NCBI GenBank assembly: GCA_019359375.1 | Contig: JAHHHL010000012.1 | Location: forward strand, 62,001 to 126,000 | Source: Lyngbya sp. HA4199-MV5 | GTDB lineage: Bacteria; Cyanobacteriota; Cyanobacteriia; Leptolyngbyales; Leptolyngbyaceae | DNA length: 64,000 bases | Direction: 5' to 3' | Shown: in pieces, positions 1-64,000 of the stretch | Numbering within the stretch: the first letter of the stretch is position 1 | How the letters are laid out: each line of letters begins with the position of its first letter | Made by a program: the position numbers and the translations under genes | Notes under the pieces: generated by a model | The model's input: the letters and a program-made list of their open reading frames with translations, nothing else | Databases searched by the model: none | Told to the model about the DNA's origin: nothing

Positions 1-1
1 C

Positions 2-94
2 TCCATTCGAGGGGTTGGCATGGCTTCTACCCAGGCTGATAAAGCAACCGTTCAGCTTGAGATGTTGTTAGCACTCAAACCAGCAACTAAGTAG
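2..94 (+). CDS. C-terminal end of an unidentified protein (partial)
   Basis: Thirty codons are open from the window edge to a TAG stop, and a hairpin follows about 30 bases later. The peptide ends in LEMLLALKPATK and matches no family I recognise. It is probably the tail of a plus-strand gene that converges on the minus-strand late operon, but the stretch is short enough to be open by chance. Confidence 0.3.
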   Translation, partial: SIRGVGMASTQADKATVQLEMLLALKPATK

Positions 95-124
95 TGCGTT
101 TTCTGTAAAACCATGTTGTGAGGG

Positions 125-153
125 CTGATGCAGAAAAACTTTCACTGCATCAG
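125..153 (+). terminator. 9-bp hairpin after the partial plus-strand gene
   Basis: Perfect arms CTGATGCAG (125-133) and CTGCATCAG (145-153) with an 11-base loop, followed by TCTCGTTT. The T tract is weak. Confidence 0.35.
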
Positions 154-758
154 TCTCGTTTAAGCCCCGATACCTGCTTGGCTGGCATCGCCCTTCTTCA
201 ATTTGCTGTGCTCCTTTTATTCAATCGAGCTTGCCCAAACGAGCAGAGATCCAGAACGGCGCAACGCTGACAGGCTGGGTTGTGGTAATAGCAGCAGCGC
301 TGACCATGAAGCATCATGATTTCATAGTATGAAGATTATCGTTCAAAGCTTGCAGGCATCAGGTATCAGGAAACCCATTAGCCGCGACCAGTGCATTCCA
401 CGCTTTTGCGGTTTCAGGCGCGATCGATTGCTGTCAAGCGCCGCGTATAATAGGAGTGCCTGCTATGCCAGCAGTGAGGGGAGAAGAAGCGATGTGTGAG
501 GTTGGCTAAAAAGCATCCCGCAGGCAGCAGCGCCGTGTATGATGGAGGGGCGATCGTTCACCAGTGGCAAGCTGCGTCCAGCGAGTAGCCGATTATCCTA
601 ACCTTGATCGGGGTGGTAGTGAAAGGTATTGGGCACCGATTATCTGCATTGAAAGGCGTTCAACGGGATAGTCTCCTTAGTGACGAGATCTAATGCAGGC
701 GGCAACGGTGCAAGAGCGATCGCACCCCATTTGCCGCTCATTTTCATGGGTTTATTAA

Positions 759-776
759 CGACAAAACAGCTTGTCG
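759..776 (-). terminator. hairpin at the end of the late operon
   Basis: Arms CGACAA and TTGTCG around a 6-base loop. On the minus strand it is followed by an A/T-rich run, about 100 bases beyond the last structural gene. Possible weak late-operon terminator. Confidence 0.3.
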
Positions 777-872
777 CTAATAGGTAAACGACTAGAAGCG
801 ATCTCGCCCCTCACCGCAAGGCGCAAAGCGATAAGCAGTGTCACAGTAGCATGTTAAAGTTGCACGTTATTG

Positions 873-1385
873 TTAGAGCTTACAACTGGCTGGAAAGTTG
901 TATTTATCGATCAGCGCGTTCCAACTGCTAATATCAGTGGCACTCAAGCCGTAGCCCGCGTCGGTCAGCAATGACGCTAGTTTCTGAATACCCATTGCCA
1001 GATGGCTTGTCGATCGCACGTCGCCACTTAGAATGAATGTCTTAAAATTGGCAAAGTGGTCTTTAACCAAAGAAGCCGCCGACACTTTTGCTTGGGTGTT
1101 TGTAAGCGATCCTAAGCCCAGCAGAAACGTTAGCGTGAGAAGTTGCCCATTACGCCAGCGATCGGCATCATCAACTTTTGCGTAGACGCTCATGTAGAGC
1201 GCATTGCCAGGTGCGCGGAACTCGCAACCTAGACCTGCCCAATCAGGCAGGCTGACGGCAGGAGGCGCTAGAAACGCCGCCACGGATGCATCATTATCAG
1301 CCATCTGCGTCCAGTTGCCGTCATTCGGCATTGGTGGGGCTTTTGCCATGCCATCGATCGTTCCGTTGGTTTTGTGCACCCACAT
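873..1385 (-). CDS. hypothetical protein, last gene of the late operon
   Basis: 170 aa, family not recognised. Codon use and orientation match the neighbouring tail genes. The middle has a hydrophobic stretch (LLTLTFLLGLG, about residue 80) but no clear signal peptide. An internal Met at residue 13 is an alternative start. Its place at the distal end of the tail/fibre block suggests a tail accessory or receptor-related role; that is inferred from position only. Confidence 0.6.
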   Translation of the reverse strand: MWVHKTNGTIDGMAKAPPMPNDGNWTQMADNDASVAAFLAPPAVSLPDWAGLGCEFRAPGNALYMSVYAKVDDADRWRNGQLLTLTFLLGLGSLTNTQAKVSAASLVKDHFANFKTFILSGDVRSTSHLAMGIQKLASLLTDAGYGLSATDISSWNALIDKYNFPASCKL

Positions 1386-1405
1386 AGCAACTCAAGCACT
1401 GATGT

Positions 1406-1816
1406 TCATTCGGCAAAGGCGATCGGCGGAAACCCACAAGCTTGCAGCACAGACAAGAAGCGATCGCGCTGCTCCTGGTCGTACTGCTCCTGAATTGCTT
1501 GTACAGCAAACGTGAAATCAGCAAATCTGTTTGCATCCGTTTGCCCAGTGTTGGCAAACGAGTGGGTAATGAGCGTCAAGGTGTTGGGGTTGTTGAACGC
1601 CACTCCAAACAAATCTGTGCCGCGCAAAGTATTTTCCAGGTCAACCCAGCGGTAATTCGTTACGGGATCGGATGGAAGAATGGCTAATGCTTCCAGGTAT
1701 GTCGCTAGTTCGGGGCTATTCTCTGCGATCGCCTCTAAGCCGTCTGGCGAGGGTGAAGGTGGAAAACGGAAGAATTGCGCGATCGCTCCGTCTGTTGTGC
1801 GGGTAATGTAAAGCAT
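1406..1816 (-). CDS. hypothetical tail-region protein
   Basis: 136 aa, begins MLYITRTTDG. Acidic and soluble, with no domain I recognise. It starts 1 base after the fibre-like gene at 1818-3248 and is surely cotranscribed with it. Its size and place right after the largest fibre-like protein would suit a fibre-assembly chaperone, but nothing in the sequence proves that. Confidence 0.6.
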   Translation of the reverse strand: MLYITRTTDGAIAQFFRFPPSPSPDGLEAIAENSPELATYLEALAILPSDPVTNYRWVDLENTLRGTDLFGVAFNNPNTLTLITHSFANTGQTDANRFADFTFAVQAIQEQYDQEQRDRFLSVLQACGFPPIAFAE

Positions 1817-1817
1817 G

Positions 1818-3248
1818 TTAGGGTCTGGAATAGCGATAGCTGACGGCAGCAGCGTAGATAAGGTTTCCAGGTGTGCTGACCTTAGTAATGTTTAGGCGGA
1901 AAAGTCCAAAGTTGGCGAAAGTAATGAGTGTGTTTAGAGTTACTGTACTAAGAGCAAAAACACTGTTTGTTCCAGACTGATTACTAACAGCCGATCCCAA
2001 ATTATTAACAGTTGATGTATTTTTGGTGATGTAACTAAACTGAGCAGTCCAATAAGCTGTGGACGTTAAAGAACTTGAGTTAAGTAAGATTGATGCCGCC
2101 TCAGCATAAATGTCGTAATTATTATTGAGGGGAATACCATCATAATAAATCGAGTTTGCTGAAATCCCAGTGGAAGTAGACCCCCAAGATGCCTTAAAAA
2201 TGGCAAGGCTTTTCCACGTTGATCCATCCCAATACCAATCCATCAATGGCAAACCGGAGCTATCTAGCTCGCGCCACGTTGCGCCTGTGCTGGGGCTACC
2301 AGGAGCGTTGCCTGCATAATAGCCAACATACGTAAAACCGTTGTTGAGGACAACAGTCTGCGCTACTGTGGGATTCCCGCCACGCGGATGGAAATAGCCG
2401 CGAGTGAGGAGTTGGGTATTGACCCCACTCACAGCATTTGCCTTGCAGCGCACTTGGGCACTGGTGTTGGTCCCGACCACGTAAGGGACAGAAGCCGTGA
2501 TAAAAGCAGCGGGAGTTGTGGCAAAGGCTGAAGAGTAGCCGTTGAACACGCTGGTGGTGATCGTAAGATCCGGTGAGGCGGGGTCGCTGAGCCAAAAATA
2601 GAGGTTGCCTGTGCTACTTTGTCGTCCCCAGAAAACATCTAACTTCGCTTTCAGTGCAATTCCAGTTGGTACCGACAGCGTGTAGAGTGTTGCTGTCGTC
2701 GGGATACCTGTTGAAACGTCCGAGTAGGGAGTTCTAAAGGTGACTTCGTTGCCATTCTGGTCGATCGGCACCATCTGCGTGGCATCGGTCAGCAGGGACA
2801 TGTGCAAGCGTAGATCCCAGACGTTGCTGCTGCCGTCCGTAAACGTGGTCTGTGTCGCTGACGTATGGAACCCGTGATCAACTACGCCATTTGATCGCCG
2901 TCGCATCACGTAGCAATGCAGGGTTGTGGAGGCTGGGAAGGATGAGCCAGTGAGCAAACCGCCAGCATTAGTGCCGATCGCCCAGGCTGCATTCAGCCGC
3001 TTGGTAAAAGCAGCGCTGGTGACGGTGTAGCGCACACCTTGCACGTCGATCGCCGCTTTGCCCGCCGTCAGGTCAACGTATTGCGGATTGCTGCCGTTTT
3101 GTGAGCACTCAAGACCTTCAACCAGCAAAAATTGAGCGTCAGTGGTCAGATACGGCAAGCTATCTGGCGTTGTTAGCGTGTCGCCAGCTTGCAAGTTTTG
3201 ATGCCGTCCCGTTGATGGGTCGAGCGCGACGGGTTTGCGAGGTGCCAT
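1818..3248 (-). CDS. tail fibre/receptor-binding candidate
   Basis: 476 aa. The first 25 residues (RKPV-LDP-TGRHQNLQ-GDTL) are nearly identical to the start of the next gene upstream (3254-3736), so both probably share a virion-attachment peptide. The rest is rich in Ser, Thr, Gly and Asn, as in beta-structured fibres, and ends with a hydrophobic, Tyr-containing tail. It lies in the distal tail module. The shared N-terminus with a variable C-terminus fits alternative fibre tips built on a common anchor. The receptor-binding role is inferred. Confidence 0.65.
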   Translation of the reverse strand: MAPRKPVALDPSTGRHQNLQAGDTLTTPDSLPYLTTDAQFLLVEGLECSQNGSNPQYVDLTAGKAAIDVQGVRYTVTSAAFTKRLNAAWAIGTNAGGLLTGSSFPASTTLHCYVMRRRSNGVVDHGFHTSATQTTFTDGSSNVWDLRLHMSLLTDATQMVPIDQNGNEVTFRTPYSDVSTGIPTTATLYTLSVPTGIALKAKLDVFWGRQSSTGNLYFWLSDPASPDLTITTSVFNGYSSAFATTPAAFITASVPYVVGTNTSAQVRCKANAVSGVNTQLLTRGYFHPRGGNPTVAQTVVLNNGFTYVGYYAGNAPGSPSTGATWRELDSSGLPLMDWYWDGSTWKSLAIFKASWGSTSTGISANSIYYDGIPLNNNYDIYAEAASILLNSSSLTSTAYWTAQFSYITKNTSTVNNLGSAVSNQSGTNSVFALSTVTLNTLITFANFGLFRLNITKVSTPGNLIYAAAVSYRYSRP

Positions 3249-3253
3249 TTACT

Positions 3254-3736
3254 CTAGAGCTGAAACGGTTCGTTCAGTTGAAGCTCAAAATCAGTTGATG
3301 AGAGAGCGGTGCCAAGCTTCTGCACATAACCAGAAGTGGGTGGAGTCGTCACCACCATCTGCCCCGCCGCCGCTTGCGACAGAAAATAATCTGCGCCAGG
3401 TGTCAAGCCGCCAGTTTGAGTTGTCACGGCATCCCATTGCGCCGTAGTGAGAGTGAGAGTGCCGTCTTTTCTCACTGCGCCACTAGCCGCTGCCGCGATC
3501 GACGCAGAAGTAAGCCCGATGGTTTTAGTCGTTCCTGCCGCATTGGCACGCGCTAATTGAAAAGCATTTGTAGCCGAAATATAAACGGGTGAACCAGGTG
3601 GCGCTGTTGACGCGCCACCGTTACTCAAGCTAACTTCATCGGCTGTATTAATCACAGCATCAAGGGTATCTCCAGTCTGAAGATTTTGATGCCTGCCAGT
3701 AGCCGGATCAAGTACAACGGGTTTACGTAGTGCCAT
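3254..3736 (-). CDS. fibre-anchor protein with beta-barrel decoration-like domain
   Basis: 160 aa. The N-terminus duplicates that of 1818-3248. The C-terminal half (A-N-A-T-IGL, then LTPGADYFLS, then SGYVQKLGTAL) follows the same pattern as the next protein, 3746-4222, including the ending PFQL. It thus combines elements of its two neighbours, as expected after local duplication and domain shuffling. Probably a small virion decoration or fibre-base protein. Confidence 0.65.
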   Translation of the reverse strand: MALRKPVVLDPATGRHQNLQTGDTLDAVINTADEVSLSNGGASTAPPGSPVYISATNAFQLARANAAGTTKTIGLTSASIAAAASGAVRKDGTLTLTTAQWDAVTTQTGGLTPGADYFLSQAAAGQMVVTTPPTSGYVQKLGTALSSTDFELQLNEPFQL

Positions 3737-3745
3737 CTGCTGTTC

Positions 3746-4222
3746 CTAAAGTTGAAAGGGTAAAGATTCAAGATCAATGCGTAGCTTTTGAGTCGTCAAC
3801 GCTTGCCCGATCGACACAACAAAGCCAGCGATCGGCGGGGTTGTGGTTAAGGTTCCGGGTGTAAGCCCAAGAAAATAAATTTGTCCAACCACCAGCGAAG
3901 AAGTGCCGACGATCGCAGTCCAATTGCTTAACTCCAGTACAGCGCCAAACTGGTAAGTAGCACTGAAGCCGATCGCTGCTGCGGTGACGCACAACCCGCA
4001 AACTTGTGCTTCTAGCGCGTTGTCAGCCTGTGCCAAAGCGACATGACCGTTCGCTTTGAGGTAGAGCGGTTGCCCAGAGAAGCAAACACTATCAGTCTCA
4101 GCATCGGCAGTAGAAATAGAACCGCCACCACCCGGAACCTCAGGGCTTGCGTCCAAATTGAGCGTGATAAATTCACGCACGTTTGTGTCAACGTCGATTG
4201 CCAGCAACCTGAGATTAGTCAT
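3746..4222 (-). CDS. decoration-like tail protein
   Basis: 158 aa. Residues about 50-158 (GQPLYLKANGHVALAQA, W, VGQIYFLGLTPGTLTT, IGQAL) form a domain also seen in 3254-3736 and, more distantly, in the head-tail protein at 17965-18732. Such GxxVY...A...Gl...W...vG..yfls repeats are common in phage virion proteins. Exact role unknown. Confidence 0.65.
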   Translation of the reverse strand: MTNLRLLAIDVDTNVREFITLNLDASPEVPGGGGSISTADAETDSVCFSGQPLYLKANGHVALAQADNALEAQVCGLCVTAAAIGFSATYQFGAVLELSNWTAIVGTSSLVVGQIYFLGLTPGTLTTTPPIAGFVVSIGQALTTQKLRIDLESLPFQL

Positions 4223-4285
4223 GCTCCAAAAATTCCCACTGCGGCGAAAGGATGAGGGATGAGGGATGAGCGGTCAGCCTTTCCC

Positions 4286-4579
4286 TCAGCGCGGCATCAC
4301 CTTGAAGCGTGGCGTGGCTCCCCGCGCCTGCTGCACTGTCACTCGATCGCCCACTTGCACCGCTCCATTCGAGTCAAAATCGCCATACAGCAGCGATCCA
4401 TCCGCCAGTTGCACCTGATGTTTGCCATTGCCGTAGCCTTGATATTGTCCAGTAGTGGCAGGTGGTTGGGGTGCGAGCGCTGCCTGGTTGTAGTCGGCGT
4501 TGGCGGTGTTGAGGTTGCTGAGGGCGCGATCGACCAGAGGATCGCCGTTATAGGTTTGTCCAGCGTTGTAACTGGTCAT
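4286..4579 (-). CDS. small tail protein with OB-like G-K-QVQL domain
   Basis: 97 aa. The centre, GNGKHQVQLADGSLLYGD followed by VQVGDRV, is a compact beta pattern also found in the N-terminal regions of 4582-5700 and 32383-33588. Both this protein and the next one start with repeats of the type D-L--RAL-N-N-AN--YNQ. It is a short paralogue of the following gene without the long C-terminal domain. Confidence 0.65.
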   Translation of the reverse strand: MTSYNAGQTYNGDPLVDRALSNLNTANADYNQAALAPQPPATTGQYQGYGNGKHQVQLADGSLLYGDFDSNGAVQVGDRVTVQQARGATPRFKVMPR

Positions 4580-4581
4580 GG

Positions 4582-5700
4582 CTAAGGGTGGTAGGAAGGT
4601 TGTCCAATTAGAGTGGCTCTAGTGCGTTGGGCGGCAGGAATACCGTAAACTTTCACTTTGCTCACACGTTGCTGTGATCCAGCATAGTCGTAGGTATAAA
4701 CCTGAGCCGTAAAGGTTGATTGTGTAAGAGCGTTGGCTGCGATCGTGGTTGCATCGATAATTGTAAATTTGTCATCAAAACAATCAAAGTAGCCATATGG
4801 CATACTGCTTCCATCAACTCCTGTGTCAAAGATGGCTGAATCATAGGTGATCAACGTTGTTGTGCTTGGGTTGTTTGTAGAATCGGTTTTGCCCCCAACA
4901 CCTTTAGATCCATCCGCCGTGATGGCATAGGGAAGGTACGCAGGGTTGTAACTAATAAACGTTTCAGGTGAAACCAATGTAGGGGTTAAATAATGCTTAA
5001 AAGCAATATCACCATTAACGCCACCAATGAAATCATTTTGAAAGAGCCTCCCCCAGAAGCTACCTGTGCCACCACCAGAAGAGCCGTAGGCACCCCGCGA
5101 CCAGAAGCTATATCCGTGCGGGTTCAGAGAGAGTGTGTCGAAGCCTGTGTTTGGGCTGTCTGTTGAGTGATGCTCATAAATCAGCCCAGCTTCAGTAAGC
5201 GTATAGTAATAGCCATCGGCAACAGAGACATCTTTGCCGTAATCAAGCCAAAACCGATTACTACCTGGATTTTTAAGGGTAAATTGTTGATCGCCTGGGT
5301 CTATCGCTTTAATCTTGATGGGTTTCGGTTGCCACCCACCGAGCCACAAGTCTTTGCTGTCATTGTCGTTCAGCATTGAGTACAGATACTTAATTTTGCC
5401 GCCTAGCTTCACCACAGGTACCGCTGGTACCGATGGCTTCACTCGTGGCACACCATCCACATATTGTCCCGTTGTCGTTACGCGCTGACCGTTTTGCAAA
5501 AGCCCATTGGTGACAGGAACACCCGTTGCTACCGGATCTTGCCCCAACCGCTGCACCTGATACTTGCCGTCTGCAAAGCCAGTAATAAAGGTAGGTGCTT
5601 CTGTAAGTACTTTTTGCTGCTCTTCACGCTGCTGCTGCTGATTGTAGGCAGTGTTGGCGTTGTTCTGGTTACGCAGTGCTCGCGTGGTAAGGTCATCCAT
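4582..5700 (-). CDS. virion-associated protein with KIKYLYS/GGWQ domain
   Basis: 372 aa from the ATG at 5700, which overlaps the preceding TGA by one base. Domain order: Gln/Asn-rich coil (1-35), the GFADGKYQVQR beta domain (about 40-90), then a large domain beginning GGKIKYLYS and WLGGWQPKP. That large domain recurs in the plus-strand gene 32383-33588, which has GKIKYLYS and VGGWQAQP at matching positions; both proteins end -SYHP. It is a tail or fibre component by location, and its host-contact function is inferred. Confidence 0.65.
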   Translation of the reverse strand: MDDLTTRALRNQNNANTAYNQQQQREEQQKVLTEAPTFITGFADGKYQVQRLGQDPVATGVPVTNGLLQNGQRVTTTGQYVDGVPRVKPSVPAVPVVKLGGKIKYLYSMLNDNDSKDLWLGGWQPKPIKIKAIDPGDQQFTLKNPGSNRFWLDYGKDVSVADGYYYTLTEAGLIYEHHSTDSPNTGFDTLSLNPHGYSFWSRGAYGSSGGGTGSFWGRLFQNDFIGGVNGDIAFKHYLTPTLVSPETFISYNPAYLPYAITADGSKGVGGKTDSTNNPSTTTLITYDSAIFDTGVDGSSMPYGYFDCFDDKFTIIDATTIAANALTQSTFTAQVYTYDYAGSQQRVSKVKVYGIPAAQRTRATLIGQPSYHP

Positions 5701-6149
5701 CAAGCCGCGTTGACATCGGCATTGTTTCCGCCCGCGTTAATTGCAGCTTGGAAACTATAGGAAGTGCCGTCCGGGATTGTCGTGGCTGATGTTTGTGCTT
5801 GAAAACAGAACAAATTCCCAGCAGTGCCAGTCGCCGCAGTGTTGGCAATCAGGACAGCTTTGTCAAACACAATCGCGCCACCTGACGCAGAAAAGGTAAC
5901 GGTAATGGGCGGTAGTTCGTAGCGTGACTGTCCGTTGTCATAAGCCCCTGTTCCGGGGTTGTAGTTGGCACGAGCATAGCCGTTACCTGAGACTTCTTGA
6001 GCTAGGACAGCGCTCAATGAAGTGGTAGCGTCGATCGTGCCACCATTGGTGAGGATCAGATAAAAACCTGTCGCGCTTGGTGGAGACGCAGCATTGAAGT
6101 AGGTTTCTAGCATGTTGCCAAGGGCAACATTAAACAGGGTGACAGCCAT
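5700..6149 (-). CDS. tail-fibre-like structural protein
   Basis: 149 aa, starting MAVTLFNVALGNMLETYF. The composition (SGNGYARANYNPGTG, LPPITVTFSASGG) resembles the small phage tail proteins often found just ahead of fibre genes. It lies between the pilin-like gene and 4582-5700 and is translationally coupled to the latter (TGATG). Function inferred from context. Confidence 0.6.
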   Translation of the reverse strand: MAVTLFNVALGNMLETYFNAASPPSATGFYLILTNGGTIDATTSLSAVLAQEVSGNGYARANYNPGTGAYDNGQSRYELPPITVTFSASGGAIVFDKAVLIANTAATGTAGNLFCFQAQTSATTIPDGTSYSFQAAINAGGNNADVNAA

Positions 6150-6274
6150 TGCACAAGCCGTAAGGGTTCGTGCTGATAGTTCCTACCGCTTGGCTGAATG
6201 GGCGATCGTCAAACTCTCTTGGCTAAAGCTTGAAGGCTATCAACTATGCCTGCTAGACTTGTCTGTTTTGTGTT

Positions 6275-6805
6275 TTATTTTCCTAAATCTTCAAAATCAC
6301 CAGTGCAAGCTGGCCCCGTTTCAGTTGCGAAAACAATGCCTGCCACGTCACCAGCATGAGGAGTCTTCGACTGGCATAGCACAGCAAGCGTTGTCGCCTC
6401 CCCATCCGCCAATCCGGTCGTTGTGCCAACGCCTACGCCGCCTGTGTGCGCCCGTAGGGTATTTGTAAACTTAGGGTATGACACGTTAGCTACGGCTGTC
6501 TCGGCAGCACCTTGGATCGCATATGTGTAGTTATTGGTATCGGTTTTGATGCCTAAACCAAGCAGCGACACGTCTGAAGAAAAACTACTTTTTTCTAAGT
6601 AGTAAGCTTGCTGCGATCGGTTCATGGAACCAACATATTGTTTAGATTCAGTTTCTTTAGCTTTGTTTGCCTGGTTCAAAAAGGATGGCAAGGCAATGGC
6701 TGACAATATACCGATGATGATGATTACCACCAACAGTTCAATTAAGGTAAAACCTTGCTCGGTACTGCAAAATGAGTTGATCGGCTTGCATTGAGAAAGT
6801 GACAT
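6275..6805 (-). CDS. type IV pilin-like protein inside the phage tail operon
   Basis: 176 aa from the ATG at 6805, which has a GGAG ribosome-binding site. A short leader ends in G, then FTLIELLVVIIIIGIL: a class III prepilin signal with the mature Phe, Glu at +5 and a hydrophobic helix. The rest (A-NKAKETES, SQQAYYLE) is typical of cyanobacterial PilA/GspG-like pilins, and it ends with a Cys pair. Prepilin peptidase would cut after Gly. It sits between tail genes with no pilus genes nearby, so it is a cargo (moron) gene or a host-pilus mimic. The family call is firm; the role is not. Confidence 0.85.
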   Translation of the reverse strand: MSLSQCKPINSFCSTEQGFTLIELLVVIIIIGILSAIALPSFLNQANKAKETESKQYVGSMNRSQQAYYLEKSSFSSDVSLLGLGIKTDTNNYTYAIQGAAETAVANVSYPKFTNTLRAHTGGVGVGTTTGLADGEATTLAVLCQSKTPHAGDVAGIVFATETGPACTGDFEDLGK

Positions 6806-6818
6806 AAGAACTCCTGAA

Positions 6819-7553
6819 CTAAGAATTAGGGAAAGTACCATTTGGTACGGCTGAACCGTCTTTGCTCTGTCCTGTGGTTAGACGCACTTCGTCAAGATAG
6901 CCAGGGAAAAAAGAACTACCATCTTTGTCAATACCAATACGCGCTTGCGCCAAAGTCGTGCCGTAGTTTGCCGCTGAAGTTGTGTTTAACCGTCTAACAC
7001 CGTCAATCCAACCCTGTACAGACGATGTGCCGCTACGACTGATGACAATGTAATGCCAGTCATTTAACGAAAAACCAGCGGTACCACTTGCGCCCCCTGT
7101 GTTGGAATCGTCAAGATAGAACCCGTTGGAGTTATCTAAGTAAAGTTGCAGAGTTGAGTTGCTAAAGCTAGGCGAAGTTGGGTGCAAATTCAGCCAGCTA
7201 TAGCGTCCTGCTGCTGTCATATAAACCCAACTTTCAAAAATCCAGTTACCACTACCAGGACTAAGAACAGCATTGTTAGGCAGTATCAAATAATCGGTTG
7301 AGCCATTGAACGCGATCGACGTACTACCGTATTTGAATTGAGTCGAGCTTGTGGTTGGCGTACCGCCGCGAGTGATTGTATTGGCATAACTACTGTTATC
7401 GGTAAACGTTGATCCTCCCGAAAGACCTTCTCCGTGCAGCAGCAGACGAACGTTGCTGTAGGAAACACCGTCTGCGGTGTAATCACCACCGCCACCGGAC
7501 AGTCGCGCCTTACTTGAGGCACCAGCACCAATCACGCTAGGAAGAATGATCAC
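6819..7553 (-). CDS. LamG/concanavalin-like adhesin domain protein
   Basis: 244 aa from a GTG at 7553 that overlaps the upstream TGA (GTGA). Residues about 45-235 follow the LamG-like jelly-roll pattern: STSIAFNGSTDYLILPN, then WIFESWVYM, DWHYIVISRSGT, GWIDGVRR, and FPGYLDEVRLTTG near the end. Such domains bind carbohydrate or protein surfaces. In the distal tail block it is a good candidate for host-surface recognition (inferred). Confidence 0.8.
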   Translation of the reverse strand: MIILPSVIGAGASSKARLSGGGGDYTADGVSYSNVRLLLHGEGLSGGSTFTDNSSYANTITRGGTPTTSSTQFKYGSTSIAFNGSTDYLILPNNAVLSPGSGNWIFESWVYMTAAGRYSWLNLHPTSPSFSNSTLQLYLDNSNGFYLDDSNTGGASGTAGFSLNDWHYIVISRSGTSSVQGWIDGVRRLNTTSAANYGTTLAQARIGIDKDGSSFFPGYLDEVRLTTGQSKDGSAVPNGTFPNS

Positions 7554-7885
7554 GCAGTTAAGTCTCCCATCAACACCCAAGCATCAGTGGCAGTCTTCCA
7601 AAGCGTCGCAGGACTGCCCGCTGTGCGTAGCTTGACGTGACTCCCCTCTGACACTACTGTTACAGGACTGGAGTAAGCAACGGTGACTTGTCCCGCGCCC
7701 AATTGGGCGAACAAGATTTGTGAGCCGATCGGGAAGGCGACGGAGGCATTAGAGGGAAGAGTGAGCGTGATTGAAGAAGCGTTATTAAGCGTCACGCCTG
7801 CCACTTCGTCACCGATCGACAGAGTGTAACTTGTGCCTGTCTGTGTGTTGGGGGCGCTTAGACTGGTTACCTTAATTGTTGGCAT
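7550..7885 (-). CDS. small beta-rich tail protein
   Basis: 111 aa. The pattern SITLTLPSNASVAFPIGSQI, then QVTVAYSSPVTV, matches short phage tail/fibre domains with repeated beta strands. It starts at the end of the tail-hub gene and overlaps the LamG gene by GTGA, so it belongs to the same unit. Likely a tip or fibre-base component. Confidence 0.6.
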   Translation of the reverse strand: MPTIKVTSLSAPNTQTGTSYTLSIGDEVAGVTLNNASSITLTLPSNASVAFPIGSQILFAQLGAGQVTVAYSSPVTVVSEGSHVKLRTAGSPATLWKTATDAWVLMGDLTA

Positions 7886-10254
7886 TAGCCCACCTGGAAA
7901 GTGATTGATTCAATTTGAATTGTGCTGACTGTCAAAGAATCCAGTGCGAATGTAATTTCGTCTGTAATCTCTAGATAAACGATTATTCCTGTTACTGCTG
8001 CACCGTCTAAAGAACCACCAAGCTTAAACCCGCCAATTAAAGGAACAGTGCGACTTTCAATGTTCCCACCGAGGCGTACACCACCCAAGTACGATCGCGT
8101 GATACCTGCAAACGCCGCTATTCCTCCTACTTTGATCCCGCCCATTAGATTTATGCGCGGTCCCGCTACAAACCGCCCGCCTGCTTTTACCCCACCCCTG
8201 AAAGTTGTTGTAACGATTGGGCTTAGCCGTCCCCCTAGACGCACACCACCCCTAAACACGTCTGAAACGGTGCCCAGGTCATAGGGGTAAACGCGAATAT
8301 TGCCGCCGAAACAGATGCCGCCATCAAAGGCAACGATCGGGCTATAGGGCAATTTCACAGCAGTTGTTCCTACTGCCACAGTTGCTTGCCAGATGCCTTC
8401 ACAGCTCACCACCGCCCGATCGGGGTCGTGGGTAAAGCTAATCGCGTCTGCCTGATAAAGGTAGGTAGTGATGTCTGGTTCGGTGCAGCGCCAGTTGCTT
8501 AAGGGTGAAAAACCATTTAAGAACCGTTCGTCAAACGGCACCAGGATGGTCTGCCCCTGCCTGCGACCAATCAGCAGCGCCCCTTCCATCTGCGCGATCG
8601 CGTCGGCTTGCTCACTGGAGACCATGTACTCCACTTCAATAGTCCGAAACCGCTTCTGCTCGTTGCTGCCAGCAGGCGTGCCAAACAGGGCGCGTCCCTT
8701 CACCTGAATTTCGATTTCGGTATAGCGCTCCGGACGGCGCTCTGGTGCGGATGGCTGTTGCCCGCCGACGGCGCTCACCTCTGTCCTGGCATCGGTTGTC
8801 ACCAGCGCTAGCTTGCTCAGCAGCGAATTGAAATTAGCCGCCGCTTCAGCGTTCGCTGTGATAAACGACGATCGGGTAACAGTCGTTTTTTGCCACTCAT
8901 AGCCCCGCACTTTTGCCGATTTCTCCACGACCAGCGCAGCCAAATTGAGCGCTAAGGGGTCAGCCAGCACAGTCAAATCTTCGTTGGGCGCGATCGCAGC
9001 AACGGGAAGCTTTGTGGCGATCGCCTGCCCCGCTACCACTTGCGTTTGATAGTTAAAGGCGTATTGATCCGCCACGCTGCCATCTTGCGGGTTGGGATAG
9101 TCCTGATAGGTGAAGGTGGTCGTCTCTTCAGAGGCAGTAGCGGGCTGAAAGCGATCATAGGAAAGCCGCTGTTCTTCTGTTAAATTTGCCCACCATGCAG
9201 CAGCAGCAGCGGCTACAGGGCGTAGCGTCACCCGCAGAATCTTGAGCAAGCGCCCCGTGGGTCCCGGTTCGTAAAAGTAGGTTGTGGTGCTGTCGCTGGA
9301 AAAGGTGAGACGCAGACTACCCGGCTCTTCGACAGGATAAACCACGCCAGCCGTTTCCTCGATTACTTCCTGTCTGTATTTGGAGCCACCATCCTGGCAA
9401 TCGGTAATCGTCGTGCGCCGCAAGACAGTCGTACTCACGGTGCCGCCACTGACAGACGATTGATATTCTTCGTCCGGGTTGCTGGTCAAGCAACGCCAGG
9501 TGTCAATGCCGATTTTGTCGATGCCCACACACCGCAGCTCTTCTACCGGGGTCTCTGCTCCTTCAGACGGCTGATAGATTATCTCGCCGCCACCGGGTCC
9601 GATCGTGATATCTACAACAGGCGTTGCTGTAGGGTCAAGCCGTAGATCAAGCGCTTGAATCTGTCCCTGGTTATCCTGCCAGAGCGCTTTCTGTCCGGCA
9701 TACGCCACCTTGCCCGCTTGCTGTACATAGCTCCCACCAATTTTGGGCAAGGGATGGGCGATCGGGTAGGCAGGCACCGCTCCCACCCATGTCGTGATGC
9801 CTGCTGCTGCAAGTATGGGCGCGATCGCGTCCGTGCGACTGGTTGCTACACCCAGCACAATGCCCGACTTATCGTTGTCCGGCTCGGCAAAGTCTCGTAG
9901 TGCCAGCAGACACCCCACTTGCAACACCAGATCCGGTGTGTCTGGATGGGGTGGCAATGCTTCTTTGAGGATATACAGCCAGCCGCAGGGATGCGGAGTA
10001 TACGTCACACCATCCAGCGATGCCAGGACTTTGACGCTCTGCCCACGATGCCAGCGCTGGGCATTTAAGCGTGGATTCATGGATTCCGGCGCATAGTCCC
10101 AGTAAGTCAGCGTGAGCGTGCCCGTGATCGGCAGCAATCCAGAGCGATCGCGCTTGGGTAGGCTGACATCAAAACTCTTCAACGTCTGCGACCAGTCCTG
10201 CTGATCGCTGCCAATCAAGATTTTCAGCCAGCAAGCGGACGCATTGACCGTCAT
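7885..10254 (-). CDS. tail tip/hub protein
   Basis: 789 aa, overlapping the upstream gene by 4 bases. The N-terminal part (WKILIG-like start, R-GQ-VKVLASLDGVTY, GWLYILKEALPP) resembles the hub or baseplate-like proteins that follow the distal tail protein in siphoviruses. From about residue 655 there are at least five imperfect repeats of GG-x-x-x-GG (GGVRLGG, GGVKAGG, GGIKVGG, GGVRLGG, GGFKLGG), suggesting a glycine-rich fibrous or helical extension. The order tape measure, distal protein, hub is the standard one, which supports the call. Confidence 0.65.
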   Translation of the reverse strand: MTVNASACWLKILIGSDQQDWSQTLKSFDVSLPKRDRSGLLPITGTLTLTYWDYAPESMNPRLNAQRWHRGQSVKVLASLDGVTYTPHPCGWLYILKEALPPHPDTPDLVLQVGCLLALRDFAEPDNDKSGIVLGVATSRTDAIAPILAAAGITTWVGAVPAYPIAHPLPKIGGSYVQQAGKVAYAGQKALWQDNQGQIQALDLRLDPTATPVVDITIGPGGGEIIYQPSEGAETPVEELRCVGIDKIGIDTWRCLTSNPDEEYQSSVSGGTVSTTVLRRTTITDCQDGGSKYRQEVIEETAGVVYPVEEPGSLRLTFSSDSTTTYFYEPGPTGRLLKILRVTLRPVAAAAAAWWANLTEEQRLSYDRFQPATASEETTTFTYQDYPNPQDGSVADQYAFNYQTQVVAGQAIATKLPVAAIAPNEDLTVLADPLALNLAALVVEKSAKVRGYEWQKTTVTRSSFITANAEAAANFNSLLSKLALVTTDARTEVSAVGGQQPSAPERRPERYTEIEIQVKGRALFGTPAGSNEQKRFRTIEVEYMVSSEQADAIAQMEGALLIGRRQGQTILVPFDERFLNGFSPLSNWRCTEPDITTYLYQADAISFTHDPDRAVVSCEGIWQATVAVGTTAVKLPYSPIVAFDGGICFGGNIRVYPYDLGTVSDVFRGGVRLGGRLSPIVTTTFRGGVKAGGRFVAGPRINLMGGIKVGGIAAFAGITRSYLGGVRLGGNIESRTVPLIGGFKLGGSLDGAAVTGIIVYLEITDEITFALDSLTVSTIQIESITFQVG

Positions 10255-10754
10255 GGCGCTACCTTCCGATCGCTTTCTTCCAGCGCGACCACCGCCTCTA
10301 CCCGCGCTCCTTTGCGGTTAAATTTGGGCGGTTGCGTAAACCGAAAGTAATATTGCGCGAAGTAGCTGATCTCAGTCGCGCTGATGTTGCTGACGGTGTT
10401 GAAAGGTGCGGGCGCAAGCGCACGGGTGCGAGAGCCTTCCTCCTGAAACTCAGTCGTGGTATCAACCACTAGCGTTTCAACATTTGCCACAGGCTCACGC
10501 GCCTGTCTACGCTTCTCCTGCCGACGATACAGCCCGTCTAAAAGCTTCCATTCGTCCCACTCCAGAAAGGCACTGAAAACCAGGATGTGGGGCGCTTCGT
10601 AAACCCGACCGTACCCGACAAAGTTGCCATACGCCGATCGCTGGCTGGCTGGCTGCTCAACAATCAGGCGTGGAAACGCATCGCCTGCAAACTGATAGTC
10701 GTAGATGGTTAGGCTTAAGTCGCCTAGCGTGAAGCTGATGTATTGATTACTCAT
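10251..10754 (-). CDS. distal tail protein candidate
   Basis: 167 aa, immediately after the tape measure and coupled to it by a 4-base overlap. Small proteins at this place normally cap the tail tube and link it to the hub. The sequence (YISFTLGDLSLTIYDY, then VFSAFLEWDEWKLLDGLYRRQ) is compatible but not diagnostic; the call rests mostly on gene order. Confidence 0.55.
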   Translation of the reverse strand: MSNQYISFTLGDLSLTIYDYQFAGDAFPRLIVEQPASQRSAYGNFVGYGRVYEAPHILVFSAFLEWDEWKLLDGLYRRQEKRRQAREPVANVETLVVDTTTEFQEEGSRTRALAPAPFNTVSNISATEISYFAQYYFRFTQPPKFNRKGARVEAVVALEESDRKVAP

Positions 10755-13700
10755 AGTCCTGCCTGTCCCACCAGGCTCTTGCTGGCATCTGCCAAGATCT
10801 TGGAGGCATCGGCGACGGGGTTTGCCGTGATCGCCGTGACGTTAGGGCGGTTCATCGAGTTAGCGAGGCGTTCTCCAAGACGGTCGATCGCGCTACTCAA
10901 CGTACTGCTCAACTGCTGCAAACCGCCACCCATACCTTGCCCTGCCGCTTCCTGTACAGGGTTCCCGGTGGGGATGCCGTTGGGTGCGGTAGCAGCCACA
11001 AACCCATTGCCGCCAAAGGTTTGACCGGCGTTGTACGTCACGCCTGTAAAACCGCCACCTGCGGCTCCACCGTTGGGGTCAATACCACCAATAACTTTCA
11101 CTTTGGCGGCATCTGCCGTCTCTGCCAGCTCTCTGGCACGTCCCCTACCCGCCGCCGCGTTCTGCTCGGACTGTGCTCGTTCCGCTGCCGCCTGCTTGAT
11201 GTCTAGCGCTCCTAAACCTAGCTGCCCTACCTCTCTCTGAGTGGCGGCGTTTGCCTGAGCATTACCAATCTGAGCGCCCGTGATGGCAACGTTTTGAGAT
11301 GCCAGTGCAACCCCTTGTTGAGCATTGGCAATCTCATTGGCATCGCCCGTTTTGAGCGCTTTGAGTAGGGCTGACTTCTGCTCATTCTCGGCAATCCGAG
11401 CGCTCATATTCGCCCGTTGTGCCTCCAATACGTTATTGCGGGCAGTCACTTCAGCCTGCCGCAGCTTTAGTTTTTCGGTCTCTCGTTCGGCATCATTCTG
11501 CTTTTGCAGTGCTCTCAGCTTTTCGCGATCGGCAGCAGCTTCGGCGGACTGTTTGATCTGCACCAGCTTGACTAGATCGGCATTGTTGACCTTACCGCTA
11601 ATGCTTAGCCCAGCAAGTTGCCCAACCTGTGCTTGTAGCACCTGCCGTTGATTGGTCCCCAAGTCTTTACTCTGGAGTTTTTTGAAAGAGTCAACTGCTT
11701 CCGAGGCGCGATCGACCGCAGCCTTCAACTGCTGCTGACGCGCCTCTGACACCGCAGCGCTCACCTTTGCTTGAGCCTCTACCAGTTGGCTTTCGCGTTG
11801 AATGCTGCCTGCCAAGAGGTCATTGCTGGCTTTCTGCTGGTCAATCCCTGCATTAGCGGCGGTTAGCTGCCGTTTCTGGGCGTCGGCAACGTTCTGAATC
11901 CCCCGCAAAACTCGTTGTGTTTCCAGGTCTTGAATTTTGGCTCGCTCAGCATCTTGCTTTTGCAGGTTTTCGGTGATCTGGTTTTCGGCTTCCCGCGACC
12001 CGATGACTTTATCTTGCTGTAGCTTTTTAATCTCTTGCAGGTCAATTTGAGCTTGTGCTAAACGCTTCTGCGCGGCTTCGGCTTCGATCCTTTGGATCTC
12101 AGCCTGCCCACCTTCGCCAACGACACCATCGCCTGATAGCTGCGTTTGACGTGCAGAAAACGTTTGAGCCGCTGTGGCTCGCTCGATCGCAGCGTTAGCG
12201 ACTTTACTACGCTGCTCAAAATCAGCTTGCTCGCGTTGGCGACGGATGCCCAGCAGTTTGACACGTTCATTGTCGAGGGCTTGCTCGATCGCCAGCTCTT
12301 TTTCAGCAGCTTCACGGGCATCTAAAACGCCCGCTGCCCGCTGTTGCTTCGTGGCGGCTAATTCTTTTTGCTTCTGAGCAATGGTGTCGGTTGCCGTCCG
12401 CTCCTCAATCTGGCTCGTTTCAACGGTGCCACTCGCACTCGATAGCCGCGAGGCATTGGCGCGTCTAGCAATTGCCGCTTCTGCCTGTTTATTCTGGAAT
12501 TCAAACTGTTTGAGCGTTTCCCGATTGGCAGCATCACGCGCCTTGATCTGGTTGTCCAGGTCGGACTTCTCCGCACTGGCAAGTTTTTTCTGAAGCTCCG
12601 ATCGCTTGGTTGCTGCTTCCTTAGCCCCGATTTGCCCCGTTTTCTCAGCGGCATCAATCTGCGCGATCGACTCCTCAATCGCTTTCACCTTGCCCTGGCT
12701 CTCTTTTGCCTGAATTTGGGCGATCGCGGCTTCAGTCTCCTGAGCGGTTTTAGTGCGGGAAAGTTGGGCTTTTTTGGCAAGGGCGATTTCGCGATCGGCT
12801 GACTCGGAGAGCTTATTCTCCTTCAGCGTTAAATCACGGCTGAAATCTTGAATGTCTTTGAGCTGCCCCGATGCCGTTTTTTCAGAGGTATCGACACCTG
12901 CTCCCTTACTGCTACTGCCTTCACTTGTCGCAAGACTCTTGCTGTCAACCTTGAGATCAGCCTTTGCCTCTGCTGCTTTTCTGACCGCTCGTTCTTGAAA
13001 GGTTTCCTCTTCTGGCGCACCTGCATCACGCTTAGCCGCTGCCGCTTTTTGCACTGCCGCCGCCTGAAAATCTGCCTTGGCAGCATCTTCGTCAGGTTTC
13101 GCTAATGTCCGTTTGCGAACTTCGTCTAGCTGCTTTTGGGTCTCCTCAAACCGGATTTTCTCAATTTCTTGTGGCTTGATCGAGCCAAAGGTAAGGGGTA
13201 CCCCACCGATATCGGTGGTTAAGCTTTGCCGTCGCACTCGCGCCTGCGTCCGTTTTTCCGCAGCATCAGCATCGGCTTTGGTGCCCCCCGCACCCTGAAT
13301 TGCCTTACTCGCGCCTTCTTTGTCGCCAGCATCAGGATTGAGCAACCCTTTCAGCCGTTGAGCGCCTTCGCCCAGCTTGTCTACAACCTTGCCTGCAACT
13401 CCAACCGCCTCATTCAGCAGTTTGACAAACTCCACCGTGCCCGACACCAGATCGGCGATCGCGCGTGGGTTCTCCTTCAGATACTCCGTGAGCGATCGCG
13501 CACCGCTGGCAACGTCATCTGCCAACACCTTGCCTGCTTCACCCAACGCCAGCGCTAACTCTTTCGCCAGATCAGGATCTTGTTCCAGAGAAAGCTTAAA
13601 GCCTTCGGCACTGCCCTTCAGCCCATCCAGCAACCCACTGGATTTAAGGATTTCATTGGCAGTATCGGTGCCTAACTTGGCTAAGCCCTCAAAGGCAGGC

Positions 13701-14950
13701 GCGATCGCCTCACCCAGGTTGAGCTTGAGCGTGGCAACCGACCCTTCTAAAAGCTTGAGTTGCCCTGGTAGCCCGGTAAGTAGTTTCTTTGCCGCTTCAC
13801 CCGCTGCATTATCTTGCGATGCATTATTAATTGTCTTGAACGTGCTGTCGATCTTTTCCTGAGAGGTTGACAACAGCGCTAAAAGCGGTGCTGCTCCACC
13901 ATCGCCAAAAATGGCTTTGACTAGAGACGCTTGCCGTTGTTGGGTTAGACCAGACAAGGATTTACGAAGCTCTGGAATAAGCGCTTCCAGGCTTCGCATT
14001 TTACCGCTGGCGTCAAAAACACTCACCCCAAGCTGCTCTATGGCATTCTTTGCCTCGGCGCTGGTCGGTGCCGCCAAGCTGCTAATGATGGTTTTGACAC
14101 CTGTTCCGGCTGCTTCCATCTGGAAACCTGCCGATCGCAGCAAACCAAACGTGGCTGCTAACGTTTCAAAGCTCTGGTTGTTTGCCTTCGCCACACCACC
14201 AGCTGATGAGATGGCTTGCAGCAAATCCTGCGCATCCGCCGCTGTCGCGTTACTGGTGGCGGCGACAACATCAGCCGTTTTCTTGGTGTTGGTGCCAAAG
14301 ACGTTAAATGCTGCCCCTGCCACCTCTGCCGCTTTGCCCAAGTCGGTCAGTCCAGAGGCTTCAGACAGCCTCACCACGCCTTCAACCTGCTCTTTAGTAT
14401 CTTTGGCACTAAAGCCAAGCTTGGCAAGCTGTACTGCCGCCTCACCCACCTGTACAGGGGTTTTAGAAGTCTCAATGCCTAAACGCTTGGCTTCGTCAGC
14501 CAGGGCTTTGGTTTCTTCCTTCGTGGCGTTGGCAACCGCGCCAAAGGTGGTGAGCTTGTCCTGAAAGGCAATGAACGTATCCAAGCCTTCTTTGACGGTG
14601 CCCGTAACGGCTCCTACAGCTCCTGCTACCGTGCCTTGAATGCTGTTGGCAAGGTTGATGCCAATGCCTTGCCCAATGCCTCTGCCAACTTCACCGAGCG
14701 CTTGCTTGGCAAAGTCACCCAGTTCTTTCAGTTTCTGTTTCGCAAGGCTGGTATCGGCATCGATCGGTGTCTTTACTCCACGCCCCGCCTGTTTTGCTAG
14801 CCCATCCAGTTCGCCTTTTGCCTTAGCTGTATCGGCTCCAACCTTAAGATTCGCGTCTTTGCCAGCGATCTGCTGTTGAGTCGCTGCAACCTGGGCAGGA
14901 ATGTCTTTGGTATTTAAGACCGCCTTAAATTCTACTGAGCCTATTTCCAC
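10751..14950 (-). CDS. tail tape measure protein
   Basis: 1399 aa with a GTG start. Residues about 120-420 match the TP901-type tape measure domain (EAVQLAKLGFS, AAEVAGAAFNVFG, AISSAGGVAKANNQSFE, GTGVKTIISSLAAPT, LVKAIFGDGG). Residues about 600-1250 are a very long, Gln/Lys/Glu/Ala-rich coiled coil, as expected for a protein that spans the tail lumen. By the usual rule of about 0.15 nm per residue, the tail would be roughly 200 nm long, which indicates a siphovirus. It follows the chaperone genes in standard order. The C-terminus is Gly- and Asn-rich. Confidence 0.93.
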   Translation of the reverse strand: MEIGSVEFKAVLNTKDIPAQVAATQQQIAGKDANLKVGADTAKAKGELDGLAKQAGRGVKTPIDADTSLAKQKLKELGDFAKQALGEVGRGIGQGIGINLANSIQGTVAGAVGAVTGTVKEGLDTFIAFQDKLTTFGAVANATKEETKALADEAKRLGIETSKTPVQVGEAAVQLAKLGFSAKDTKEQVEGVVRLSEASGLTDLGKAAEVAGAAFNVFGTNTKKTADVVAATSNATAADAQDLLQAISSAGGVAKANNQSFETLAATFGLLRSAGFQMEAAGTGVKTIISSLAAPTSAEAKNAIEQLGVSVFDASGKMRSLEALIPELRKSLSGLTQQRQASLVKAIFGDGGAAPLLALLSTSQEKIDSTFKTINNASQDNAAGEAAKKLLTGLPGQLKLLEGSVATLKLNLGEAIAPAFEGLAKLGTDTANEILKSSGLLDGLKGSAEGFKLSLEQDPDLAKELALALGEAGKVLADDVASGARSLTEYLKENPRAIADLVSGTVEFVKLLNEAVGVAGKVVDKLGEGAQRLKGLLNPDAGDKEGASKAIQGAGGTKADADAAEKRTQARVRRQSLTTDIGGVPLTFGSIKPQEIEKIRFEETQKQLDEVRKRTLAKPDEDAAKADFQAAAVQKAAAAKRDAGAPEEETFQERAVRKAAEAKADLKVDSKSLATSEGSSSKGAGVDTSEKTASGQLKDIQDFSRDLTLKENKLSESADREIALAKKAQLSRTKTAQETEAAIAQIQAKESQGKVKAIEESIAQIDAAEKTGQIGAKEAATKRSELQKKLASAEKSDLDNQIKARDAANRETLKQFEFQNKQAEAAIARRANASRLSSASGTVETSQIEERTATDTIAQKQKELAATKQQRAAGVLDAREAAEKELAIEQALDNERVKLLGIRRQREQADFEQRSKVANAAIERATAAQTFSARQTQLSGDGVVGEGGQAEIQRIEAEAAQKRLAQAQIDLQEIKKLQQDKVIGSREAENQITENLQKQDAERAKIQDLETQRVLRGIQNVADAQKRQLTAANAGIDQQKASNDLLAGSIQRESQLVEAQAKVSAAVSEARQQQLKAAVDRASEAVDSFKKLQSKDLGTNQRQVLQAQVGQLAGLSISGKVNNADLVKLVQIKQSAEAAADREKLRALQKQNDAERETEKLKLRQAEVTARNNVLEAQRANMSARIAENEQKSALLKALKTGDANEIANAQQGVALASQNVAITGAQIGNAQANAATQREVGQLGLGALDIKQAAAERAQSEQNAAAGRGRARELAETADAAKVKVIGGIDPNGGAAGGGFTGVTYNAGQTFGGNGFVAATAPNGIPTGNPVQEAAGQGMGGGLQQLSSTLSSAIDRLGERLANSMNRPNVTAITANPVADASKILADASKSLVGQAGL

Positions 14951-14981
14951 AGACAGCCCCTACGCTACGTGCTCAAAGTTC

Positions 14982-15317
14982 CTACTCAGACGCAGCCGCC
15001 TCCAGCAAACGCCGATCGAGCCACTCCACTACCCATCCCGGCAGCTTGCCTTCATCCCATAGTCTGAGTGTCGTTCGCGCGGCTGCTACAGGCACCAATG
15101 CTTTAGCCTCGCGCTGGTAAAGCGCAAGGGCATAAGGATTCACAAACTCAGTCGCTTCGGTGGGGCGCTTGACCCCATTGCACCCCGCGATCGTGGCGGC
15201 TACTCCATGCAACGGAGTGGCGATACTATTCGCCTGCTGCAATTCACGCTCATTGAGATAGGCGATCGCCCCGCTAATGACCTTTACACCGCAACGGCTA
15301 AAGCTGTCGTCTCCAAA
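14982..15317 (-). CDS. tail assembly chaperone, frameshift extension (gpT-like)
   Basis: This frame is -1 relative to the upstream chaperone gene. It is open from the slippery heptamer at 15317-15323 through 111 codons. The only initiator for an independent gene would be a TTG at 15242, and the codons before it read as ordinary protein (FGDDSFSRCGVKVISGAIAY). It is therefore best read as the C-terminal part of a fusion, as in lambda gpG-T, giving about 287 aa in total. The fusion normally recruits tail tube subunits to the tape measure. Confidence 0.7.
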   Translation of the reverse strand, partial: FGDDSFSRCGVKVISGAIAYLNERELQQANSIATPLHGVAATIAGCNGVKRPTEATEFVNPYALALYQREAKALVPVAAARTTLRLWDEGKLPGWVVEWLDRRLLEAAASE

Positions 15318-15844
15318 TTTTTTGTTACTGGGGAAGTCGTAAGAGAGTCGCCAGAAGATTTCCGTCCAGAAGTCTTGAGGGGCTTTTTTGCGGTGGTAGC
15401 CTCTGTCTCTGTTTCCATTTCAGAAGTAATTGTGGCAGTTTGCCAATGGGTACGCTCGCCAATAAAGAAATTATAGAGATCGTCGATTTGCTGTGTGCCC
15501 AGTTGCATAGTCTTAGCAACCGTCCAAGCGGCATCATGCCTGAATAACAGGATGAGTGTCACCGCTGCTGCTTTAAGGCGGAACAGTGTCAGTTCTTCCC
15601 ATGCGACGGTACGAGTCGCGCTTTCTAAAAAGCACTGCCACGTAAATTCTTCGCCTTGAGTCAATTGATGAAGTTTGGGTAACTCAAAAAGCGACACGGT
15701 GATGGTTTTACCCGTGACTACCTCAGAGGGGAGCAAGTCAAACGGCAAAGCCGCCGCGATCGCGGGTAGTTCTGTTTTAAAGAACTCAAACAGTGCCTTA
15801 ATTTCCGTGACCATGCCCAACGGTTTTAGCTCTGTCTCACTCAT
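15284..15844 (-). CDS. tail assembly chaperone (gpG-like)
   Basis: 186 aa from the ATG at 15844 (MSETELKPLG), which overlaps the end of the preceding gene. Longer upstream starts would extend far into that gene. It lies between the tail tube and tape measure, where siphoviruses keep this chaperone. Near the C-terminus the codons ACA AAA AAT contain the heptamer A AAA AAT (15323-15317) in the correct phase for -1 slippage, 11 codons before the TAA. Most ribosomes would end here, a minority would make the longer form. Confidence 0.75.
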   Translation of the reverse strand: MSETELKPLGMVTEIKALFEFFKTELPAIAAALPFDLLPSEVVTGKTITVSLFELPKLHQLTQGEEFTWQCFLESATRTVAWEELTLFRLKAAAVTLILLFRHDAAWTVAKTMQLGTQQIDDLYNFFIGERTHWQTATITSEMETETEATTAKKPLKTSGRKSSGDSLTTSPVTKNLETTALAVAV

Positions 15845-16064
15845 ACACTCGCTCCAAAACAACGTTGTAATCAGGGTTGTATTTAATTTCAGGCACCTTG
15901 ACCAGGTAAAGCTCACCATCTCGATTTTCGGTCTGGATCAGTGCCACCCTTTGCCCCATCAGCCCAGGATCGCGCAATGCCACCACACCAGCGGTAATGG
16001 TTTCCGCCTCTACTTGGCAGTGACTACAGAAGATGCCGCGTGTCTGTAAGCCGCTGATCAGCAT
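15837..16064 (-). CDS. small protein with CxxC and DUF-like fold, tail region
   Basis: 75 aa, starts MLISGLQTRGIFC with a CSHC motif at about residues 13-16 that could bind metal. Coupled at both ends to the tail tube and chaperone genes. Family not recognised. Confidence 0.6.
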   Translation of the reverse strand: MLISGLQTRGIFCSHCQVEAETITAGVVALRDPGLMGQRVALIQTENRDGELYLVKVPEIKYNPDYNVVLERVYE

Positions 16065-17071
16065 CAGGGTGTCACTGGTACAGGTACAGCTTTAATCACG
16101 GCACCGCTGAAGCTAATTTCCAGGTCGCCAGAAATGGGCGCGTTTGCCTGCCCCGCTTGTTTGTTGCTGGTAACAACGCCAATACCAACAATGCTGTCAC
16201 CCGTGATAAAACTGGGGTTAGGTGCGGGTTCCAGCCGTTTGACATAGATAAATTTTTGCAAATCCGCTTGTTCTGCCGCAGTGCGAAAAGCTGCGTTGTA
16301 ATGCCACTTAATCCCAGGCAGGGTGATTTTGCGATCGATGGTAGTCGGTGTCTGCAACTGTGCTCCACCTGTGTTAAACGTCACGGTTTGCACCGTAGCA
16401 AACGTTTCATCCAGGGAAGCATCGGTGCGATCCCAGAGATACGTGGGGAATTCTGCGCCTGATCCAGCAGTGATTGCCTCATCCAGTGCTCTGACGGTCA
16501 GGGTAGTGGCTCCGATCGCGGCTGAAACCGTGACTTTTGCCGACTTCTCCACGTCGTTAGAGTCAGCAAAACAAAGATATTGCCCAGCATAAACGGGTCC
16601 CAACAAGGGCTCAAACAGGGTCACGCTAGTTGCACCTTTGGCAGTTGTGTTCGTTACCAGCGCTGTTGCTCCTAACGTCATGTTGGCAGGGGTAGCACCC
16701 GTTGATGCAGCAGTAAAAGTTTGTCCGCTCAGCAGTACGAACGCACCTGTTGTTGGCTTGCCTGCAAAAATGCCCGTAGTTGGCGTGTTGAGCTTGACGC
16801 TTGCCAGAAGTGCATTCCGAATGATGGCAACAGTGTCGCCAGCTCCAGCGGTATAAGAGCCAATGACCACACCGTTTACGGTAAGCGAGTACACCCCTGC
16901 TGCTGCTGTCGCTACAGTCACGGTTTGCTGATAGCCACCGTCAAGGTAAATGTTTTGATCGACGATCGCGCTGGCGGAGACACCTGGATCAAGCGCTGCC
17001 AGATAAATTTGTACTAGCTTGCCCAGCACCGTTTGATGGCTAATCTGAGCGCGATTGCGAGTTAAAGGCAT
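16064..17071 (-). CDS. major tail (tube) protein candidate
   Basis: 335 aa, Ala/Thr/Val-rich and beta-like, placed between the tail terminator and tail chaperone genes, the normal position of the tube subunit. The last third (RKITLPGIKWHYNAAF, TSNKQAGQANAPISGDLEISFSG) resembles tube-protein strands; the middle may be an inserted Ig-like or decoration domain. Identified by synteny and size rather than by a diagnostic motif. Confidence 0.65.
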   Translation of the reverse strand: MPLTRNRAQISHQTVLGKLVQIYLAALDPGVSASAIVDQNIYLDGGYQQTVTVATAAAGVYSLTVNGVVIGSYTAGAGDTVAIIRNALLASVKLNTPTTGIFAGKPTTGAFVLLSGQTFTAASTGATPANMTLGATALVTNTTAKGATSVTLFEPLLGPVYAGQYLCFADSNDVEKSAKVTVSAAIGATTLTVRALDEAITAGSGAEFPTYLWDRTDASLDETFATVQTVTFNTGGAQLQTPTTIDRKITLPGIKWHYNAAFRTAAEQADLQKFIYVKRLEPAPNPSFITGDSIVGIGVVTSNKQAGQANAPISGDLEISFSGAVIKAVPVPVTP

Positions 17072-17114
17072 AGGAGAACCCAGCGCGGTTAAGGTCGCTG
17101 CTACTGTTCCCCCG

Positions 17115-17546
17115 CTAGACTCCCGCTCGCATCACCCGTTGCACTCGCGTCAGTGTGACGGTGATTCGTCGTGATTCAATGTTATCCAACACGGTCGATC
17201 GCACCACTCTGGGAGACACTTCAGTAATCTCATCGATCGCCAGCAAGAGTGCTTCTGTGGCGGCAATGGTCGTGTCGTTCAAGTCCCACTGCTTGAGCGT
17301 GATGGTTGTCTCTGCGGCAATCTGGTTACTACCCAGCATTGCGGTAACAGGCGTATTGACCTCTGGCTGAATGACCACCTCTAACCCCTCGACACTCATC
17401 CCCTGGGGCGAACTGCCTGTGTCATCAATGGCGATAGCAGGTGTGGTTTCGCCATTTAAGCTGGTGTAAGTGCCCAGCAAATCGCCCAGCGCCGTGATGA
17501 GGCGTTGTTGCAGCAGTTGAGCGCGATCGAGGTAGGTTTCAGTCAC
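17115..17546 (-). CDS. tail terminator candidate
   Basis: 143 aa between the gp10-like gene and the tube gene. It has the acidic helical start (YLDRAQLLQQRLITALGDLLG) and beta C-terminus (SRRITVTLTRVQRV) common among small proteins that terminate the tail tube. Overlaps the upstream gene by 4 bases. Assigned by position. Confidence 0.55.
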   Translation of the reverse strand: MTETYLDRAQLLQQRLITALGDLLGTYTSLNGETTPAIAIDDTGSSPQGMSVEGLEVVIQPEVNTPVTAMLGSNQIAAETTITLKQWDLNDTTIAATEALLLAIDEITEVSPRVVRSTVLDNIESRRITVTLTRVQRVMRAGV

Positions 17547-17965
17547 AGCAATTTTGACTTCAGTAGAGTTGCAAAAACCTTTTGAGCATTGACACGCTCT
17601 AGACCATCTTTCACCCAGTCACGACCGGGGATGTTTGTGCTTTTACTGGTTGTATAGCCATACAAAATGGCAAGCCCATACGCAACATTCCAACTGTAAC
17701 GGGCTTCTGTGTGACTAACAAAATCAAGTTGCTGACTGGCTCTCAAGCGTCCCGTATCCACAATATCGCGTGGCGAACTCACTTCATGCGGGGTCTTCCT
17801 TTTGCCGCCAGACCCATCGCCATAACGCTTGGTCGTAGTCGGAAAATCCCACTTTGGATCAGAAATTGACTGCGTAAAGCCAGTACCCATCAGCAGGCAG
17901 GTTTCTCTGAAGGCTGCTTGAGCGGCTTTCTCGATCGCGGCTGTATTGAGCTTAATGGTTGCCAT
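17543..17965 (-). CDS. HK97 gp10-like head-tail completion protein
   Basis: 140 aa. The segment DIVDTGRLRASQ, then YSWNVAYGLAILYGYTT and IPGRDWVKDGLE, is the signature of the HK97 gp10 family (tail-component or neck proteins): a T-G-x-L-R-x-S block, a hydrophobic V-YA--hyGy block and a terminal R-W block. It probably joins the capsid connector to the tail. Overlaps both neighbours slightly. Confidence 0.8.
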   Translation of the reverse strand: MATIKLNTAAIEKAAQAAFRETCLLMGTGFTQSISDPKWDFPTTTKRYGDGSGGKRKTPHEVSSPRDIVDTGRLRASQQLDFVSHTEARYSWNVAYGLAILYGYTTSKSTNIPGRDWVKDGLERVNAQKVFATLLKSKLL

Positions 17966-18732
17966 CAGAGTAAGTACGCCTCCTCAAGTCCCAGTAGTAA
18001 TTGTGTGGCACTGACCGCTACGCCTACTTCCTGATAATAGCCCGGTGCCACTATGAGGGGGTTCTGTGTCAGGTTGCCAACGCTGCCCACAAAGACAGGC
18101 TGGTCTACCGTCCAACTCCAGCCAGTATCTTGCATCAGCCCACTGGTGGCAAATTGTGGTTTTCCGCCTGCTGCCACTGCGTTCAACGTTAGCCCGATCG
18201 CGCCTTCAGTCTGGGTTATATCAGTCGCATCGGCATAGACTAATTGCCCATTGTGCAGCGCAACTAGCCGATGGAGGGAAAGTGCGATCGCGGCTGGGTA
18301 TTGTCCTGGTGTGGGTTGTAGCGCAATGCCCTGAGCGCCACCTGCCACTGCTTGAGCGCGAAAAATACCCGATACTTTTGCCCCCAGCGCTGCCTCTACC
18401 CCAAAGGGGCTAGGTGTACCTCTGTAGAGCGTAAACCAGCCTGATTGCGTGTCTTTCGTCACCGGATCGGTAATCACTGCCCACCCTTTGCTGAGATGCC
18501 CCACACCGTTGGGTACGGTGGAAGGGTTGGTCAGACGACCTGACAGAGGCTCATCAGACTCATCTATACCAGGATAGAAAAGCCCCCTCGGACGACTATC
18601 AGGTTTCAAGTAAGCCTTGACCGTTACCGTGAGTGTTGCTGGTTGTTTGTTGCCCGTGCGCGGGTCAGTAGCGATCGCACCCGTTGCGACCGAAAATGTC
18701 AGCACCGCGTTACTGGGAAACGGTGAAGCCAT
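17965..18732 (-). CDS. head-tail connector/structural protein with decoration-like C-terminus
   Basis: 255 aa. The N-terminal half carries a DPRTGNKQPA-type element seen in neck proteins. The C-terminal half (GQLVYADAT, AIGLTLNAVAAGG, MQDTGWSWTVDQPVFVG, NPLIVAPGYYQEVGVAVS) follows the same beta pattern as the tail proteins at 3254-4222. Position after the capsid genes supports a neck role. Confidence 0.6.
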   Translation of the reverse strand: MASPFPSNAVLTFSVATGAIATDPRTGNKQPATLTVTVKAYLKPDSRPRGLFYPGIDESDEPLSGRLTNPSTVPNGVGHLSKGWAVITDPVTKDTQSGWFTLYRGTPSPFGVEAALGAKVSGIFRAQAVAGGAQGIALQPTPGQYPAAIALSLHRLVALHNGQLVYADATDITQTEGAIGLTLNAVAAGGKPQFATSGLMQDTGWSWTVDQPVFVGSVGNLTQNPLIVAPGYYQEVGVAVSATQLLLGLEEAYLL

Positions 18733-18974
18733 TACTCAGGCTTGGTAGGTTTGGTGGTTTTAGGAGTGGCAGGAGCGGGAGGGGTGACAGGCGACGAAGT
18801 TAGAGCGCGCAGAGTTTCTGCTTCCAGCATCTCGACGATCGTCGAATCATCCTTGATATCGTTCCACACGTCATCATCCAGTTCACCCACGCCAGGTATG
18901 AACGAAACGCGGTGATTAGCAAAGACGATCGTGGTCGCACCAGCACGGTTTGCAGGAGTAAATTGATAACGCAT
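18732..18974 (-). CDS. small head-region protein
   Basis: 80 aa, MRYQFTPANRAGATTIVFAN, ending in a Pro/Thr/Lys tail. The size and the position after the major capsid gene suit an Ig-like or fibre-base decoration or a connector subunit. Starts 50 bases after the capsid gene and shares one base with the next gene. Confidence 0.6.
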   Translation of the reverse strand: MRYQFTPANRAGATTIVFANHRVSFIPGVGELDDDVWNDIKDDSTIVEMLEAETLRALTSSPVTPPAPATPKTTKPTKPE

Positions 18975-19023
18975 GGGAAAAACTAAAGGCTAAAGGCTAA
19001 AAACAACCAGCAATTAAGAACTA

Positions 19024-20031
19024 CTAAGACTTGTTGAGGATGTACAGGCGAGCACGGAACGGTTGCGCGTAAATCACTTCTGACGTAGCACACAGACCAA
19101 TCTGGCGATAGGTCATCCCATCGTCCAGGATGAAGGGTGGCATGGTATCGATGTCAGCATAATGGCGCATGATGTTGTTCTGCACTGTGGAGTCCATAAA
19201 CATTAGCAGGTCAGCCGTTGCGGGTATACTCACGCCACCAATGCTGGTGATGTTACCGCCGTTCACATCGCGCACAATGTCAGCCCCAAACTCGTTCACC
19301 GTAGTCAGCTTCCGAAGTTGCGGTGATTCGGCGCGATTGGTCAACATTTGCGCTGGGGTGCCATCGTTTGAGTTGTCAGCAAAACGACGTTGCAGCGCGG
19401 CTCGGATGTCCTCGTCCACGATCGCCGCCGTTGCTTCCGCCGTGAGTCTCGTGTTTTTGCGAAAGTTGGACAACTCGGTTCTGAACCATTCGTAAGCGGT
19501 AGCTGCCGTTGCACCTGTCCCGGTTACGCCGTTGGCACCTGCCGTGACGTTGATCACTTCCACATAAGGGTTGTTGATAAAGCCCGTGAACCCGATCGTC
19601 GGGTCGCCGAACACCGTGCGGATGTGCATCCATTCACGCAATCCTTTTTCCAGTGCGTTGCGATAGCTCTGCACCACATTGGTGCGCGGTAGGAAGGTAT
19701 TTTTCTGTGCGGCTTCTTCCGATCGCAGTTCCTGCCACGTCCACTCCGCTGCTAGTACGCCCACCTGGCACTTGTACTCATCCATGTTGATGCCAAAGTT
19801 GGCAAGGGGCAGCGTCGTGGCTTTACCGCCGTAGTTCACAGCACGACCGGTGTAGTCAATCCGGGCGGTGGTGTACTTCAAGGTGCCAAAGGGCAGATCT
19901 GAAATAGCTTCGTGATACATGCCGTTGTACCCCCACATTTCAGGCCACACCGTTTCTACGAGCTGTGTTTCATACGTCGTCAGCGCTTCGGTCAGGAACT
20001 TCCCCGCCAAAACCACCTCATTCTGAATCAT
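19024..20031 (-). CDS. major capsid protein (DUF2184/HK97-fold type)
   Basis: 335 aa. Matches the DUF2184 capsid pattern: an N-terminal helix, GTLKYTTARIDYTGRA, then GVLAAEWTWQELRSEEAAQK in the spine-helix region, GDPTIGFTGFINNPY, and a C-terminal domain with SIPATADLLMFMD and RQIGLCATSEVIYAQPFRARL. No separate delta domain is needed because a scaffold/protease gene lies upstream. Head gene order agrees. Confidence 0.88.
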   Translation of the reverse strand: MIQNEVVLAGKFLTEALTTYETQLVETVWPEMWGYNGMYHEAISDLPFGTLKYTTARIDYTGRAVNYGGKATTLPLANFGINMDEYKCQVGVLAAEWTWQELRSEEAAQKNTFLPRTNVVQSYRNALEKGLREWMHIRTVFGDPTIGFTGFINNPYVEVINVTAGANGVTGTGATAATAYEWFRTELSNFRKNTRLTAEATAAIVDEDIRAALQRRFADNSNDGTPAQMLTNRAESPQLRKLTTVNEFGADIVRDVNGGNITSIGGVSIPATADLLMFMDSTVQNNIMRHYADIDTMPPFILDDGMTYRQIGLCATSEVIYAQPFRARLYILNKS

Positions 20032-20084
20032 GCTGTCTCCTGGTCAAATAATTGTTGGTTCTTGACGGGTCTATTGACGGATCC

Positions 20085-20690
20085 TTACATCACGCTGAAG
20101 CCAGTCGTCGGGGTCACGGTGCCCAAGCGGACTAACACCAAAGAACCAGCAGAGCAGGCTTCATAAGCTCTGGCACCCGGCAGCAATTCGCAGCCCACCT
20201 GCGCCCCAGCCGCCGTGCCTGTAAACCCTTTGCGAATTTGCCCTAATTGGCTACCGCTCAGAGATGCCGTAGCAAAACGATAGGCAATCAAATCACCCGG
20301 ATTCAGCGCTTCTTCGGAGTACATGACAATATCGCCCATCGTCATCGTTTCAACCAGTACGTTAGTTAGGGCGGGATAGCCAACTGCGTTTTCAGGGATG
20401 GTGCCCGATGCCTGCAAGCCGCTCTGCTGCTTGAGCAAATCGCGCAGATACAAGCCCCAGCGTTCATTGAAGATGTTGACACCCAGAATCAGGTGAGTGG
20501 CATCGGCGGCTTGCGTTGGTAGCACCGCTTTGCCGTTGACCAGATGCGTGACGCGACCAAAAGGCAGCACACCCGTTTCGCCGTTGGGTGTATTGACGAT
20601 CGCGCCATCAAGGCGACGGATGGAAGTATCACCAACCTGTCCTTCCGTAAGCCACTTGTTTTGACGGTAGCCGACAGTGGTTTGAGGCAT
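20085..20690 (-). CDS. structural cement/head decoration protein
   Basis: 201 aa between protease/scaffold and capsid genes. The pattern GDIVMYSEEALNPGDLIAYRF, plus Gly-rich barrel strands, is characteristic of phage cement proteins that bind capsid threefold sites. No enzyme motif. Confidence 0.7.
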   Translation of the reverse strand: MPQTTVGYRQNKWLTEGQVGDTSIRRLDGAIVNTPNGETGVLPFGRVTHLVNGKAVLPTQAADATHLILGVNIFNERWGLYLRDLLKQQSGLQASGTIPENAVGYPALTNVLVETMTMGDIVMYSEEALNPGDLIAYRFATASLSGSQLGQIRKGFTGTAAGAQVGCELLPGARAYEACSAGSLVLVRLGTVTPTTGFSVM

Positions 20691-20696
20691 AAAGCG

Positions 20697-22130
20697 TTAC
20701 TCCATAGAAGATTGAGCGTTGGCACGGATGCGATCGGCACGTTTTTTCTTGGCTACCGCCATTGCCATCTCCGGGTTGCCGCCATCGCTGCGTTGGGCTT
20801 GGTTCAGCAGATCGAGCAGGTTATCAGAGCTATCCTTGCGCGTCACCTCCTTTAACCCAGGCGCGATCGTGTCCCACACCGCGTTGATGTAGTCTGCCGA
20901 TTTACCATCCAGATTGAGGTGCGGCATTTTTTTGGCGATCGCCAGCTTCCGCACGTCCGCCACAGGCAGCTTGTAATCGGGCTGAAAGTCGGGCGCATCT
21001 AGTCGCAGCAAGGGTAGCACCGCATTCCACGCATCGGCACGATTCGAGACCTCAGCCGCGATCGTGTCGGCATCCATGCGGTTCCCTTCAGCAGCATCCA
21101 ACTTGGTTTGCAGTTCGACAACTTGCGATTGTAGCCCTGTGGCAGTGCCATCAGCCGCGTCCAGTTTCGCTTGCAGCCCAGTTGTTTTTTGGTTTAGTCC
21201 CTCTACCGCTGCATCAGCAGAGTCGTAGCCGAGCGTTTTCCAAAGTTCCATAGCGTCCTCATCGGGGTTGTCGTCGCATTCACAGTCTTTTTCTCTGACC
21301 GCTTCAACCAGCCTAGAAAGCTCGTCGTGAAGGTGGGTGTTATCGTCTTTAAGCCAGCCGATCTGACCAATCAGATCCAGTACTTCACCAGCCAGCTTTT
21401 CATCTTCAAGGTTGAAAACTCTGCCACTGGGAAAGGCGATCATGTCGTCTGCGTTCGTATTGACTGATTGTTCCTGCGCGCTCGATCGCTTGCCCAAGTC
21501 GTAAAGCTGCCGTTGCTGAATATCTTTAAAAACTTCTCTCACCGTTTCGCTGTCAGCGTTATAGAGGTCGGTGGGTGCGTCGGTTTGATACCAATACTCA
21601 AACTCATCAGCCCCATCCACATGGAAGCGGACATCGGAGCCAGCCCGACCACGCGGCACGATCGCCACATGATTCCCATCCCGCCTGATCTGCTCAAACT
21701 TCCCATCGCCGCGTTGCCTGGTGGCTGTGTCGTACCCGCAACTGGCTTCGGTCGCTGTACCAGAAAGGAGCGCATCCACCGCCTGCTTGTCGGTAACGGT
21801 GCCCACAAACCCCAGAAAATCGCCATCAATCACGGCATAATGCCCCAGCATCCCGCGCCCGTACTGCATCACGTTGTCCGATCGCACTTTCACGGGCGGA
21901 TGGGGATAGGTGATCGGCTTCATCTTGAAGCTGTCGATCGAGTCCTTGGCAAACAACACTTCAGGCGTGACCACTTCGATCCGTTCGGTGCCGTCCAGGT
22001 TGCGGTAGGACAAATCGCCTGTGCCACCGATACGCAAAAAACAACGCAAAAAGCCCTCCGAAGTCGGTTCTGGCTTCGGAGGGAGGAGAATGGCACCACG
22101 ATCGCAGTGAAAGGTTGATTCAGCGGACAT
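20697..22130 (-). CDS. prohead protease (DUF2213-like) fused to scaffold
   Basis: 477 aa. Residues about 1-190 match the DUF2213 prohead-protease family (DGDFLGFVGTVTD, ATEASCGYD, then DGNHVAIVPRGRAG, with Ser/His candidates in those blocks). Residues about 250-390 are coiled coil with repeated LQ-KLDAADG units, as in internal scaffolds. The C-terminus (RKDSSDNLLDLLNQAQ, KKKRADRIR) is basic. Protease plus scaffold on one chain is usual in HK97-like phages. Confidence 0.8.
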   Translation of the reverse strand: MSAESTFHCDRGAILLPPKPEPTSEGFLRCFLRIGGTGDLSYRNLDGTERIEVVTPEVLFAKDSIDSFKMKPITYPHPPVKVRSDNVMQYGRGMLGHYAVIDGDFLGFVGTVTDKQAVDALLSGTATEASCGYDTATRQRGDGKFEQIRRDGNHVAIVPRGRAGSDVRFHVDGADEFEYWYQTDAPTDLYNADSETVREVFKDIQQRQLYDLGKRSSAQEQSVNTNADDMIAFPSGRVFNLEDEKLAGEVLDLIGQIGWLKDDNTHLHDELSRLVEAVREKDCECDDNPDEDAMELWKTLGYDSADAAVEGLNQKTTGLQAKLDAADGTATGLQSQVVELQTKLDAAEGNRMDADTIAAEVSNRADAWNAVLPLLRLDAPDFQPDYKLPVADVRKLAIAKKMPHLNLDGKSADYINAVWDTIAPGLKEVTRKDSSDNLLDLLNQAQRSDGGNPEMAMAVAKKKRADRIRANAQSSME

Positions 22131-22251
22131 GAAGCGGTTGCATTAGTTCAGCGCGATCGTTCCCACTTACAAGACGTTTAGCCGGAATGCCCACATACGT
22201 ATCATCTGACTCTAGATCGCGAGTGACTACAGCCCCAGCGCCAATTGTCAT
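22120..22251 (-). CDS. 43-aa micro-ORF resembling a hexapeptide acyltransferase tail
   Basis: Starts with ATGA, sharing bases with the TGA of the upstream gene, and runs 11 bases into the next gene, so it is coupled on both sides. The peptide MTIGAGAVVTRDLESDDTYV followed by GIPAKRLV is the last coil and tail of left-handed beta-helix acetyltransferases (compare TIGAGAVVTRDV...VGNPAK). No other hexapeptide coils precede it. It is either a residual fragment of a former gene or a small expressed protein. Confidence 0.55.
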   Translation of the reverse strand: MTIGAGAVVTRDLESDDTYVGIPAKRLVSGNDRAELMQPLHVR

Positions 22252-22490
22252 TGCAACCCAGGCAGGTTGATCGGGTCTTGCGAAAACTTCAGCAGGCTCT
22301 CTAGGGATACGGGAGACAGTTCTTCTGAGGCTGGGTCATCTGTGCGGCTAAGCGCTACAACAGGCGCGTCACTGCCCTGTTCTTTGCCCACTAACACTAA
22401 CGTCACGCCACCCACGTCACCCACAGGCTTGATTTGGTCATCGGGCAGGAAGTCCACGTCAGGGAAGCGATCGCGGTTCTTAATTGGCAT
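22248..22490 (-). CDS. small acidic hypothetical protein
   Basis: 80 aa, in the head operon between the portal and protease genes, overlapping both neighbours. It contains VGGVTLVLVGKEQGSDAPVV. Acidic small proteins here are sometimes head-assembly accessories. Function unknown. Confidence 0.55.
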   Translation of the reverse strand: MPIKNRDRFPDVDFLPDDQIKPVGDVGGVTLVLVGKEQGSDAPVVALSRTDDPASEELSPVSLESLLKFSQDPINLPGLQ

Positions 22491-22776
22491 TGTCGTCTCC
22501 TGCTTTGTCTAGCCCCATAATTGTCTCTAGCTGCCCTGGTTGATCGTAAGGATAAGAGATCTTCAGCCGCTCAGCTTCAGCGATCGATGCCTCGCATTGA
22601 GCAAAGATTTTTTGGATCTGGGGTGGCAGGTTAGCCTCTGTGTCTGCCTTTACGCAGTCGTTGATGAGGCGATCGCGCACAGCATCTCCATTGTCCGGTT
22701 CCTTGCTAATTTGATAGCGGAACAACGGACTACCCATGATCAGCGCCAGCTTCCGGCTCAGTTCAGCTTGCATCAA
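22480..22776 (-). CDS. small hypothetical head-region protein
   Basis: 98 aa, helical, starts MMQAELSRKLALIMGSPLF at the stop codon of the giant portal gene (4-base overlap) and overlaps the next gene by 11 bases. Coupled translation suggests a head-assembly role. Family not recognised. Confidence 0.6.
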   Translation of the reverse strand: MMQAELSRKLALIMGSPLFRYQISKEPDNGDAVRDRLINDCVKADTEANLPPQIQKIFAQCEASIAEAERLKISYPYDQPGQLETIMGLDKAGDDNAN

Positions 22777-25700
22777 AGCGCACCCGTTTTCTTTGCTTTG
22801 GTATAATCCAACTCATCTTTCTGAATCACGACCTTACTGCGGTTGAGCAGGGTCATAAAGGTCTTCTTTTCGTAGCTTTGATTGAGCGCTACGGCATCAT
22901 ACCCTTTGATCATAGCAAAATAGCTAATGCCGTTTGTATCGCCCAAATTTAAGCCCATGACGTGTTTGACTGCATCGATTTTGTCACGGAGCGCTTTCAG
23001 CTTTTGCTGTGTTACCTGGCTCGTCTGACCAGGAGCATGGGTTAACCCTGCTGCCTTCAAAGCATCTTCAGTAGACTTGCGAGCGATCGCCGCCCTGTGT
23101 CCTTTGTCGAGTGCTTCCTTTCTGGTTTTGACCTTCTGCCAACTGCCATTTTCATCCTGGTAGTGCCAGTCTTTTTGAGAGTGCCCCATGATCGCACCGA
23201 ACAAATCCTGCTCCGACTTGATCTGAAAATCAAGCTTGCTGCCTTTAGCGGTACTTGCGGCAGAGTAGCTGTGAAGCTCTTCTGCGCCAAAGTTAGTCTG
23301 TATTTTCCCAGTTAATTTGGGTTTGGCTGTACCGAACTCAGCGTCGTTATCGAGCGACGCTTTGGCGTGAGCAGCGTTGTACTTCTGCAAGTCTGCTGCA
23401 TTCAAGTTTTGCCCTGCGGATTGTATTCGCTTTTCTTCTGCCTTTTGCAAGACTTGTAATTTTTTCAGCGCGGCTTTGCGCTGGCTTTGGATGGCTGACT
23501 GTGTGGCAACCTTGGCATCCTTGGTCAGAGCCATCTGCATGGTGACGCTGCTGGAGTTGATGTAGTTATGTTTGGCAACGTCATCAAACGCCCGTTTAGC
23601 ATCTGCGGTCGCCGTTTTAGAATCGTGCCCCACAAACTTGCCGTTGACGATCGTGCCAGCGTGACCAACATACGTGCCATTCCCGTAGATGCCATTACCT
23701 GTAAAGTAATCGCCCGTTTGGAACTGTTTTAAGAATTGAGTGCGATCGGTGGTGCCTTGATTCACCCCGCGCACCATCAACGTCCCGCCGTCCTGCCATG
23801 TCTTAGTCACGTCAGCACTCGATCCGACCGTTGGCTTACCGTCATATCCGGCAATTTGGTACATCGCCTTGAGATACTTATCCCGCTCACCCGATGCCAT
23901 TTTGACTGTGGCGGCGTGAGTCGCAATAGTATCAACGTGTGTAAAAATGCCCTGCAAGTCGCCTTTGTCGAGAGCGTCATTCAGGTTGTGGAGAGCGTGA
24001 TCGGTCGGTGGCGTGATGATGTGATCGACTTCCTGACTGGAAAGCTTTTTGCCACTGACATACAGATCAACATTGTTTGCTTTGGCAAATTTTGCTACGT
24101 CTGCTGATGGTCGATCACTCACACCTGACGGCTCAAAGTGAATCGCAGCAATATCGGACGGTTTCACCCCACCATGCACCTGAGCCTCCATGTAAGCGTT
24201 GCCCGTAGGTGACAGCTTCGGTGCCAGATCGTCAATACTCTTTGCTTTGGCAGCATTTTGGAGGGCGGACTGGTCGTTCTGATCACCCTTCATGTAAGAG
24301 GGGTAGTGCGCGGGTAGCTGGTCGCGATCGTAGCCATGTCGTGTCAGGCTAACCAACGAAGCTGCGTTGGGGTTGTTTACTTCGCTAGCGATGCCTGACT
24401 TAAACGAATCGGCTCCAGTAAAGCTGGCACGGTCTTTGACATCGGACTTTAGCTTGACCGCGATCGAGCCATACGCTCGCGAGACATCGGCGTGAGACTG
24501 TCCATTCAGGTCGCTGCTTCCCAGATAGCCATAGATCGGGCGATCACCGGGCTGGGTCGTTTTCGCGTCGTAACCCAGTGTTCTCGCCTCCACTCGGTTC
24601 CGTGCATCTTGATAGTTCTTGTCTGCCAGGTTAGGGATACTATGTCCCGTGACGTTTAGCTCTGCCGATGTCTTGAAACCGCTGCCCAACACTTTTTCAA
24701 GCGTATCGGTCGATCCCACTCTCACAAACACATCGGCATCGCTTAGCACTTTCTTTGTGTTTGCTTCAGCATCCTGCACCAGCTTCTTGCCGAAACGTTT
24801 CTCCAGATCGGCGCGCTTACTGGTCAATTCGGTTTGATTGAGCTTGACTGGGTTGGCAGGCTGCGCTGGAGTTGTGCTGGAGATCGGAGTGTTGTTGGAC
24901 TGAGCTTTTGAGGTCGATCGCTTGCCAGTCTGTTTTGCTGCCTTCGACTTTGCGGCGGTTTGGGCTGGAGCTGCACCACCGCCCCCGGATGGCAACGGCG
25001 TTTTGCCGCCGTGCTGCGAGTGAGCCGCCGCGTAAGCAGCGTGATCCGGGTGGTTAGACTGCGCGGCTGGATGCGTATGCTTGCCAGTCGTCGCCGCCAT
25101 TGTGCCCTGATAAGCCGCGTGCCCTGGATGGTTGGGGTTAGCTGATGGATGCCCACCCGAAACACCTTTGGTGCACTTAGCTCCCGCCTTGATCCAACTC
25201 CGACCGCACGGCGTACCAGCATCTTCACGCCACTCATCGCATTCAAAGCTGTCCGATCGCGCTTCTGGAGACCAAACTGGCTCTGGTGCGTCCAGCCCAT
25301 TTGCCCGTTCAAACGGTGAAGCGCCGTCATCTGGTTCTAAGCCCTGCGATCGCAACTCTGCTAGTGACTTGGCTCTGAAGTCAGTCGCCCACTTGGTATC
25401 AATTAGCCCTAGCTGAAGCCAGCGCTCAGATGCCGGGGAGGCAAAACAACGACATGCAACGTGGGCTGGTAGCACAATGTCTTCCAACCGATAAATCTTC
25501 TGGTTACGGGCGGCGCAAAAAGGACAAAGGCGTGAGTCCAAAGTTGATTGCCAGGTGCCCAGTGACAACCCATTCGCCTGATAGCTAGCGATCGCACTCG
25601 CATTGCTGGCAGCAAGACTCTCAGTACGAGCAATGGCTGTAGCACGAGCTTTTACCACGCCTAACTGCTGGTGCAACAACGACGCTATTTTGTCCGTTCC

Positions 25701-28427
25701 AAAACCCTGTATCAGCCCTTGCGTGACAATGGTTGATGCTTTGTCTGCAAACGCTTCAGTGTGGTTGCGTAGCCGCGTCATGCCCTCTGTTGCTTGATTC
25801 ACGATCGCGGCTATAGGCACATTCGCCGTTGCCTGTAACTGCTGATTGGCGATCGCTCTGCTCAAGTCATCCGCCAGCGTCACCCCTTGAGCAGCCGCAC
25901 CCCGCAACAGGTCTTCAAAGGCTTGCTGGATGTCTTCAGCGCTACGTGTGTTGAGGAGTTGCAGCAGGTCAGACACCTGCAAGAGCAAGACCGCTGCTCG
26001 TTCACGACCCATGAGAGAGCCGGGTGTCTCCTGGCTGTAACTCCGCAGTATTTGCGCTTCTAACGCCTGGTAGCTGGATTCTAAAGCGCTGTTGACACGC
26101 TCGATCGCGCTATCCTCTAGTCCCTGGAGCAATTTGTCAGCGCGATCGATAATGCCGACGACTGGGTTTACCGCATCAATACGGCTCGTTCCACCAGTCG
26201 TTGTGGACTTTGGGAGTGTGCGATCGCTGCCTCCATCATCAGAATCAGCCCTGCCGTGACGCTCTTTGATGTCAGCAATTAATTTTCCGTAACGAGGCAC
26301 CTTATACAAAGGATCGTCGTGAATGGCTTTGCCTGCTTCTGCTGCAAAAGCATTCTTCTGGCTATCGCTCAAGCGATCGTAGATTTGAGCCGAATATTCT
26401 AGTACCGCTCGATTGTTTTCACCGCCAGCCACCCCTCTCATGCCCTGCCGCAGATTCGCTCCAGCATCCCGTACCTGGTCTGCATCCAACGACTGCTTGC
26501 CCCTGAGTCTACGTTGATCCTGCGTTCTGTCAAGCGCTGCTTCTGTACTGCCATTTGGATCGATTGGATGCAGCAATGCGTTCTTGTAGGCTTTATCACC
26601 CGCGTCGGATAGATCGAGTTTCGCAAGTTCAGCCAAGCGGCTTTTTACTTCAAAACTGCTGTGTCCATTTGCTTCTAGCGTTTCTTTATCACTTTTTGTT
26701 TTGGCAGGTTTAGCTTTAAGGGCAGCAAGTCTCTCTCGCGTGCTAGTCCTTGAACCGCTTTTGTTCTTTGCTGAGCGAGCCTTTGCAGAGTTAGTTTTTA
26801 CCTTTGGCAGTTCTTGAGGCGCGATTTCACCCTTGCCACCATGCACTGCAAATCCAGCTTTGTACGCCGCATGATCAGGATGGTCTGATGGTTTAGTGCC
26901 TTTCCACCCTTTACCACAAGCTGCATCCAGGCGTACTTTATCTAGTCGATCGTCATCGTCATCCTCGTCGTCTTCAAAAACATCACTCAGAGCAGAAACG
27001 GTGTCTTCTGTCTCATTCTCTCCCTCACCTTCTGCCTCTGCCTCCTCGCCCTCCGCCTCTGCTTGCTCTTCTGCCTCCGCTTGCTGCTTCGCCCATAGAT
27101 CTGGCTGTAACTGACGCTCGATCGTGTACTCACTGCCAGACCAGGCGCTTTCTCGCACCTCTTCTGGTAGTAGCACCCCTGCTTGGATTGAGGGCACATC
27201 TACGCCTTGCGTCTGGTCTTTGCGGAGCTCTGTTTGCTCTTTCAGGTTGAGGCGAAGTGCCGATCGATAGCTCACACCCCAACTATCAGGCAACCGTCCA
27301 CCTGTTGGTCCGTTTTGCGCTAGGAAAGTGAGCCGCAAGAAATCCTCGATCGGCTCTTCAAAAATCTCGGCACGGTAATCACTGACGCAATCCGCCCAGC
27401 CGTACTTGTCACCTGTTGCTGAGTTGCTCAATGCCGTCTTCTGCGAACTGCCCCAAAGCTGCGAAGGCGGCATTGCAGCAGCAGCAGAAGTATCATCCTT
27501 GAGTCGATCGATCAGCGCATCCAGTCCGCCAAAGTTGCGGCTGATAAAGGTGCCATCTTCCCGATCGGCATCCATTGCCAGCCCACCCAGGCTAGACATC
27601 GACATCAAAATGGCTTGAAACCGATGGAAGATCTTTTCCTGGTCGCCTGACTGAATCAGTTGCGCCAACCCTTGCAACTTGTAGACAAACTGGTTGTAAT
27701 CCTGCACCATGCGCGTCGAATACTCGATCGCAATCAGGTAGCGCACAAAGCTCTGGAAAAACGTTTGCAGCACTGAATCATGGAAGCCCGATGAACCAAT
27801 CAGCATGTCGCCCCAGAGCCTTTTGCCAGGGAAGCGGAGGACACGCGATCGATGAATCTTGCCGTTTACCTGTTGTCCAGGTAATGCTTCTGTTGCGGGC
27901 ACGTAAAGGCTATAAAGTTCAGGGTGCCCTGGTCGTCCTGTTTGCGTTTCAGGATAGATACGCCAGCGATCGACTGGATACAACCAGGAGATTTTACGGA
28001 TGCGTCCTTCGTTGACAGGTTCCCAAGGTTCACCACCGTCATCGATGCCAATAATCACAAAGCCGTCACCGTCCAGCCGTCCAGCGATCGCGGCTTCACG
28101 CACCATGCTTCGCAGCTTCAAATCTTCGCTGTACTGCACCGCTTTGGCAGGGATACCTTTGCGTCCCTTACCGATCGTCACCTCTAGCCAGTTGTTAGCA
28201 GTAGCAGCTTTGGGCAGCAGATCCACCACTTTCTCGCAGATTTTGCTCTTACGGTAGAGCGCTTGCAGTTCGACTCGCGAGAGCGGTGAGAAGTTGAGAT
28301 TGATGTTGTGCTCTAAATACTTGTCGCGTCCCTGTTGCCCTAATCCTGTCGCACGGTTGCCTAGCATCGCCAGGGCATTGAGGGCAACACCATCATTGCG
28401 TATTTCAGTAATCGCCGAATCGGTCAT
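22773..28427 (-). CDS. giant portal-MuF-ADP-ribosyltransferase-like polyprotein
   Basis: 1884 aa. Order: portal domain about 40-450 (LSRVELQALYRKSKICEKVV, WLYPVDRW, an ELRKDQTQGVD block); acidic linker about 450-500; a HPDHAAYKAG element about 515; MuF head-morphogenesis domain about 880-1010 with SRLCPFCAARN, then LPAHVACRC; a second HPDHAAY cluster about 1080-1130; an ADP-ribosyltransferase/DUF3626-like region about 1230-1430 with EAQVHGGV; a second ART-like segment about 1545-1590 (LMVRGV, QFQTGDYFTG, YGNGTYVG); then a basic helical tail. Portal and MuF form the packaging channel and an ejected protein. The C-terminal domains are probably toxins delivered with DNA; that role is inferred. 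Confidence 0.8.
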   Translation of the reverse strand: MTDSAITEIRNDGVALNALAMLGNRATGLGQQGRDKYLEHNINLNFSPLSRVELQALYRKSKICEKVVDLLPKAATANNWLEVTIGKGRKGIPAKAVQYSEDLKLRSMVREAAIAGRLDGDGFVIIGIDDGGEPWEPVNEGRIRKISWLYPVDRWRIYPETQTGRPGHPELYSLYVPATEALPGQQVNGKIHRSRVLRFPGKRLWGDMLIGSSGFHDSVLQTFFQSFVRYLIAIEYSTRMVQDYNQFVYKLQGLAQLIQSGDQEKIFHRFQAILMSMSSLGGLAMDADREDGTFISRNFGGLDALIDRLKDDTSAAAAMPPSQLWGSSQKTALSNSATGDKYGWADCVSDYRAEIFEEPIEDFLRLTFLAQNGPTGGRLPDSWGVSYRSALRLNLKEQTELRKDQTQGVDVPSIQAGVLLPEEVRESAWSGSEYTIERQLQPDLWAKQQAEAEEQAEAEGEEAEAEGEGENETEDTVSALSDVFEDDEDDDDDRLDKVRLDAACGKGWKGTKPSDHPDHAAYKAGFAVHGGKGEIAPQELPKVKTNSAKARSAKNKSGSRTSTRERLAALKAKPAKTKSDKETLEANGHSSFEVKSRLAELAKLDLSDAGDKAYKNALLHPIDPNGSTEAALDRTQDQRRLRGKQSLDADQVRDAGANLRQGMRGVAGGENNRAVLEYSAQIYDRLSDSQKNAFAAEAGKAIHDDPLYKVPRYGKLIADIKERHGRADSDDGGSDRTLPKSTTTGGTSRIDAVNPVVGIIDRADKLLQGLEDSAIERVNSALESSYQALEAQILRSYSQETPGSLMGRERAAVLLLQVSDLLQLLNTRSAEDIQQAFEDLLRGAAAQGVTLADDLSRAIANQQLQATANVPIAAIVNQATEGMTRLRNHTEAFADKASTIVTQGLIQGFGTDKIASLLHQQLGVVKARATAIARTESLAASNASAIASYQANGLSLGTWQSTLDSRLCPFCAARNQKIYRLEDIVLPAHVACRCFASPASERWLQLGLIDTKWATDFRAKSLAELRSQGLEPDDGASPFERANGLDAPEPVWSPEARSDSFECDEWREDAGTPCGRSWIKAGAKCTKGVSGGHPSANPNHPGHAAYQGTMAATTGKHTHPAAQSNHPDHAAYAAAHSQHGGKTPLPSGGGGAAPAQTAAKSKAAKQTGKRSTSKAQSNNTPISSTTPAQPANPVKLNQTELTSKRADLEKRFGKKLVQDAEANTKKVLSDADVFVRVGSTDTLEKVLGSGFKTSAELNVTGHSIPNLADKNYQDARNRVEARTLGYDAKTTQPGDRPIYGYLGSSDLNGQSHADVSRAYGSIAVKLKSDVKDRASFTGADSFKSGIASEVNNPNAASLVSLTRHGYDRDQLPAHYPSYMKGDQNDQSALQNAAKAKSIDDLAPKLSPTGNAYMEAQVHGGVKPSDIAAIHFEPSGVSDRPSADVAKFAKANNVDLYVSGKKLSSQEVDHIITPPTDHALHNLNDALDKGDLQGIFTHVDTIATHAATVKMASGERDKYLKAMYQIAGYDGKPTVGSSADVTKTWQDGGTLMVRGVNQGTTDRTQFLKQFQTGDYFTGNGIYGNGTYVGHAGTIVNGKFVGHDSKTATADAKRAFDDVAKHNYINSSSVTMQMALTKDAKVATQSAIQSQRKAALKKLQVLQKAEEKRIQSAGQNLNAADLQKYNAAHAKASLDNDAEFGTAKPKLTGKIQTNFGAEELHSYSAASTAKGSKLDFQIKSEQDLFGAIMGHSQKDWHYQDENGSWQKVKTRKEALDKGHRAAIARKSTEDALKAAGLTHAPGQTSQVTQQKLKALRDKIDAVKHVMGLNLGDTNGISYFAMIKGYDAVALNQSYEKKTFMTLLNRSKVVIQKDELDYTKAKKTGAL

Positions 28428-28465
28428 CTACAGTAAGAAACGCTTTGAGGCGAGAGTTCCTACTG

Positions 28466-28879
28466 TTATGGACCCGCAAAGATTGACATCACCGCACTGC
28501 CAGGATTCAGCACTGCACTAAACCCGTCTGGTACGGTCAGCCCCAGCGATCGATCCAAACGTTGCTGCTGCTCCATATAGCCCTGCACGAGGGCAGGCAA
28601 ATTGAACAGCGTCTGCGCCGTACCCTTTGGTTCGCTCACAGTTAAACTTTGGAAGGTGGCACCATCGGCACTCACGATCGACTGATCCGATCGGTTTGTT
28701 CTGATCAACGTACTACCGACAAAATATGGTCGATAGGTTTTGGTACCAGTGGAGTCTGTGCCAGCGCTGTCTGACAGCATGAGATTGACACGATAGTCGC
28801 TGATGGTAGCACTATCGATGCTGGTCAGTTCTCGTACCAGTGCCAGCATTGCCGTTGCGTCGGTGTATGCATTTGCCAT
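28466..28879 (-). CDS. hypothetical protein between terminase and portal
   Basis: 137 aa, directly after the large terminase. The start MANAYTDATAMLALVREL and the Gly/Ser/Thr-rich middle (SDSAGTDSTGTKT) do not match a family I know. Its place would fit a head accessory protein. Confidence 0.6.
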   Translation of the reverse strand: MANAYTDATAMLALVRELTSIDSATISDYRVNLMLSDSAGTDSTGTKTYRPYFVGSTLIRTNRSDQSIVSADGATFQSLTVSEPKGTAQTLFNLPALVQGYMEQQQRLDRSLGLTVPDGFSAVLNPGSAVMSIFAGP

Positions 28880-30187
28880 TTACCATTCTCCTACCCAGTT
28901 GCCGCTAAGCTGACTCTTAATCAAGGGAGACAGCGCATAACGTGCGCTGTCGATCGCGTGATTGTGTTTATCGACAATGGCTGGCAGAATGTCGCCCGCA
29001 GCATTTGTCTTGTACCGATACAACCTGCATTCTTCAGCAAAATGCGTGCAGCGCTGATGTACTACTATCTTGTCAAAATTCCTGAGAAAAGCAATCCCGT
29101 CCTCTACCGAGCCTGCCCACTTATCGGCGGCAACCAAGTAGGGTATACCAGGACGATCGCGCTTTTGCTGCGAGACATGGCTAATCGATTCTGGTCGTGA
29201 GTTATCGGCACGGACTGTGTGTTTTTCAATCTCTGGGAGGTCACGCATCCAGCGATCGGCAGTCTGGTCTAACTCTAGCTGTAACGCCCAGGATTCGTAC
29301 TCTACCCACAAACATTGATCATAAATCCAGAGCTTCACGGCTGCGGTCGGGTCAGCGGCAAAGCCCCAGTCGGCTCCAAAGTAGGGACCATCCCAGTCGC
29401 TACCTGGTACAAATTCATCCAGCCGCCACTTGTCGCCAAAGATTTGGAGCTGCGATTTGATGTTGTAGCCACCCTGCCAGACGTGTTGGTAATAATCAGT
29501 GTCGCGCTGACGGTCAAGTGCCATCTCTGCCAGTGATTCAGCAGGTAGCAGCGGATTCTGGTCGTAGTTCACTGAGACAACGATCGCGCCTTCTGGTACA
29601 CCTGTTTCGCCACGAAAGAAATGATCAACAGCATCAGTGGGTTGATCGGGGTTCCAGGTAAACCAGATCTCCGAACCAGGGGTGCGAATGGTAGGGCGGA
29701 GGAGAGTGAGCGATCGGGCGCTCAAGTTCTGCGCTTCTTCGACCCAGGCAAGACCGAATCCTTCCAATGATTTGATGGAATCGGCTGTGTGGTCTTGCAT
29801 CCCTTGAAAAATGCAAATGCCGTTGCCGCCCTTGCGCCTGATTTCAGTAGTAAGAATGGTAAACAGGTGCCTCACTCCCATCTCTTGAATTTTCTTCTCC
29901 AGTAGCGCTTTAGCGGAGAATTTGAGCGATTTTTGAATCTCACGAATACAGACCACTCGCAGATCTGGTTCTGCCACCATGCGCTGTACCGCTTTTTCAG
30001 CAAAGTGATGGGACTTACCCGCACTACGCCCCCCGTAAGCTGCCTTGTAGCGTGATGACTCCTTGAAAGGCAACGCCCAGTCTGGAATCTGAAGTTGTAG
30101 GTGAATAGGCTGCGATCGCGGCTTCACAGGCGGCAACCACTTATTCAGTCGCTTCTCTCTCCGCTCTAGCCGCTCTAAGCCTTTCAT
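28880..30187 (-). CDS. terL: terminase large subunit
   Basis: 435 aa. The ATPase has Walker A YGGRSAGKSH (51-60), Walker B GLAWVEEAQ (145-153) and motif III WFTWNPDQP. The nuclease domain begins with YFGADWGFAADP, holding the first metal-binding Asp, and a later D-SRPESISH supplies another acidic site. This is the PBSX-type family that packages DNA into the prohead. It overlaps the small subunit gene by 47 bases. Confidence 0.93.
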   Translation of the reverse strand: MKGLERLERREKRLNKWLPPVKPRSQPIHLQLQIPDWALPFKESSRYKAAYGGRSAGKSHHFAEKAVQRMVAEPDLRVVCIREIQKSLKFSAKALLEKKIQEMGVRHLFTILTTEIRRKGGNGICIFQGMQDHTADSIKSLEGFGLAWVEEAQNLSARSLTLLRPTIRTPGSEIWFTWNPDQPTDAVDHFFRGETGVPEGAIVVSVNYDQNPLLPAESLAEMALDRQRDTDYYQHVWQGGYNIKSQLQIFGDKWRLDEFVPGSDWDGPYFGADWGFAADPTAAVKLWIYDQCLWVEYESWALQLELDQTADRWMRDLPEIEKHTVRADNSRPESISHVSQQKRDRPGIPYLVAADKWAGSVEDGIAFLRNFDKIVVHQRCTHFAEECRLYRYKTNAAGDILPAIVDKHNHAIDSARYALSPLIKSQLSGNWVGEW

Positions 30188-30530
30188 CTACCATTTTTTG
30201 TGTGAGTGCTATGTCTGCCAACGTTTCAGCGGCTCCGGTTATGGCAGCGATTGCCTCTGGTTTAGCGGGATCTGCCTGCTGCCCTGCCTGCTTCAAGAAA
30301 TTGATGCAACTAGCTAAAGCAGCAGGTAAATCTTCAGCCCACTGTTCATCCTTAGCTTGCCTCAAATCCCGGAAAAATTCCCTAAACTTGCTGTCAGTTT
30401 CGAGCCTAACACGCCACCCTTCGATAGACTTGACGGTCACTTCGTATTTTTCCGCAGCCGCACGATCGCCCATCAAAATCGCATCGACCAAGGCTTTCGC
30501 TGCACGCTCTTTGTTGAATTCTCTAGACAT
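30141..30530 (-). CDS. terS: terminase small subunit candidate
   Basis: 129 aa. An N-terminal helix-turn-helix-like region (AAEKYEVTVKSIEGWRVRL) is followed by long helices, the usual layout of DNA-recognising small terminases. It lies immediately before, and overlaps, the large subunit. Length and position agree with the family. The motif alone is not diagnostic. Confidence 0.7.
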   Translation of the reverse strand: MSREFNKERAAKALVDAILMGDRAAAEKYEVTVKSIEGWRVRLETDSKFREFFRDLRQAKDEQWAEDLPAALASCINFLKQAGQQADPAKPEAIAAITGAAETLADIALTQKMVDERLRAARAEREATE

Positions 30531-30581
30531 AAATCAATCATTCCCCGCTCTCTGAGGGATTGCCCCAGATAACTAAAAGAA

Positions 30582-30601
30582 AACCCTGCCACAGCAGGGT
30601 T
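30582..30601 (-). terminator. intrinsic terminator within the late operon
   Basis: Arms AACCCTGC and GCAGGGTT around CACA, followed on the minus strand by TTTCTTTTAGTT. It separates the regulator genes from the terminase/virion genes and may reduce late transcription until antitermination or a late promoter acts. Confidence 0.7.
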
Positions 30602-30635
30602 CGTGCAGACTTCCAGAGAGTCGTAACAAGCAAAA

Positions 30636-30866
30636 CTAGAGATTGAGTGTTGACTCAGTTGTCACAGGTGTTTCTACTGGTGGCGCTGGCGTTAGTTCCG
30701 GTGCTGGCAGAATGCCCGTGAGCTTCACAATGAGCGCGTTCACCCTGTCCGTTTCAGGAGTCAGGTCAACCGTAGTCACCTGCCCAATTTTGGCATTCAG
30801 GTCAGCGATCGCCGTTTGCAATTCAGGCACCAGCACCACCACTTGATCAATTAGAGTTGTCATCAT
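30636..30866 (-). CDS. small coiled-coil protein
   Basis: 76 aa from ATGATG at 30866, with a GGAGAG site upstream; the longer reading from 30962 lacks one. A hydrophobic heptad region (LIDQVVVLVPELQTAIADLN) is followed by a Pro/Thr/Val-rich tail. Function unknown. Confidence 0.5.
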   Translation of the reverse strand: MMTTLIDQVVVLVPELQTAIADLNAKIGQVTTVDLTPETDRVNALIVKLTGILPAPELTPAPPVETPVTTESTLNL

Positions 30867-30948
30867 TTGCTCTCCAATAATCTGAGAATTTTGGGAAGGC
30901 TCTGAGGGAGGAGCGCGATCGCCTCCAAGCGATCGCTGCTGTGCATGA

Positions 30949-31659
30949 CTAAGATTCCTCACCCAAAAGCGAGCGCCCTTCTAATTGCAGTACTTCTGGC
31001 AGTACATTCAACCCCAGTACACGGCGCACAAACGCTTTAAGCTGATCCTCCAAGCTGATGGCTTGCAATTCAGGCTTCAGCAAATGCGTTTCGCCAGTGG
31101 ATGTCGCGATCGTCACAATATCACCCTTAATCGCTTTAACAGTGACGGGTTGCCCAAAAAGTGCATGGTTAGGGTTGCAGACGATCGCGGGTTGATTTGC
31201 TGCCAAGTCGCTGCGAGAACGGCGATCGACAACAGCTTTCACCACTGCTGCTGTGGGCTTACCACCTGCTGCTGCTACTGCTTCTGCCCAAGCTTCCCGT
31301 TGTTCTTCAGGTGCAAGGTTGGCTTTAGCGATCGGGCGTAATTGTGCTTCTGACTCTGGCAAGATGCCGACAATTGTCGGCATCTCAAGCATCAGGTTGG
31401 CATACACCTCCCCTGCTTTCATCAACATGTACGCATAGTCTCTGGAAAGGTTTAAGTCCGTTTGACAAAATTCTTCAAACGAATCGTATTCTTCACGGTA
31501 GAGGCGTTCTCCCCGAATAATTTGAAGCGCCTGTACGCCGTCCCAAAAGCCCTGCATCCCTTTGCGAAAGCGCTCTTTGAGGATGCCGTATTCCACACGT
31601 TGGTTTTCTGAAAGCCTGGTCAAGCGGGAAGAGGGCATAGCAGTATAGTTGCAGTACAC
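30949..31659 (-). CDS. phage/plasmid DNA-binding regulator, ParB-like type
   Basis: 236 aa; Met 8 (31638) is an alternative start. Residues about 15-125 (LYREEYDSFEEFCQTDLNLS, YAYMLMKAGEVYANL, LPESEAQLRPIAK, LAPEEQREAW) follow the HTH layout found in cyanobacterial phage- and plasmid-borne proteins often annotated as ParB-like. A small beta domain follows (GQPVTVKAIKGDIVTIAT). It probably binds DNA; whether for partition, replication or transcription is open. It is preceded directly by the sigma gene. Confidence 0.6.
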   Translation of the reverse strand: MYCNYTAMPSSRLTRLSENQRVEYGILKERFRKGMQGFWDGVQALQIIRGERLYREEYDSFEEFCQTDLNLSRDYAYMLMKAGEVYANLMLEMPTIVGILPESEAQLRPIAKANLAPEEQREAWAEAVAAAGGKPTAAVVKAVVDRRSRSDLAANQPAIVCNPNHALFGQPVTVKAIKGDIVTIATSTGETHLLKPELQAISLEDQLKAFVRRVLGLNVLPEVLQLEGRSLLGEES

Positions 31660-31666
31660 GTCAACA

Positions 31667-32182
31667 CTACGGTTCCCTACCCGACTCTGCCAACTCGGTC
31701 AGGCTAACTACCCGTTTCTTGACTGCCAGCACAATAAACTCCCAGTCATCCTTGGGAGCGCCTGGGGCAGACTTCAGAATGGCGGCAATCTCCGCTAAAG
31801 ATCGCTCAACCCCAAGTGCCGCTAACCTCTTTTGGTCGCGCTCCACACGTTGATAGAATTCAATTAAGCGCCGCGGTGTTTTGATGGCATCCCAGCGATC
31901 GCGCAAATGATGTCCGATCTCACCCGTGATATAAGGCACAGCGAAAGAGCTAAAAGCTGTACCGCGTTGCGGGTCAAACTTACGGATGGCTTTAAGCAAG
32001 CCCAATGAAGCAATTTGCTCTAAATCTTCATAAGGTTCTAAACACTGATGGCTATACTGGTGCGCGTATTTTCGTGCCAGGTTGCGGTGCTGTGCAAAAA
32101 ACCTACTCTCTGCACGTTGTTGTAACCTGTAACGCGCCACAATGCTGGAGGACGATAACCGTGTAGGAGCAGTACAAACCAT
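31667..32182 (-). CDS. SigF/SigB-like sigma factor lacking region 4
   Basis: 171 aa. Region 2 is clear at about 50-100: YEDLEQIASLGLLKAIRKFD, FSSFAVPYITGEIGHHLRDR, the core-binding and -10 recognition part of SigF/B-type factors. A region-3-like helix block follows (PRRLIEFYQRVERDQKRL, RSLAEIAAIL). It then stops, without the region 4 helix-turn-helix that binds the -35 element. It is the first gene of the late operon. A role in late gene expression is likely by context. Confidence 0.8.
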   Translation of the reverse strand: MVCTAPTRLSSSSIVARYRLQQRAESRFFAQHRNLARKYAHQYSHQCLEPYEDLEQIASLGLLKAIRKFDPQRGTAFSSFAVPYITGEIGHHLRDRWDAIKTPRRLIEFYQRVERDQKRLAALGVERSLAEIAAILKSAPGAPKDDWEFIVLAVKKRVVSLTELAESGREP

Positions 32183-32382
32183 AGTGTCAGACGCTTCAGG
32201 ATGGTTCTATTAAGCCCTAAAGTGAGCGCGATCGCCACTTTTGGAAGGGAACGTTAACACCGTACTACTGCACCTGAAAGTCATGTCCACCAAACCATCG
32301 ATCAGCGCTGGGGTGAACTGACAGGGAGTGTTGCAGCAGGGACGATCGCCCCGTTCACCTTTAATGCGTTTGAATCGAACTA
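32183..32382. promoter_or_regulatory. divergent intergenic region
   Basis: Two hundred bases between the divergent sigma gene (minus) and the 32383 gene (plus). It must hold the start of the 31-kb late transcription unit. I cannot point to a convincing -10/-35 pair. Confidence 0.4.
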
Positions 32383-33588
32383 ATGCTGACCCGCAAAGAG
32401 TTGCACGAGCAGGTACGTCGGGATCAGCGCGATCGGCAAACTGCTCCTGATGACCAAAGCCACAAAAGCGCGATCGTGGGCATGGGTAAACGCGACCCGC
32501 AGACGGGACAGCATGAGGTGCTGTTGCCTGATGGCTCGGTTGAGGTGGGGGAGAAAGTCTTCAGCAGCAGCCTGCCAGAAGGGAGTCAGGTGCTAGGGAT
32601 TCTTCAAGAGGCTGGTGGGTGGTTGCTGGACGAACGGGATGTCACGGCAAGAATTTCGTCTGCGGCAGAGGAACCGGTTGGGAAGATCAAATATCTCTAT
32701 TCAATCATCAACTCAACCACAAGGAAAACTGAGTATTGGGTAGGAGGCTGGCAAGCGCAGCCTAAATTTTTATTCGTGGTGCAAGATTTTATCCCGCTAA
32801 CCCCCTTCCCTAGCTTCAATATTCGCTTATCCAACCGTGCTAAAAGCGCTTATACGGTTGATCTGGGCAAGGTGACCGGAAGCGGGTTGCTCATACCAGG
32901 CTTTCCACCAGGGTCAAACAAAGCGGGTTATTTCGTCACTCTGGATCAAAACGGTTCTGTCGTGTATCAAAGCCGCACGTTAGTAGGCGATCGAGAAAAC
33001 TTTTTCTCCATTGGTCTCGTTTCCAATAGTTTTTACTACGCTCCTATCAACGATGCCAGCAGTATCCTGACTGGCAGTTGGACAACGTGCTTTCAAGGTA
33101 TAGCCACAAGCGGTTATGGTGCTGATATTACTAATGTCCGGCAATACCATTTACCTGCCTTTATTAGTCTCAATCCTGCCAGTATCTATCGCGGTGATGC
33201 GCCTGATGGAACAAGTTTGGTGTATCAAACTTTTGCCATTAATAAAACTGGAAATTGCGGCGTTGGCAGACTCGCGGCAACGCCATACAGCAGCAGCCAA
33301 CTTTATTGGCTTGAAGTCGGTATGCTAGGCGCAGCGCAGAGCTTGACTTTCTTGCCATTACAAACCGGAGCTTTAAGAGCGCAATATCGCATTGACTGCT
33401 TTGATCGAATTTTCAGTGTTTTTAGCCGCACAGATCTGGATTTGGCTAAACAAAAAACAGTGGCGATCGACTTTTACAAGGGGTTAACAGGTGAAAAAAC
33501 GAACACAAAGAAAACGAAAGTTTATCCAATACCACTGAAACAACGATCGCTCTCCCCGATTATCATTGACGCTTCTTATCATCCTTAA
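32383..33588 (+). CDS. paralogue of the tail protein at 4582-5700
   Basis: 401 aa. The N-terminal part is a basic, Gln-rich helix plus GKRDPQTGQHEVLLPDGSVE (beta domain). From about residue 105 the sequence GKIKYLYSIINSTTRK, then VGGWQAQP, aligns with 4582-5700, and both end in -SYHP. It is divergently oriented from the virion operon yet shares a large virion domain. Possibly a second receptor-contact protein or a duplicated host-range cassette. Confidence 0.65.
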   Translation: MLTRKELHEQVRRDQRDRQTAPDDQSHKSAIVGMGKRDPQTGQHEVLLPDGSVEVGEKVFSSSLPEGSQVLGILQEAGGWLLDERDVTARISSAAEEPVGKIKYLYSIINSTTRKTEYWVGGWQAQPKFLFVVQDFIPLTPFPSFNIRLSNRAKSAYTVDLGKVTGSGLLIPGFPPGSNKAGYFVTLDQNGSVVYQSRTLVGDRENFFSIGLVSNSFYYAPINDASSILTGSWTTCFQGIATSGYGADITNVRQYHLPAFISLNPASIYRGDAPDGTSLVYQTFAINKTGNCGVGRLAATPYSSSQLYWLEVGMLGAAQSLTFLPLQTGALRAQYRIDCFDRIFSVFSRTDLDLAKQKTVAIDFYKGLTGEKTNTKKTKVYPIPLKQRSLSPIIIDASYHP

Positions 33589-33598
33589 TTGTAAGCAT

Positions 33599-33621
33599 AC
33601 CCCGGTCTGAAGACGCGGGGT
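33599..33621 (+). terminator. hairpin after 32383-33588
   Basis: Outer arms ACCCCG/CGGGGT and inner GTCT/AGAC close a compact hairpin, followed by TTT. Confidence 0.5.
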
Positions 33622-33645
33622 TTCCAAACGTATCAGGTATTTCTG

Positions 33646-33906
33646 ATGACCCGCACCGAACTCACCGCTCAAACCCGTTTCCAACAATCCATGCGCGTTC
33701 TCACTCAAGGTAACAGCTCGTCGCCCTACGGGTTGAGAGCAGTAACGGGCTATCTGGGCAAACGAGATGCTCAGACGGGCGATCGGACTTTCACTGATGC
33801 AACAGGTGTAACCACCCCTGCCCGTGACTTGAGAACTGGCGCTCAACCCTCAGACCATGAGGCGGCAGGGATTCAAGTTGAAGGCGGCAAGAACTATGTG
33901 CGCTAG
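33646..33906 (+). CDS. short paralogue of the 32383 protein N-terminus
   Basis: 86 aa. MTRTELTAQTRFQQS, then GYLGKRDAQTGDRTFTDATG, aligns with MLTRKELHEQVRRDQ and GMGKRDPQTGQ in 32383-33588. It keeps the basic helix and beta domain but lacks the large C-terminal domain, mirroring the 4286/4582 pair. Confidence 0.6.
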   Translation: MTRTELTAQTRFQQSMRVLTQGNSSSPYGLRAVTGYLGKRDAQTGDRTFTDATGVTTPARDLRTGAQPSDHEAAGIQVEGGKNYVR

Positions 33907-33982
33907 AGAGAAGACAGCTATACTGGACTGATACAGAAGTTCTATATTGAGTTCTATGTCTGGGGCGATCGAAGTCACTCTT

Positions 33983-34013
33983 CCCCTTGTGCGAATGCCA
34001 CGAGGGGTTTTTT
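33983..34013 (+). terminator. intrinsic terminator
   Basis: CCCCTTGTG pairs with CACGAGGGG (one G-T pair), followed by six T. Confidence 0.75.
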
Positions 34014-34054
34014 ATGGCTTAATGGAAGCGTCCTGTACCAATGGAGCTAGTACA

Positions 34055-34378
34055 ATGTTTGCAAGACTTAAAGAATTGATTGATGGGATCGTGAGTCGCT
34101 TGAAAGCCGCGATCGCATCCTTAGCAGAGTACCAGGAAGAAAACGTAGCGCTAAAGGCAGAGAACGCTGATCTCAAACAAAGGCTAGCCGATACAGCAGC
34201 GCTACCTGCTGAGACTGAAGAACGCATTCAAGCCCTGTTGCAAGAGGCGGCAACAGCCAGGGCAGAAGCCGAGACCGCCAAGGCTGATTTAGCAGTGGTG
34301 AAGCAGCAGGATGTGGAAGAAGAGGGGCAAATTCAGGAGTTGATCACCAACCTGGAAGCAGCAACCCCGTCCGCATGA
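34055..34378 (+). CDS. small coiled-coil protein
   Basis: 107 aa from ATG 34055 (MFARLKELIDGIVS); longer readings would begin before or inside the terminator at 33983-34013. Residues about 15-95 are a continuous heptad coil rich in Glu, Ala and Leu. Flanked by terminators, so monocistronic. Unknown role. Confidence 0.5.
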   Translation: MFARLKELIDGIVSRLKAAIASLAEYQEENVALKAENADLKQRLADTAALPAETEERIQALLQEAATARAEAETAKADLAVVKQQDVEEEGQIQELITNLEAATPSA

Positions 34379-34404
34379 CGTTACATTAAGCCATGCTCAT
34401 GTTG

Positions 34405-34434
34405 GGACGCTCAGGGGGCTGAACGTCCTTTTTT
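34405..34434 (+). terminator. intrinsic terminator
   Basis: GGACG-C-TCAG...CTGA-A-CGTCC hairpin followed by six T, 27 bases after the preceding stop. Confidence 0.8.
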
Positions 34435-34463
34435 GTTGAGAACCACAAACCGTATAACTAAAT

Positions 34464-34579
34464 ACAATTGTCACAAAAGCATTGCCTACACATGCCAAGC
34501 GAGACAGACTTTCCTGTCTTGGCACGGAGATTAAGCCACTTACATCTAAGCCACCAATCAGTGCTTTTGTGACAATTGT
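34464..34579. repeat. 116-bp inverted-repeat element (MITE-like or cruciform site)
   Basis: Perfect 18-bp arms: ACAATTGTCACAAAAGCA (34464-34481) and its reverse complement (34562-34579), with pairing continuing about three more positions inward. The interior has another stem (TGCCAAG...CTTGGCA with ACAG/CTGT) and a direct repeat TAAGCCAC. No ORF. It may be a miniature inverted-repeat transposable element, a large regulatory hairpin or a replication site. Confidence 0.65.
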
Positions 34580-34645
34580 TTAGAGCTTGATACAAAACAG
34601 AAAGGCAAGATCAAACGTACTGGGCTAGGATATTCTCAGCAAAAC

Positions 34646-34681
34646 AAAAGGCTCCCGCGCTTGGCAGTTTGGGAGCCTTTT
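34646..34681. terminator. bidirectional hairpin
   Basis: AAAAGGCTCCC (34646-34656) and GGGAGCCTTTT (34671-34681) around a 14-base loop; flanking A and T runs make it usable in both directions. The next gene therefore starts after it. Confidence 0.75.
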
Positions 34682-34696
34682 GAAAACCAATTAGCA

Positions 34697-35548
34697 ATGA
34701 TGTCATTATCTAATATTTTCACGCTACCTGCAACCGAAGTGCAGATCGATCCGCCGCTTCTCGAAACCTTTAGAGAAGAAGTTGCTGCGATCGCGCTCCA
34801 ATGGACAGATAAACGCTTGATTGCCACAATGGGCTACCTGAACAACCTGCTCTACTGCGCCGCCAAAGCTCAAGGCGTTGTAAGTCGCGGGTTTAGCAAG
34901 CTTTTAGAGATTGCCCAGTCCGCGCTTTTCAGGTTGCGAGAACAAGTCACCGTGACGGTGCCCATTACTTATAGCGAACAGTTCCTGTCGCAACACTGGA
35001 GCGGGGGCACCTTCAGCCGCAGCAGTTTGCGCTCAATTAGAGAGCAACTGTCTACAGTCTTTGGGTTGTTCGAGTACGAGAAGTTAGCGTTTTGTGCGCG
35101 TCAGGCAGGCGACCGAAAACAGCGTTCTACTTACGAGGCCTTTGATGTCGCCAAAGCGTTGCTGGTCTATGAGCAGTTGGAGCGGATCTACTGCGATCGC
35201 GGGCTTGAACTGAGCACTTTAGGGCGGCATCAGGGTTGTTTCTGCAAACTACTGTACGAGGCAATTTTCATACGCTCGGCTGGGTTTCGTCGCGGTGATC
35301 AGTCCGCTGGCAGCATCCCACCCACCGCAGAAGAGGCGGCGATTATACGGGCGGAGCGGACCTTAAAGACCAGCATTGATATGCAATCAAGCTACAACGC
35401 ACACTGCGAGGCTCTCAAAGAGTATCGGCGTATCGGGATTGATCGCCGCCATCCAGAATTGTTTGAGGCGACTTATCTAAAATGGCAAGAGCTAAAGCAT
35501 TGGTTAGCCAATCGACCGGGCTGGGATTTTGCTGAATTGCCGTACTGA
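34697..35548 (+). CDS. hypothetical protein, helical
   Basis: 283 aa from ATG 34697; starts further upstream lie within the terminator hairpin. Mostly helical with Arg/Glu-rich segments (LREQVTVTVPITYSEQFLS, SLRSIREQLSTVFGLFEYEK). A Cys cluster GCFCK is near residue 180. No family recognised; probably soluble and cytoplasmic. Confidence 0.6.
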   Translation: MMSLSNIFTLPATEVQIDPPLLETFREEVAAIALQWTDKRLIATMGYLNNLLYCAAKAQGVVSRGFSKLLEIAQSALFRLREQVTVTVPITYSEQFLSQHWSGGTFSRSSLRSIREQLSTVFGLFEYEKLAFCARQAGDRKQRSTYEAFDVAKALLVYEQLERIYCDRGLELSTLGRHQGCFCKLLYEAIFIRSAGFRRGDQSAGSIPPTAEEAAIIRAERTLKTSIDMQSSYNAHCEALKEYRRIGIDRRHPELFEATYLKWQELKHWLANRPGWDFAELPY

Positions 35549-35605
35549 ACGTGCGCTCAGACGATGGGTAGGGCAGAATATGGGTGTACTACTACTCCCT
35601 GAAAG

Positions 35606-35830
35606 ATGCGTCAGTCGACTCTCGATGTGATTACTACCGTTTCTGGTGTTGGTGCCTCCGCTTCTGGTGCCTTGGCTGGGTTTGGTGTGGCACCGCACGT
35701 TACCATCCCGATCGCGGGTGCCCTGGGCAGCGTCTTTTCCTGGTTCACTCAGAAGCCAGCAACTCCTTACCAACCAATACAAGGCAATTACGCACCCTAT
35801 CAACCACGTCAAGGGGGTAGCGATGGCTGA
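35606..35830 (+). CDS. small membrane protein, holin-like candidate
   Basis: 74 aa. A weakly hydrophobic Gly/Ala-rich stretch at about 7-47 (VSGVGASASGALAGFGV, IPIAGALGSVFSWF) could form two short membrane helices, followed by a Pro/Gln-rich tail. First gene of a chain of overlapping small genes. Holin is one guess based on size and setting. Confidence 0.5.
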   Translation: MRQSTLDVITTVSGVGASASGALAGFGVAPHVTIPIAGALGSVFSWFTQKPATPYQPIQGNYAPYQPRQGGSDG

Positions 35831-36056
35831 TTTATTACCCACAGACACCGATCGCCTCACGCGCCTTGAACAGCAAGTAGCAGCAATCCTAGCAATGCAA
35901 CAGACCCAGAACGGGCGACTGGATGTCTTGGAAGTCCAGACGGGCATTACGGGACAGGCTGAGGTTGAACAAATTTTCAACGCGATCGCGGGGGCTGCCG
36001 AAGTTGCCAAAGGGAACCTACCGGATGGGTTAATTGATGAGGCACCGGGCAAGTGA
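35823..36056 (+). CDS. small coiled-coil protein
   Basis: 77 aa from ATG 35823, overlapping the previous stop by 8 bases. RLTRLEQQVAAILAMQQTQN forms a short coil; the rest is acidic. Coupled within the 35606-36470 cassette. Confidence 0.5.
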   Translation: MADLLPTDTDRLTRLEQQVAAILAMQQTQNGRLDVLEVQTGITGQAEVEQIFNAIAGAAEVAKGNLPDGLIDEAPGK

Positions 36057-36289
36057 AGCTGAACTTGAGCGATTGGCTGAAAACTGAGACGGTGTTCCAC
36101 GCGGTAGCGATCGCGGTGATTCTTCACGCTTTGGTTTATAAGCAGGGTGTTGGCAGTAACGATTTAGCGGCGGCAGCAGCGATCGCGGCTTTGGGCAGGG
36201 TGACACCAACCGAGAAAGTAGATGAAAGGTTGGATATACCCCTGGATGGCAGCAAGAAAGAGCCGGATAGCGAGGATAGCGATGCTTAA
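36053..36289 (+). CDS. small single-span membrane protein
   Basis: 78 aa, GTG start overlapping the previous TGA (GTGA). Residues about 15-30 (VFHAVAIAVILHALVY) form one membrane helix; the tail is highly acidic (EPDSEDSDA). Spacing suggests coordinated synthesis with the 74- and 77-aa proteins, as in phage lysis or membrane cassettes. Confidence 0.5.
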   Translation: MKLNLSDWLKTETVFHAVAIAVILHALVYKQGVGSNDLAAAAAIAALGRVTPTEKVDERLDIPLDGSKKEPDSEDSDA

Positions 36290-36470
36290 CCTTCCCCATG
36301 CTGAAAACCGAGCCCCATTTGATTATTGCGAAATTGCCTTGGTGGATCTGATGGTTCAGATGTTTAAAGGCGTGCCAGTGTCAGAACTCAAGTCCATTTC
36401 TTTGCAGCGAGCCAGAAGAGTCTATATGGAAACGAAGCCAACACCTGCGATCGAGTCTAAGCAATCCTGA
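36282..36470 (+). CDS. small hypothetical protein
   Basis: 62 aa from ATG 36282, overlapping the upstream gene by 8 bases. MLNLPHAENRAPFDYCEI, then VPVSELKSISLQRARRVYME. Last gene of the cassette. Unknown. Confidence 0.45.
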   Translation: MLNLPHAENRAPFDYCEIALVDLMVQMFKGVPVSELKSISLQRARRVYMETKPTPAIESKQS

Positions 36471-36510
36471 AATTGCCATCCGACTTGGTTTATTAGACGA
36501 GCGAGAAAAC

Positions 36511-36561
36511 CCCCTCCTCTTGAGGCGGGGATGAAAGCGAGTCCGATGTTAGAAATCGGAC
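36511..36561. other. two adjacent hairpins, structured RNA or element end
   Basis: CCCC-T-CCTC TT GAGG-C-GGGG (36511-36530) is followed ten bases later by GTCCGAT...ATCGGAC (36541-36561). The first has no T run, so it is not a clean terminator. It could be the end of a decayed IS200/IS605-type element or an RNA leader of the 36623 gene; no transposase is present. Confidence 0.4.
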
Positions 36562-36622
36562 GGAGACGGCTTTGCGGTGGATGCAGGCACAAGGTACGGA
36601 GAGGTAGAAGGATGGGCGATCG

Positions 36623-37222
36623 ATGCTGTGGAAACGAAAACAGAAACCACCGTCAATCCCTAAGTTTGGCGCGATCGCTAAGCCTGTTCTGCCTGTGGTG
36701 TATGAAGCCTACGGCTGCATTGAAACTCTTACTCCTCAACTGGTGCATTGGTTTACCATTGGCAGGCTTTCAAGCGCGACTGGCTATTCGAGACAGGTAT
36801 CGCCTGGGAAACTACTATCACAAAAAATATTGTCAACGGATGGCGATCGTGAAGAAGATCGGTTGCTCTGGCGATCGCTCCTCCAAGGATACCCCACCCA
36901 CTATTTAAGAATTTCCTATCAATTAAGTAGTCAACCTCCAGCGCCCGCCAAAGAAATTTTGCATGTGTGGCTTAACCTCAGTATCAGGGGCTATGACAAA
37001 GACTCGATCGCGCGATCGGTGGGTGAGTTTTTGACGTTTGTGGCACTCGATCAAAAACTGCCTGGGTTGCTCATCAGCACCAAGATTTACACAGCAGAGA
37101 GTTGGTTGATCTTTGTCTTTAGCCGGGTCCGTAGTTTCTACGTTGATGCTGGTATTGTCCAAGAGCGAGTGCCGCTTGACAATGTGCGCGGGTATGGCTT
37201 GCGTGGGAGGGAAGAACCTTGA
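36623..37222 (+). CDS. hypothetical protein paired with a pilin-like gene
   Basis: 199 aa, with a basic start (MLWKRKQKPP) and mixed alpha/beta body; no signal peptide. It ends by TTGA overlap with the pilin-like gene, so the two are translated together. Family not recognised. A partner or chaperone of the pilin is possible from coupling. Confidence 0.55.
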   Translation: MLWKRKQKPPSIPKFGAIAKPVLPVVYEAYGCIETLTPQLVHWFTIGRLSSATGYSRQVSPGKLLSQKILSTDGDREEDRLLWRSLLQGYPTHYLRISYQLSSQPPAPAKEILHVWLNLSIRGYDKDSIARSVGEFLTFVALDQKLPGLLISTKIYTAESWLIFVFSRVRSFYVDAGIVQERVPLDNVRGYGLRGREEP

Positions 37223-37659
37223 GCGATCGCCGTCAGGGTTTCACGCTGCCAGAGCTGCTGCTTGTTCTCTTTCTCATTGGACTGTTAGCGGCGATCGCTA
37301 TCCCTACCTACCTCGCCCAAGCTCAAAAAGCGCGTGACGTGCAAATTCAGACAGATTTGCGATCGGTGGCGATCGACCTGCAAGCCTATGCCGCTCACTA
37401 TGGCTACCCGCCCGATGCACCACCAGGTGCTGAGCCTGCACCTGAAATCAGTTTTCCTGTAGAGCCTGGTCGTGAAGTAGATTACGATCGCGCCTCTGCC
37501 AAAGATCCCATCCCCTGCTACAACGGGCAGCGCTGGGTGAAAATTGTGAGCTATCCCAATAGTGGACGGACAGATGATTATCGCAAGCCAGGGGCGATCG
37601 GTGAGTGGACGCACACTGGCAAGGATTGGGCACTTACTTTGTGGGTGGGAAAATGTTAA
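37219..37659 (+). CDS. type IV pilin/pseudopilin-like protein
   Basis: 146 aa with TTG start overlapping the upstream stop. The leader MSDRRQG is followed by FTLPELLLVLFLIGLLAAIA: class III signal with Glu at +5 and a hydrophobic helix, then IPTYLAQAQKARDVQIQTDLRSV, as in GspG-like pseudopilins. It ends in Cys, with one more Cys in the body. No assembly ATPase or peptidase is encoded here, so the host machinery would be needed. Confidence 0.85.
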   Translation: MSDRRQGFTLPELLLVLFLIGLLAAIAIPTYLAQAQKARDVQIQTDLRSVAIDLQAYAAHYGYPPDAPPGAEPAPEISFPVEPGREVDYDRASAKDPIPCYNGQRWVKIVSYPNSGRTDDYRKPGAIGEWTHTGKDWALTLWVGKC

Positions 37660-37750
37660 TCGCGCCAAAATAGTAATACAGGGTGACTACGGTGCTTGTC
37701 CCATTCTCAACGCCTACTGGCAAACGCCAAATACTTCGACGGAGACCGTA

Positions 37751-38005
37751 ATGCTTTCTAAGCCTGAGTCAATCGCCCACCAAATTCTGCTGCAATACCC
37801 GATCGACACAGACCGCGACCGGCTCAATGCTCTGATTGTGATGGCTGTAAAGAAGCGCGATCGGGAAGTCAATAGCTTACTGCAACAACTTTTAGGCGAG
37901 TTGCAAAGTGAGTCCGGGAAAGCTAAGCGACAACTGGAAGGAGCGATCGCGCTGCTGACCAGGACTAGAGCCGCGATCGAAGAAACGCTGCATCCGAGAG
38001 TGTAG
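37751..38005 (+). CDS. small helical protein
   Basis: 84 aa from ATG 37751. Almost entirely helical with charged heptads (KKRDREVNSLLQQLLGELQ). Ends 7 bases before the convergent minus-strand gene. Unknown. Confidence 0.45.
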   Translation: MLSKPESIAHQILLQYPIDTDRDRLNALIVMAVKKRDREVNSLLQQLLGELQSESGKAKRQLEGAIALLTRTRAAIEETLHPRV

Positions 38006-38011
38006 GTCCGT

Positions 38012-38405
38012 TCAAAGCCACAAAACAAGGATGAAAATCAAAGCACCCAGCCCGCCACCAAACACATGGTTGCTGGACAGCGATGCACCCAACGCCACAA
38101 AGATAGCAGCGACAAGCAGCATTTTCAGGGAGCAGGGCAAACGTCCCCAATTGTGAGCAAGGCGCTGGGGCAGGTTGGGATAATGTTTTTGCTGGCGAGG
38201 GCGCTTCCAGCCTGAAAGCAACCCATGAATCAGCCAGTCGTGCGCGGCAGGCGATAAGACCAGAACATCCCACCAATAGGTCTCGTGCCCCAGGTTGCGG
38301 TAATCGAGATGGTGCATGGCGTAATGATGTTTGCGCCCTACTTTTGGGGTGTTTGTCGCGCCATGCTGGAGAAGTGATGTAAGTGCGGTAGTTGGTTTTA
38401 CTCAA
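38012..38405 (-). pseudogene. frameshifted HNH-like/membrane-tail protein
   Basis: One frame starts MSKTNYRTYITSPAWRDKHP; the other continues K-VGRKHHYAMHHLDYRNLGHE, then AAHDWLIHGLLSGWKR and a hydrophobic C-terminus. Joining them requires removing one base in the AAAA run at 38342-38345. The joined product has the H-H-x-x-Y-x-N-L-G-x-E and AH-x-x-IHG blocks of HNH-like cyanobacterial proteins, though without a clear zinc-binding Cys set. Either a recent one-base mutation, a sequencing error or a programmed shift. Confidence 0.6.
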
Positions 38406-38414
38406 CTGTCTCTC

Positions 38415-40352
38415 CTACCTAAGGTCTAAACCATTCTTCTGTACTAAGGCAATAACTTCATTGCTTGGAGTGGCAAAACTGACATTTGAAAAACCGCCGT
38501 TCTCGTTAAGCCATGCAGATTTATTCACACCGATCATTTCACCTTGCTGATTAAATAATGGACCACCGGAGTTGCCATACCGCAAAGCGATCTTCGCTTT
38601 GATGTCAGCACCCCTCAAACCAAGAATGTACCCTTGGTTTATTTTTGCCTTGTTGGCGGGATTGCCAATTGAGCAAACTTTCTCGTTAGGCTGAACAGCC
38701 TTAGCCGCCAAACTTACAACAGCTAGCGACTGAGCGGTAACTACTTTTACAATTGCAAGATCTCGCAATTGATTAAAAGCAACTACAGTGCCCTGGAAAT
38801 TCTGCCCTGAAGCCAAACGGATATAGATTTTATTTTTCCTGTCCGCGATTGCTTCTTTCACTACGTGGTGATTAGTGACGATTAAGCCATCACTGGAAAT
38901 CACGCTACCTGAACCAATCTCATAACCTGCATAAATTTGAGCAAATGCGGGGTTGTTCGTTATACATACTGACTGATAGCCGCTTTCATGCGAGACTGAC
39001 GCGACTTTCTGCTTTTCCACTTTAGAACACACTTGGATTGTATAGTCCAGGATCGATGGATACTTGCCTTGCGGGGTGCTGCTGTTTTTGTTGCTAGCGC
39101 TGCCTGAGTACCAAAAAGAAGCCGTCGATCGACAAGCTTCAAAGCTACTCTCTCCGGCTTTACGCGCTCGTTTAAACTCCTGTGTGAGTTTGCAGGTAGC
39201 AATCTTTTCCTGATGATCCGGGCTGCCAAGAAACTGCTGAGCCGTAAGCTGTTGCCCTAAACACTCCTGTGACCAGGAAGGCACATTGGCAGGCATAATC
39301 TGATATTTACCCAAGGCACCCGAATCAGCATTAGTAGTCGCATAATCACCGCCCGATTCTTGATTGGCGATCGCCTTGATGACTGGATTGCTACTACCTG
39401 CCGATCGTGCCGTCGCACCGACAACCGCCATCTCCAAATAGCCGCGCTGGGGTGGAATATATTTGCCGCCCACTTTTTGACCCCAGTGCAAATGCGGTCC
39501 GGTTGAATTGCCCGTGTTGCCAGAAAGTGCGAAGACTGAGCCTGTTTTATGGCTACCAGGATCGCACTGGGATAAATGTGCAGCGAGAAAGCTATAAAGC
39601 TGCCCAGAGGGTTTGATCACGGCATAGGTGCCTGCTGCGTTACCCTCAGATTCAGAGTGGCATTCTACCGTGCCTGACATCGGCATTTTGATGGCAGTAC
39701 CCACAGGCAAAGCAACATCGGCACCTTGATGATTAGTAGAACCGATGCCGCCTGGACTGGAACGCAAGCCGAAGCCGCTGGTTACAGCGTAGCTGCCAAT
39801 TTTTTGCCCTTGTTGCACGACTGAAGTGTCGATTATTTCATCGCCTTCCTGCAAGGGCAACTCATCTAGCTTGCTGTCGTGCATCGGCACCAATCCAGAG
39901 ACAGGAAGGATGGCGTGCAGAATGATTTTCGCCCAATCTGTAGGGGACGCGCCTTTAACCAATTGAGCCGCCATCAAAATGGCAAGGCACACCCAAGGGG
40001 CAATGAGGTGAAACCCTAGCGTGTTGATGTAGAGCGATTCTTGTACGTCGCCTGAAACATCGTTGAGTTTGCGTTTGATTCCTTTCTCTACGCGGTTAAG
40101 CTTTAACTCAAAGAAATAATCCCAAGCGTCTTTCGGATCTGGCTTGTCTTTGGGCTGACTGCTCGACCGCTTAAGACTTGTTTCGATGCCATCCAAACGA
40201 TCGTTGATTTTGGATAACGCTGCTGCTAGGTCATTGCTAACAGCCCCACCTGACTGGTACTCAGCAACATCGCTATCACTAGCAAATTTGCCTTTATGTC
40301 TGCCGCTGGTATGCCTATAGCGATTAACGTCTGGATCAAACTCAATAGCCAT
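38415..40352 (-). CDS. membrane-anchored M23 peptidase-lytic transglycosylase-HtrA-like protease fusion
   Basis: 645 aa. Order: a phage-type start (FDPDVNRYRHTSGRHKGKF), coiled coil about 40-100, one membrane helix about 108-132, M23 endopeptidase about 185-305 with NHQGAD (H208, D212) and GPHLHWG (H287, H289), lytic transglycosylase about 322-440 with NQESGG (E332) and GALGKYQIMP, then a trypsin-like domain about 470-645 with VTNHHVV (H496), RDLAIVKV (D531) and GNSGGPLF (S595). All catalytic residues are present. The enzymes should face the periplasm and cut peptide cross-links, glycan strands and proteins. It is the last gene of the module shared with the P-loop ATPase. Confidence 0.85.
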   Translation of the reverse strand: MAIEFDPDVNRYRHTSGRHKGKFASDSDVAEYQSGGAVSNDLAAALSKINDRLDGIETSLKRSSSQPKDKPDPKDAWDYFFELKLNRVEKGIKRKLNDVSGDVQESLYINTLGFHLIAPWVCLAILMAAQLVKGASPTDWAKIILHAILPVSGLVPMHDSKLDELPLQEGDEIIDTSVVQQGQKIGSYAVTSGFGLRSSPGGIGSTNHQGADVALPVGTAIKMPMSGTVECHSESEGNAAGTYAVIKPSGQLYSFLAAHLSQCDPGSHKTGSVFALSGNTGNSTGPHLHWGQKVGGKYIPPQRGYLEMAVVGATARSAGSSNPVIKAIANQESGGDYATTNADSGALGKYQIMPANVPSWSQECLGQQLTAQQFLGSPDHQEKIATCKLTQEFKRARKAGESSFEACRSTASFWYSGSASNKNSSTPQGKYPSILDYTIQVCSKVEKQKVASVSHESGYQSVCITNNPAFAQIYAGYEIGSGSVISSDGLIVTNHHVVKEAIADRKNKIYIRLASGQNFQGTVVAFNQLRDLAIVKVVTAQSLAVVSLAAKAVQPNEKVCSIGNPANKAKINQGYILGLRGADIKAKIALRYGNSGGPLFNQQGEMIGVNKSAWLNENGGFSNVSFATPSNEVIALVQKNGLDLR

Positions 40353-40355
40353 TGA

Positions 40356-40532
40356 TTACTCCTTTGGCGTTGGAGGCTGCATCTGATTTGCTTCCTTACC
40401 AATCAATGGCACTTGCCAACCTGTAGCTTTCTGAAGCTCTTGATTAGCAGGTGCAATCAGCCCAGGTGTAAGGATGTTGGCAGCTACCCACAGCATGAAA
40501 AGGTAATACAACCCGATCGCAGTTCTTGCCAT
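40356..40532 (-). CDS. 58-aa membrane protein
   Basis: MARTAIGLYYLFMLWVAANI gives one hydrophobic helix at the N-terminus, then a Pro/Gln-rich tail. The start ATGA overlaps the stop of the upstream gene, and it ends 3 bases before the multidomain enzyme gene. Coupling on both sides supports a real gene in the same complex. Confidence 0.65.
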   Translation of the reverse strand: MARTAIGLYYLFMLWVAANILTPGLIAPANQELQKATGWQVPLIGKEANQMQPPTPKE

Positions 40533-40723
40533 CACTCCACCCCGTTCGGTGGCACCGGATTGCGGTTTTCAGCAGGGCGCGTTTGACCAGTCAAGATAAA
40601 CGTGGCTACGTTCCACAACACTTTGACCGTGCCTGCCACATCCACCGACAGTTTCACCGTGCCCGATCCCATGAGGTTAAAAAGCAGCAACACAATCACC
40701 AACGTCCCGATCGTCTTACGCAT
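40532..40723 (-). CDS. 63-aa membrane or secreted protein
   Basis: MRKTIGTLVIVLLLFNLMGS is a basic-plus-hydrophobic N-terminus, either a signal peptide or a membrane anchor; a second apolar stretch (VAGTVKVLWNVATFILTG) follows. Overlaps the ATPase gene by 8 bases. Might be a pore or coat-like subunit of the ATPase module. Inferred. Confidence 0.6.
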   Translation of the reverse strand: MRKTIGTLVIVLLLFNLMGSGTVKLSVDVAGTVKVLWNVATFILTGQTRPAENRNPVPPNGVE

Positions 40724-42008
40724 GAGTCAATCCTCCAACTTTGTCTAATGCACCTTCCCAAACCTGTTTCACCCGTTGATATTTCGGGTCGTTGTTGCGT
40801 AGCTCTCTCAACCCACAAAGAGCCGCAATTTGTCGCAGCGGGCTTTTAATTTCTTTGGCGTTGAACTGTTCAGCCAGATGCTCAATCTCTGCCATCACAG
40901 ACTCACTGAACGTCTGCTGCGACCAAACCTCTAAAGGATCTGTTTCATCCACAGGCAGCTTAAGTTCAATGTTGCTCACGCTCAAATTAGGAATCAGTCG
41001 GATACTGATCTCCTGGTTGATGCGCACCACACCCAACCGTCTTGCACCTAAACCTTGGATACCTTTAACCCGATCGATGATGCTGTTCACATCCTCCACT
41101 CCTAACCGCCGCAACGGGTCAGCTTTCTGTGCTGAGGTGTTAAGCACGATCGTATTGAACGAGTCTTGCGCTGCCAATGACAGTCCTGTGTCGGTGACAG
41201 TCAGGTTTTGGATGCCGCAAATCACCTTGATCCGCTGCTTCAACCCTCGATTAATGACATTCTTAAACGCACTGATGAGAGCATTGGCTTCATCCTTGCC
41301 ACGACTCTTAGCCATGTCAGTTACAGCGATCAACTCGTCGATCGCCAATAGTCTTGGCTGCCAATTGCGGGCATGTGTTGGATCTTGGCTTGCCTCTGCC
41401 CGCCGATCGACCTCTGCTGATTCGGCAATGATCGCATCCCGAATTTGCTCATACGTCGAACGGATGTAGCGATCGCGTGGCAGGTGAAACCACCAATTCG
41501 GTTCACTGCCTTCATGGGCACTCCCATAATCGAGGTCACAGATGGTGACGTGCAGGTTGGGCTGGTGCTGAAAGTGGTGGGCTAGCTGCCACAACAAGAA
41601 AGTGGTCTTACCGTCACCAGACACACCGCACACCAACTGCGATCGACGACTAAAATCACCCAGCCACTCACCCTTAATCGATTCAGTCTCCAACCACGCT
41701 TGCATGTTGGTACTGAGTTCCTTTTGCAGGTGCTTCACCTGAATCAGTTTGCGGGCTTCGCCAATGTCCGATCGCTGCAACCCATACACCTGGAATAGAT
41801 GCTGCCAGCCTTCGGCAAACGTGTTAACTCCCAGTGCCAGCGCCTGAATGTAATCGCTATTATTCAGTTGCTCTTTGCGGTTTACGCCCACAGAGCCACC
41901 CAGCAGGGTCAGCCCTGCATAAAACCCGATCGGGCTACGAATGGTAGACATCACCAGTGCAGCACTACTTGCTAGCAGCAGGCTTGTTAGCGCTTTTGGT
42001 TGGTTCAT
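40716..42008 (-). CDS. membrane-anchored P-loop ATPase (FtsK/HerA/TraD-like)
   Basis: 430 aa. Two hydrophobic helices at about 6-40, a linker, then Walker A GVSGDGKTT (128-136), CDLDYGS about 157-163, Walker B RLLAIDEL (219-226) and a conserved-looking GIQN about 265-268. This layout fits the HerA/FtsK group of DNA- or protein-pumping ATPases, including conjugative coupling proteins. No relaxase, VirB4 or other transfer gene lies nearby. It shares an operon with membrane proteins and a wall-degrading enzyme, suggesting transport across the envelope. Substrate unknown. Confidence 0.75.
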   Translation of the reverse strand: MNQPKALTSLLLASSAALVMSTIRSPIGFYAGLTLLGGSVGVNRKEQLNNSDYIQALALGVNTFAEGWQHLFQVYGLQRSDIGEARKLIQVKHLQKELSTNMQAWLETESIKGEWLGDFSRRSQLVCGVSGDGKTTFLLWQLAHHFQHQPNLHVTICDLDYGSAHEGSEPNWWFHLPRDRYIRSTYEQIRDAIIAESAEVDRRAEASQDPTHARNWQPRLLAIDELIAVTDMAKSRGKDEANALISAFKNVINRGLKQRIKVICGIQNLTVTDTGLSLAAQDSFNTIVLNTSAQKADPLRRLGVEDVNSIIDRVKGIQGLGARRLGVVRINQEISIRLIPNLSVSNIELKLPVDETDPLEVWSQQTFSESVMAEIEHLAEQFNAKEIKSPLRQIAALCGLRELRNNDPKYQRVKQVWEGALDKVGGLTHA

Positions 42009-42666
42009 CAGCTTTTACTGGATTGAGAAAATTGGTACCGAGGATCAGAGAATACTGAGCGATCGCTTCATTTGCCGCGTCAAGATACTCTTTCGGCGCG
42101 ATCGCTTTGTCGCTAACAGCTTCTCCTTTCTTGACCGCACGTAAGGCATGAAGGCAGGCTAATGAATCAATGAAGCGGTCTTTCAACACGGCGAACTGCT
42201 CAACATCGCCCGATAGCGACCCATAACGCTTGGAGGCTTTGGCATAATCGCGGTACTGCTCAGCGTAAGTTTGCACTAACCAATACTCGGCATTGCTGCT
42301 CTTCTGCGCCTGTCGCTGAAACTGGTCGGCTCTGATCTTAATGAGCAACCCGAAATCACGATCACCTGTCGCAACGGCTTTATCCAGTGTGCTAATCAAG
42401 TCATCCATTGATGGTGAGTCAGTGGCAGGGGCTAGAGCTTGCCCATCCTTCTGCACCTGCCTCTGCACAGCAGCATCACGGACTGGTGTAGCTGGTGGGT
42501 TCTGGTGGGGTCGGGTAATCAGAGGCAACGCGATCGCGCCCACTACCACACCAAAGAACAACAGCTTACCTGCAAAGGTCGGCTTCCCTGGCGATGGGTT
42601 TGTCGAAGTTGGTGGGGTTGGTGTATGCCCATTTTGAGCGTTAAATTCTGGTGTGTCTGAAAGCAT
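41965..42666 (-). CDS. bitopic membrane protein of the ATPase module
   Basis: 233 aa. A Pro/Thr-rich cytoplasmic start (TPTPPTSTNPSPGKP), one membrane helix at about 32-50 (KLLFFGVVVGAIALPLI), then a helical extracytoplasmic domain. Overlaps the ATPase gene by 44 bases. No recognised family. The domain could span the periplasm toward the multidomain enzyme. Confidence 0.6.
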   Translation of the reverse strand: MLSDTPEFNAQNGHTPTPPTSTNPSPGKPTFAGKLLFFGVVVGAIALPLITRPHQNPPATPVRDAAVQRQVQKDGQALAPATDSPSMDDLISTLDKAVATGDRDFGLLIKIRADQFQRQAQKSSNAEYWLVQTYAEQYRDYAKASKRYGSLSGDVEQFAVLKDRFIDSLACLHALRAVKKGEAVSDKAIAPKEYLDAANEAIAQYSLILGTNFLNPVKADEPTKSANKPAASK

Positions 42667-42755
42667 GGTATTTCCCCACTAAAACAGTTTTCGTCCCACC
42701 AAATCAACGCAAGAATCGGACTTTGAGGTCTGTCGCTGGTGGGTGGATGGGCTTT

Positions 42756-43130
42756 CTACGGATCGACTTTTTGATCCTCTCGCAGCGAAAGCAGGTTGCT
42801 TAAGCTGTCCAATTCAGCAGCAGTCAGGGTGCCGCGCTGCATTTGACGAGTGATAAATTTAGCCACTACCGCATCGTCATCGCGCTCTGGTATCGCTAGT
42901 GCAGTGGCTATGACTGCTGCGACAACAGACAAACCAGCAAACGGCGCAATGTGCGTCATCACCACACCCAGGAAGCGCTCACGCCCCTGCACGGTGGTGG
43001 CAGGATAGTTCTCTAAATAGTGGTTGGTGGCAACGCCAGTAGCGAGAAAAGCGGCAAAACCACTAGCGATCGCGCTGCTCAGTGTCTTCAGGGTGAGGCG
43101 CTGTAAAACTTTTGAGTAAGGGTTGGGCAT
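42756..43130 (-). CDS. two-span membrane protein
   Basis: 124 aa from ATG 43130 (MPNPYSKVLQRLTLK); the longer start at 43178 is less likely. Membrane helices at about 20-38 and 65-90. Acidic cytoplasmic C-terminus (LSLREDQKVDP). Member of the same operon. Confidence 0.6.
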   Translation of the reverse strand: MPNPYSKVLQRLTLKTLSSAIASGFAAFLATGVATNHYLENYPATTVQGRERFLGVVMTHIAPFAGLSVVAAVIATALAIPERDDDAVVAKFITRQMQRGTLTAAELDSLSNLLSLREDQKVDP

Positions 43131-43178
43131 GGCTGATAGAGAGGGTATAGAGAACGCCGAAAAGGAAGGCGAGAGCAA

Positions 43179-43718
43179 TCAATCCTGAGACTTTCCCAGG
43201 CTTTGTAACGCTGTTAAACCTTCGGTGAGGCTAACAGTCTCAGCATTTGTGGCAGTGTGCAACCTGTTAGTTTCCATCTGGTAGAGACGCGCTTCTAGCT
43301 CCAACTTCTGACGCTTGGCTGCGATCGCAGCAGCGGCTTGCTTGGTCTGCTGCAATTTCTGTTCGCGCTGTTGAATGTCAACTGCCATTGAGGTTTCAAG
43401 CTGATCAGCCGCATTGATGAACTGAGCGGCTAGAGCCAACGGATCTTCGTAGGTTTGCACCTCAGAGACTCGTAAACCTTCCAGGGTGTACGTTTGTGGC
43501 AACTGAGGAGCGCCTAAAACAATCTGATGGTTACCAACCTCTACGGTTACAGGGGAAGCCTCAACGACTGGCTTCAGGTCAAACTCATGCATGAGCATGT
43601 CAAGGTCAACAGGGTTAAGACCATCCGTGATGTCCAAATTCAACTCTTGACAACGACGGTGAACGGTCGTTTTAGAAAGCTTGTTGTCCCTGCAAAATTT
43701 GGTTAAAGATGTGTTCAT
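43179..43718 (-). CDS. helix-turn-helix/coiled-coil protein, first gene of the module
   Basis: 179 aa. Residues about 5-30 (LTKFCRDNKLSKTTVHRRCQ) form a helix-turn-helix resembling resolvase- or MerR-like readers; a beta section follows (VEVGNHQIVLGAPQ), then a long Gln/Ala-rich coil about 95-165. It could regulate its own operon or recruit DNA to the ATPase. The array of GGAAC boxes starts 26 bases upstream of its start codon. Confidence 0.6.
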   Translation of the reverse strand: MNTSLTKFCRDNKLSKTTVHRRCQELNLDITDGLNPVDLDMLMHEFDLKPVVEASPVTVEVGNHQIVLGAPQLPQTYTLEGLRVSEVQTYEDPLALAAQFINAADQLETSMAVDIQQREQKLQQTKQAAAAIAAKRQKLELEARLYQMETNRLHTATNAETVSLTEGLTALQSLGKSQD

Positions 43719-43743
43719 TGGTCAAAAACCTCAAAGCCTTATG

Positions 43744-43870
43744 GGAACTGACTTGGAACAGGTCGGAACGGGTTGGAACACGATTCTTTCGTCAACACCT
43801 AGTTCCAATCGTGTTCCAAGGGCGTTCCACGAATGAAATCACGGTAACACATTTATCCCCTTTGTGTTCC
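43744..43870. promoter_or_regulatory. phased GGAAC operator/iteron array
   Basis: GGAAC at 43744, 43755, 43765 and 43775 (steps 11, 10, 10), then its complement GTTCC at 43802, 43813 and 43824 (steps 11, 11) and one more at 43866. TTGGAACACGATT (43773-43785) is perfectly inverted at 43807-43819. Helical spacing on both sides of a centre suits cooperative ribbon-helix-helix binding, and the array sits between two divergent genes. Confidence 0.75.
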
Positions 43871-43927
43871 CTTAGTAGGGGTGAAATTAGGTAGATTAGT
43901 AGAAATGTGTAGCAAAGGCGTAAGATT

Positions 43928-44188
43928 ATGACTGAAACATCCCCTACTAGCACCATTGACGATATGCCACCAACCGACGCGCAAAAGATGGAGCGGATCG
44001 ACTTTGCCGTACCCAAACCGTTGCTTGATGAAGCGATCGCAATGGCAAAGGAAGATGGGTTTAAGCCCGCTGAATTTTTCCGGCAGGTATGGCTAGACGG
44101 GTTGTTCGCTTACGCAGAGAAAAGCAACAAAGTCTTAGTGAATCGCAAGCTTAGGCGACAAGCCACAGAGACGGATGAATCTAAATAG
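43928..44188 (+). CDS. ribbon-helix-helix (CopG/Arc-type) DNA-binding protein
   Basis: 86 aa. After a flexible start, ERIDFAVPKPLLDEAIAMAK, then GFKPAEFFRQVWLDGLFAY, shows the beta strand plus two helices of ribbon-helix-helix repressors; a basic tail follows (NRKLRRQ). It lies downstream of the phased GGAAC boxes, its likely target. Such proteins act as autoregulators of plasmid copy number, partition or transfer operons. Confidence 0.75.
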   Translation: MTETSPTSTIDDMPPTDAQKMERIDFAVPKPLLDEAIAMAKEDGFKPAEFFRQVWLDGLFAYAEKSNKVLVNRKLRRQATETDESK

Positions 44189-44196
44189 CCAACTAA

Positions 44197-44228
44197 AACC
44201 CCTGTCGTCACTGGCAAGGGTTTCTTGT
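44197..44228 (+). terminator. terminator after the ribbon-helix-helix gene
   Basis: AACCCCTG pairs with CAAGGGTT (one mismatch) around an 10-base loop, followed by TTTCTT. Confidence 0.65.
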
Positions 44229-44470
44229 ATGCGGTAAGGGGCTTTACTGCGACGGCTTTGTGGAGTACCTTGGGTATACCTATGCTTCAACCTGGATATA
44301 CCCCTGAATTTAGAGCTGCGCGTAGAAACCTCCGTCGTGGGCTATGCCCCAACCTGGAGTTACTAGAGCACATCTATCAGCAAAACTGGGAAGACCATTT
44401 GGGGGAGTCTGAGAAAGTAGTGGCTAGAGAGTGCCTTCGGGAATATGGAGTAGCAGACCAATGGCTGTAG
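44225..44470 (+). CDS. small hypothetical protein with duplicated N-terminus
   Basis: 81 aa from a TTG at 44225; Met 20 is an alternative start. The stretch GFTATALWSTLGIP recurs, mostly with synonymous changes, at 44813-44872, so this reading frame has been under selection. The rest is helical and basic (FRAARRNLRRG). Unknown function. Confidence 0.45.
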   Translation: MYAVRGFTATALWSTLGIPMLQPGYTPEFRAARRNLRRGLCPNLELLEHIYQQNWEDHLGESEKVVARECLREYGVADQWL

Positions 44471-44775
44471 CAGTTGACCTGAGAGCGATCGATGCGTGGT
44501 TTGACCAAGTGCAAGGCTGGACACCTGTGCAGGCTGTTACCAATGAAGGTGTGCCACTTCCAGCTAACGCCTTGCCCGTTGTCACCCTAGAGCAAGTAAA
44601 GACGATCGCGTCTAAGTGCGAATGGGTTGAGATTGACGATATGTCTGACACCCCCTACGCCCAAAGCGGTTTTATGCATCCTGAAGGTATAAGCGTTGGC
44701 TGGGGTCACCCCGATGATGCCTTTAATGGCAAGGCTGGCACAGGGGTATTGTTCTTTAATGCCTATCGGTTTTAG
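44461..44775 (+). CDS. hypothetical protein
   Basis: 104 aa from ATG 44461, overlapping the upstream stop. MAVAVDLRAIDAWFDQVQGW, then a compact domain ending VLFFNAYRF. No family known. Confidence 0.55.
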   Translation: MAVAVDLRAIDAWFDQVQGWTPVQAVTNEGVPLPANALPVVTLEQVKTIASKCEWVEIDDMSDTPYAQSGFMHPEGISVGWGHPDDAFNGKAGTGVLFFNAYRF

Positions 44776-44812
44776 CGAGCGATCGCTCTCCCGATCAAAC
44801 CCGTCATAAGGT

Positions 44813-44920
44813 GGCTTTACCGTGAAGGGTTTGTGGAGTACCTTAGGTATACCGATACCAGAACAGCCTGGAGCGATCGCGGATGTTGACCGACCCGGAG
44901 CACTACGAAGAGTGGTCTGA
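44813..44920 (+). pseudogene. truncated copy of the 44225 gene start
   Basis: Encodes GFTVKGLWSTLGIP, matching 44225-44470 at DNA and protein level (ACT/ACC, TTG/TTA, CCT/CCG, CAA/CAG are synonymous differences), then diverges and stops after about 35 codons. It overlaps the start of 44883-45113, so it may also be a short upstream ORF. Confidence 0.45.
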
Positions 44921-45113
44921 TGAGGTTTGGGCTAAAACTCCTGAAGAGGCAGAAAAGCTTTGCCAATCCCTTGCTGGTCATGCTTTGACAGAGATCTTGC
45001 AAGTGACCCAAAAAACCAAATCAGCTTCTCGAAACGGTACGTTCAAGTTTGTCTGTTGGTTCAAAACGGAGCAAGCATCTTATGACACTAGCGACAGCGA
45101 CAGCACCGATTGA
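44883..45113 (+). CDS. hypothetical protein, paralogue of 48620-48841
   Basis: 76 aa. MLTDPEHYEEWSDEVWAK, then QVTQKTKSASRNGTFKFVC, aligns over most of its length with the 73-aa protein at 48620. The next gene overlaps by 32 bases, as in the second copy. A conserved two-gene unit of unknown function. Confidence 0.65.
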   Translation: MLTDPEHYEEWSDEVWAKTPEEAEKLCQSLAGHALTEILQVTQKTKSASRNGTFKFVCWFKTEQASYDTSDSDSTD

Positions 45114-45414
45114 GGGGCTTAAAGCTCTCTTTTACCCGCCCAAGCGTGGCGAGCACTGGCTTTCAATTAACCTGGCGTTAGTAGATGACGTAGCGGAAAC
45201 ATTTGCTGTTGCTAAAGGTCTGGGGTTTAAGCCCGAATTAGCGCAGATTTCTAGCCGTCAACGGGTAGAGCTTCATGCACTCCTTTTTTATGAACAGACC
45301 AACGGTGATCCGATGACTACGACGAATCTGGACGACAAAATTGACTATCTAGCCGACCAAATTAACCCGGCTGCCATTCGCCATCCTTATGGGGGAAGGC
45401 TTTTACACACATAA
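45082..45414 (+). CDS. hypothetical protein, paralogue of 48822-49127
   Basis: 110 aa from ATG 45082. Shares LSINLALVDD, GLGFKPELAQ, VELHALL, and DKIDYLADQINPAAIR with the second copy. Probably works with the overlapping partner upstream. No domain recognised. Confidence 0.65.
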   Translation: MTLATATAPIEGLKALFYPPKRGEHWLSINLALVDDVAETFAVAKGLGFKPELAQISSRQRVELHALLFYEQTNGDPMTTTNLDDKIDYLADQINPAAIRHPYGGRLLHT

Positions 45415-45426
45415 CAGGAAAGCGGT

Positions 45427-45702
45427 ATGTCTGTGAACTTCACAATTGAGTTCGATGCTCAAGCGGAAGGCTATCAAGCCGAAGATATTGAGCAGTTGCT
45501 GAAGCAGATCTCTAAGAGCGCTGCCTGCCTCTCGACGGTAGTGATTTTGAAAAACGCTCACTACCTGACCACAAAAGCATTTTCTTTACTTCATGACTAT
45601 CTGCAAAAGCACTCAACACGGGTACTGATGGTGCTCATCTCTAGCGATCGCTCTCGCATTTTCCCACCCTTGCTTGCACTTGTTGTAGAAACCCCTCTGT
45701 GA
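45427..45702 (+). CDS. microprotein resembling an AAA+ clamp-loader core
   Basis: 91 aa. The segment VVILKNAHYLTTKAFSLLHD, then YLQKHSTRVLMVLISSDRSR and IFPPLL, follows the Walker B to sensor-1 pattern of DnaX/HolB (VxILDEAHxLTxxAxxxLLKxLE...xxFILxTSDxxxxxPxxxSR). The DE of Walker B is replaced by KN, and there is no Walker A, so it cannot hydrolyse ATP. It might imitate or block a clamp-loader subunit. Weak but specific resemblance. Confidence 0.45.
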   Translation: MSVNFTIEFDAQAEGYQAEDIEQLLKQISKSAACLSTVVILKNAHYLTTKAFSLLHDYLQKHSTRVLMVLISSDRSRIFPPLLALVVETPL

Positions 45703-45713
45703 GCCTCAACGCT

Positions 45714-46094
45714 ATGAGCAACCAGGCAGATTTAGTGACCAAAGATGAATTTGAAACGGTCAAGCAACTACTAGCAAGCGCTGCTCGGTATGCTGAGTCT
45801 TCACATCAACGGCTGGATCAAGTCTCGATTCAACAGCAGCAGTCGGCTCAAGAAACGCGTGAACTGAGGGAGTCTCAGAAGCAGTCGGCTCAAGAAACGC
45901 GTGAACTGAGAAAGTCTATCCGCGAACTAAGAGAAGCCCAAAAGCAGACCGATCAGCAGTTGCAGTCTTTCATTTTTGAAGCGCAGCGGCTCTTTACGCA
46001 GCAAGCCGCCAGCATTGAACAGCTTAAAGGCATGAATGAACGGCTGGATGGCGTACTGGCTTATCTCATCCGCAAAGAGCAACGAGGCGAATAG
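45714..46094 (+). CDS. coiled-coil protein with internal repeat
   Basis: 126 aa from ATG 45714; a GTG at 45699 overlapping the upstream TGA is an alternative. The central coil contains QSAQETRELR twice, encoded by a 30-bp perfect direct repeat (45839-45868 and 45881-45910). Similar proteins with N-terminal DEFE and C-terminal M-ERLDG-LAYLIRK are common in cyanobacteria. Role unknown. Confidence 0.65.
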   Translation: MSNQADLVTKDEFETVKQLLASAARYAESSHQRLDQVSIQQQQSAQETRELRESQKQSAQETRELRKSIRELREAQKQTDQQLQSFIFEAQRLFTQQAASIEQLKGMNERLDGVLAYLIRKEQRGE

Positions 46095-46125
46095 CCTTGC
46101 GTAGCGCTTAACTCATTCTTCCTTC

Positions 46126-46150
46126 AACCCTCGATCGCTACATCGAGGGC
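46126..46150 (+). repeat. AACCCTCGAT hairpin, terminator-family copy
   Basis: AACCCTCGAT-CGCTAC-ATCGAGGG, the same stem-loop as at 46751 but with no T run. Confidence 0.45.
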
Positions 46151-46260
46151 GACATTGACGGATTCCTCGACCAGTACCGCTAATTGCAAAGAATAGCGCT
46201 GCCAGTTAGAGTCGGCAGCGCTATAGTGATTTTGCAATTTCAACTCGTTCAATTCTACTT

Positions 46261-46614
46261 ATGGATACACAACCTAAAGAAATCGATCAATTCTTGTTCT
46301 TTTTCGTCAAAGGTGCCAACGAATTTGACCGACCAGTTACAGAAATTACCTTGAGTGTTCATGGTCTGCTGGTCACTGGTCAAATCATTGGCGCTGCTTT
46401 TTACGCCGAACAATTCAGTCAAGGCAAAGGCAAAGAGTCAGAACAAGCCTATGAACAGATCCGGCAAGACATCCTAGCGCAACAGGATTTGTATATTCAC
46501 TTGCAAAATGCCAGGGTGCTGCTGAGTCGGGATTTCATTCCCACTGAAAGCACCGTTCTCTGGCGTGGAAGACTGGACGCGATCGACGGCTTTTTCTGGG
46601 GGCGTCTCGTCTAA
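46261..46614 (+). CDS. GvpU-like protein
   Basis: 117 aa. The pattern ITLSVHGLLVTGQIIGAAFY, then YIHLQNARVL, and LWRGRLDAIDGFFWGRL matches the gas-vesicle accessory GvpU family. No other gas-vesicle gene is in the window, so it may have another function here, since GvpU-like proteins often occur outside gvp clusters. Its own terminator (46751) follows after a 136-base spacer. Confidence 0.55.
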   Translation: MDTQPKEIDQFLFFFVKGANEFDRPVTEITLSVHGLLVTGQIIGAAFYAEQFSQGKGKESEQAYEQIRQDILAQQDLYIHLQNARVLLSRDFIPTESTVLWRGRLDAIDGFFWGRLV

Positions 46615-46750
46615 AGCGCTGCGAGCTTGCAAAATCTCTGCCATCATTTTTAATGGCTGCATGTCTGGATGCATGACGACTTTCATAGGGCATAGCAAAG
46701 ATAGCAACATCCCTACTATGCCCTAAGAGTTTGAGACAAACTATGCTTTT

Positions 46751-46781
46751 AACCCTCGATCGCTACATCGAGGGTTTCTTT
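46751..46781 (+). terminator. intrinsic terminator
   Basis: Perfect 10-bp stem AACCCTCGAT/ATCGAGGGTT with a 6-base loop followed by TTCTTT. Nearly identical stems occur at 46126 and 49988. Confidence 0.75.
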
Positions 46782-46878
46782 ATGGGCACCACATGCCGCA
46801 CCACTGGTAGTTGCCCACTTCGGTAGCACGTCGCGATGATCCGTCAAGAATCACTGTGGCTTAAGCCCAGTGAGTATT

Positions 46879-48462
46879 TCAAGCCTCCACTGCTAAGGCG
46901 ATCGCACTTTCTACCAGATCCCAATCACTAGCAGGGTAAAGATTGATGGGTCGCACTTCACCGTTGATGATGCCGCCTCGCTGTTGAGGGCTAGAGCCGT
47001 GACGGTTGCGGTACATGCGGGCGGCTTGAATGCCTGCTTGTTGGATCTGGAAGGGAGAGAGCAATCTGCCATTGAGCTTGGCGTAGTCAGAGACAGTGAG
47101 CGGGTCAGGTTCGATGATGGGTCTGGTGGATGTGATGTCCTTCGTCAGGTCTTCCAGGTGCATCAATTGCACAGCGCGGGACAATTGACCCGTGAGGATA
47201 TTTTTGAGCGTGGAGCCTTCGGGTAGTGCCTCAATCTCGGTCGCGGTGCGCGTCGCTTGTGCGATGCGATCGAGCACCAGCAGCTTTGGATCAAGCGCGG
47301 CGAGTGGGGGCGTTGGGGTTGAAGGTGGGGTTGCGACCGCTGGGGTCACGTCCACCGTAGTGGTCGCTGGCTCCAAAAAGGTTTCTGTCTCAGCCGGGGC
47401 GATCAGAGCTTCACTCTCGCTGGCAGCGATCGTCTTCTTGCCCAGTTGGTTGAGCGCTTGGTGGAGGGTGAGATTTTTCAGTGCGCCTTCAAGCTGGTCA
47501 CGTCCTTCCCAAAGTTGCATGGCACGTTGGGCTTTACGCTCTTGGATGCCGCGTTGTTTGAGAAACGGTAGCCATTCGCCGTACTTACATACCTCTCGTT
47601 TGAGCAAGAGCTTTTCACCCAGTTCGAGGTAGAGCAGTAGGGCAGACTTGCCCGATCGCACGGCGACAGTTTCCGCTTCGACAGCACGCAGATAGAGTTC
47701 GCTGATCTGATCGTCCAGGGAGAGGGCAGCGAGTTGAGGCAACAGACCCACTGTGGCGGTTAACTTTTGGGCTGGGTCAGATTTGGTGGTCATCGACGCT
47801 GCCAGGTAGGCAAGGGCGCGGGGTGTCCAGACAGTAAGGGTGTGAGCCTGATGCGAAAGACCGAGTTTGGTGCGGAGCGTTTTGGGTACTTTGCGCGTCT
47901 CCACGCCTAGCGTTTGCAGTGTTTCAGTGTGACGACGCTGGCAACCATACACAATGTGCAGCTCGACTTCGAGCCAGTCAGCGACGCCCTGGACGCTAGT
48001 TACTAAGTTGCCTTGCCATTTGACGAAGGGATGCGCGGGTTTGACCTGGAGGAGCGATCGCAGGAGAGCCAGGTCGGTTTGGAGGGGGGTGAGAGTAGGG
48101 GATGAGGGAGGAAGGGGTTTTAGTTGGGGGGCTTTGCCGTTAAGCTTCTGCTTGGCTTCGGAGAAGGCTTTGACCAACTTGAGCTTGCATTGCACTACTT
48201 GAGGTGTGTTGCGGCTCAGGGTCATCACGAAAAACGATTGATCTTCGTTGAGGAGGGCGTAACGCTCAGGACGACCGCCCTTACTACCTTCAAGGGGTTT
48301 CTCCGTTTCAAACGGAACAACCCCAAATGCTTGCTCTATCTGTACTTGGTGTTTCTGAATTGTTTCAAGGAAGTTGCTGTGATCAACGCCTAAACTTTCG
48401 GCAATCAAACGGGAATCAACGACTAGGATGCTATCGTGTTCTGCGACTGATAAATTAGACAT
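46879..48462 (-). CDS. Rha-domain regulator with DUF3102-like domain
   Basis: 527 aa from ATG 48462 (MSNLSVAEHDSIL), which has AAGGAG upstream; 48528 is less likely. The N-terminus (VDSRLIAESLGVDHSNFLETI, GRPERYALLNEDQSFFVMTL, RNTPQVVQCKLKLVKAFSEA) is the phage Rha antirepressor/regulator domain. Residues about 260-345 (LYLELGEKLLLKREVCKYGE, FLKQRGIQERKAQRAMQLWE) look like DUF3102. The rest is Pro/Thr-rich with a basic C-terminal part. Rha-type proteins affect lytic development; the fusion is long for the family. Confidence 0.7.
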   Translation of the reverse strand: MSNLSVAEHDSILVVDSRLIAESLGVDHSNFLETIQKHQVQIEQAFGVVPFETEKPLEGSKGGRPERYALLNEDQSFFVMTLSRNTPQVVQCKLKLVKAFSEAKQKLNGKAPQLKPLPPSSPTLTPLQTDLALLRSLLQVKPAHPFVKWQGNLVTSVQGVADWLEVELHIVYGCQRRHTETLQTLGVETRKVPKTLRTKLGLSHQAHTLTVWTPRALAYLAASMTTKSDPAQKLTATVGLLPQLAALSLDDQISELYLRAVEAETVAVRSGKSALLLYLELGEKLLLKREVCKYGEWLPFLKQRGIQERKAQRAMQLWEGRDQLEGALKNLTLHQALNQLGKKTIAASESEALIAPAETETFLEPATTTVDVTPAVATPPSTPTPPLAALDPKLLVLDRIAQATRTATEIEALPEGSTLKNILTGQLSRAVQLMHLEDLTKDITSTRPIIEPDPLTVSDYAKLNGRLLSPFQIQQAGIQAARMYRNRHGSSPQQRGGIINGEVRPINLYPASDWDLVESAIALAVEA

Positions 48463-48619
48463 GGTTCTCCTTAGTGATATTGGGTGGACTAGGGCGATCG
48501 CAGCTTTGACCGGGTGCGATCGCTTCAAACTTTGAGCGGCACACTAATCAAATCCGTCATAGGTTGTTGTGACGGATTTGAGGTTATCTTTAGAAGAAGG
48601 ACATACAGGGCGATCGTTG

Positions 48620-48841
48620 ATGCTCCAAAATCCTGAAAGCTATGAGGAATGGGAAGAAACCGTTTGGGCAAAACATAAGGATGCAGCTTGTGTGTTGTGT
48701 CAGGCGATTGCGGCTGAGGCAACGCTAACAGCGGTCATTAACGTGACTCAGGAAACGAAGAAACTTAGCAAGAACGGTACTTATAGATTTGTTTGTCGGT
48801 TTAGAAGCGAGGTAAGCCCCAATGACAGTAGCAACACTTGA
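48620..48841 (+). CDS. hypothetical protein, second copy of the 44883 type
   Basis: 73 aa from ATG 48620. MLQNPESYEEWEETVWAK, then NVTQETKKLSKNGTYRFVC, aligns with 44883-45113. Overlaps its partner gene by 20 bases, as in copy one. Confidence 0.65.
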   Translation: MLQNPESYEEWEETVWAKHKDAACVLCQAIAAEATLTAVINVTQETKKLSKNGTYRFVCRFRSEVSPNDSSNT

Positions 48842-49127
48842 GAGCGTCAAAACCTTTGCTTACATCCCAGCCAGAGGGCAACGCTTTCTCTCGGTCAATC
48901 TGGCGCTGGTTGATTTAAGTCAACTGAGTGACATCGCTAAAGCGCTTGGGTTTAAGCCAGAACTGGTACAAATGCAAGGCAAGTCTGGGACTCAAGTACA
49001 CGCGCTTTTGTGGCAAGGGTCGATCGAGGATACGCCTGCTGATCTGGATGCACGAGTGGAGGTGCTGGCGGATCAGGTGAATACGGAAGCGATCCGCTAT
49101 GCCACTGGCGCTTGGACTAATCGCTGA
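48822..49127 (+). CDS. hypothetical protein, second copy of the 45082 type
   Basis: 101 aa. LSVNLALVDL, ALGFKPELVQ, QVHALLW, and DARVEVLADQVNTEAIR match 45082-45414. The retained overlap and similar lengths show that the pair was duplicated as a unit and both copies remain intact. Confidence 0.65.
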   Translation: MTVATLESVKTFAYIPARGQRFLSVNLALVDLSQLSDIAKALGFKPELVQMQGKSGTQVHALLWQGSIEDTPADLDARVEVLADQVNTEAIRYATGAWTNR

Positions 49128-49197
49128 GCTTCAAACTTTCATTACTTACACATCACCTCCTTACCAGAGCTTTATCAAAAGCTCGCGGATTTCCTCT

Positions 49198-49237
49198 GTT
49201 GACCGGGAACTCTTTAAACGAACTTATCCCGGTCAAC
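49198..49237 (+). promoter_or_regulatory. inverted repeat in the lipoprotein leader
   Basis: GTTGACCGGGA (49198-49208) and TCCCGGTCAAC (49227-49237) form perfect 11-bp arms ending two bases before the start codon, so folding would hide the ribosome-binding region; alternatively an operator. Confidence 0.55.
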
Positions 49238-49239
49238 CT

Positions 49240-49959
49240 ATGAAACCTTCCTTTTACTGGCTGCTGCTACCAGCCGCACTTGTCTCGCTAACCTTAAGTA
49301 GTTGCTCTGGGCAGACGACAAAAGCACCCGTTACCTCTCCTTCGCCAGTAGCCGTCGAATCACCATCACCTCAAACCGATACGTTTGACGCTGGTTTAGC
49401 CAAAGCTTCGGATGCCTCATATACCGCCAAAACGGCTGAAACTTCGGAGGATTGGGATCTGGCAGTGTCTCGCTGGCATCAAGCGATCGAGTTGATGCAA
49501 GGAGTACCAACAGGAACTGCAAACTTTGCCCAAGCGCAAGAGAAACTGGCGGAGTACAAACGCGGTTTGCTTGCTGCCCAGAAGCGGATCACACCGAAAG
49601 AAGTTGCTTCAGCGCCTGTAGTATCTGAGCCTGAGAGCACGCCCATTGCATCAAAAGTTGATACAAGCAGTTGGTCAGAAGATCAGAAAGAGCAAGTGTT
49701 TTTAGCAGCGGTTGATGGCACCGCGTCACCAGCAGAAAAGGCTTGGGGTGCAACGGTTTCCAACGCGAAAAAAGTTGAGATTGCCAAAGGCGCTTGCAAA
49801 GAATTTGATCGAGGCGCAACCTTCAACGACATAGGACTCGAAATCATTAAGGCTTTCGGCTCCAAGTCTGCCGCTGGTAGGTACACCGCTGCAATGGTGG
49901 GTGGTGGCGTATCAGTTTATTGTCCCGAACACCGCTCCAAAATACCTTCTAGCCACTAA
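49240..49959 (+). CDS. secreted lipoprotein with DUF732-like domain
   Basis: 239 aa from ATG 49240. A signal sequence MKPSFYWLLLPAALVSLTLS ends in SSC, a lipobox-like site, then a Pro/Ser/Thr linker. Residues about 45-110 are helical, possibly a TPR-like pair (DLAVSRWHQAIELM). The C-terminus (AKGACKEFDRGATFNDIGLE, AAMVGGGVSVYCPEH) has the two Cys and helix order of DUF732. Membrane-attached, facing outside the cytoplasm. Confidence 0.65.
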   Translation: MKPSFYWLLLPAALVSLTLSSCSGQTTKAPVTSPSPVAVESPSPQTDTFDAGLAKASDASYTAKTAETSEDWDLAVSRWHQAIELMQGVPTGTANFAQAQEKLAEYKRGLLAAQKRITPKEVASAPVVSEPESTPIASKVDTSSWSEDQKEQVFLAAVDGTASPAEKAWGATVSNAKKVEIAKGACKEFDRGATFNDIGLEIIKAFGSKSAAGRYTAAMVGGGVSVYCPEHRSKIPSSH

Positions 49960-49987
49960 CAACTCCTGACAATTCAACCTTTCACTT

Positions 49988-50018
49988 AACCCTCTATCGC
50001 ACGATCGAGGGTTTCTTT
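49988..50018. terminator. shared terminator between convergent genes
   Basis: AACCCTC/GAGGGTT stem with TTCTTT on the plus strand; lies between the lipoprotein gene and the convergent HTH gene. Related to the 46751 stem. Confidence 0.65.
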
Positions 50019-50289
50019 ATGACTCTCCATCATGCTCTGTATTCAAAACCTGTCTAGGGAAATTAATGCCAAAATCAATCCCTAGAACGCTTTCTATCAG
50101 TCTTAGCGTCTCTTCTGGTAAAGATTGCTTCTCATCCTCAATGCGATACCAGTTTTGAACGGACATCCCTGCGGCAGCAGCAATCTGAGTAACGCTTCTA
50201 GCGTCTCCCTTCCGCGCCTCCCTGATGCGTTTTCCGAGCTCAGGTGCTTCTACTTCTACAGTCCGTACAACTCTCACATTTTGAACCAT
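50017..50289 (-). CDS. XRE-family HTH regulator
   Basis: 90 aa. LGKRIREARKGDARSVTQIA, AAAGMSVQNWYRIEDEKQSL, and PEETLRLIESVLG form the Cro/CI-type helix-turn-helix. Small, with no cleavage domain. A palindromic site (50355-50384) lies upstream, suggesting autoregulation of the early region. Confidence 0.8.
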   Translation of the reverse strand: MVQNVRVVRTVEVEAPELGKRIREARKGDARSVTQIAAAAGMSVQNWYRIEDEKQSLPEETLRLIESVLGIDFGINFPRQVLNTEHDGES

Positions 50290-50726
50290 TAAATCACCAC
50301 CTTAAAGTGTGTCACGTCTTGAGTAATGTGTACATAGTAATGTATCACTCAACTCACGTCAAGTTTAAGTTTTAACTTGACGTGTTTAACGTAATGAGTT
50401 AATCTTAATTCATGGGTGAGGGACGGGGAACAGAGAACGCCAGACACTACGCCCCCGCCACGCCGCTGAGACTCTCGCTAACCAGGCACTCAACCGGAAC
50501 CTCACCCACACTCAAGACAACGCCATCACACGGTCACGCCAAGCGCCCGCCGTCACCAAAGGGCACCACGACGTAGGGTTCGTCACAGGGTCGCTGAGCA
50601 GCCAAATGGAGATTGGCTAGTGGAACGGCTTTACCGCCTCAGTCCTGAAATTACGTTAATGCCAGCGAGGACGGTCTCAACTCCGTGTAAAGGCAGAGAG
50701 GCGTACTTTTCAACTGGAGAAACAAA
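50290..50726. promoter_or_regulatory. regulatory region without a convincing gene
   Basis: About 440 bases upstream of the XRE gene. It contains the palindrome at 50355 and a related half-site (CACGTCTTGAG near 50324). Between 50410 and 50600 the plus strand has an open frame rich in Pro, Thr and His that does not look like a protein. Confidence 0.45.
50355..50384. promoter_or_regulatory. operator palindrome for the XRE regulator
   Basis: CACGTCAAGTT (50355-50365) and AACTTGACGTG (50374-50384), perfect 11-bp arms with an 8-base centre, in the A/T-rich upstream region of the repressor gene. Confidence 0.7.
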
Positions 50727-50942
50727 ATGAAAACCACCGTAACGTTTGAAGAACTCAGAAAACTGCACATTGGCGACCAACTTGAAAATCCTTCCCGTTG
50801 CGGAGTGGCTGAAGTCATCCATAACGAGGAGCATTGCGTTGCGATCAGGGTCATCGACGGAGACGAAAGTCTCCGTATTGGAGCGACCATCAGCTATAGA
50901 GAGTCTGAGAGTTTGCACGGAGGATGGGAAATTCCTCAATAA
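50727..50942 (+). CDS. small hypothetical protein
   Basis: 71 aa, with GGAG eight bases upstream. MKTTVTFEELRKLHIGDQLE, acidic, beta-rich. First plus-strand early gene after the operator region. Unknown. Confidence 0.55.
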   Translation: MKTTVTFEELRKLHIGDQLENPSRCGVAEVIHNEEHCVAIRVIDGDESLRIGATISYRESESLHGGWEIPQ

Positions 50943-51091
50943 CTTTTAGAGCCGATCGCAGTTTTGGAGGCAAGCTTTAACGCCTCCCGCTAACGTGCCA
51001 ACGCCCGATTCCAAGTTCGGGGGGAAGAAGACGGAGGAGCGTACACCAACAGTTAACGGAGTAAAACAATAACCACTTACAAAGACACACC

Positions 51092-51241
51092 ATGAGTAAA
51101 AACCAAAAGCCCAATGTCTATACGCCCACAGGAGCGGGCACCGTCGCCTCCAAAGATGTCAAAAACAACGAGGTAACGGTAACGGTCGTCTATCCCAATG
51201 GCGATCGAACAACCTGGTCTGACGACGAGGTTGTTTATTGA
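51092..51241 (+). CDS. 49-aa protein
   Basis: MSKNQKPNVYTPTGAGTVAS, then NNEVTVTVVYPNGDRTTWSD. The alternating beta pattern VTVVYPNGD and a clean stop suggest a real small protein of an SH3-like size. Unknown role. Confidence 0.45.
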   Translation: MSKNQKPNVYTPTGAGTVASKDVKNNEVTVTVVYPNGDRTTWSDDEVVY

Positions 51242-51253
51242 TCGCCGCGCAGC

Positions 51254-51457
51254 TTAGAGTAAGCCATCTTCCCGCAACTTTGCTTCCACCGCCGATCGCA
51301 CGTAATCAGCTTTTGCTGTGCCCATCGCACGCAAGAGCGCGTCGATCGTGGGCGGAAATTTAAAAGATAACGGACGTTGATCGCTGGTTGTCCCTAGACC
51401 TTTGCTCCATTGTTTTTTTGCTGCTGCCGCTTCTGGATTATGTTTACGTTTTGCCAT
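51254..51457 (-). CDS. small ribbon-helix-helix-like protein
   Basis: 67 aa. Basic start (MAKRKHNPEAAAAKKQW), then RPLSFKFPPTIDALLRAMGT and ADYVRSAVEAKL, a strand-helix-helix arrangement. Convergent with the plus-strand genes on its left. A palindrome lies upstream (51508). Confidence 0.55.
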   Translation of the reverse strand: MAKRKHNPEAAAAKKQWSKGLGTTSDQRPLSFKFPPTIDALLRAMGTAKADYVRSAVEAKLREDGLL

Positions 51458-51507
51458 ATCGATCCTTTATCTTTTTACTACTATAGCGCGTAAACTCCCA
51501 GCAAAAT

Positions 51508-51521
51508 CAGTAAAACTACTG
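51508..51521. promoter_or_regulatory. short palindrome upstream of 51254-51457
   Basis: CAGTA-AAAC-TACTG between divergent genes; a small repressor site is possible. Confidence 0.4.
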
Positions 51522-51577
51522 AGGACTGCGAGTAGACGCGCTGCTAAGATGGACGCATCACTTCAAGAGGTTTTTCA

Positions 51578-51793
51578 ATGCACGCACCCACCCCTGCCGA
51601 ACGCGCCGCTCTGATCGCCCCCCACTTGGGCGTTTCGCGCCCCTTCAGCGCTGCTGGCTCGTCCCTGATCGACCAGATCCGAGAGCCGCTGTTTGAGGCG
51701 CAGTCGCTCGATCCAGCCGAAGAAGCGCGGCTACTGGCTGCTCTGTCCGTCCAGATCGCCGGACGGCTGGCAGCGCTCCACGGTTGCCGCTAG
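51578..51793 (+). CDS. small hypothetical protein
   Basis: 71 aa, helical, Ala/Leu-rich (MHAPTPAERAALIAPHLG). Locally higher GC than its neighbours. Unknown. Confidence 0.45.
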   Translation: MHAPTPAERAALIAPHLGVSRPFSAAGSSLIDQIREPLFEAQSLDPAEEARLLAALSVQIAGRLAALHGCR

Positions 51794-51850
51794 ACCGCGA
51801 GGGGCGGGTTGCGCCGCCCCCTTTGCACCCCACACCCCACACCCCACACC

Positions 51851-52324
51851 ATGCAATCCTTAATCGCCCACTACAACACCGCCGCTTTTCTCCGCACCTT
51901 CGCTGCCTCCTGCTACGTCGCTGGCAAATTGGTTTACGGCGAGATCAAGTCGATCGCGCTTGAACTCTGGACCATCTACACCAGCGAACGAGCGAAGCGG
52001 CTCTACACCTTCCTGATCCTCTCGGTCATTGCCCTTGCTTGGATGGGTGCCTTCGCTGCCGTCTGGTTGGGCAATCGCAGCCGCGAACAATTTGACCGCT
52101 TCGTTGCTTGGCGCGATCGGTTCATCGCTTCCCATCTAGAGCAGCCTTCCGAGTGCCTGGTCGGTGACGAAATTGCTAAAGCGGGTTGCGCTGTGATTGC
52201 TGAACTCTTTGCTCAAGCCGATGCCATCATGGCTCACCCGGTTTACGCTGATGCACCCGCCACACCCATCAAGCGCCGTCGCAAGGTCAAAGGTTTTCAA
52301 TCCGCACAGGAGGTGATCGCCTAA
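51851..52324 (+). CDS. membrane protein
   Basis: 157 aa from ATG 51851, following a run of 7-base ACACCCC repeats instead of a normal ribosome-binding site. One membrane helix about 55-75 (LILSVIALAWMGAFAAVWLG), then a cytoplasmic or periplasmic helical part and basic KRRRKVKG. Unknown. Confidence 0.6.
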   Translation: MQSLIAHYNTAAFLRTFAASCYVAGKLVYGEIKSIALELWTIYTSERAKRLYTFLILSVIALAWMGAFAAVWLGNRSREQFDRFVAWRDRFIASHLEQPSECLVGDEIAKAGCAVIAELFAQADAIMAHPVYADAPATPIKRRRKVKGFQSAQEVIA

Positions 52325-52406
52325 CAGACCGCTGCTGCCTGCGAACAGCGTGAGCGATCGCGCAAACACCTATTTCATTCATTTCATTACTAAGGAGAAA
52401 GTAAAA

Positions 52407-52565
52407 ATGGATCGCTACTTTTACAAAGAGATGGATGGCTGGTACGACACGCTGAGATCCAGCCTCAGCCCAGCCATACTGTCGAACAAAGGTTGGACTG
52501 AATGCAGCGAAAGCGCATTCCATGCCTACCGTGAGAAGAATGCAATGCGGAATGCTGGCTGGTAA
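52407..52565 (+). CDS. 52-aa protein
   Basis: From ATG 52407, preceded by a strong TAAGGAGAAAG site. MDRYFYKEMDGWYDTLRSSL, aromatic and acidic. Good translation signal but no family. Confidence 0.5.
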   Translation: MDRYFYKEMDGWYDTLRSSLSPAILSNKGWTECSESAFHAYREKNAMRNAGW

Positions 52566-52687
52566 ACCGTCAAAACGAAGATTACAGAGACTAGAGATTA
52601 ACGCGCAACGCAAAAGAGCGCCCCGACTGCAATCGGAAGCGCTCTCAACAAAGTCCATCCAACTAGCACAGAAGGTAGACAAGCACC

Positions 52688-52948
52688 ATGTTAACAGCAC
52701 GGATCAATTTTCCTGCGACTGCTCCAGTTAGCGACCTTGACGCACCCGCCCTGAAAACGTTTAAGCATCGGGTCACCCTGGTCAACCATCAGACCGATCG
52801 CAGCCATCAGATCGAAGTGACGACTTTCAGCGACAGCTTTAACGCGATTCAGCGCGAAGTGGCTTACGTGCGATCGACCTGTCCCGCTTTGCAAGGCTAC
52901 GCGATGGCTGATGCTCCGGTTGAATTGTTGAGCGGCAAACCGTTCTAG
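52688..52948 (+). CDS. small hypothetical protein
   Basis: 86 aa. TFKHRVTLVNHQTDRSHQIE, then IQREVAYVRSTCPALQGYAM. A compact alpha/beta pattern. Early-region cargo of unknown role. Confidence 0.5.
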   Translation: MLTARINFPATAPVSDLDAPALKTFKHRVTLVNHQTDRSHQIEVTTFSDSFNAIQREVAYVRSTCPALQGYAMADAPVELLSGKPF

Positions 52949-52989
52949 CTTTTTGGCTTAGAGGTGCATCTACTCCCATTCCTTCACCC

Positions 52990-53202
52990 ATGAGTAGCAC
53001 CATGCCTCAAATTCATATCGTTTGTCGTGGCAATTTGCGGCACCGCGTCGTTGCTTACGATGCCACTTTCTTGTTGTTTCTGCCCCATCTCCGATCGTTC
53101 CCTCGGTTTCTTGATGCAGCCGAAGCCCATGACTACTGCACCAAACTCAACGCAAGAGCGATCGCCGCCGACCAAAGCAAAGCGATCGCCTTGAGCCAGT
53201 AA
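52990..53202 (+). CDS. small hypothetical protein
   Basis: 70 aa; a Met at residue 5 is an alternative start. Basic and hydrophobic (RVVAYDATFLLFLPHLRSFP). Unknown. Confidence 0.45.
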   Translation: MSSTMPQIHIVCRGNLRHRVVAYDATFLLFLPHLRSFPRFLDAAEAHDYCTKLNARAIAADQSKAIALSQ

Positions 53203-53223
53203 ACCACTAACTCTGCATCAATT

Positions 53224-53451
53224 ATGCACTTCTATACTCTTTGTCCCAAGCATCCTGAATGTGGATGCTCCGACTTCTGCAAGGATGGCGATTGCTTCGG
53301 TCCCAAACCTCAACAGCGAGGCATCATGGCTCTAGTACTTCTGTTTTTTATGGCATTGTTTCTGATGCCGCTGGCAGCACTGGCATCGCCTTACAATCCA
53401 CCGCCCACGATCGGCAGTCCTTCTAGAACGGGTGGCTCTGGTACACGTTAG
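53224..53451 (+). CDS. Cys-rich membrane microprotein
   Basis: 75 aa. Five Cys in the first 24 residues (LCPKHPECGCSDFCKDGDCF), then one membrane helix about 35-54 (MALVLLFFMALFLMPLAALA), then a Pro/Ser/Gly tail. The Cys set could bind a metal on the inner side. Confidence 0.55.
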   Translation: MHFYTLCPKHPECGCSDFCKDGDCFGPKPQQRGIMALVLLFFMALFLMPLAALASPYNPPPTIGSPSRTGGSGTR

Positions 53452-53503
53452 CTGAAGCTCGGTCCGTCGTGTGTTCCCCTTCCTTCCTTCATCCTTTCAA
53501 ACC

Positions 53504-53725
53504 ATGTCAATAAACGAACGCCTCCCCATCCCTAGCGCTGAACGAATCTGCCAAGCCACGCTCGCACCAGAACGGGTCGCTACATTGGTAAGTTGTGCCG
53601 TGAAACTAATTGATGTGCTTGATCTGTACATCGAAGATCCAAACCCGATCGGGTTACAACTGCTGCGAGAACTGGCTGATGATTTGGAGACAGCGATCGC
53701 GCAAGCCGTCTTAACAGCACAATAA
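53504..53725 (+). CDS. small helical protein
   Basis: 73 aa from ATG 53504. MSINERLPIPSAERICQATL, then amphipathic helices. Unknown. Confidence 0.5.
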   Translation: MSINERLPIPSAERICQATLAPERVATLVSCAVKLIDVLDLYIEDPNPIGLQLLRELADDLETAIAQAVLTAQ

Positions 53726-53756
53726 CCCTGCCCGTGTGTTCCCTCGCCATTCACAT

Positions 53757-54047
53757 ATGCACTACCCAGAACCAGATGCTCTGACCCAGTTGGAGCAAAA
53801 ATTAGACAATTTTCACCGCACCAGCCGATCGCAGTACGCCAATTATCTGGCACTGCTCAACTCAGCAGAGAACTACACCCGCAAGGGGCAGGCTGTACCC
53901 GATCGCATTCGGGTGGCGATCGCCGCTCGGTTAGCGTACCTGAAACGGTTGCAAGATGTGAGCGATCGGCTGCTGGCTCAGAGCCTGATTTTGGCAGAAG
54001 CACTAACTACAACGGCGAGCCATGAACCAACCACAAGCAACTTTTGA
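53757..54047 (+). CDS. small helical protein
   Basis: 96 aa from ATG 53757. LTQLEQKLDNFHRTSRSQYA, then RLAYLKRLQDVSDRLLAQSL. Overlaps the next gene by 26 bases, implying coupling. Confidence 0.5.
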   Translation: MHYPEPDALTQLEQKLDNFHRTSRSQYANYLALLNSAENYTRKGQAVPDRIRVAIAARLAYLKRLQDVSDRLLAQSLILAEALTTTASHEPTTSNF

Positions 54048-54255
54048 CGGCGAACCCGTCACCGTCGCGCAGAGCACCACACCTGGCAAACTTATGCGCG
54101 ACGGCGAAGCCCTCTATCACGTCAAATTGGAGCCATTGCCCAGTGGCGGCATGGCTCAATACTGGCTGACGCAATCAGAAGTCGAGCAATCTATCAAAGG
54201 TGGGTTTGCAGCCATCCGTCGATTGCAACAAGCTTGGCTGAACCAGGTGGCTTAA
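54022..54255 (+). CDS. small hypothetical protein
   Basis: 77 aa. VAQSTTPGKLMRDGEALYHV, a beta-rich start, then helix (VEQSIKGGFAAIRRLQQAWL). Last gene before the inverted-repeat cluster. Confidence 0.5.
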   Translation: MNQPQATFDGEPVTVAQSTTPGKLMRDGEALYHVKLEPLPSGGMAQYWLTQSEVEQSIKGGFAAIRRLQQAWLNQVA

Positions 54256-54283
54256 GTAATTCTACTGAAGGGGTAAATTTAAA

Positions 54284-54350
54284 AACGGTGATACCGTTGT
54301 ACTTACCTCGATTCTCAGCATAATTGCTGAGACGAGTCGGTTTCCAAACC
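54284..54350. promoter_or_regulatory. three consecutive palindromes
   Basis: AACGGT-GAT-ACCGTT (54284-54298), CTCAGCA-TAAT-TGCTGAG flanked by CTCG/CGAG (54307-54336), and GGTTTCCAAACC (54339-54350). The 158-base gap before the next gene holds nothing else. The first stem may terminate the upstream genes and the others act as operator or leader structures. Confidence 0.45.
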
Positions 54351-54413
54351 TGTCCAGCACTGTTCCAAAGATTACCAAGTCGAAAGACTTCCGGCGCTCT
54401 TGCATTAAAGTTT

Positions 54414-55145
54414 ATGTCTGACCTTCAAAACCTCAGCCTGTCAGCATTTGAGGCTGAAGTACGGCAAGCCTCTTGCACACTTTCCCTGTCTACAGAGCCA
54501 GGGTCAGATGTTCTAGAGCAAGGTGTTTGGTTCCTCAATTGCCCAGATGGTCCCACAGCCGATCGCTTCCTGTCGCAACGGCGGCGTTTAGCCCAAATTG
54601 CCTTGTTTAATCAAGTCCCTCAAATTAATGTGAGAGTGAGCGGCGATCGGTACGACACGATCTGCCCTTCGGTGCATTTATTATTGGGTGCCATGCCACA
54701 GAACAGGGTTTTAACGGTCAACGATCTGCCTCGTGATGCCAGTGGGATGCGGCTTATTGGCGATCGTTCGATACTGCGATCGCTTGTGCTAAGCAATCCC
54801 AATCTTAAAGTGATTCAGTTTTCCAATGATGTTGGCTTAGCATCCGGATCTAACTGCCTTTCTGCTTGCGCGCTCAGTGTTGAGCAGTGGGAAGGGCGTA
54901 GAATGCATGGCGAAACTCAGATTAAGGGTATTCGCACCTGGATACCGGAATACTGGGAGCAATTTCAGACGTTGTTGTTCAGCCATGCTAGCACCGATGT
55001 CGAGTTTGACTACCCCGCCTTCCGCTACGACGGCTCACCCATCTACCAATTTGTCAGAGCGGGCTTAGCCATTTACCGCGATCCTCAAGGCAAAAGTCAG
55101 CTCGTGAGGATGGTCGATCTTTTGCAGCTCAAGGATGGGCATTAG
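54414..55145 (+). CDS. hypothetical protein
   Basis: 243 aa from ATG 54414 (MSDLQNLSLSAFEAEVRQ). Mixed alpha/beta, about 5 Cys, no motif I know. It converges with, and overlaps by 17 bases, the regulator on the minus strand. Could be controlled with it. Confidence 0.55.
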   Translation: MSDLQNLSLSAFEAEVRQASCTLSLSTEPGSDVLEQGVWFLNCPDGPTADRFLSQRRRLAQIALFNQVPQINVRVSGDRYDTICPSVHLLLGAMPQNRVLTVNDLPRDASGMRLIGDRSILRSLVLSNPNLKVIQFSNDVGLASGSNCLSACALSVEQWEGRRMHGETQIKGIRTWIPEYWEQFQTLLFSHASTDVEFDYPAFRYDGSPIYQFVRAGLAIYRDPQGKSQLVRMVDLLQLKDGH

Positions 55146-55785
55146 CTTGGTGATCAACTGATGCGTGCCCGTTGCCATGACCTTTCAAAACGCTAACGTA
55201 AAACTCGCTGGCAGCATCCAGCCCAAACAACGCCGCCCAACCATAAACATTAAACGGTTTGCCATCTAGCTCCACAATCGCAGCCAGTTTACCCAAAAAA
55301 TTGCCATCTAACCAGTAAGGCTGTCCTTGTAGTAATGTCGCCAGAAACGCTCTTTGGTCAGCTTTCTGCTGCGGGAAAATTTTAGCGGCTAATTGCTCAA
55401 GTGTCAGCCCGTCGCGCTCAGCCTGAGCCACGATCGCAGACCGTGCTTGCTGCAAATGCTCAGGTAAGAGCTGTATTTTTGGGGATGGCTCTGGTTGGGT
55501 ATCCCCTCCTTCGGTCGCTACCAGGAGATAGTCTTCCAACGTGTAAGCTTGGCCATCCGCGCGACAGAAACGTTTTAGTCGTGCTAACGCCCAAACCAAT
55601 CCGATCGGTGGTTCGAGTCCAACGCCCTTACGAAACCGTTGCAGCTTGGGCATGTTGGTGTCATAACCAACTGTTGCTAATTCTTCGACTAATTGCTCCA
55701 TTGTGACCGGGGCGGCTTCCATCAAATCACGGATCAGCCTGCCTAACCGCTGCATTCCGGCTTCAGAAAAGTTGTAAGCGCCCAT
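55129..55785 (-). CDS. HTH regulator of the cyanobacterial type
   Basis: 218 aa from ATG 55785 (MGAYNFSEAGMQRLGRLIRD). The N-terminal part APVTMEQLVEELATVGYDTN, then LQRFRKGVGLEPPIGLVWAL, corresponds to an XRE-like HTH found in cyanobacterial proteins starting MG-YN. A second helical domain (LTLEQLAAKIFPQQKADQRA) may be a further HTH. Four palindromes with TTGAT/ATCAA half-sites lie upstream, so autoregulation is likely. A phage repressor is possible. Confidence 0.65.
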   Translation of the reverse strand: MGAYNFSEAGMQRLGRLIRDLMEAAPVTMEQLVEELATVGYDTNMPKLQRFRKGVGLEPPIGLVWALARLKRFCRADGQAYTLEDYLLVATEGGDTQPEPSPKIQLLPEHLQQARSAIVAQAERDGLTLEQLAAKIFPQQKADQRAFLATLLQGQPYWLDGNFLGKLAAIVELDGKPFNVYGWAALFGLDAASEFYVSVLKGHGNGHASVDHQANAHP

Positions 55786-55810
55786 AAGACCTCTGCCATT
55801 GCGTTGCTCA

Positions 55811-55870
55811 AATTGTACCAATTTGATTATCAAGTTTCGATAAATCAAGCTTGACAGATCAACATTGATC
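55811..55870. promoter_or_regulatory. operator cluster with TTGAT/ATCAA half-sites
   Basis: AATTG-TAC-CAATT (55811-55823), TTGAT-T-ATCAA (55823-55833), TCAAGCTTGA (55845-55854) and GATCAA-CA-TTGATC (55857-55870) between divergent genes. Centres are spaced by roughly 11, 22 and 14 bases. Confidence 0.65.
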
Positions 55871-55924
55871 ATTGATTATTGAAAAACCAGCAGATGGATG
55901 GGGCTGGTCACGAATGATTCCTCA

Positions 55925-56167
55925 ATGCACCCAACCCGCTATCTGAGCGGGTTCTTTCAGACCTTATTGGAGCGCCACAGGTATTCCCAAGCCATGCATA
56001 GACTTCTAGAACTACCGCACGCAGAACGCAAAACACTCTTTGTCCATGAAAGCTTGGTTACTCGGATCAAAGCCGCTGCCCTTCCCGGTGAGCATCAATG
56101 GCAGACAGTGCAACGACTTCTTGAAGCTGGCTTGCGTCAGCACTCAGCCAACGATCGGGTTGCCTAA
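55925..56167 (+). CDS. small DNA-binding candidate
   Basis: 80 aa from ATG 55925. The C-terminal part (FVHESLVTRIKAAALPGEHQ, then VQRLLEAGLRQH) resembles a ribbon-helix-helix strand and helices. Divergent from the HTH gene across the operator cluster. Confidence 0.5.
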   Translation: MHPTRYLSGFFQTLLERHRYSQAMHRLLELPHAERKTLFVHESLVTRIKAAALPGEHQWQTVQRLLEAGLRQHSANDRVA

Positions 56168-56176
56168 AAATTAAAC

Positions 56177-56195
56177 GCCGGAACACAACTCCGGC
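56177..56195 (+). terminator. hairpin after 55925-56167
   Basis: GCCGGA/TCCGGC with a 7-base loop, followed by TTGTA. Weak T run. Confidence 0.4.
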
Positions 56196-56232
56196 TTGTA
56201 GCCATTCGCCCGTGTCTTGGCACGGACAGACT

Positions 56233-56676
56233 ATGACCACTGTAACGCAAGACTCCAGTCAACCCGCGCTCACTACCGAAGCCGATCGCCTCCTCGAACA
56301 ACTCCGCACCTGGAGCCAGCACGACCCCGACTTTTGCCGCATCGAGCGCACCAATTTCAGTGGCGGGCATGACATCGATGTACGGGTGGGGGATACCTGG
56401 TTCACCATTTGGGCTACAACTTTTGGTGCCATTTCCAGCAGTGGGTTAGCGATGCTGCTGTCGGCATTGATGAGTGCGATCGCCATCAAAGAATGGTTGT
56501 TAGACCTTGAATTTTACAAGCACTCCGAAACAAGTGAATTGCGCTGGGATGTAATGGTTTACTCTGCTGGGCGTTTAGCAGTAGACGAGCCATACAGAGG
56601 TGATCATACGCAAGCCGCGATCGCACTCCTCACCGCTTTCCTTGCAGCATTGGAGGGTAAGCATGGGCATTCATAA
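56233..56676 (+). CDS. hypothetical protein
   Basis: 147 aa from ATG 56233. A beta sheet (DIDVRVGDTWFTIWATTFG) followed by hydrophobic helix ISSSGLAMLLSALMSAIAI. Overlaps the next gene by 14 bases. Unknown. Confidence 0.55.
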   Translation: MTTVTQDSSQPALTTEADRLLEQLRTWSQHDPDFCRIERTNFSGGHDIDVRVGDTWFTIWATTFGAISSSGLAMLLSALMSAIAIKEWLLDLEFYKHSETSELRWDVMVYSAGRLAVDEPYRGDHTQAAIALLTAFLAALEGKHGHS

Positions 56677-56914
56677 CCGCGAACCCCTGCGCCAGAAAGA
56701 GCGCGTTGCTTCAATGCAGGCAAAGAATCACAAGCGGGTACTAGAGGCGATCGCCCGCTTGTCGCTGACAGGCAAACCATTTAGCAAACAGGAAGTTTTG
56801 CTTCAGGCAGGTTTGTATGTCACAGGTCACAGGGCAAGGACGTACATCGATCGCGCCCCTGAGTTGTCGGAAGCGTACCAAGCAGCGATGCAAAAGATGG
56901 AGGTTGGCGCATGA
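56663..56914 (+). CDS. small basic helical protein
   Basis: 83 aa from ATG 56663 with GGAGGG upstream. RVLEAIARLSLTGKPFSKQE, then VLLQAGLYVTGHRARTYIDR looks like a winged-helix-type DNA reader. Overlaps the next gene (4 bases). Confidence 0.5.
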   Translation: MGIHNREPLRQKERVASMQAKNHKRVLEAIARLSLTGKPFSKQEVLLQAGLYVTGHRARTYIDRAPELSEAYQAAMQKMEVGA

Positions 56915-57498
56915 CTGCAAAGTTACCCAAACGTCCCAGAGCTTTTTACTGCGGCAATGAAGACGAAGGCAAGATTAGTTTTTTGCATTCCATTAATCAA
57001 GCCTTGCGGGGTAAGGCATGGGAAAACGTGAAACCATTGCCCGCATACGATTGTTTTGCAGAGCTTGGTTTTGTGCCCGCTGGCTTACTCTTTCAGAATG
57101 GCTGGTGGTTTCACTGCACAGAATGCGATCGCAGCTTTGATGTCGATTGTTGGGACTATGACAAAGACGTTGCACTCCATCCCGTGTTTGAGCGCGATCG
57201 CCGCTTCTGCTCTCAAGCTTGCCGCAACACTTGGCATCAGAATGAGCAAAAGGTAGCCAGGCTTAAGGCGGAGGCGATCGCGATCGTAACAGCTAAATAT
57301 CCAGGCAGCGTCATTCAGCTTGCTTACGTCAGCTTGGCGTACCTGGATCGACCAGACAAGCAGCGTGTTGATTTTAAAGTTCTAGGCGTGGCAGGTGCCG
57401 TTGAGTGGACAAGCGAACAGCCTGATACGGTGTCGGTCCGTAGATGTGACGTAGAAGCTTGGCAGGCATACAAAGCTGGCTTGGAGGTAAGCGCGTGA
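56911..57498 (+). CDS. zinc-finger-like protein
   Basis: 195 aa. A CTEC-x10-C motif and CSQAC (about residues 70-105) could form a zinc ribbon. The rest has beta strands (VIQLAYVSLAYLDRPDKQRV). Coupled on both sides (ATGA and GTGA overlaps). Unknown function. Confidence 0.6.
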   Translation: MTAKLPKRPRAFYCGNEDEGKISFLHSINQALRGKAWENVKPLPAYDCFAELGFVPAGLLFQNGWWFHCTECDRSFDVDCWDYDKDVALHPVFERDRRFCSQACRNTWHQNEQKVARLKAEAIAIVTAKYPGSVIQLAYVSLAYLDRPDKQRVDFKVLGVAGAVEWTSEQPDTVSVRRCDVEAWQAYKAGLEVSA

Positions 57499-57656
57499 TA
57501 CTAATCAGCCCAGAAGCGATCGCCTACCGTCACCGTGCCAGCCTGAGGACGATCGACGACCTGCAATACCTCTGCAACTTTTACAGCATCGTTCCGAGCC
57601 CTGCCACGTTAGAGCGGGTATGGCTGAAGTTGCAGCAAAAGGAGGTAGGGTTTTGA
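57495..57656 (+). CDS. 53-aa protein
   Basis: GTG start overlapping the upstream TGA. MILISPEAIAYRHRASLRTI, helical. Its stop overlaps the methyltransferase start by TTGA. Confidence 0.5.
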   Translation: MILISPEAIAYRHRASLRTIDDLQYLCNFYSIVPSPATLERVWLKLQQKEVGF

Positions 57657-58720
57657 TTGCTGCTCTCACGCCTTTCCCCGGCTCTAAAACCGATTTCAAA
57701 TATGATGGCGTACTTTACCCATCGTTAACGGCTAAAGCCATCTGTGAACCGTTCATGGGTGCGGCGTGTCGTTCGATGATTAACCATCATCTACCGACGA
57801 CCTTGGGCGAGATTAATGCAGCCCAACGGGCAATCGCGCTGGCTTTGCACAACCCGCAAGCTTATAGCGACAGTTACAAAGAAGCGGCTGAGCGTTTTTG
57901 GGGTGGCACGAACGGCTACCGCATTCTCGCTTACGCAGGGAGAAAGAAAGCGCAGACGCTTCTTGGTGAAAGAGAGCCGGAGCTTTGCGCCACTCTGACA
58001 GTCAACTGGCGATCGCTAACTGCTGACCTCTACAGATGGATGTACAGCGAATCAGATTGGAAGCTGGCAGGCTACTACGCTTTTTGTATCCGTGCCTGTT
58101 TTGGCAATGTGATGCGCCTCAATCCCCAAGGGACGCATTTTAATGTTGCTTGGCATATCGATAAGCTGAAAAACGCCTGTGAATACAGCCCTGAACGATG
58201 GCTCAAAGCACTGCAAGCAATTAACTGGAATCCTACTGTGTTGCCTTGTTGGGAGGCAGCGATCGCGGCTGTAGTTGAGCCTGCATCGACGTGGTTGTTG
58301 CTTGACCCTCCTTATTGGGTACCGGGCGATCAGGAAAAAATGACACCGTGTTACCCAGGACACTCGATCGGTACTAACGGGGCGCACGAAGAGACATTTA
58401 GGTTGGCTGTTGACTCGTTGCAGGCAGGCTTAGAGCGCGGGTTTAGTCAGATTACCGTTTGCAATTATCACTCAGACAAGCTTGATGCTGCGCTGACTGC
58501 GCTGATGCAGGACGCAGGGTACAGCTACAAAGCGGTGTTGATGGGTGAATGCAAAGCTTTGGGCAACAGCAACGGGCGCTACAAGCATGGGCAGCGGGTA
58601 GACAAGCGCGATCGCCCTGTCGAGATGATCTACCAGGTTGAACGACAGCAGCGATCGTACTGGCAGGGTTTGAGCACGTCGCAGAGAAGTGAGCAGTTAA
58701 GTTTGCTGGAGGTTGCTTGA
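57653..58720 (+). CDS. D12-class adenine-N6 DNA methyltransferase (Dam-like)
   Basis: 355 aa from TTG 57653, five bases after AAAGGAGGTAG and overlapping the upstream stop; 57620 is an alternative ATG. Conserved blocks: FPGSK at about residue 7 (S-adenosylmethionine region), EPFMGAACRSM about 35 (motif I), and LLLDPPYW about 222 (catalytic motif IV). No nuclease partner lies next to it, so it is a solitary phage enzyme. GATC is the usual target of this class and is also the core of the HIP1 octamer; the link is inference. Confidence 0.85.
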   Translation: MIAALTPFPGSKTDFKYDGVLYPSLTAKAICEPFMGAACRSMINHHLPTTLGEINAAQRAIALALHNPQAYSDSYKEAAERFWGGTNGYRILAYAGRKKAQTLLGEREPELCATLTVNWRSLTADLYRWMYSESDWKLAGYYAFCIRACFGNVMRLNPQGTHFNVAWHIDKLKNACEYSPERWLKALQAINWNPTVLPCWEAAIAAVVEPASTWLLLDPPYWVPGDQEKMTPCYPGHSIGTNGAHEETFRLAVDSLQAGLERGFSQITVCNYHSDKLDAALTALMQDAGYSYKAVLMGECKALGNSNGRYKHGQRVDKRDRPVEMIYQVERQQRSYWQGLSTSQRSEQLSLLEVA

Positions 58721-59031
58721 TGGACAAACTCACTAAGGGAAACGCGATCGCAGGCTTAACCGTGATCAAGCATTCCAAGTCTGGAAATCCCCTGTACGAC
58801 CAGACAGGCGTGCTGCAACCAATACCTGACGGGTGCGAGAGCATCTGTCCTGACCAACCCGATCGCGTGGTCTACCGCTGCCCCGGTCGATCGGGTTACT
58901 GGGTCAGCATCTTGTTTGAAAGGCGTGCCAAACCAGAGCATGTCTATCTCCAGGATCTAGAAATTGCACCAAGCAACGAAAAGCGCTCTCAGCCCCCTGA
59001 AAGCGCTCAAGCAGTAACATCTAATCTCTGA
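58720..59031 (+). CDS. small hypothetical protein
   Basis: 103 aa. ATG shares a base with the methyltransferase stop. Contains CESICPDQPDRVVYRCPGRS with three Cys and a beta domain ending YLQDLEI. A possible partner of the enzyme by coupling. Confidence 0.55.
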   Translation: MDKLTKGNAIAGLTVIKHSKSGNPLYDQTGVLQPIPDGCESICPDQPDRVVYRCPGRSGYWVSILFERRAKPEHVYLQDLEIAPSNEKRSQPPESAQAVTSNL

Positions 59032-59035
59032 GATT

Positions 59036-59872
59036 ATGCCGTATAAACTTCAAACCGCCGAAAGTATTGAAAACTACGATCGCAAAAAAGCAACGGCGAT
59101 CGCCATTTTGAAGCAACGCGCCAACACGTTGTATGGGCTACCTGTCGATCGCTTTGCCCGTAGCTGTGGTATCAGGCTCAACAAAACGTACAAGCCGAGC
59201 ACGCCCTGGAGTCGTCGTTGGAGCAAGCAGCTTAAGAGTTTTGTAGCGGCGCTGACCGCCGATGGCACGATCGTGGTACAGAAAACATTTCCACTTATAA
59301 CTAACGAACCTTATCGGGTTTATTTGGCTGGCACACAACCGCCGTTTCAGATGCTGCGGAGCTACACCAGCTACAAACGAGCGCAAGGACGTGAGAGAGA
59401 AGCTCTGCCAATCCACCCTCGCTCTCTCAGGGCTGATGACCTGCAACCCAAAGAAAAGAGCATCAAACAAGCGTTGTTACAGCTAACGGAGAATGACTAC
59501 GACTGGCGGAGTGTGAGCGCGATCGACGCTTTGTTGTTGGACGAGAAAATAGCAGATTACGTCATACGAGGAAGCCTTTGCCGCATTTGTCAGCATTTAG
59601 CCGCGATCGGCGTCTTCCAACGGCAATATTTTGGCAAGGATTTAAGCTACCGCCGCACACCTGACAATGAAAAGCATTTTGACATTGGTTGTCAGGTCAT
59701 CACGCTACCGGGTACCCCTTCTGAGAAATACGGCATCGTACAGGCTGTACAAGATCACCCTCTGTATCCGACCGTGCAGCAACTTACGGTGGCGTGGGAA
59801 GACGGGACCCGATCGCTCACCAGCAATGAACTAACTTATGTTTGCGTCACAGCGGAGGAGCAATCAGCATGA
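59036..59872 (+). CDS. hypothetical protein
   Basis: 278 aa. Basic N-terminus (KKATAIAILKQRANTLYGLP), middle helix block LCRICQHLAAIGVFQRQYFG (CxxC), and a C-terminal SH3-like part (YGIVQAVQDHPLYPTVQQLT, VAWEDGTRSLTSNELTYV). May bind nucleic acid. Overlaps the next gene (ATGA). Confidence 0.55.
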   Translation: MPYKLQTAESIENYDRKKATAIAILKQRANTLYGLPVDRFARSCGIRLNKTYKPSTPWSRRWSKQLKSFVAALTADGTIVVQKTFPLITNEPYRVYLAGTQPPFQMLRSYTSYKRAQGREREALPIHPRSLRADDLQPKEKSIKQALLQLTENDYDWRSVSAIDALLLDEKIADYVIRGSLCRICQHLAAIGVFQRQYFGKDLSYRRTPDNEKHFDIGCQVITLPGTPSEKYGIVQAVQDHPLYPTVQQLTVAWEDGTRSLTSNELTYVCVTAEEQSA

Positions 59873-60354
59873 GAACACTACTTGACGCGCTTTATGCTGG
59901 CATTCCTGCCGCTGATCACGAGTGCTTGACTTTACTCCTGAAGCACCCGCTCATTCGCCGGGAGGCAAAGCATCATTTTGAAGCAGGGAGTCGATCGCTC
60001 CGGGGTCAACGAGAAGGATTGAGACGGGCGATCGCGTACCTCAGCATTCAAATCAGTCCGTTAGCTGAACAACGGGGCAGGCAAAAAGGGCAGAGACCAG
60101 CCAGCGCACCAAAGACAAAAGCTTTGATCACTCGGTTGCGCTCAGAAAACCGCTGGCTGTTGTCGAGTGAATTTACCAAAGAAGAGCGATCGCTGCTTGG
60201 CTCCGCTGTTTATCGCCAGCTTGTAGTCAAACGGAGGCACGCGGGTAGCACGCGGTTGCAAGAGTATGGGTTGCCTGCATGGGTAGAGACGGAAGGAGCG
60301 ATCGGGTTGGAGGTAGTAGTGGCAGGAGTTGAGTCTCAGGAGGTTTCCCCATGA
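59869..60354 (+). CDS. basic helical protein
   Basis: 161 aa from ATG 59869. Very basic in the middle (RGQREGLRRAIAYLSIQISP, RQKGQRP). Possible DNA or RNA binding. Unknown. Confidence 0.5.
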   Translation: MRTLLDALYAGIPAADHECLTLLLKHPLIRREAKHHFEAGSRSLRGQREGLRRAIAYLSIQISPLAEQRGRQKGQRPASAPKTKALITRLRSENRWLLSSEFTKEERSLLGSAVYRQLVVKRRHAGSTRLQEYGLPAWVETEGAIGLEVVVAGVESQEVSP

Positions 60355-60467
60355 AACTTACCTACTACCCCACCTACCCTCCGTTCCATCTCAAGCTGTC
60401 GCGGCTAGCGCTGCTCTGGCAAAGAGAGCACGCGGCTCAGTCCCCCGTTCAGCGACGGTCGCCATGA
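60351..60467 (+). CDS. 38-aa micro-ORF
   Basis: ATG overlaps the upstream TGA and is preceded by CAGGAGG, an excellent ribosome-binding site; its own TGA overlaps the next ATG. MKLTYYPTYPPFHLKLSRLA is unlike any family. Coupling suggests translation. Confidence 0.45.
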   Translation: MKLTYYPTYPPFHLKLSRLALLWQREHAAQSPVQRRSP

Positions 60468-60640
60468 TGCTAGCCCTGTTAACGGCAATTTCTCTGAGCT
60501 TCACTGTCAAGTCAATGTTTGACCTCGTTGCTGCTACCAAAAGCGCGATCGCGACTCACAAAAAATGCCGCCAACTTGAACGCGAACTAGACCTAGAAAC
60601 GCAGAAAGAAACCCTGGAAACGCTCTATCGCAGGTACTGA
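60464..60640 (+). CDS. 58-aa membrane protein
   Basis: MMLALLTAISLSFTVKSMFD is a hydrophobic N-terminal helix; the rest (RQLERELDLETQKETLETLY) is a coil. Size and layout recall phage Rz/spanin-type inner-membrane subunits, without proof. Overlaps both neighbours. Confidence 0.55.
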   Translation: MMLALLTAISLSFTVKSMFDLVAATKSAIATHKKCRQLERELDLETQKETLETLYRRY

Positions 60641-60945
60641 TGATGTCTAAACGTTACTCAAAACCCATGCTCAAGCTCTTGCACAGATTAGGTAACTTCT
60701 TAGCAAGGCACGATCGCCTGCGTGTCATCCTCGACGACCAAAGCGGGTCGGTCTACCTGGAGCGCTATTTCTTGCTGTTTCAGGGTCGTAAAGATGGACA
60801 AAACAGCAGCAACATTCAAGAACCACCTTTTAATCTACTGCTCGTTGCCGTTCCTGTGCCTGTGCGATCTGCTCAGCCATCCATAGCCTTGTCTCTTCCT
60901 CCGTGCGGAAGCGCCGAATCGCTCCCAGCACAGGGAACCACTTGA
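60640..60945 (+). CDS. hypothetical protein overlapping an opposite gene
   Basis: 101 aa (or 100 from the second Met). MMSKRYSKPMLKLLHRLGNF, basic. The last 39 codons overlap 60830-61147 on the other strand; the C-terminal composition there is less convincing, so either overlap is real or the true plus gene is shorter. Confidence 0.4.
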   Translation: MMSKRYSKPMLKLLHRLGNFLARHDRLRVILDDQSGSVYLERYFLLFQGRKDGQNSSNIQEPPFNLLLVAVPVPVRSAQPSIALSLPPCGSAESLPAQGTT

Positions 60946-61147
60946 TATAAGCCGTAAAGGGAAGGGCAAGGATCGGATCGTGGCTGTAGTGCCCAAGCTT
61001 CTTCCCCGTTTCATCAAACACATCAGTCCACTTCCGTCGATCGCTGTCCGCCGCAAACCGTACTATAAGCCGCTCCGTCATGACATCAACCGCCCAGGTA
61101 TGCGGGTGTTTATTAAAGTCCAAAAGCTCACAAATGCGTATACCCAT
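60830..61147 (-). CDS. small hypothetical protein
   Basis: 105 aa. LIVRFAADSDRRKWTDVFDE, TGKKLGHYSHDPILALPFTA, then a basic/acidic helix. It has a well-formed domain-like pattern. Adjacent to the minus-strand XRE gene. Confidence 0.6.
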   Translation of the reverse strand: MGIRICELLDFNKHPHTWAVDVMTERLIVRFAADSDRRKWTDVFDETGKKLGHYSHDPILALPFTAYIKWFPVLGAIRRFRTEEETRLWMAEQIAQAQERQRAVD

Positions 61148-61220
61148 GCTCGCTATATTTTCTCGCTATTCAAATCGCGATCGCACTCTTGAAACGACGG
61201 GCGATCGCTTTTCTCAATCC

Positions 61221-61445
61221 TTAAGCTGCTACAGACTCTTCGTCAGGAATGTGGACAAGAAAATCACCTGGCTGGACTCTGTAAGCAGCGCAAATTTTAT
61301 CCATTACTGGGGCTGTAGGAACTTGCGTCGGATCGTCATACAGGTTGTACGCCGTGTTTTGAGACACGCCAATATCTTTCCAAAATCTGTATCGACTTTT
61401 CCCCATGCCATCTACAAGTGGCTTAATGCGATTCCGAATCGCCAT
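61221..61445 (-). CDS. small XRE-type HTH regulator
   Basis: 74 aa from ATG 61445 (MAIRNRIKPLVDGMGKSRYR). FWKDIGVSQNTAYNLYDDPT, then VMDKICAAYRVQPGDFLV is the HTH of the small Cro-like group. Divergent from the plus genes, so it may repress them. Confidence 0.75.
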   Translation of the reverse strand: MAIRNRIKPLVDGMGKSRYRFWKDIGVSQNTAYNLYDDPTQVPTAPVMDKICAAYRVQPGDFLVHIPDEESVAA

Positions 61446-61656
61446 ACGATCTCTCACCTTGCATCACCTCCTACGCATCTGTTCGTTGTTACTACTCATT
61501 ATATACTGCTTGGGTTGCTATATCAATCCATAACGTATAGAATAAGAGAAGGCAAGGGAAACCGAGCCTGCAAACAGATGCCAGCGCTGCCAGTTTCCGA
61601 GGCTTTCAGCGCTGGCTATCCCCAAGTCATTACGTACTCAGAGGACTGCACTAATT

Positions 61657-62055
61657 ATGGCATTATCCCCTTCTCCTGCGATCGCACCCTCTACCGCATC
61701 CCCACAGACCGAGATACTCCAGTCTTTAGCCGTAGCCCAACGTGCGGACGAGGCGCTACGAGTTTACCGAAAAGTGGCAGCGCAGCAAGTGATCGAGACG
61801 CAGCGCGTACCAGCAAAGACAACCCCGCAGACGTTTTACATCACAGCGATCCATCCCGATCGACCTGTCGATCAAATCGAGCGCCTCACAATTCTGATGG
61901 AAAACGAGTGGGAAGACGAGGATGCACTCATCAACCTCGTCACCAATGCATCAGGCTTCCTGGAAGTGATGCAGGCAGTACGTCAGCATCCAGAGTTCCA
62001 GAACAAGCGCTGGTGTTTTCGGGAAAGTTGGGGGGAAGGCGAGTCCCCGTTTTAG
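61657..62055 (+). CDS. hypothetical protein
   Basis: 132 aa. Helical start (QSLAVAQRADEALRVYRKVA), then a beta-alpha C-terminus with AIHPDRPVDQIERLTILMEN and VMQAVRQHPEFQNKRWCFRE. Unknown. Likely start of the recombination gene run. Confidence 0.55.
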   Translation: MALSPSPAIAPSTASPQTEILQSLAVAQRADEALRVYRKVAAQQVIETQRVPAKTTPQTFYITAIHPDRPVDQIERLTILMENEWEDEDALINLVTNASGFLEVMQAVRQHPEFQNKRWCFRESWGEGESPF

Positions 62056-62159
62056 TTTTTCAAAGCGGTCTTCTGAGGCTACCGCTTCGGTTTCTTGTGC
62101 GTGTTCGGGCGTGAGCGACGACGCGATCGCCCCTTCTAATCTTGCAAAATTGAGGTTTT

Positions 62160-63014
62160 ATGCAAAAAATTGACGACCTGCGTGATGCCAACCTGAGTGG
62201 TGCCGACCTGAGTGGTGCCAACCTGAGTGGTGCCAACCTGAGTGGTGCCAACTTGAGTGGTGCCGACCTGAGTGATGCCAACTTGCGTGGTGCCAACTTG
62301 AGTGGTGCTGACCTGAGTGGTGCCGACCTGAGTGATGCCAACCTGAGTGGTGCTGACCTGAGTGGTGCTGACCTGAGTGGTGCTGACCTGAGTGGTGCTG
62401 ACCTGAGTGGTGCTGACCTGAGTGGTGCCAACCTGAGTGGTGCCAACCTGAGTGTTGCCGACCTGAGTGGTGCCAACTTGAGTGGTGCTGACCTGAGTGG
62501 TGCCGACCTGAGTGATGCCGACCTGCGTGATGCCAACCTGAGTGATGCCAACCTGAGTGGTGCTGACCTGAGTGGTGCTGACCTGAGTGGTGCTGACCTG
62601 AGTGGTGCCAACTTGAGTGGTGCTGACCTGAGTGGTGCCAACCTGAGTGGTGCCAACCTGAGTGGTGCGATCGGTATTGGCGAGCAATCTGAATATGCTG
62701 TTGGGCTGGTGAAACAAATCGCAGAGATTGTGCTAGCCGACAACTCAAAACTACAAATGGATAAAGTGCATGTGTGCGAAACAACTCATTGCTTAGCGGG
62801 TTGGGTTTGCACACTGGATCAAACTGCCAAGACGCTAGAGCCAATTTTTGGTTGGAACGCCGCAGCTTGCTTAGCAGTGCCGATCCCTGCGTTTACAGAC
62901 TTATTTTTTGCTGACAACGCCACCGCGATCGCCTTCCTTCAGAAAGTGCAGAGCGGTGCCATTGATTTGAGCCGTAGGACGATCGCGCACAAACTTGACG
63001 CAGGAGAGCAATGA
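62160..63014 (+). CDS. pentapeptide-repeat protein
   Basis: 284 aa. Residues 9-168 are about 32 repeats of A-[DN]-L-[SR]-x, predicting a right-handed quadrilateral beta-helix. Such proteins may mimic DNA and protect gyrase; that role is not shown here. The C-terminus ([20 protein letters not shown], then [13 protein letters not shown]) is a domain seen in phage and cyanobacterial proteins. It overlaps the RecT-like gene by 4 bases. Confidence 0.85.
62170..62670 (+). repeat. 15-bp tandem repeat array in coding DNA
   Basis: The unit CCTGAGTGGTGCCAA and near-identical variants run in tandem. Synonymous sites are also nearly uniform, so the array was recently expanded by slippage or recombination. 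Confidence 0.9.
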
Positions 63015-63832
63015 GCAATTTAGCGACAGTACCAACCAGTGAAGCCTTTCATATCGATCGCGCTCAAGCAATGACGATCACAGAAAAAGTGATTGCTGAA
63101 AACGGCAATTTATATCAATTAACGGGTGGAGAACGCAAGCTTTACTACCTTGCGATGTGCGATCGTTACGGACTTGATCCTTATAGCAACCCTTTTGATT
63201 ATATGAAGGGGAAAGACCGCAGCGGCAATCAAATCTTGACGCTTTATCCAAACAAGAAAGCTGCCGAACAATTTGGCTACCGGAAACGTTTGGATGTACG
63301 CATTGTAGAGAAAACAATCACCGACGGCACAGCTATTGTTACCGTTATTGTTACCGATAACAGTCGCGTGATTGAAGAGATTGGTGCTGTCGAAATTACG
63401 AGCTATGTGAAAGCGGGTGATGCCCTCAAGAAAGCGTTAACACAAGCGAGGCGGCGCGGTATTCTTGCCTTTTGCGGGTTTTCCCCAGACGGGCATGATG
63501 ACAACGCTATCCCTTCTGAAGCGCTTGATCATGGCATTGAAGCCACAGTGGTGGATGCCGCAATTTTGAGCGAACCATCAACGTTCGATCGACAGCCAAC
63601 AATGGACGCGATTACTGCTGGAATAAAGCGCTTGGGATGGTCAAAAAAACAGGGTAGTGAGTATCTTCAGCGAGCCTACGGCAAGCCGACACGCGATCAG
63701 TTAACCGATGCCGAGTTGACTGATTTTGCTGATTATCTCGAAAGTTTCAAAGCGCAGCCAGAAGTAGCGCAAGCAGAGTCGATCGACGTTGGAAATTCTG
63801 CTACCGCTGATGAATTTCCTGCCTTGGATTAG
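63011..63832 (+). CDS. RecT/single-strand annealing protein candidate
   Basis: 273 aa. The segment [20 protein letters not shown], then [22 protein letters not shown], and [20 protein letters not shown] matches phage RecT/Redbeta-type annealing proteins (GLNPxxxPFxY...LYxxKxAxxQ). It would anneal single strands during phage replication or recombination. A C-terminal helical part about 190-240 follows. Operon with the pentapeptide protein. Confidence 0.6.
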
Positions 63833-63851
63833 CCCTTTATTCCTGAGAGTC

Positions 63852-64000
63852 ATGGTTAACACGAAGTTTGGTTATGCGAAACGGGCAAGAATTTTAGCAA
63901 AGACCCAAAACCTTTGCTGGTATTGCGGTTGCGGGTTTGATGAATTGACGGACGATCTAAGTAAAGCGCCGTGTCTCGATCACGTCATACCTCAGTCAAG
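63852..64000 (+). CDS. HNH endonuclease, 5' part
   Basis: Partial, about 49 codons. MVNTKFGYAKRARILAKTQN, then LCWYCGCGF (C-x2-C) and CLDHVIP, the first HNH histidine. The window ends before the second half. Confidence 0.75.
   Translation, partial: MVNTKFGYAKRARILAKTQNLCWYCGCGFDELTDDLSKAPCLDHVIPQS

Follow-up and report, generated by a model that had tools for sequence, protein, structure and literature searches.

The question raised by this locus is where, within the overlap of two tail genes, the ribosome would leave one reading frame for the other. The window, by which we mean the whole 64,000-nucleotide stretch of DNA that was analyzed, carries on its reverse strand a zero-frame ORF of 186 aa for a putative tail assembly chaperone (G; 15284..15844, by ORF call, with its ATG at 15844), followed in the -1 frame by a second domain, T. 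The -1 frame opens at 15419 and runs to a stop at 14984-14982 on the same strand, and the overlap of G and T amounts to 136 nt (15419-15284). The preliminary description of the locus had proposed a programmed -1 frameshift at an A AAA AAT heptamer. As it stated, this heptamer lies in the G frame at 15323-15317 of the reverse strand, as the sequence and the ORF phase show, the -1 frame is open down to 14982, and the fusion product is 287 aa long. It had also taken the -1 frame to be open from A AAA AAT onward; the frame is indeed open through that heptamer, but it opens already at 15419, well upstream.

Two further in-frame candidates are present in the overlap. One, A AAT TTG at 15320, overlaps A AAA AAT. 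The other, A AAA AAG (15383..15389, reverse strand), sits 66 nt upstream of A AAA AAT and is absent from the preliminary description. A slip at either A AAA AAG or A AAA AAT gives a fusion of 287 aa, and product size alone would therefore hide a wrong choice of site. With the slip at A AAA AAG, GT would consist of 154 aa of G and 133 aa of T, the latter encoded together with its stop at 14982..15383 (reverse strand), a domain with similarity to relatives and modeled by AlphaFold2 with a pLDDT of 82.2. On the basis of the comparative sequence evidence presented below, the predicted slip site has to be moved the 66 nt upstream, to A AAA AAG.

The surroundings of the two frames would fit a tail gene cluster of the phage lambda type. 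Directly downstream of T lies the gene for a tape-measure protein of 1399 aa (10751..14950, reverse strand), which matches PF10145 (E 1.3e-40), TIGR01760 (E 3.7e-49) and tape measure in PHROGs. G is preceded by a 75-aa ORF (15837..16064, by ORF call) and this in turn by a 335-aa ORF (16064..17071; both reverse strand), which stands where a major tail (tube) protein gene would be expected, an assignment made by position only; neither of these ORFs has a family match in PHROGs or Pfam. As in lambda, G and T form a -1 overlap with a heptamer near the end of G and a tape-measure gene downstream. The equation with lambda gpG/gpGT made in the preliminary description is well supported, in that relatives share the -1 overlap and have a slippery site as well, and the tape-measure gene comes directly after T. 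The heptamer of lambda G/GT is G GGA AAG, and several of the window's relatives use G GGA AAN; the window, in contrast, has A AAA AAG, and its G is without detectable similarity to named chaperone families.

Indeed, G has no family match in Pfam, PHROGs or NCBIfam. As a query it returned nothing from phage genomes or genome contigs and only the identical gene from viral contigs, and the tape-measure protein as a query likewise returned only the identical viral contig. The AlphaFold2 model of G has a pLDDT of 68.8. A fold search of G against the PDB gave generic helical rows with no significant match; against BFVD there was no match at E 0.001, and 9 of the best 50 matches carried the name tail assembly chaperone, with E values from 1.1 to 6.6. 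The corresponding BFVD search with T yielded a single uncharacterised Caudovirales protein (E 0.02), and none of its relatives there had a name.

The window is part of a 158-kb contig of a 6.9-Mb genome that holds two photosystem reaction-centre genes, which identifies the host as a cyanobacterium. A 72-kb IMG/VR contig carries G, T and tape-measure genes identical to those of the window. The cyanophage setting suggested in the preliminary description is therefore right as to the host, but the record is a contig of the host genome rather than one of a free phage; the element is most likely a prophage in a cyanobacterium. The sequence GCGATCGC, present 84 times in the window, likewise points to a cyanobacterial host.

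A profile of T found at least 24 places in at least 18 of 388 genomes of the class, a lower bound since up to 11 first-look candidates were scored per genome. All 24 places were inspected, and they comprise the window, one fragment of T (L093) and 22 intact relatives. Every one of the 22 needs the same -1 shift: T is overlapped by an ORF from upstream that is 143 codons long or more, whereas the open stretch in the alternative +1 frame spans no more than 6-82 codons. Alignment of G with the G proteins of six relatives gives 23-33% identity, and of six ORFs downstream of T that were tested in relatives, four matched tape-measure families and two gave no match. An in-frame XXXYYYZ heptamer precedes the T homology in 21 of the 22 intact relatives and is of the type A AAA AAG/A, G GGA AAA/C/G, C CCT TTG or C CCA AAA. 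In place of a strict heptamer, the last intact relative (L081) has GGGGGAA, a sequence reported from many phage frameshift genes (PMC10885494). Three IMG/VR contigs behave similarly, one with G GGA AAA (L096), one with G GGA AAC (L098) and one that repeats the locus of genome G196 (L097). Past the T start, the overlap is free of heptamers in all 22 intact relatives, and none has one at the position of A AAA AAT. In the nearest relatives, those in genomes G196 and G162, the G stop falls 30 nt past the upstream heptamer, and G has already ended before the equivalent of A AAA AAT is reached. The comparison of relatives for conservation of the heptamer, which the preliminary description had proposed as a check, thus bears out a conserved heptamer at the upstream site, but not the one that had been named.

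The stretch between the two heptamers points in the same direction. The -1-frame peptide encoded there, APQDFWTEIFWRLSYDFPSNKK, holds the conserved first helix of T (PQDFWTEIFWRLSYD; 15336..15380, reverse strand), so the ribosome must be in the -1 frame before it arrives at A AAA AAT; a first slip at 15323 would yield T without helix 1. AlphaFold2 predicts a confident helix at T residues 2-16, wholly upstream of A AAA AAT. A helix-1 profile built from 17 relatives, free of the window, scores the -1 peptide at 24.1 bits versus -2.6 for the zero frame, and its best score on shuffled sequences was 9.5 among the 1666 listed of 2000. This profile left out the window, L093, L079 and L095, as well as L077, L092 and L089, in which the match begins after helix 1. 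In searches with the -1 product, the similarity of relatives starts at T residues 4-8 (E 4e-26 for G196 and 1.9e-20 for G162, both genomes of the same class), and a motif of the type W-x-x-[IL]-[FY]-W is common to most T members in the alignment. The overlap and its heptamer are thus accompanied by conserved -1 coding of T that begins just after the heptamer, in an arrangement that is itself conserved.

Codon usage, by comparison, gave no choice between A AAA AAG and A AAA AAT. Neither frame is favoured between the heptamers (0.04 vs -0.00 bits per codon), the zero frame is ahead just after A AAA AAT (0.58 vs -0.28, over 9-10 codons), and the -1 frame is clearly ahead past the G stop (0.39 vs -0.80).

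If both heptamers were used in tandem, two 287-aa isoforms of GT differing in 22 residues would result, one with the first T helix and the other with a linker-like stretch instead, and the ratio of active to inactive GT could be tuned. We regard this arrangement as unlikely. That A AAA AAT (15323-15317), or the overlapping A AAT TTG (15320), is the only or main site is very unlikely, despite the fact that both are in frame and lead to the same product length. A zero-frame reading between the heptamers is compatible with the codon usage, and a second strict heptamer in the overlap is somewhat unexpected, given that twelve late genes nearby in the window have a strict in-frame XXXYYYZ at 4 of their 4372 codon pairs. 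However, such a slip would give a product deprived of the conserved helix, and relatives have no heptamer at this position. The A run can also be accounted for otherwise: A AAA AAT is best read as the T codons for K-K-F (AAA AAA TTT in the -1 frame), in which the F is the same in every sequence of the T alignment, and the coding of K-K ahead of it would explain the run. As a slip site, A AAA AAT would be secondary at best. The slip site of the preliminary description thus finds no support, since the conserved -1-frame protein starts upstream of it. A GT peptide containing APQDFWTEIFWR would be the mark of a slip at the upstream A AAA AAG, and an experiment in which A AAA AAT alone is altered would hit the wrong place.

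The distribution of heptamers is consistent with this choice. Counted per codon position over 23 places, window included, heptamers number 26 among the 440 positions of the overlap that precede the T homology versus 5 of 4152 in the bodies of the G genes; with near-duplicates (L079 and L095) removed, the counts are 24/387 and 5/3719. The fragment of T, L093, was left out of these counts. Because related genes would be counted as independent, p-values would overstate the case, but the excess in the overlap is roughly 50-fold and stands despite this kinship. In E. coli, only two other heptamers rank with A AAA AAG as the strongest when combined with stimulators, and A AAA AAT is missing from the list of selected shift-prone, underrepresented motifs given in the same article (PMC4066793).

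With respect to stimulatory signals, a Shine-Dalgarno (SD)-like GAGG is located 10 nt upstream of A AAA AAG (15400..15403, reverse strand). Its predicted anti-SD pairing (dG -5.1) is matched in strength by 6.7% of the background positions of this gene. Over 20 sites, the sequence ahead of the slip site pairs more strongly with the anti-SD than other parts of the gene do (mean -5.2; Wilcoxon p 0.002, 19 sites), a tally from which the near-duplicates L079 and L095 and also L081, with no strict heptamer, were left out. In the window the SD-like element is a modest one, and 6 of the 20 sites lack it or do not rise above background. Pseudoknot-free folding found no stable RNA structure downstream of the slip site, with z values of +0.58 and +1.73 versus shuffles for 51 and 80 nt, and the downstream RNA has no match in Rfam. 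The cassette of E. coli dnaX is described as A AAA AAG with an upstream SD and a downstream hairpin (PMC3711429). The window has the same A AAA AAG and an SD-like GAGG, but no downstream hairpin was found in it, the gene is another one, and the shift would lengthen the protein whereas the dnaX shift shortens it. The HK97-like tail assembly chaperone frameshift genes reported by Antonov et al. are like the window in gene type, and in two of these chaperone genes frameshifting of 6% and 7% was measured (PMC3711429).

Production of T as a separate protein, from an internal start in the -1 frame that is reached through coupling or through its own ribosome binding site, would dispense with a frameshift altogether, and separate initiation at the TTG at 15242 had been named in the preliminary description as the observation that would speak against its reading. 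Start codons in the T frame are available from this TTG onward. In addition, phrog_34388, a family whose function is not named and which matches three of nine T domains although not that of the window, aligns with the T of one relative (L066 in genome G065; E 9.8e-13) from T residue 34 onward, as if some annotators start inside T. However, the first start codon in the T frame corresponds to T residue 48, beyond the conserved helix, so that 47 residues including the helix would be lost; its SD pairing is weak (dG -1.9), and the in-frame heptamers of 21 of the 22 relatives would be left unexplained. We thus consider a separate start highly improbable, and phrog_34388 is probably the annotated remainder of a frameshift-encoded T that was begun at an internal codon.

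Slippage of RNA polymerase on the A run, instead of a ribosomal shift, is similarly improbable. Four relatives (L080, L085, L086 and L088) have seven A at the site, but the run in the window consists of six A only, and transcriptional slippage is described for runs of more than seven A (PMC3711429). Sites of the types G GGA AAN and C CCT TTG, neither of them a homopolymer, are found in most of the other relatives. Finally, prophages often decay, but it is barely conceivable that the -1 step reflects a decayed gene or a sequencing error in a formerly single G-T frame, since the same -1 overlap is found in all 22 intact relatives, the downstream tape-measure gene is open over 1399 aa, and a viral contig carries the identical sequence.

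The reading that we favour, and hold to be very probable, is a lambda-type chaperone pair in which a minority -1 slip on A AAA AAG (15389-15383) would give the 287-aa GT. It is consistent with a -1 ORF that has no good start of its own, a conserved in-frame heptamer and a tape-measure gene downstream, as in lambda-type systems. Most ribosomes would keep the zero frame and produce G of 186 aa, and a minority would slip back by one base on A AAA AAG, perhaps aided by the GAGG that precedes it by 10 nt, and then read the -1 frame as far as 14982. In the model for lambda, low-level -1 frameshifting gives rise to gpGT, which binds the tape-measure protein through its G part and the tube protein through its T part (PMC5009743). 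By analogy, G may coat the tape-measure protein and T may recruit the tail tube protein; slippage, its rate and these protein roles are all what we infer for the window.

As judged from the conservation of sequence, the predicted frameshift is real and conserved; its kind is known, whereas the chaperone family is divergent and unnamed. This tail-chaperone family, which occurs in several cyanobacterial genomes and has no name in the family libraries searched, would thereby be added to the phages with G/GT frameshifting. The type of slip site varies within it (A AAA AAR, G GGA AAN, C CCT TTG, C CCA AAA and GGGGGAA), while the -1 overlap persists. In the open literature, as judged by titles and the openings of abstracts, we found no description of tail-chaperone frameshifting in cyanophages or cyanobacteria.

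Some further matches and loci were encountered in these searches. We discounted a match of T in the Synechococcus phages S-CRES1/2 (24.6% identity, E 0.4) because it begins before the annotated gene and because that gene does not adjoin a tape measure. The many weak T matches in small genomes of family f2 (E 0.002-0.01, within a 602-codon frame) were treated as unrelated. L093 (G065:C1:4863235-4863351) is a second, partial copy that covers the C-terminal part of T; it lies some 11 kb away from the intact copy and looks like a partial duplication of T in that genome. In genome G189 (L063:3826-4641), the tape-measure frame after T ends at 272 codons, yet tape-measure families match it; the gene may be broken, or the frame may change a second time. 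Finally, in five relatives (L088 and L094 in genome G258, L072, L075 and L076) a zero-frame stop comes directly or one codon after the heptamer, and such a stop might itself favour slippage.

Follow-up and report, generated by a model that had tools for sequence, protein, structure and literature searches.

P0001, a Prophage-Encoded M23-SLT-Trypsin Protein, Is the Most Complex Form of a Wall Hydrolase with Swapped Domains Encoded in an Operon of Cyanobacterial Mobile Elements

P0001, a membrane-anchored protein encoded by a cyanobacterial prophage, is the most complex form of a conserved wall hydrolase that swaps its domains and is found in a little-studied operon of cyanobacterial mobile elements. 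This view is drawn from what can be read in the sequence, i.e., the domains and their catalytic motifs, the anchoring segment, the conservation of the operon, the domain swapping, and the presence on phages as well as plasmids. As to its function, P0001 may open the cell envelope as part of a mobile-element module that is centered on a DNA-translocase-like ATPase of the membrane, a reading that we advance tentatively and rate at slightly below even chances.

Domain Organization of P0001

The start of P0001 is preceded by a good ribosome-binding site (AAGGAG). Pfam profiles and hydropathy agree with the original prediction that three enzymes follow a transmembrane (TM) helix in the order M23, SLT, and trypsin on one membrane-anchored chain (Table 1). 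When the segments were searched against profiles, Peptidase_M23 matched residues 207-300 (8e-12; 45.6 bits vs. a cut-off of 28.7), SLT matched residues 315-396 (1.3e-4; 22.0 bits, barely above the cut-off of 21.3), and Trypsin_2 matched residues 480-609 (4.4e-25). The catalytic residues are all visible, as had been claimed. The M23 motifs are intact (HxxxD, as HQGAD from H208; AAHLS from 257; PHLH from 286), the SLT part contains the catalytic E332, GALGKYQIMP and WYSG, and the triad motifs of a serine protease are present as TNHHVV, D531, and GNSGG. Structure prediction bears out two of the catalytic folds: an AlphaFold2 model based on 8 sequences supports those of the M23 and trypsin domains; the SLT core is not resolved in it, with pLDDT values <50 at residues 313-353. 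A chance or broken ORF was rejected, as the catalytic motifs are intact and relatives exist. Chance is excluded for the architecture because of the profile E-values and a relative in Tildeniella nuda, which has 58% identity and the same M23-SLT-trypsin architecture.

The protease had been called HtrA-like. In Foldseek searches, the trypsin part matched DegS-deltaPDZ, HTRA1, and cyanobacterial HhoA, with TM-scores of mostly 0.7-0.8 for PDZ-less targets, and it shares the fold of the protease domain and the triad with these HtrA/Deg proteases. However, unlike them, it is fused to wall hydrolases, and P0001 lacks the PDZ domain of HtrA/Deg (S1C), since it stops right behind the protease domain; with 95.6 bits, it also falls far short of the cut-off of 416 of the NCBIfam HtrA models. 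Thus, the label was appropriate for a trypsin-like domain with its triad but not for the PDZ-containing whole, and, judged by its sequence, this part is an HtrA-type protease domain and no full HtrA.

Residues 1-113, upstream of the TM helix, are predicted to be cytoplasmic. Over a wider stretch flanking the helix, positive charge is higher on the N-terminal than on the C-terminal side, which suggests that the N-terminus is inside and the enzyme domains are outside. Some doubt attaches to this topology because the AlphaFold2 model contains a second, weakly hydrophobic helix at residues 137-152.

A search of plasmids and phages with the whole of P0001 yielded mostly single-domain matches and none spanning >80% of the query. 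Streptomyces phages have SLT-like domains close to that of P0001 in their minor tail proteins, and tape measure families match its M23 part, as might be expected if P0001 were packed in the virion to open the wall at infection. The TM anchor, the site of the gene outside the structural gene block, and the plasmid copies discussed below speak against such an entry enzyme, which we consider highly improbable. The TM anchor and the location also speak against a polyvalent injected protein (PMC5512222), and this candidate was rejected.

A short motif of the type FDP..NRYR...GR.KGKFAS is located near the N-terminus of P0001 (residues 4-26) and of several module hydrolases. Other sites are L035:9371-11539, L034:6683-7711, L128:5078-6289, and L094:19379; besides the hydrolases, a head-type protein from the prophage of T. 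nuda shares the motif. Possibly, it is a common targeting tag.

The Prophage and the Operon

The window, i.e., the whole stretch of 64,000 nucleotides that was analyzed, is part of a 158-kb contig in a 6.9-Mb cyanobacterial genome. It represents a tailed prophage of ~72 kb, a feature absent from the original prediction, with genes for TerL, a portal-MuF fusion, and tail proteins and, by inspection, a long tape-measure-like ORF. A 72-kb viral contig in IMG/VR (L023, L065) encodes both P0001 and the ATPase with 100% identity; the closest relative identified is T. nuda, which belongs to the same genus. P0001 is encoded in a tight minus-strand run in the order HTH-like gene, p140, p233, ATPase, 63-aa protein, 59-aa protein, P0001, and p101, several of which overlap by a few bases. 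Simple promoter and terminator scans of the sequence gave results at chance level.

TABLE 1. Features of P0001 and its operon, with positions in the window.
Feature	Position	Strand	Basis
179-aa protein, HTH-like N-terminus; conserved operon-first gene in one branch	43179..43718	-	Profile search; HTH by inspection
p140, 140 aa, two TM helices, conserved partner	42756..43178	-	Hydropathy, profile search
p233, 233 aa, one TM helix, conserved partner	41965..42666	-	Hydropathy, profile search
P-loop ATPase, 430 aa, N-terminal membrane segment, HerA/FtsK superfamily	40716..42008	-	Profile, fold
Small membrane protein, 63 aa, overlaps ATPase stop	40532..40723	-	
Small membrane protein, 59 aa, between ATPase and P0001; equivalent of PaV-LD ORF124 ("holin") by position only	40356..40535	-	
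P0001, membrane-anchored M23-SLT-trypsin protein, 645 aa	38415..40352	-	Single ORF
TM helix of P0001, residues 114-132	39957..40013	-	Hydropathy
M23/LytM endopeptidase domain, residues ~188-303	39444..39791	-	Pfam, motifs, model
SLT lytic-transglycosylase-like domain, residues ~313-450	39003..39416	-	Pfam, motifs
HtrA-type trypsin domain, no PDZ, residues ~466-640	38433..38957	-	Pfam, motifs, fold
p101, 101 aa, two TM helices at the C-terminus; downstream position conserved in T. nuda	38012..38317	-	

A P-loop ATPase adjoins P0001 in the same operon, as had been anticipated. It matched no Pfam family, but profiles of HerA (1e-9) and EccC/FtsK (6e-8) did match, which on sequence grounds places it in the HerA/FtsK superfamily. 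Its top Foldseek match is TcpA, the coupling protein for conjugation of plasmid pCW3 (E 1.5e-5), with modest TM-scores of 0.35-0.44. Both are FtsK-like membrane proteins, and their likeness is at the fold level only, with 10-12% identity. Like FtsK, HerA, and TcpA, the ATPase has a P-loop motor of this superfamily behind an N-terminal hydrophobic segment, and it is probably a DNA-translocase-like motor. TcpG of the Clostridium plasmid pCW3 is a peptidoglycan hydrolase; besides the TcpA-like ATPase, no Tcp proteins were recognized here. A distant copy of the ATPase (L128) was still matched in profile-profile comparison (E 9e-20). The mixed ATPase profile A3 covered too much diversity to be of use in pattern scans and, on whole genomes, missed known kinds of members, perhaps as few candidates get scored.

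EccC/EssC ATPases of type VII secretion also rank among the best matches by sequence as well as by fold, and the ATPase might accordingly export proteins, with the hydrolase making room for the channel. However, TcpA and HerA score at least equally, no WXG100-like cargo was noticed by inspection, and ParM and replication-type neighbors of the module indicate DNA elements, all of which makes protein export quite improbable.

Spread of the Operon on Phages and Plasmids

The operon comprises an HTH-like or ParM-like gene followed by p140, p233, the ATPase with its N-terminal TM segment, tiny TM proteins, and a TM-anchored wall hydrolase. Operons of this kind were found in about 20 other cyanobacterial loci, i.e., in prophages, in phage PaV-LD, and on plasmids without annotated phage genes. 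The whole operon or a large part of it is present in the window, T. nuda, Pantanalinema, PaV-LD, two plasmids of Oscillatoria acuminata, and genomes G007, G085, G340, G196, G165, G336, G317, G339, G168, G044, G212, G124, and G162. When the fetched loci were searched with profiles, p140, p233, the HTH-like protein, and the ATPase were recovered, although not every locus has all four. Direct searches with two ATPase queries each hit 12 of 390 cyanobacterial genomes, in sets that overlap but are not identical; the true count is higher, since divergent branches turned up through the hydrolase.

In other copies, ParM/actin-like genes often replace the HTH-like gene at the start of the operon (L131:3324-4298, L031:11072-12055, L033:5962-6987, L055:9138-10148). 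Several genomes within one genus (G177, G291, G310, G339) each have two copies of near-identical M23+SLT modules (L132, L136-L141), which suggests recent spread.

In several cases, the context is that of a phage. Terminase- and portal-like ORFs are found on the same contig in T. nuda, for which there is also a 70-kb IMG/VR contig (L064); in Pantanalinema, portal- and capsid-like ORFs were seen by inspection within 10 kb; on viral contig L066, the ATPase is followed by terminase-like ORFs; and PaV-LD itself is a phage carrying the module. The plasmids pOSCIL6304.01 and pOSCIL6304.02 of O. acuminata are complete and circular and carry the module together with ParM and a DUF5906 protein; no phage genes are annotated on them in PLSDB, where annotation is incomplete, and pOSCIL6304.02 carries a MOBP relaxase. 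Their module resembles that of the window in having a TM protein, a homologous ATPase, and a TM-anchored M23 enzyme plus glycosidase, but the latter is GH108 instead of SLT, and a trypsin domain is absent. Contigs L069, L072, and L090, on which we recognized no structural genes of phages, encode DUF3854/DUF3987 proteins. Contig L092 has a tape-measure-like ORF of 1213 aa (10022-13663) in the vicinity of the module, ParA, and an integrase, but otherwise no obvious phage genes. Two suspected relaxases were rejected: near L033, where the sequence had suggested MobF, the only Pfam match was to a helicase C-terminus and stayed below the threshold, and the 1109-aa ORF of L131 is a PAS/GAF protein.

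When expressed in E. coli and Synechocystis, PaV-LD ORF123, an M23 protein with a TM segment, and ORF124 had bacteriostatic effects, and they were named endopeptidase and holin, respectively (PMC9096620). The order of the operon in this phage is the same as in the window, its ATPase (ORF127; FtsK/SpoIIIE) is homologous (2e-15), and its TM-anchored M23 protein likewise comes after small proteins. In contrast to P0001, however, the peptidase and the glycosidase are encoded by separate genes, with GH108 (ORF122) in place of SLT, and there is no trypsin domain. By analogy with these published lysis genes, P0001 could be the endolysin of the prophage, with the small TM neighbors acting as holins, the enzyme degrading the wall when the infection cycle ends, and the trypsin domain helping to destroy envelope proteins. 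Endolysins typically swap domains, and no other wall hydrolase was recognized in the prophage in scans that were not exhaustive: phage-lysozyme families have no match in the genome, amidase_2 matches are on other contigs only, and none of 20 other window ORFs scanned matched a lysis family. On the other hand, the same operon occurs on plasmids without annotated phage genes, where lysis makes little sense, its partner genes encode a membrane ATPase and HTH-like or ParM-like proteins, it is separate from the late genes in both the window and PaV-LD, and the enzyme is tethered to the membrane. Lysis is the main rival to a role in DNA passage and may apply to the phage copies, but overall we regard it as rather unlikely.

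Domain Swapping and Origin of the Trypsin Domain

The combination of domains in P0001 had been considered unfamiliar. Indeed, neither the M23-SLT-protease fusion nor the cyanobacterial operon as a unit was found described in the open-access papers searched, but the individual domains and the general layout are already known, and P0001 is no lone oddity, as it belongs to a conserved family of hydrolases that swap domains. M23+SLT without a third domain is the common form (G085, G124, G162, and many others). The exact triple M23-SLT-trypsin was found in two genera or more, and beside such an ATPase, as the original prediction envisaged, in T. nuda (L031/L067) and G162 (L131) as well as in the window. 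Other variants are M23 with an unknown region and trypsin (Pantanalinema), SLT+trypsin as a separate protein (G007), M23 and SLT as separate adjacent genes (G340, G196), M23 and GH108 fused (both O. acuminata plasmids) or as separate genes (PaV-LD), M23+GH24 (L072, L091), M23 with a second region of no assigned family (L069), and, below the cut-off, a CHAP-like protein in the place of the hydrolase (L092). In L034, a TM-anchored protein of 342 aa without a Pfam match (6683-7711) takes the place of the M23 enzyme and is possibly an unrecognized wall hydrolase. Thus, a putative peptide cutter and a putative glycan cutter are usually paired behind a TM helix, either fused or side by side, and P0001 is predicted to be such a fused pair plus a protease.

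Between the window and T. nuda, identity is 83% in the SLT part and 71% in the M23 part vs. 35% in the trypsin part, and the trypsin domain of the window is closer (47%) to trypsin-like proteins that genomes of this genus encode at other sites. Constraining the trypsin domains of the window and T. nuda together was mildly disfavored, with long branches (p-AU 0.035). In the M23-SLT tree, L131 is placed apart from the window and T. nuda, with trypsin-less proteins in between (p-AU 0.025), and this placement implies at least two changes. Probably, the trypsin domain was gained on two or more occasions, for which these small trees provide moderate evidence. The triad motifs are kept in the copies checked, in L131 as judged by Pfam, which argues for use of the domain, and its repeated acquisition by a wall cutter points to some protein barrier or partner that also needs cutting. 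The idea that P0001 may cut three barriers at one site is plausible. Scanning viral contigs with the trypsin part alone retrieved the same virus only. Three adjacent host trypsin-like genes (G000:C91:37448-40699) are kin of the protease domain of P0001.

Possible Role in the Transfer of Element DNA

The proposal that P0001 may open the wall where a membrane motor moves the DNA of the element is based on the TcpA-like ATPase and on a parallel with PrgK, the wall hydrolase of the conjugative enterococcal plasmid pCF10 (DELTA-family T4SS). PrgK consists of an inside domain, a TM segment, and LytM, SLT, and CHAP domains, and it has been proposed to clear space in the wall of the donor for a DNA-transfer channel (PMC11323569). 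In layout, the two proteins correspond, with an N-domain, one TM segment, LytM, SLT, and a third enzyme. However, the third enzyme is CHAP in PrgK and a serine protease in P0001, and LytM of PrgK lacks the metal site, whereas the M23 motif of P0001 is intact. Furthermore, PrgK functions within a full Gram-positive T4SS, whereas the genome encoding P0001 is without a VirB4-type match.

In the scheme that we infer, which extends from the topology and activity of P0001 to DNA as the cargo, its direction, and the role and target of the protease, one helix would hold P0001 in the inner membrane with its N-domain inside, reaching the ATPase and the small membrane partners. The M23 and SLT domains would cut peptide cross-links and glycan at one spot, creating a local hole in the peptidoglycan, and the trypsin domain would trim a protein obstacle or partner there or process P0001 itself. 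Through this hole, the DNA of the element, i.e., a plasmid or a phage in a prophage or plasmid-like stage, would pass out of or between cells. Several findings speak against a role in transfer: genes for terminase, portal/MuF, and tail proteins mark the element in the window as a prophage, the TM-scores of the ATPase to TcpA are low, the M23 gene of the PaV-LD module was reported as part of a lysis module, and matches to known transfer genes are scarce in the genome.

VirB4 (PF03135) and TrwC had no match in the genome, and its sole relaxase match (PF03432) is on another contig, which indicates that the P0001 module is no member of a known T4SS, although it may work like part of one. Conceivably, plasmids and phages of cyanobacteria use the operon, with its FtsK/TcpA-like membrane motor, tethered wall-drilling enzyme, and, in some lineages, a protease, as a minimal machine to pass DNA between cells without a T4SS, perhaps along filaments, but we consider this broader idea unlikely. 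Known transfer genes are absent from most cyanobacterial plasmids, and conjugation by a mechanism not yet known has been suggested (PMC8600333). A conserved operon with a TcpA/FtsK-like motor and a tethered hydrolase, present on plasmids as well as phages, is a concrete, testable candidate for it. T4SS-independent transfer, if true, would provide a mechanism for many seemingly immobile cyanobacterial plasmids, and a role in transfer would call for re-examining the "lysis module" of PaV-LD.

Other Features of the Prophage

Type IV pilin-like N-termini (GFTLIELLVVIIIIG...) are present in proteins encoded at 6275-6841 (-) and 37219-37659 (+) of the window and at L032:9235-9855 in T. nuda; these proteins sit inside the block of phage tail genes and near the module. 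The portal-MuF fusion mentioned above (22773-28427, -; 1884 aa) combines a phage portal, a MuF domain, and DUF3626. A pentapeptide-repeat-like protein with GADLSGANL repeats is encoded in the early region (62160-63014, +).
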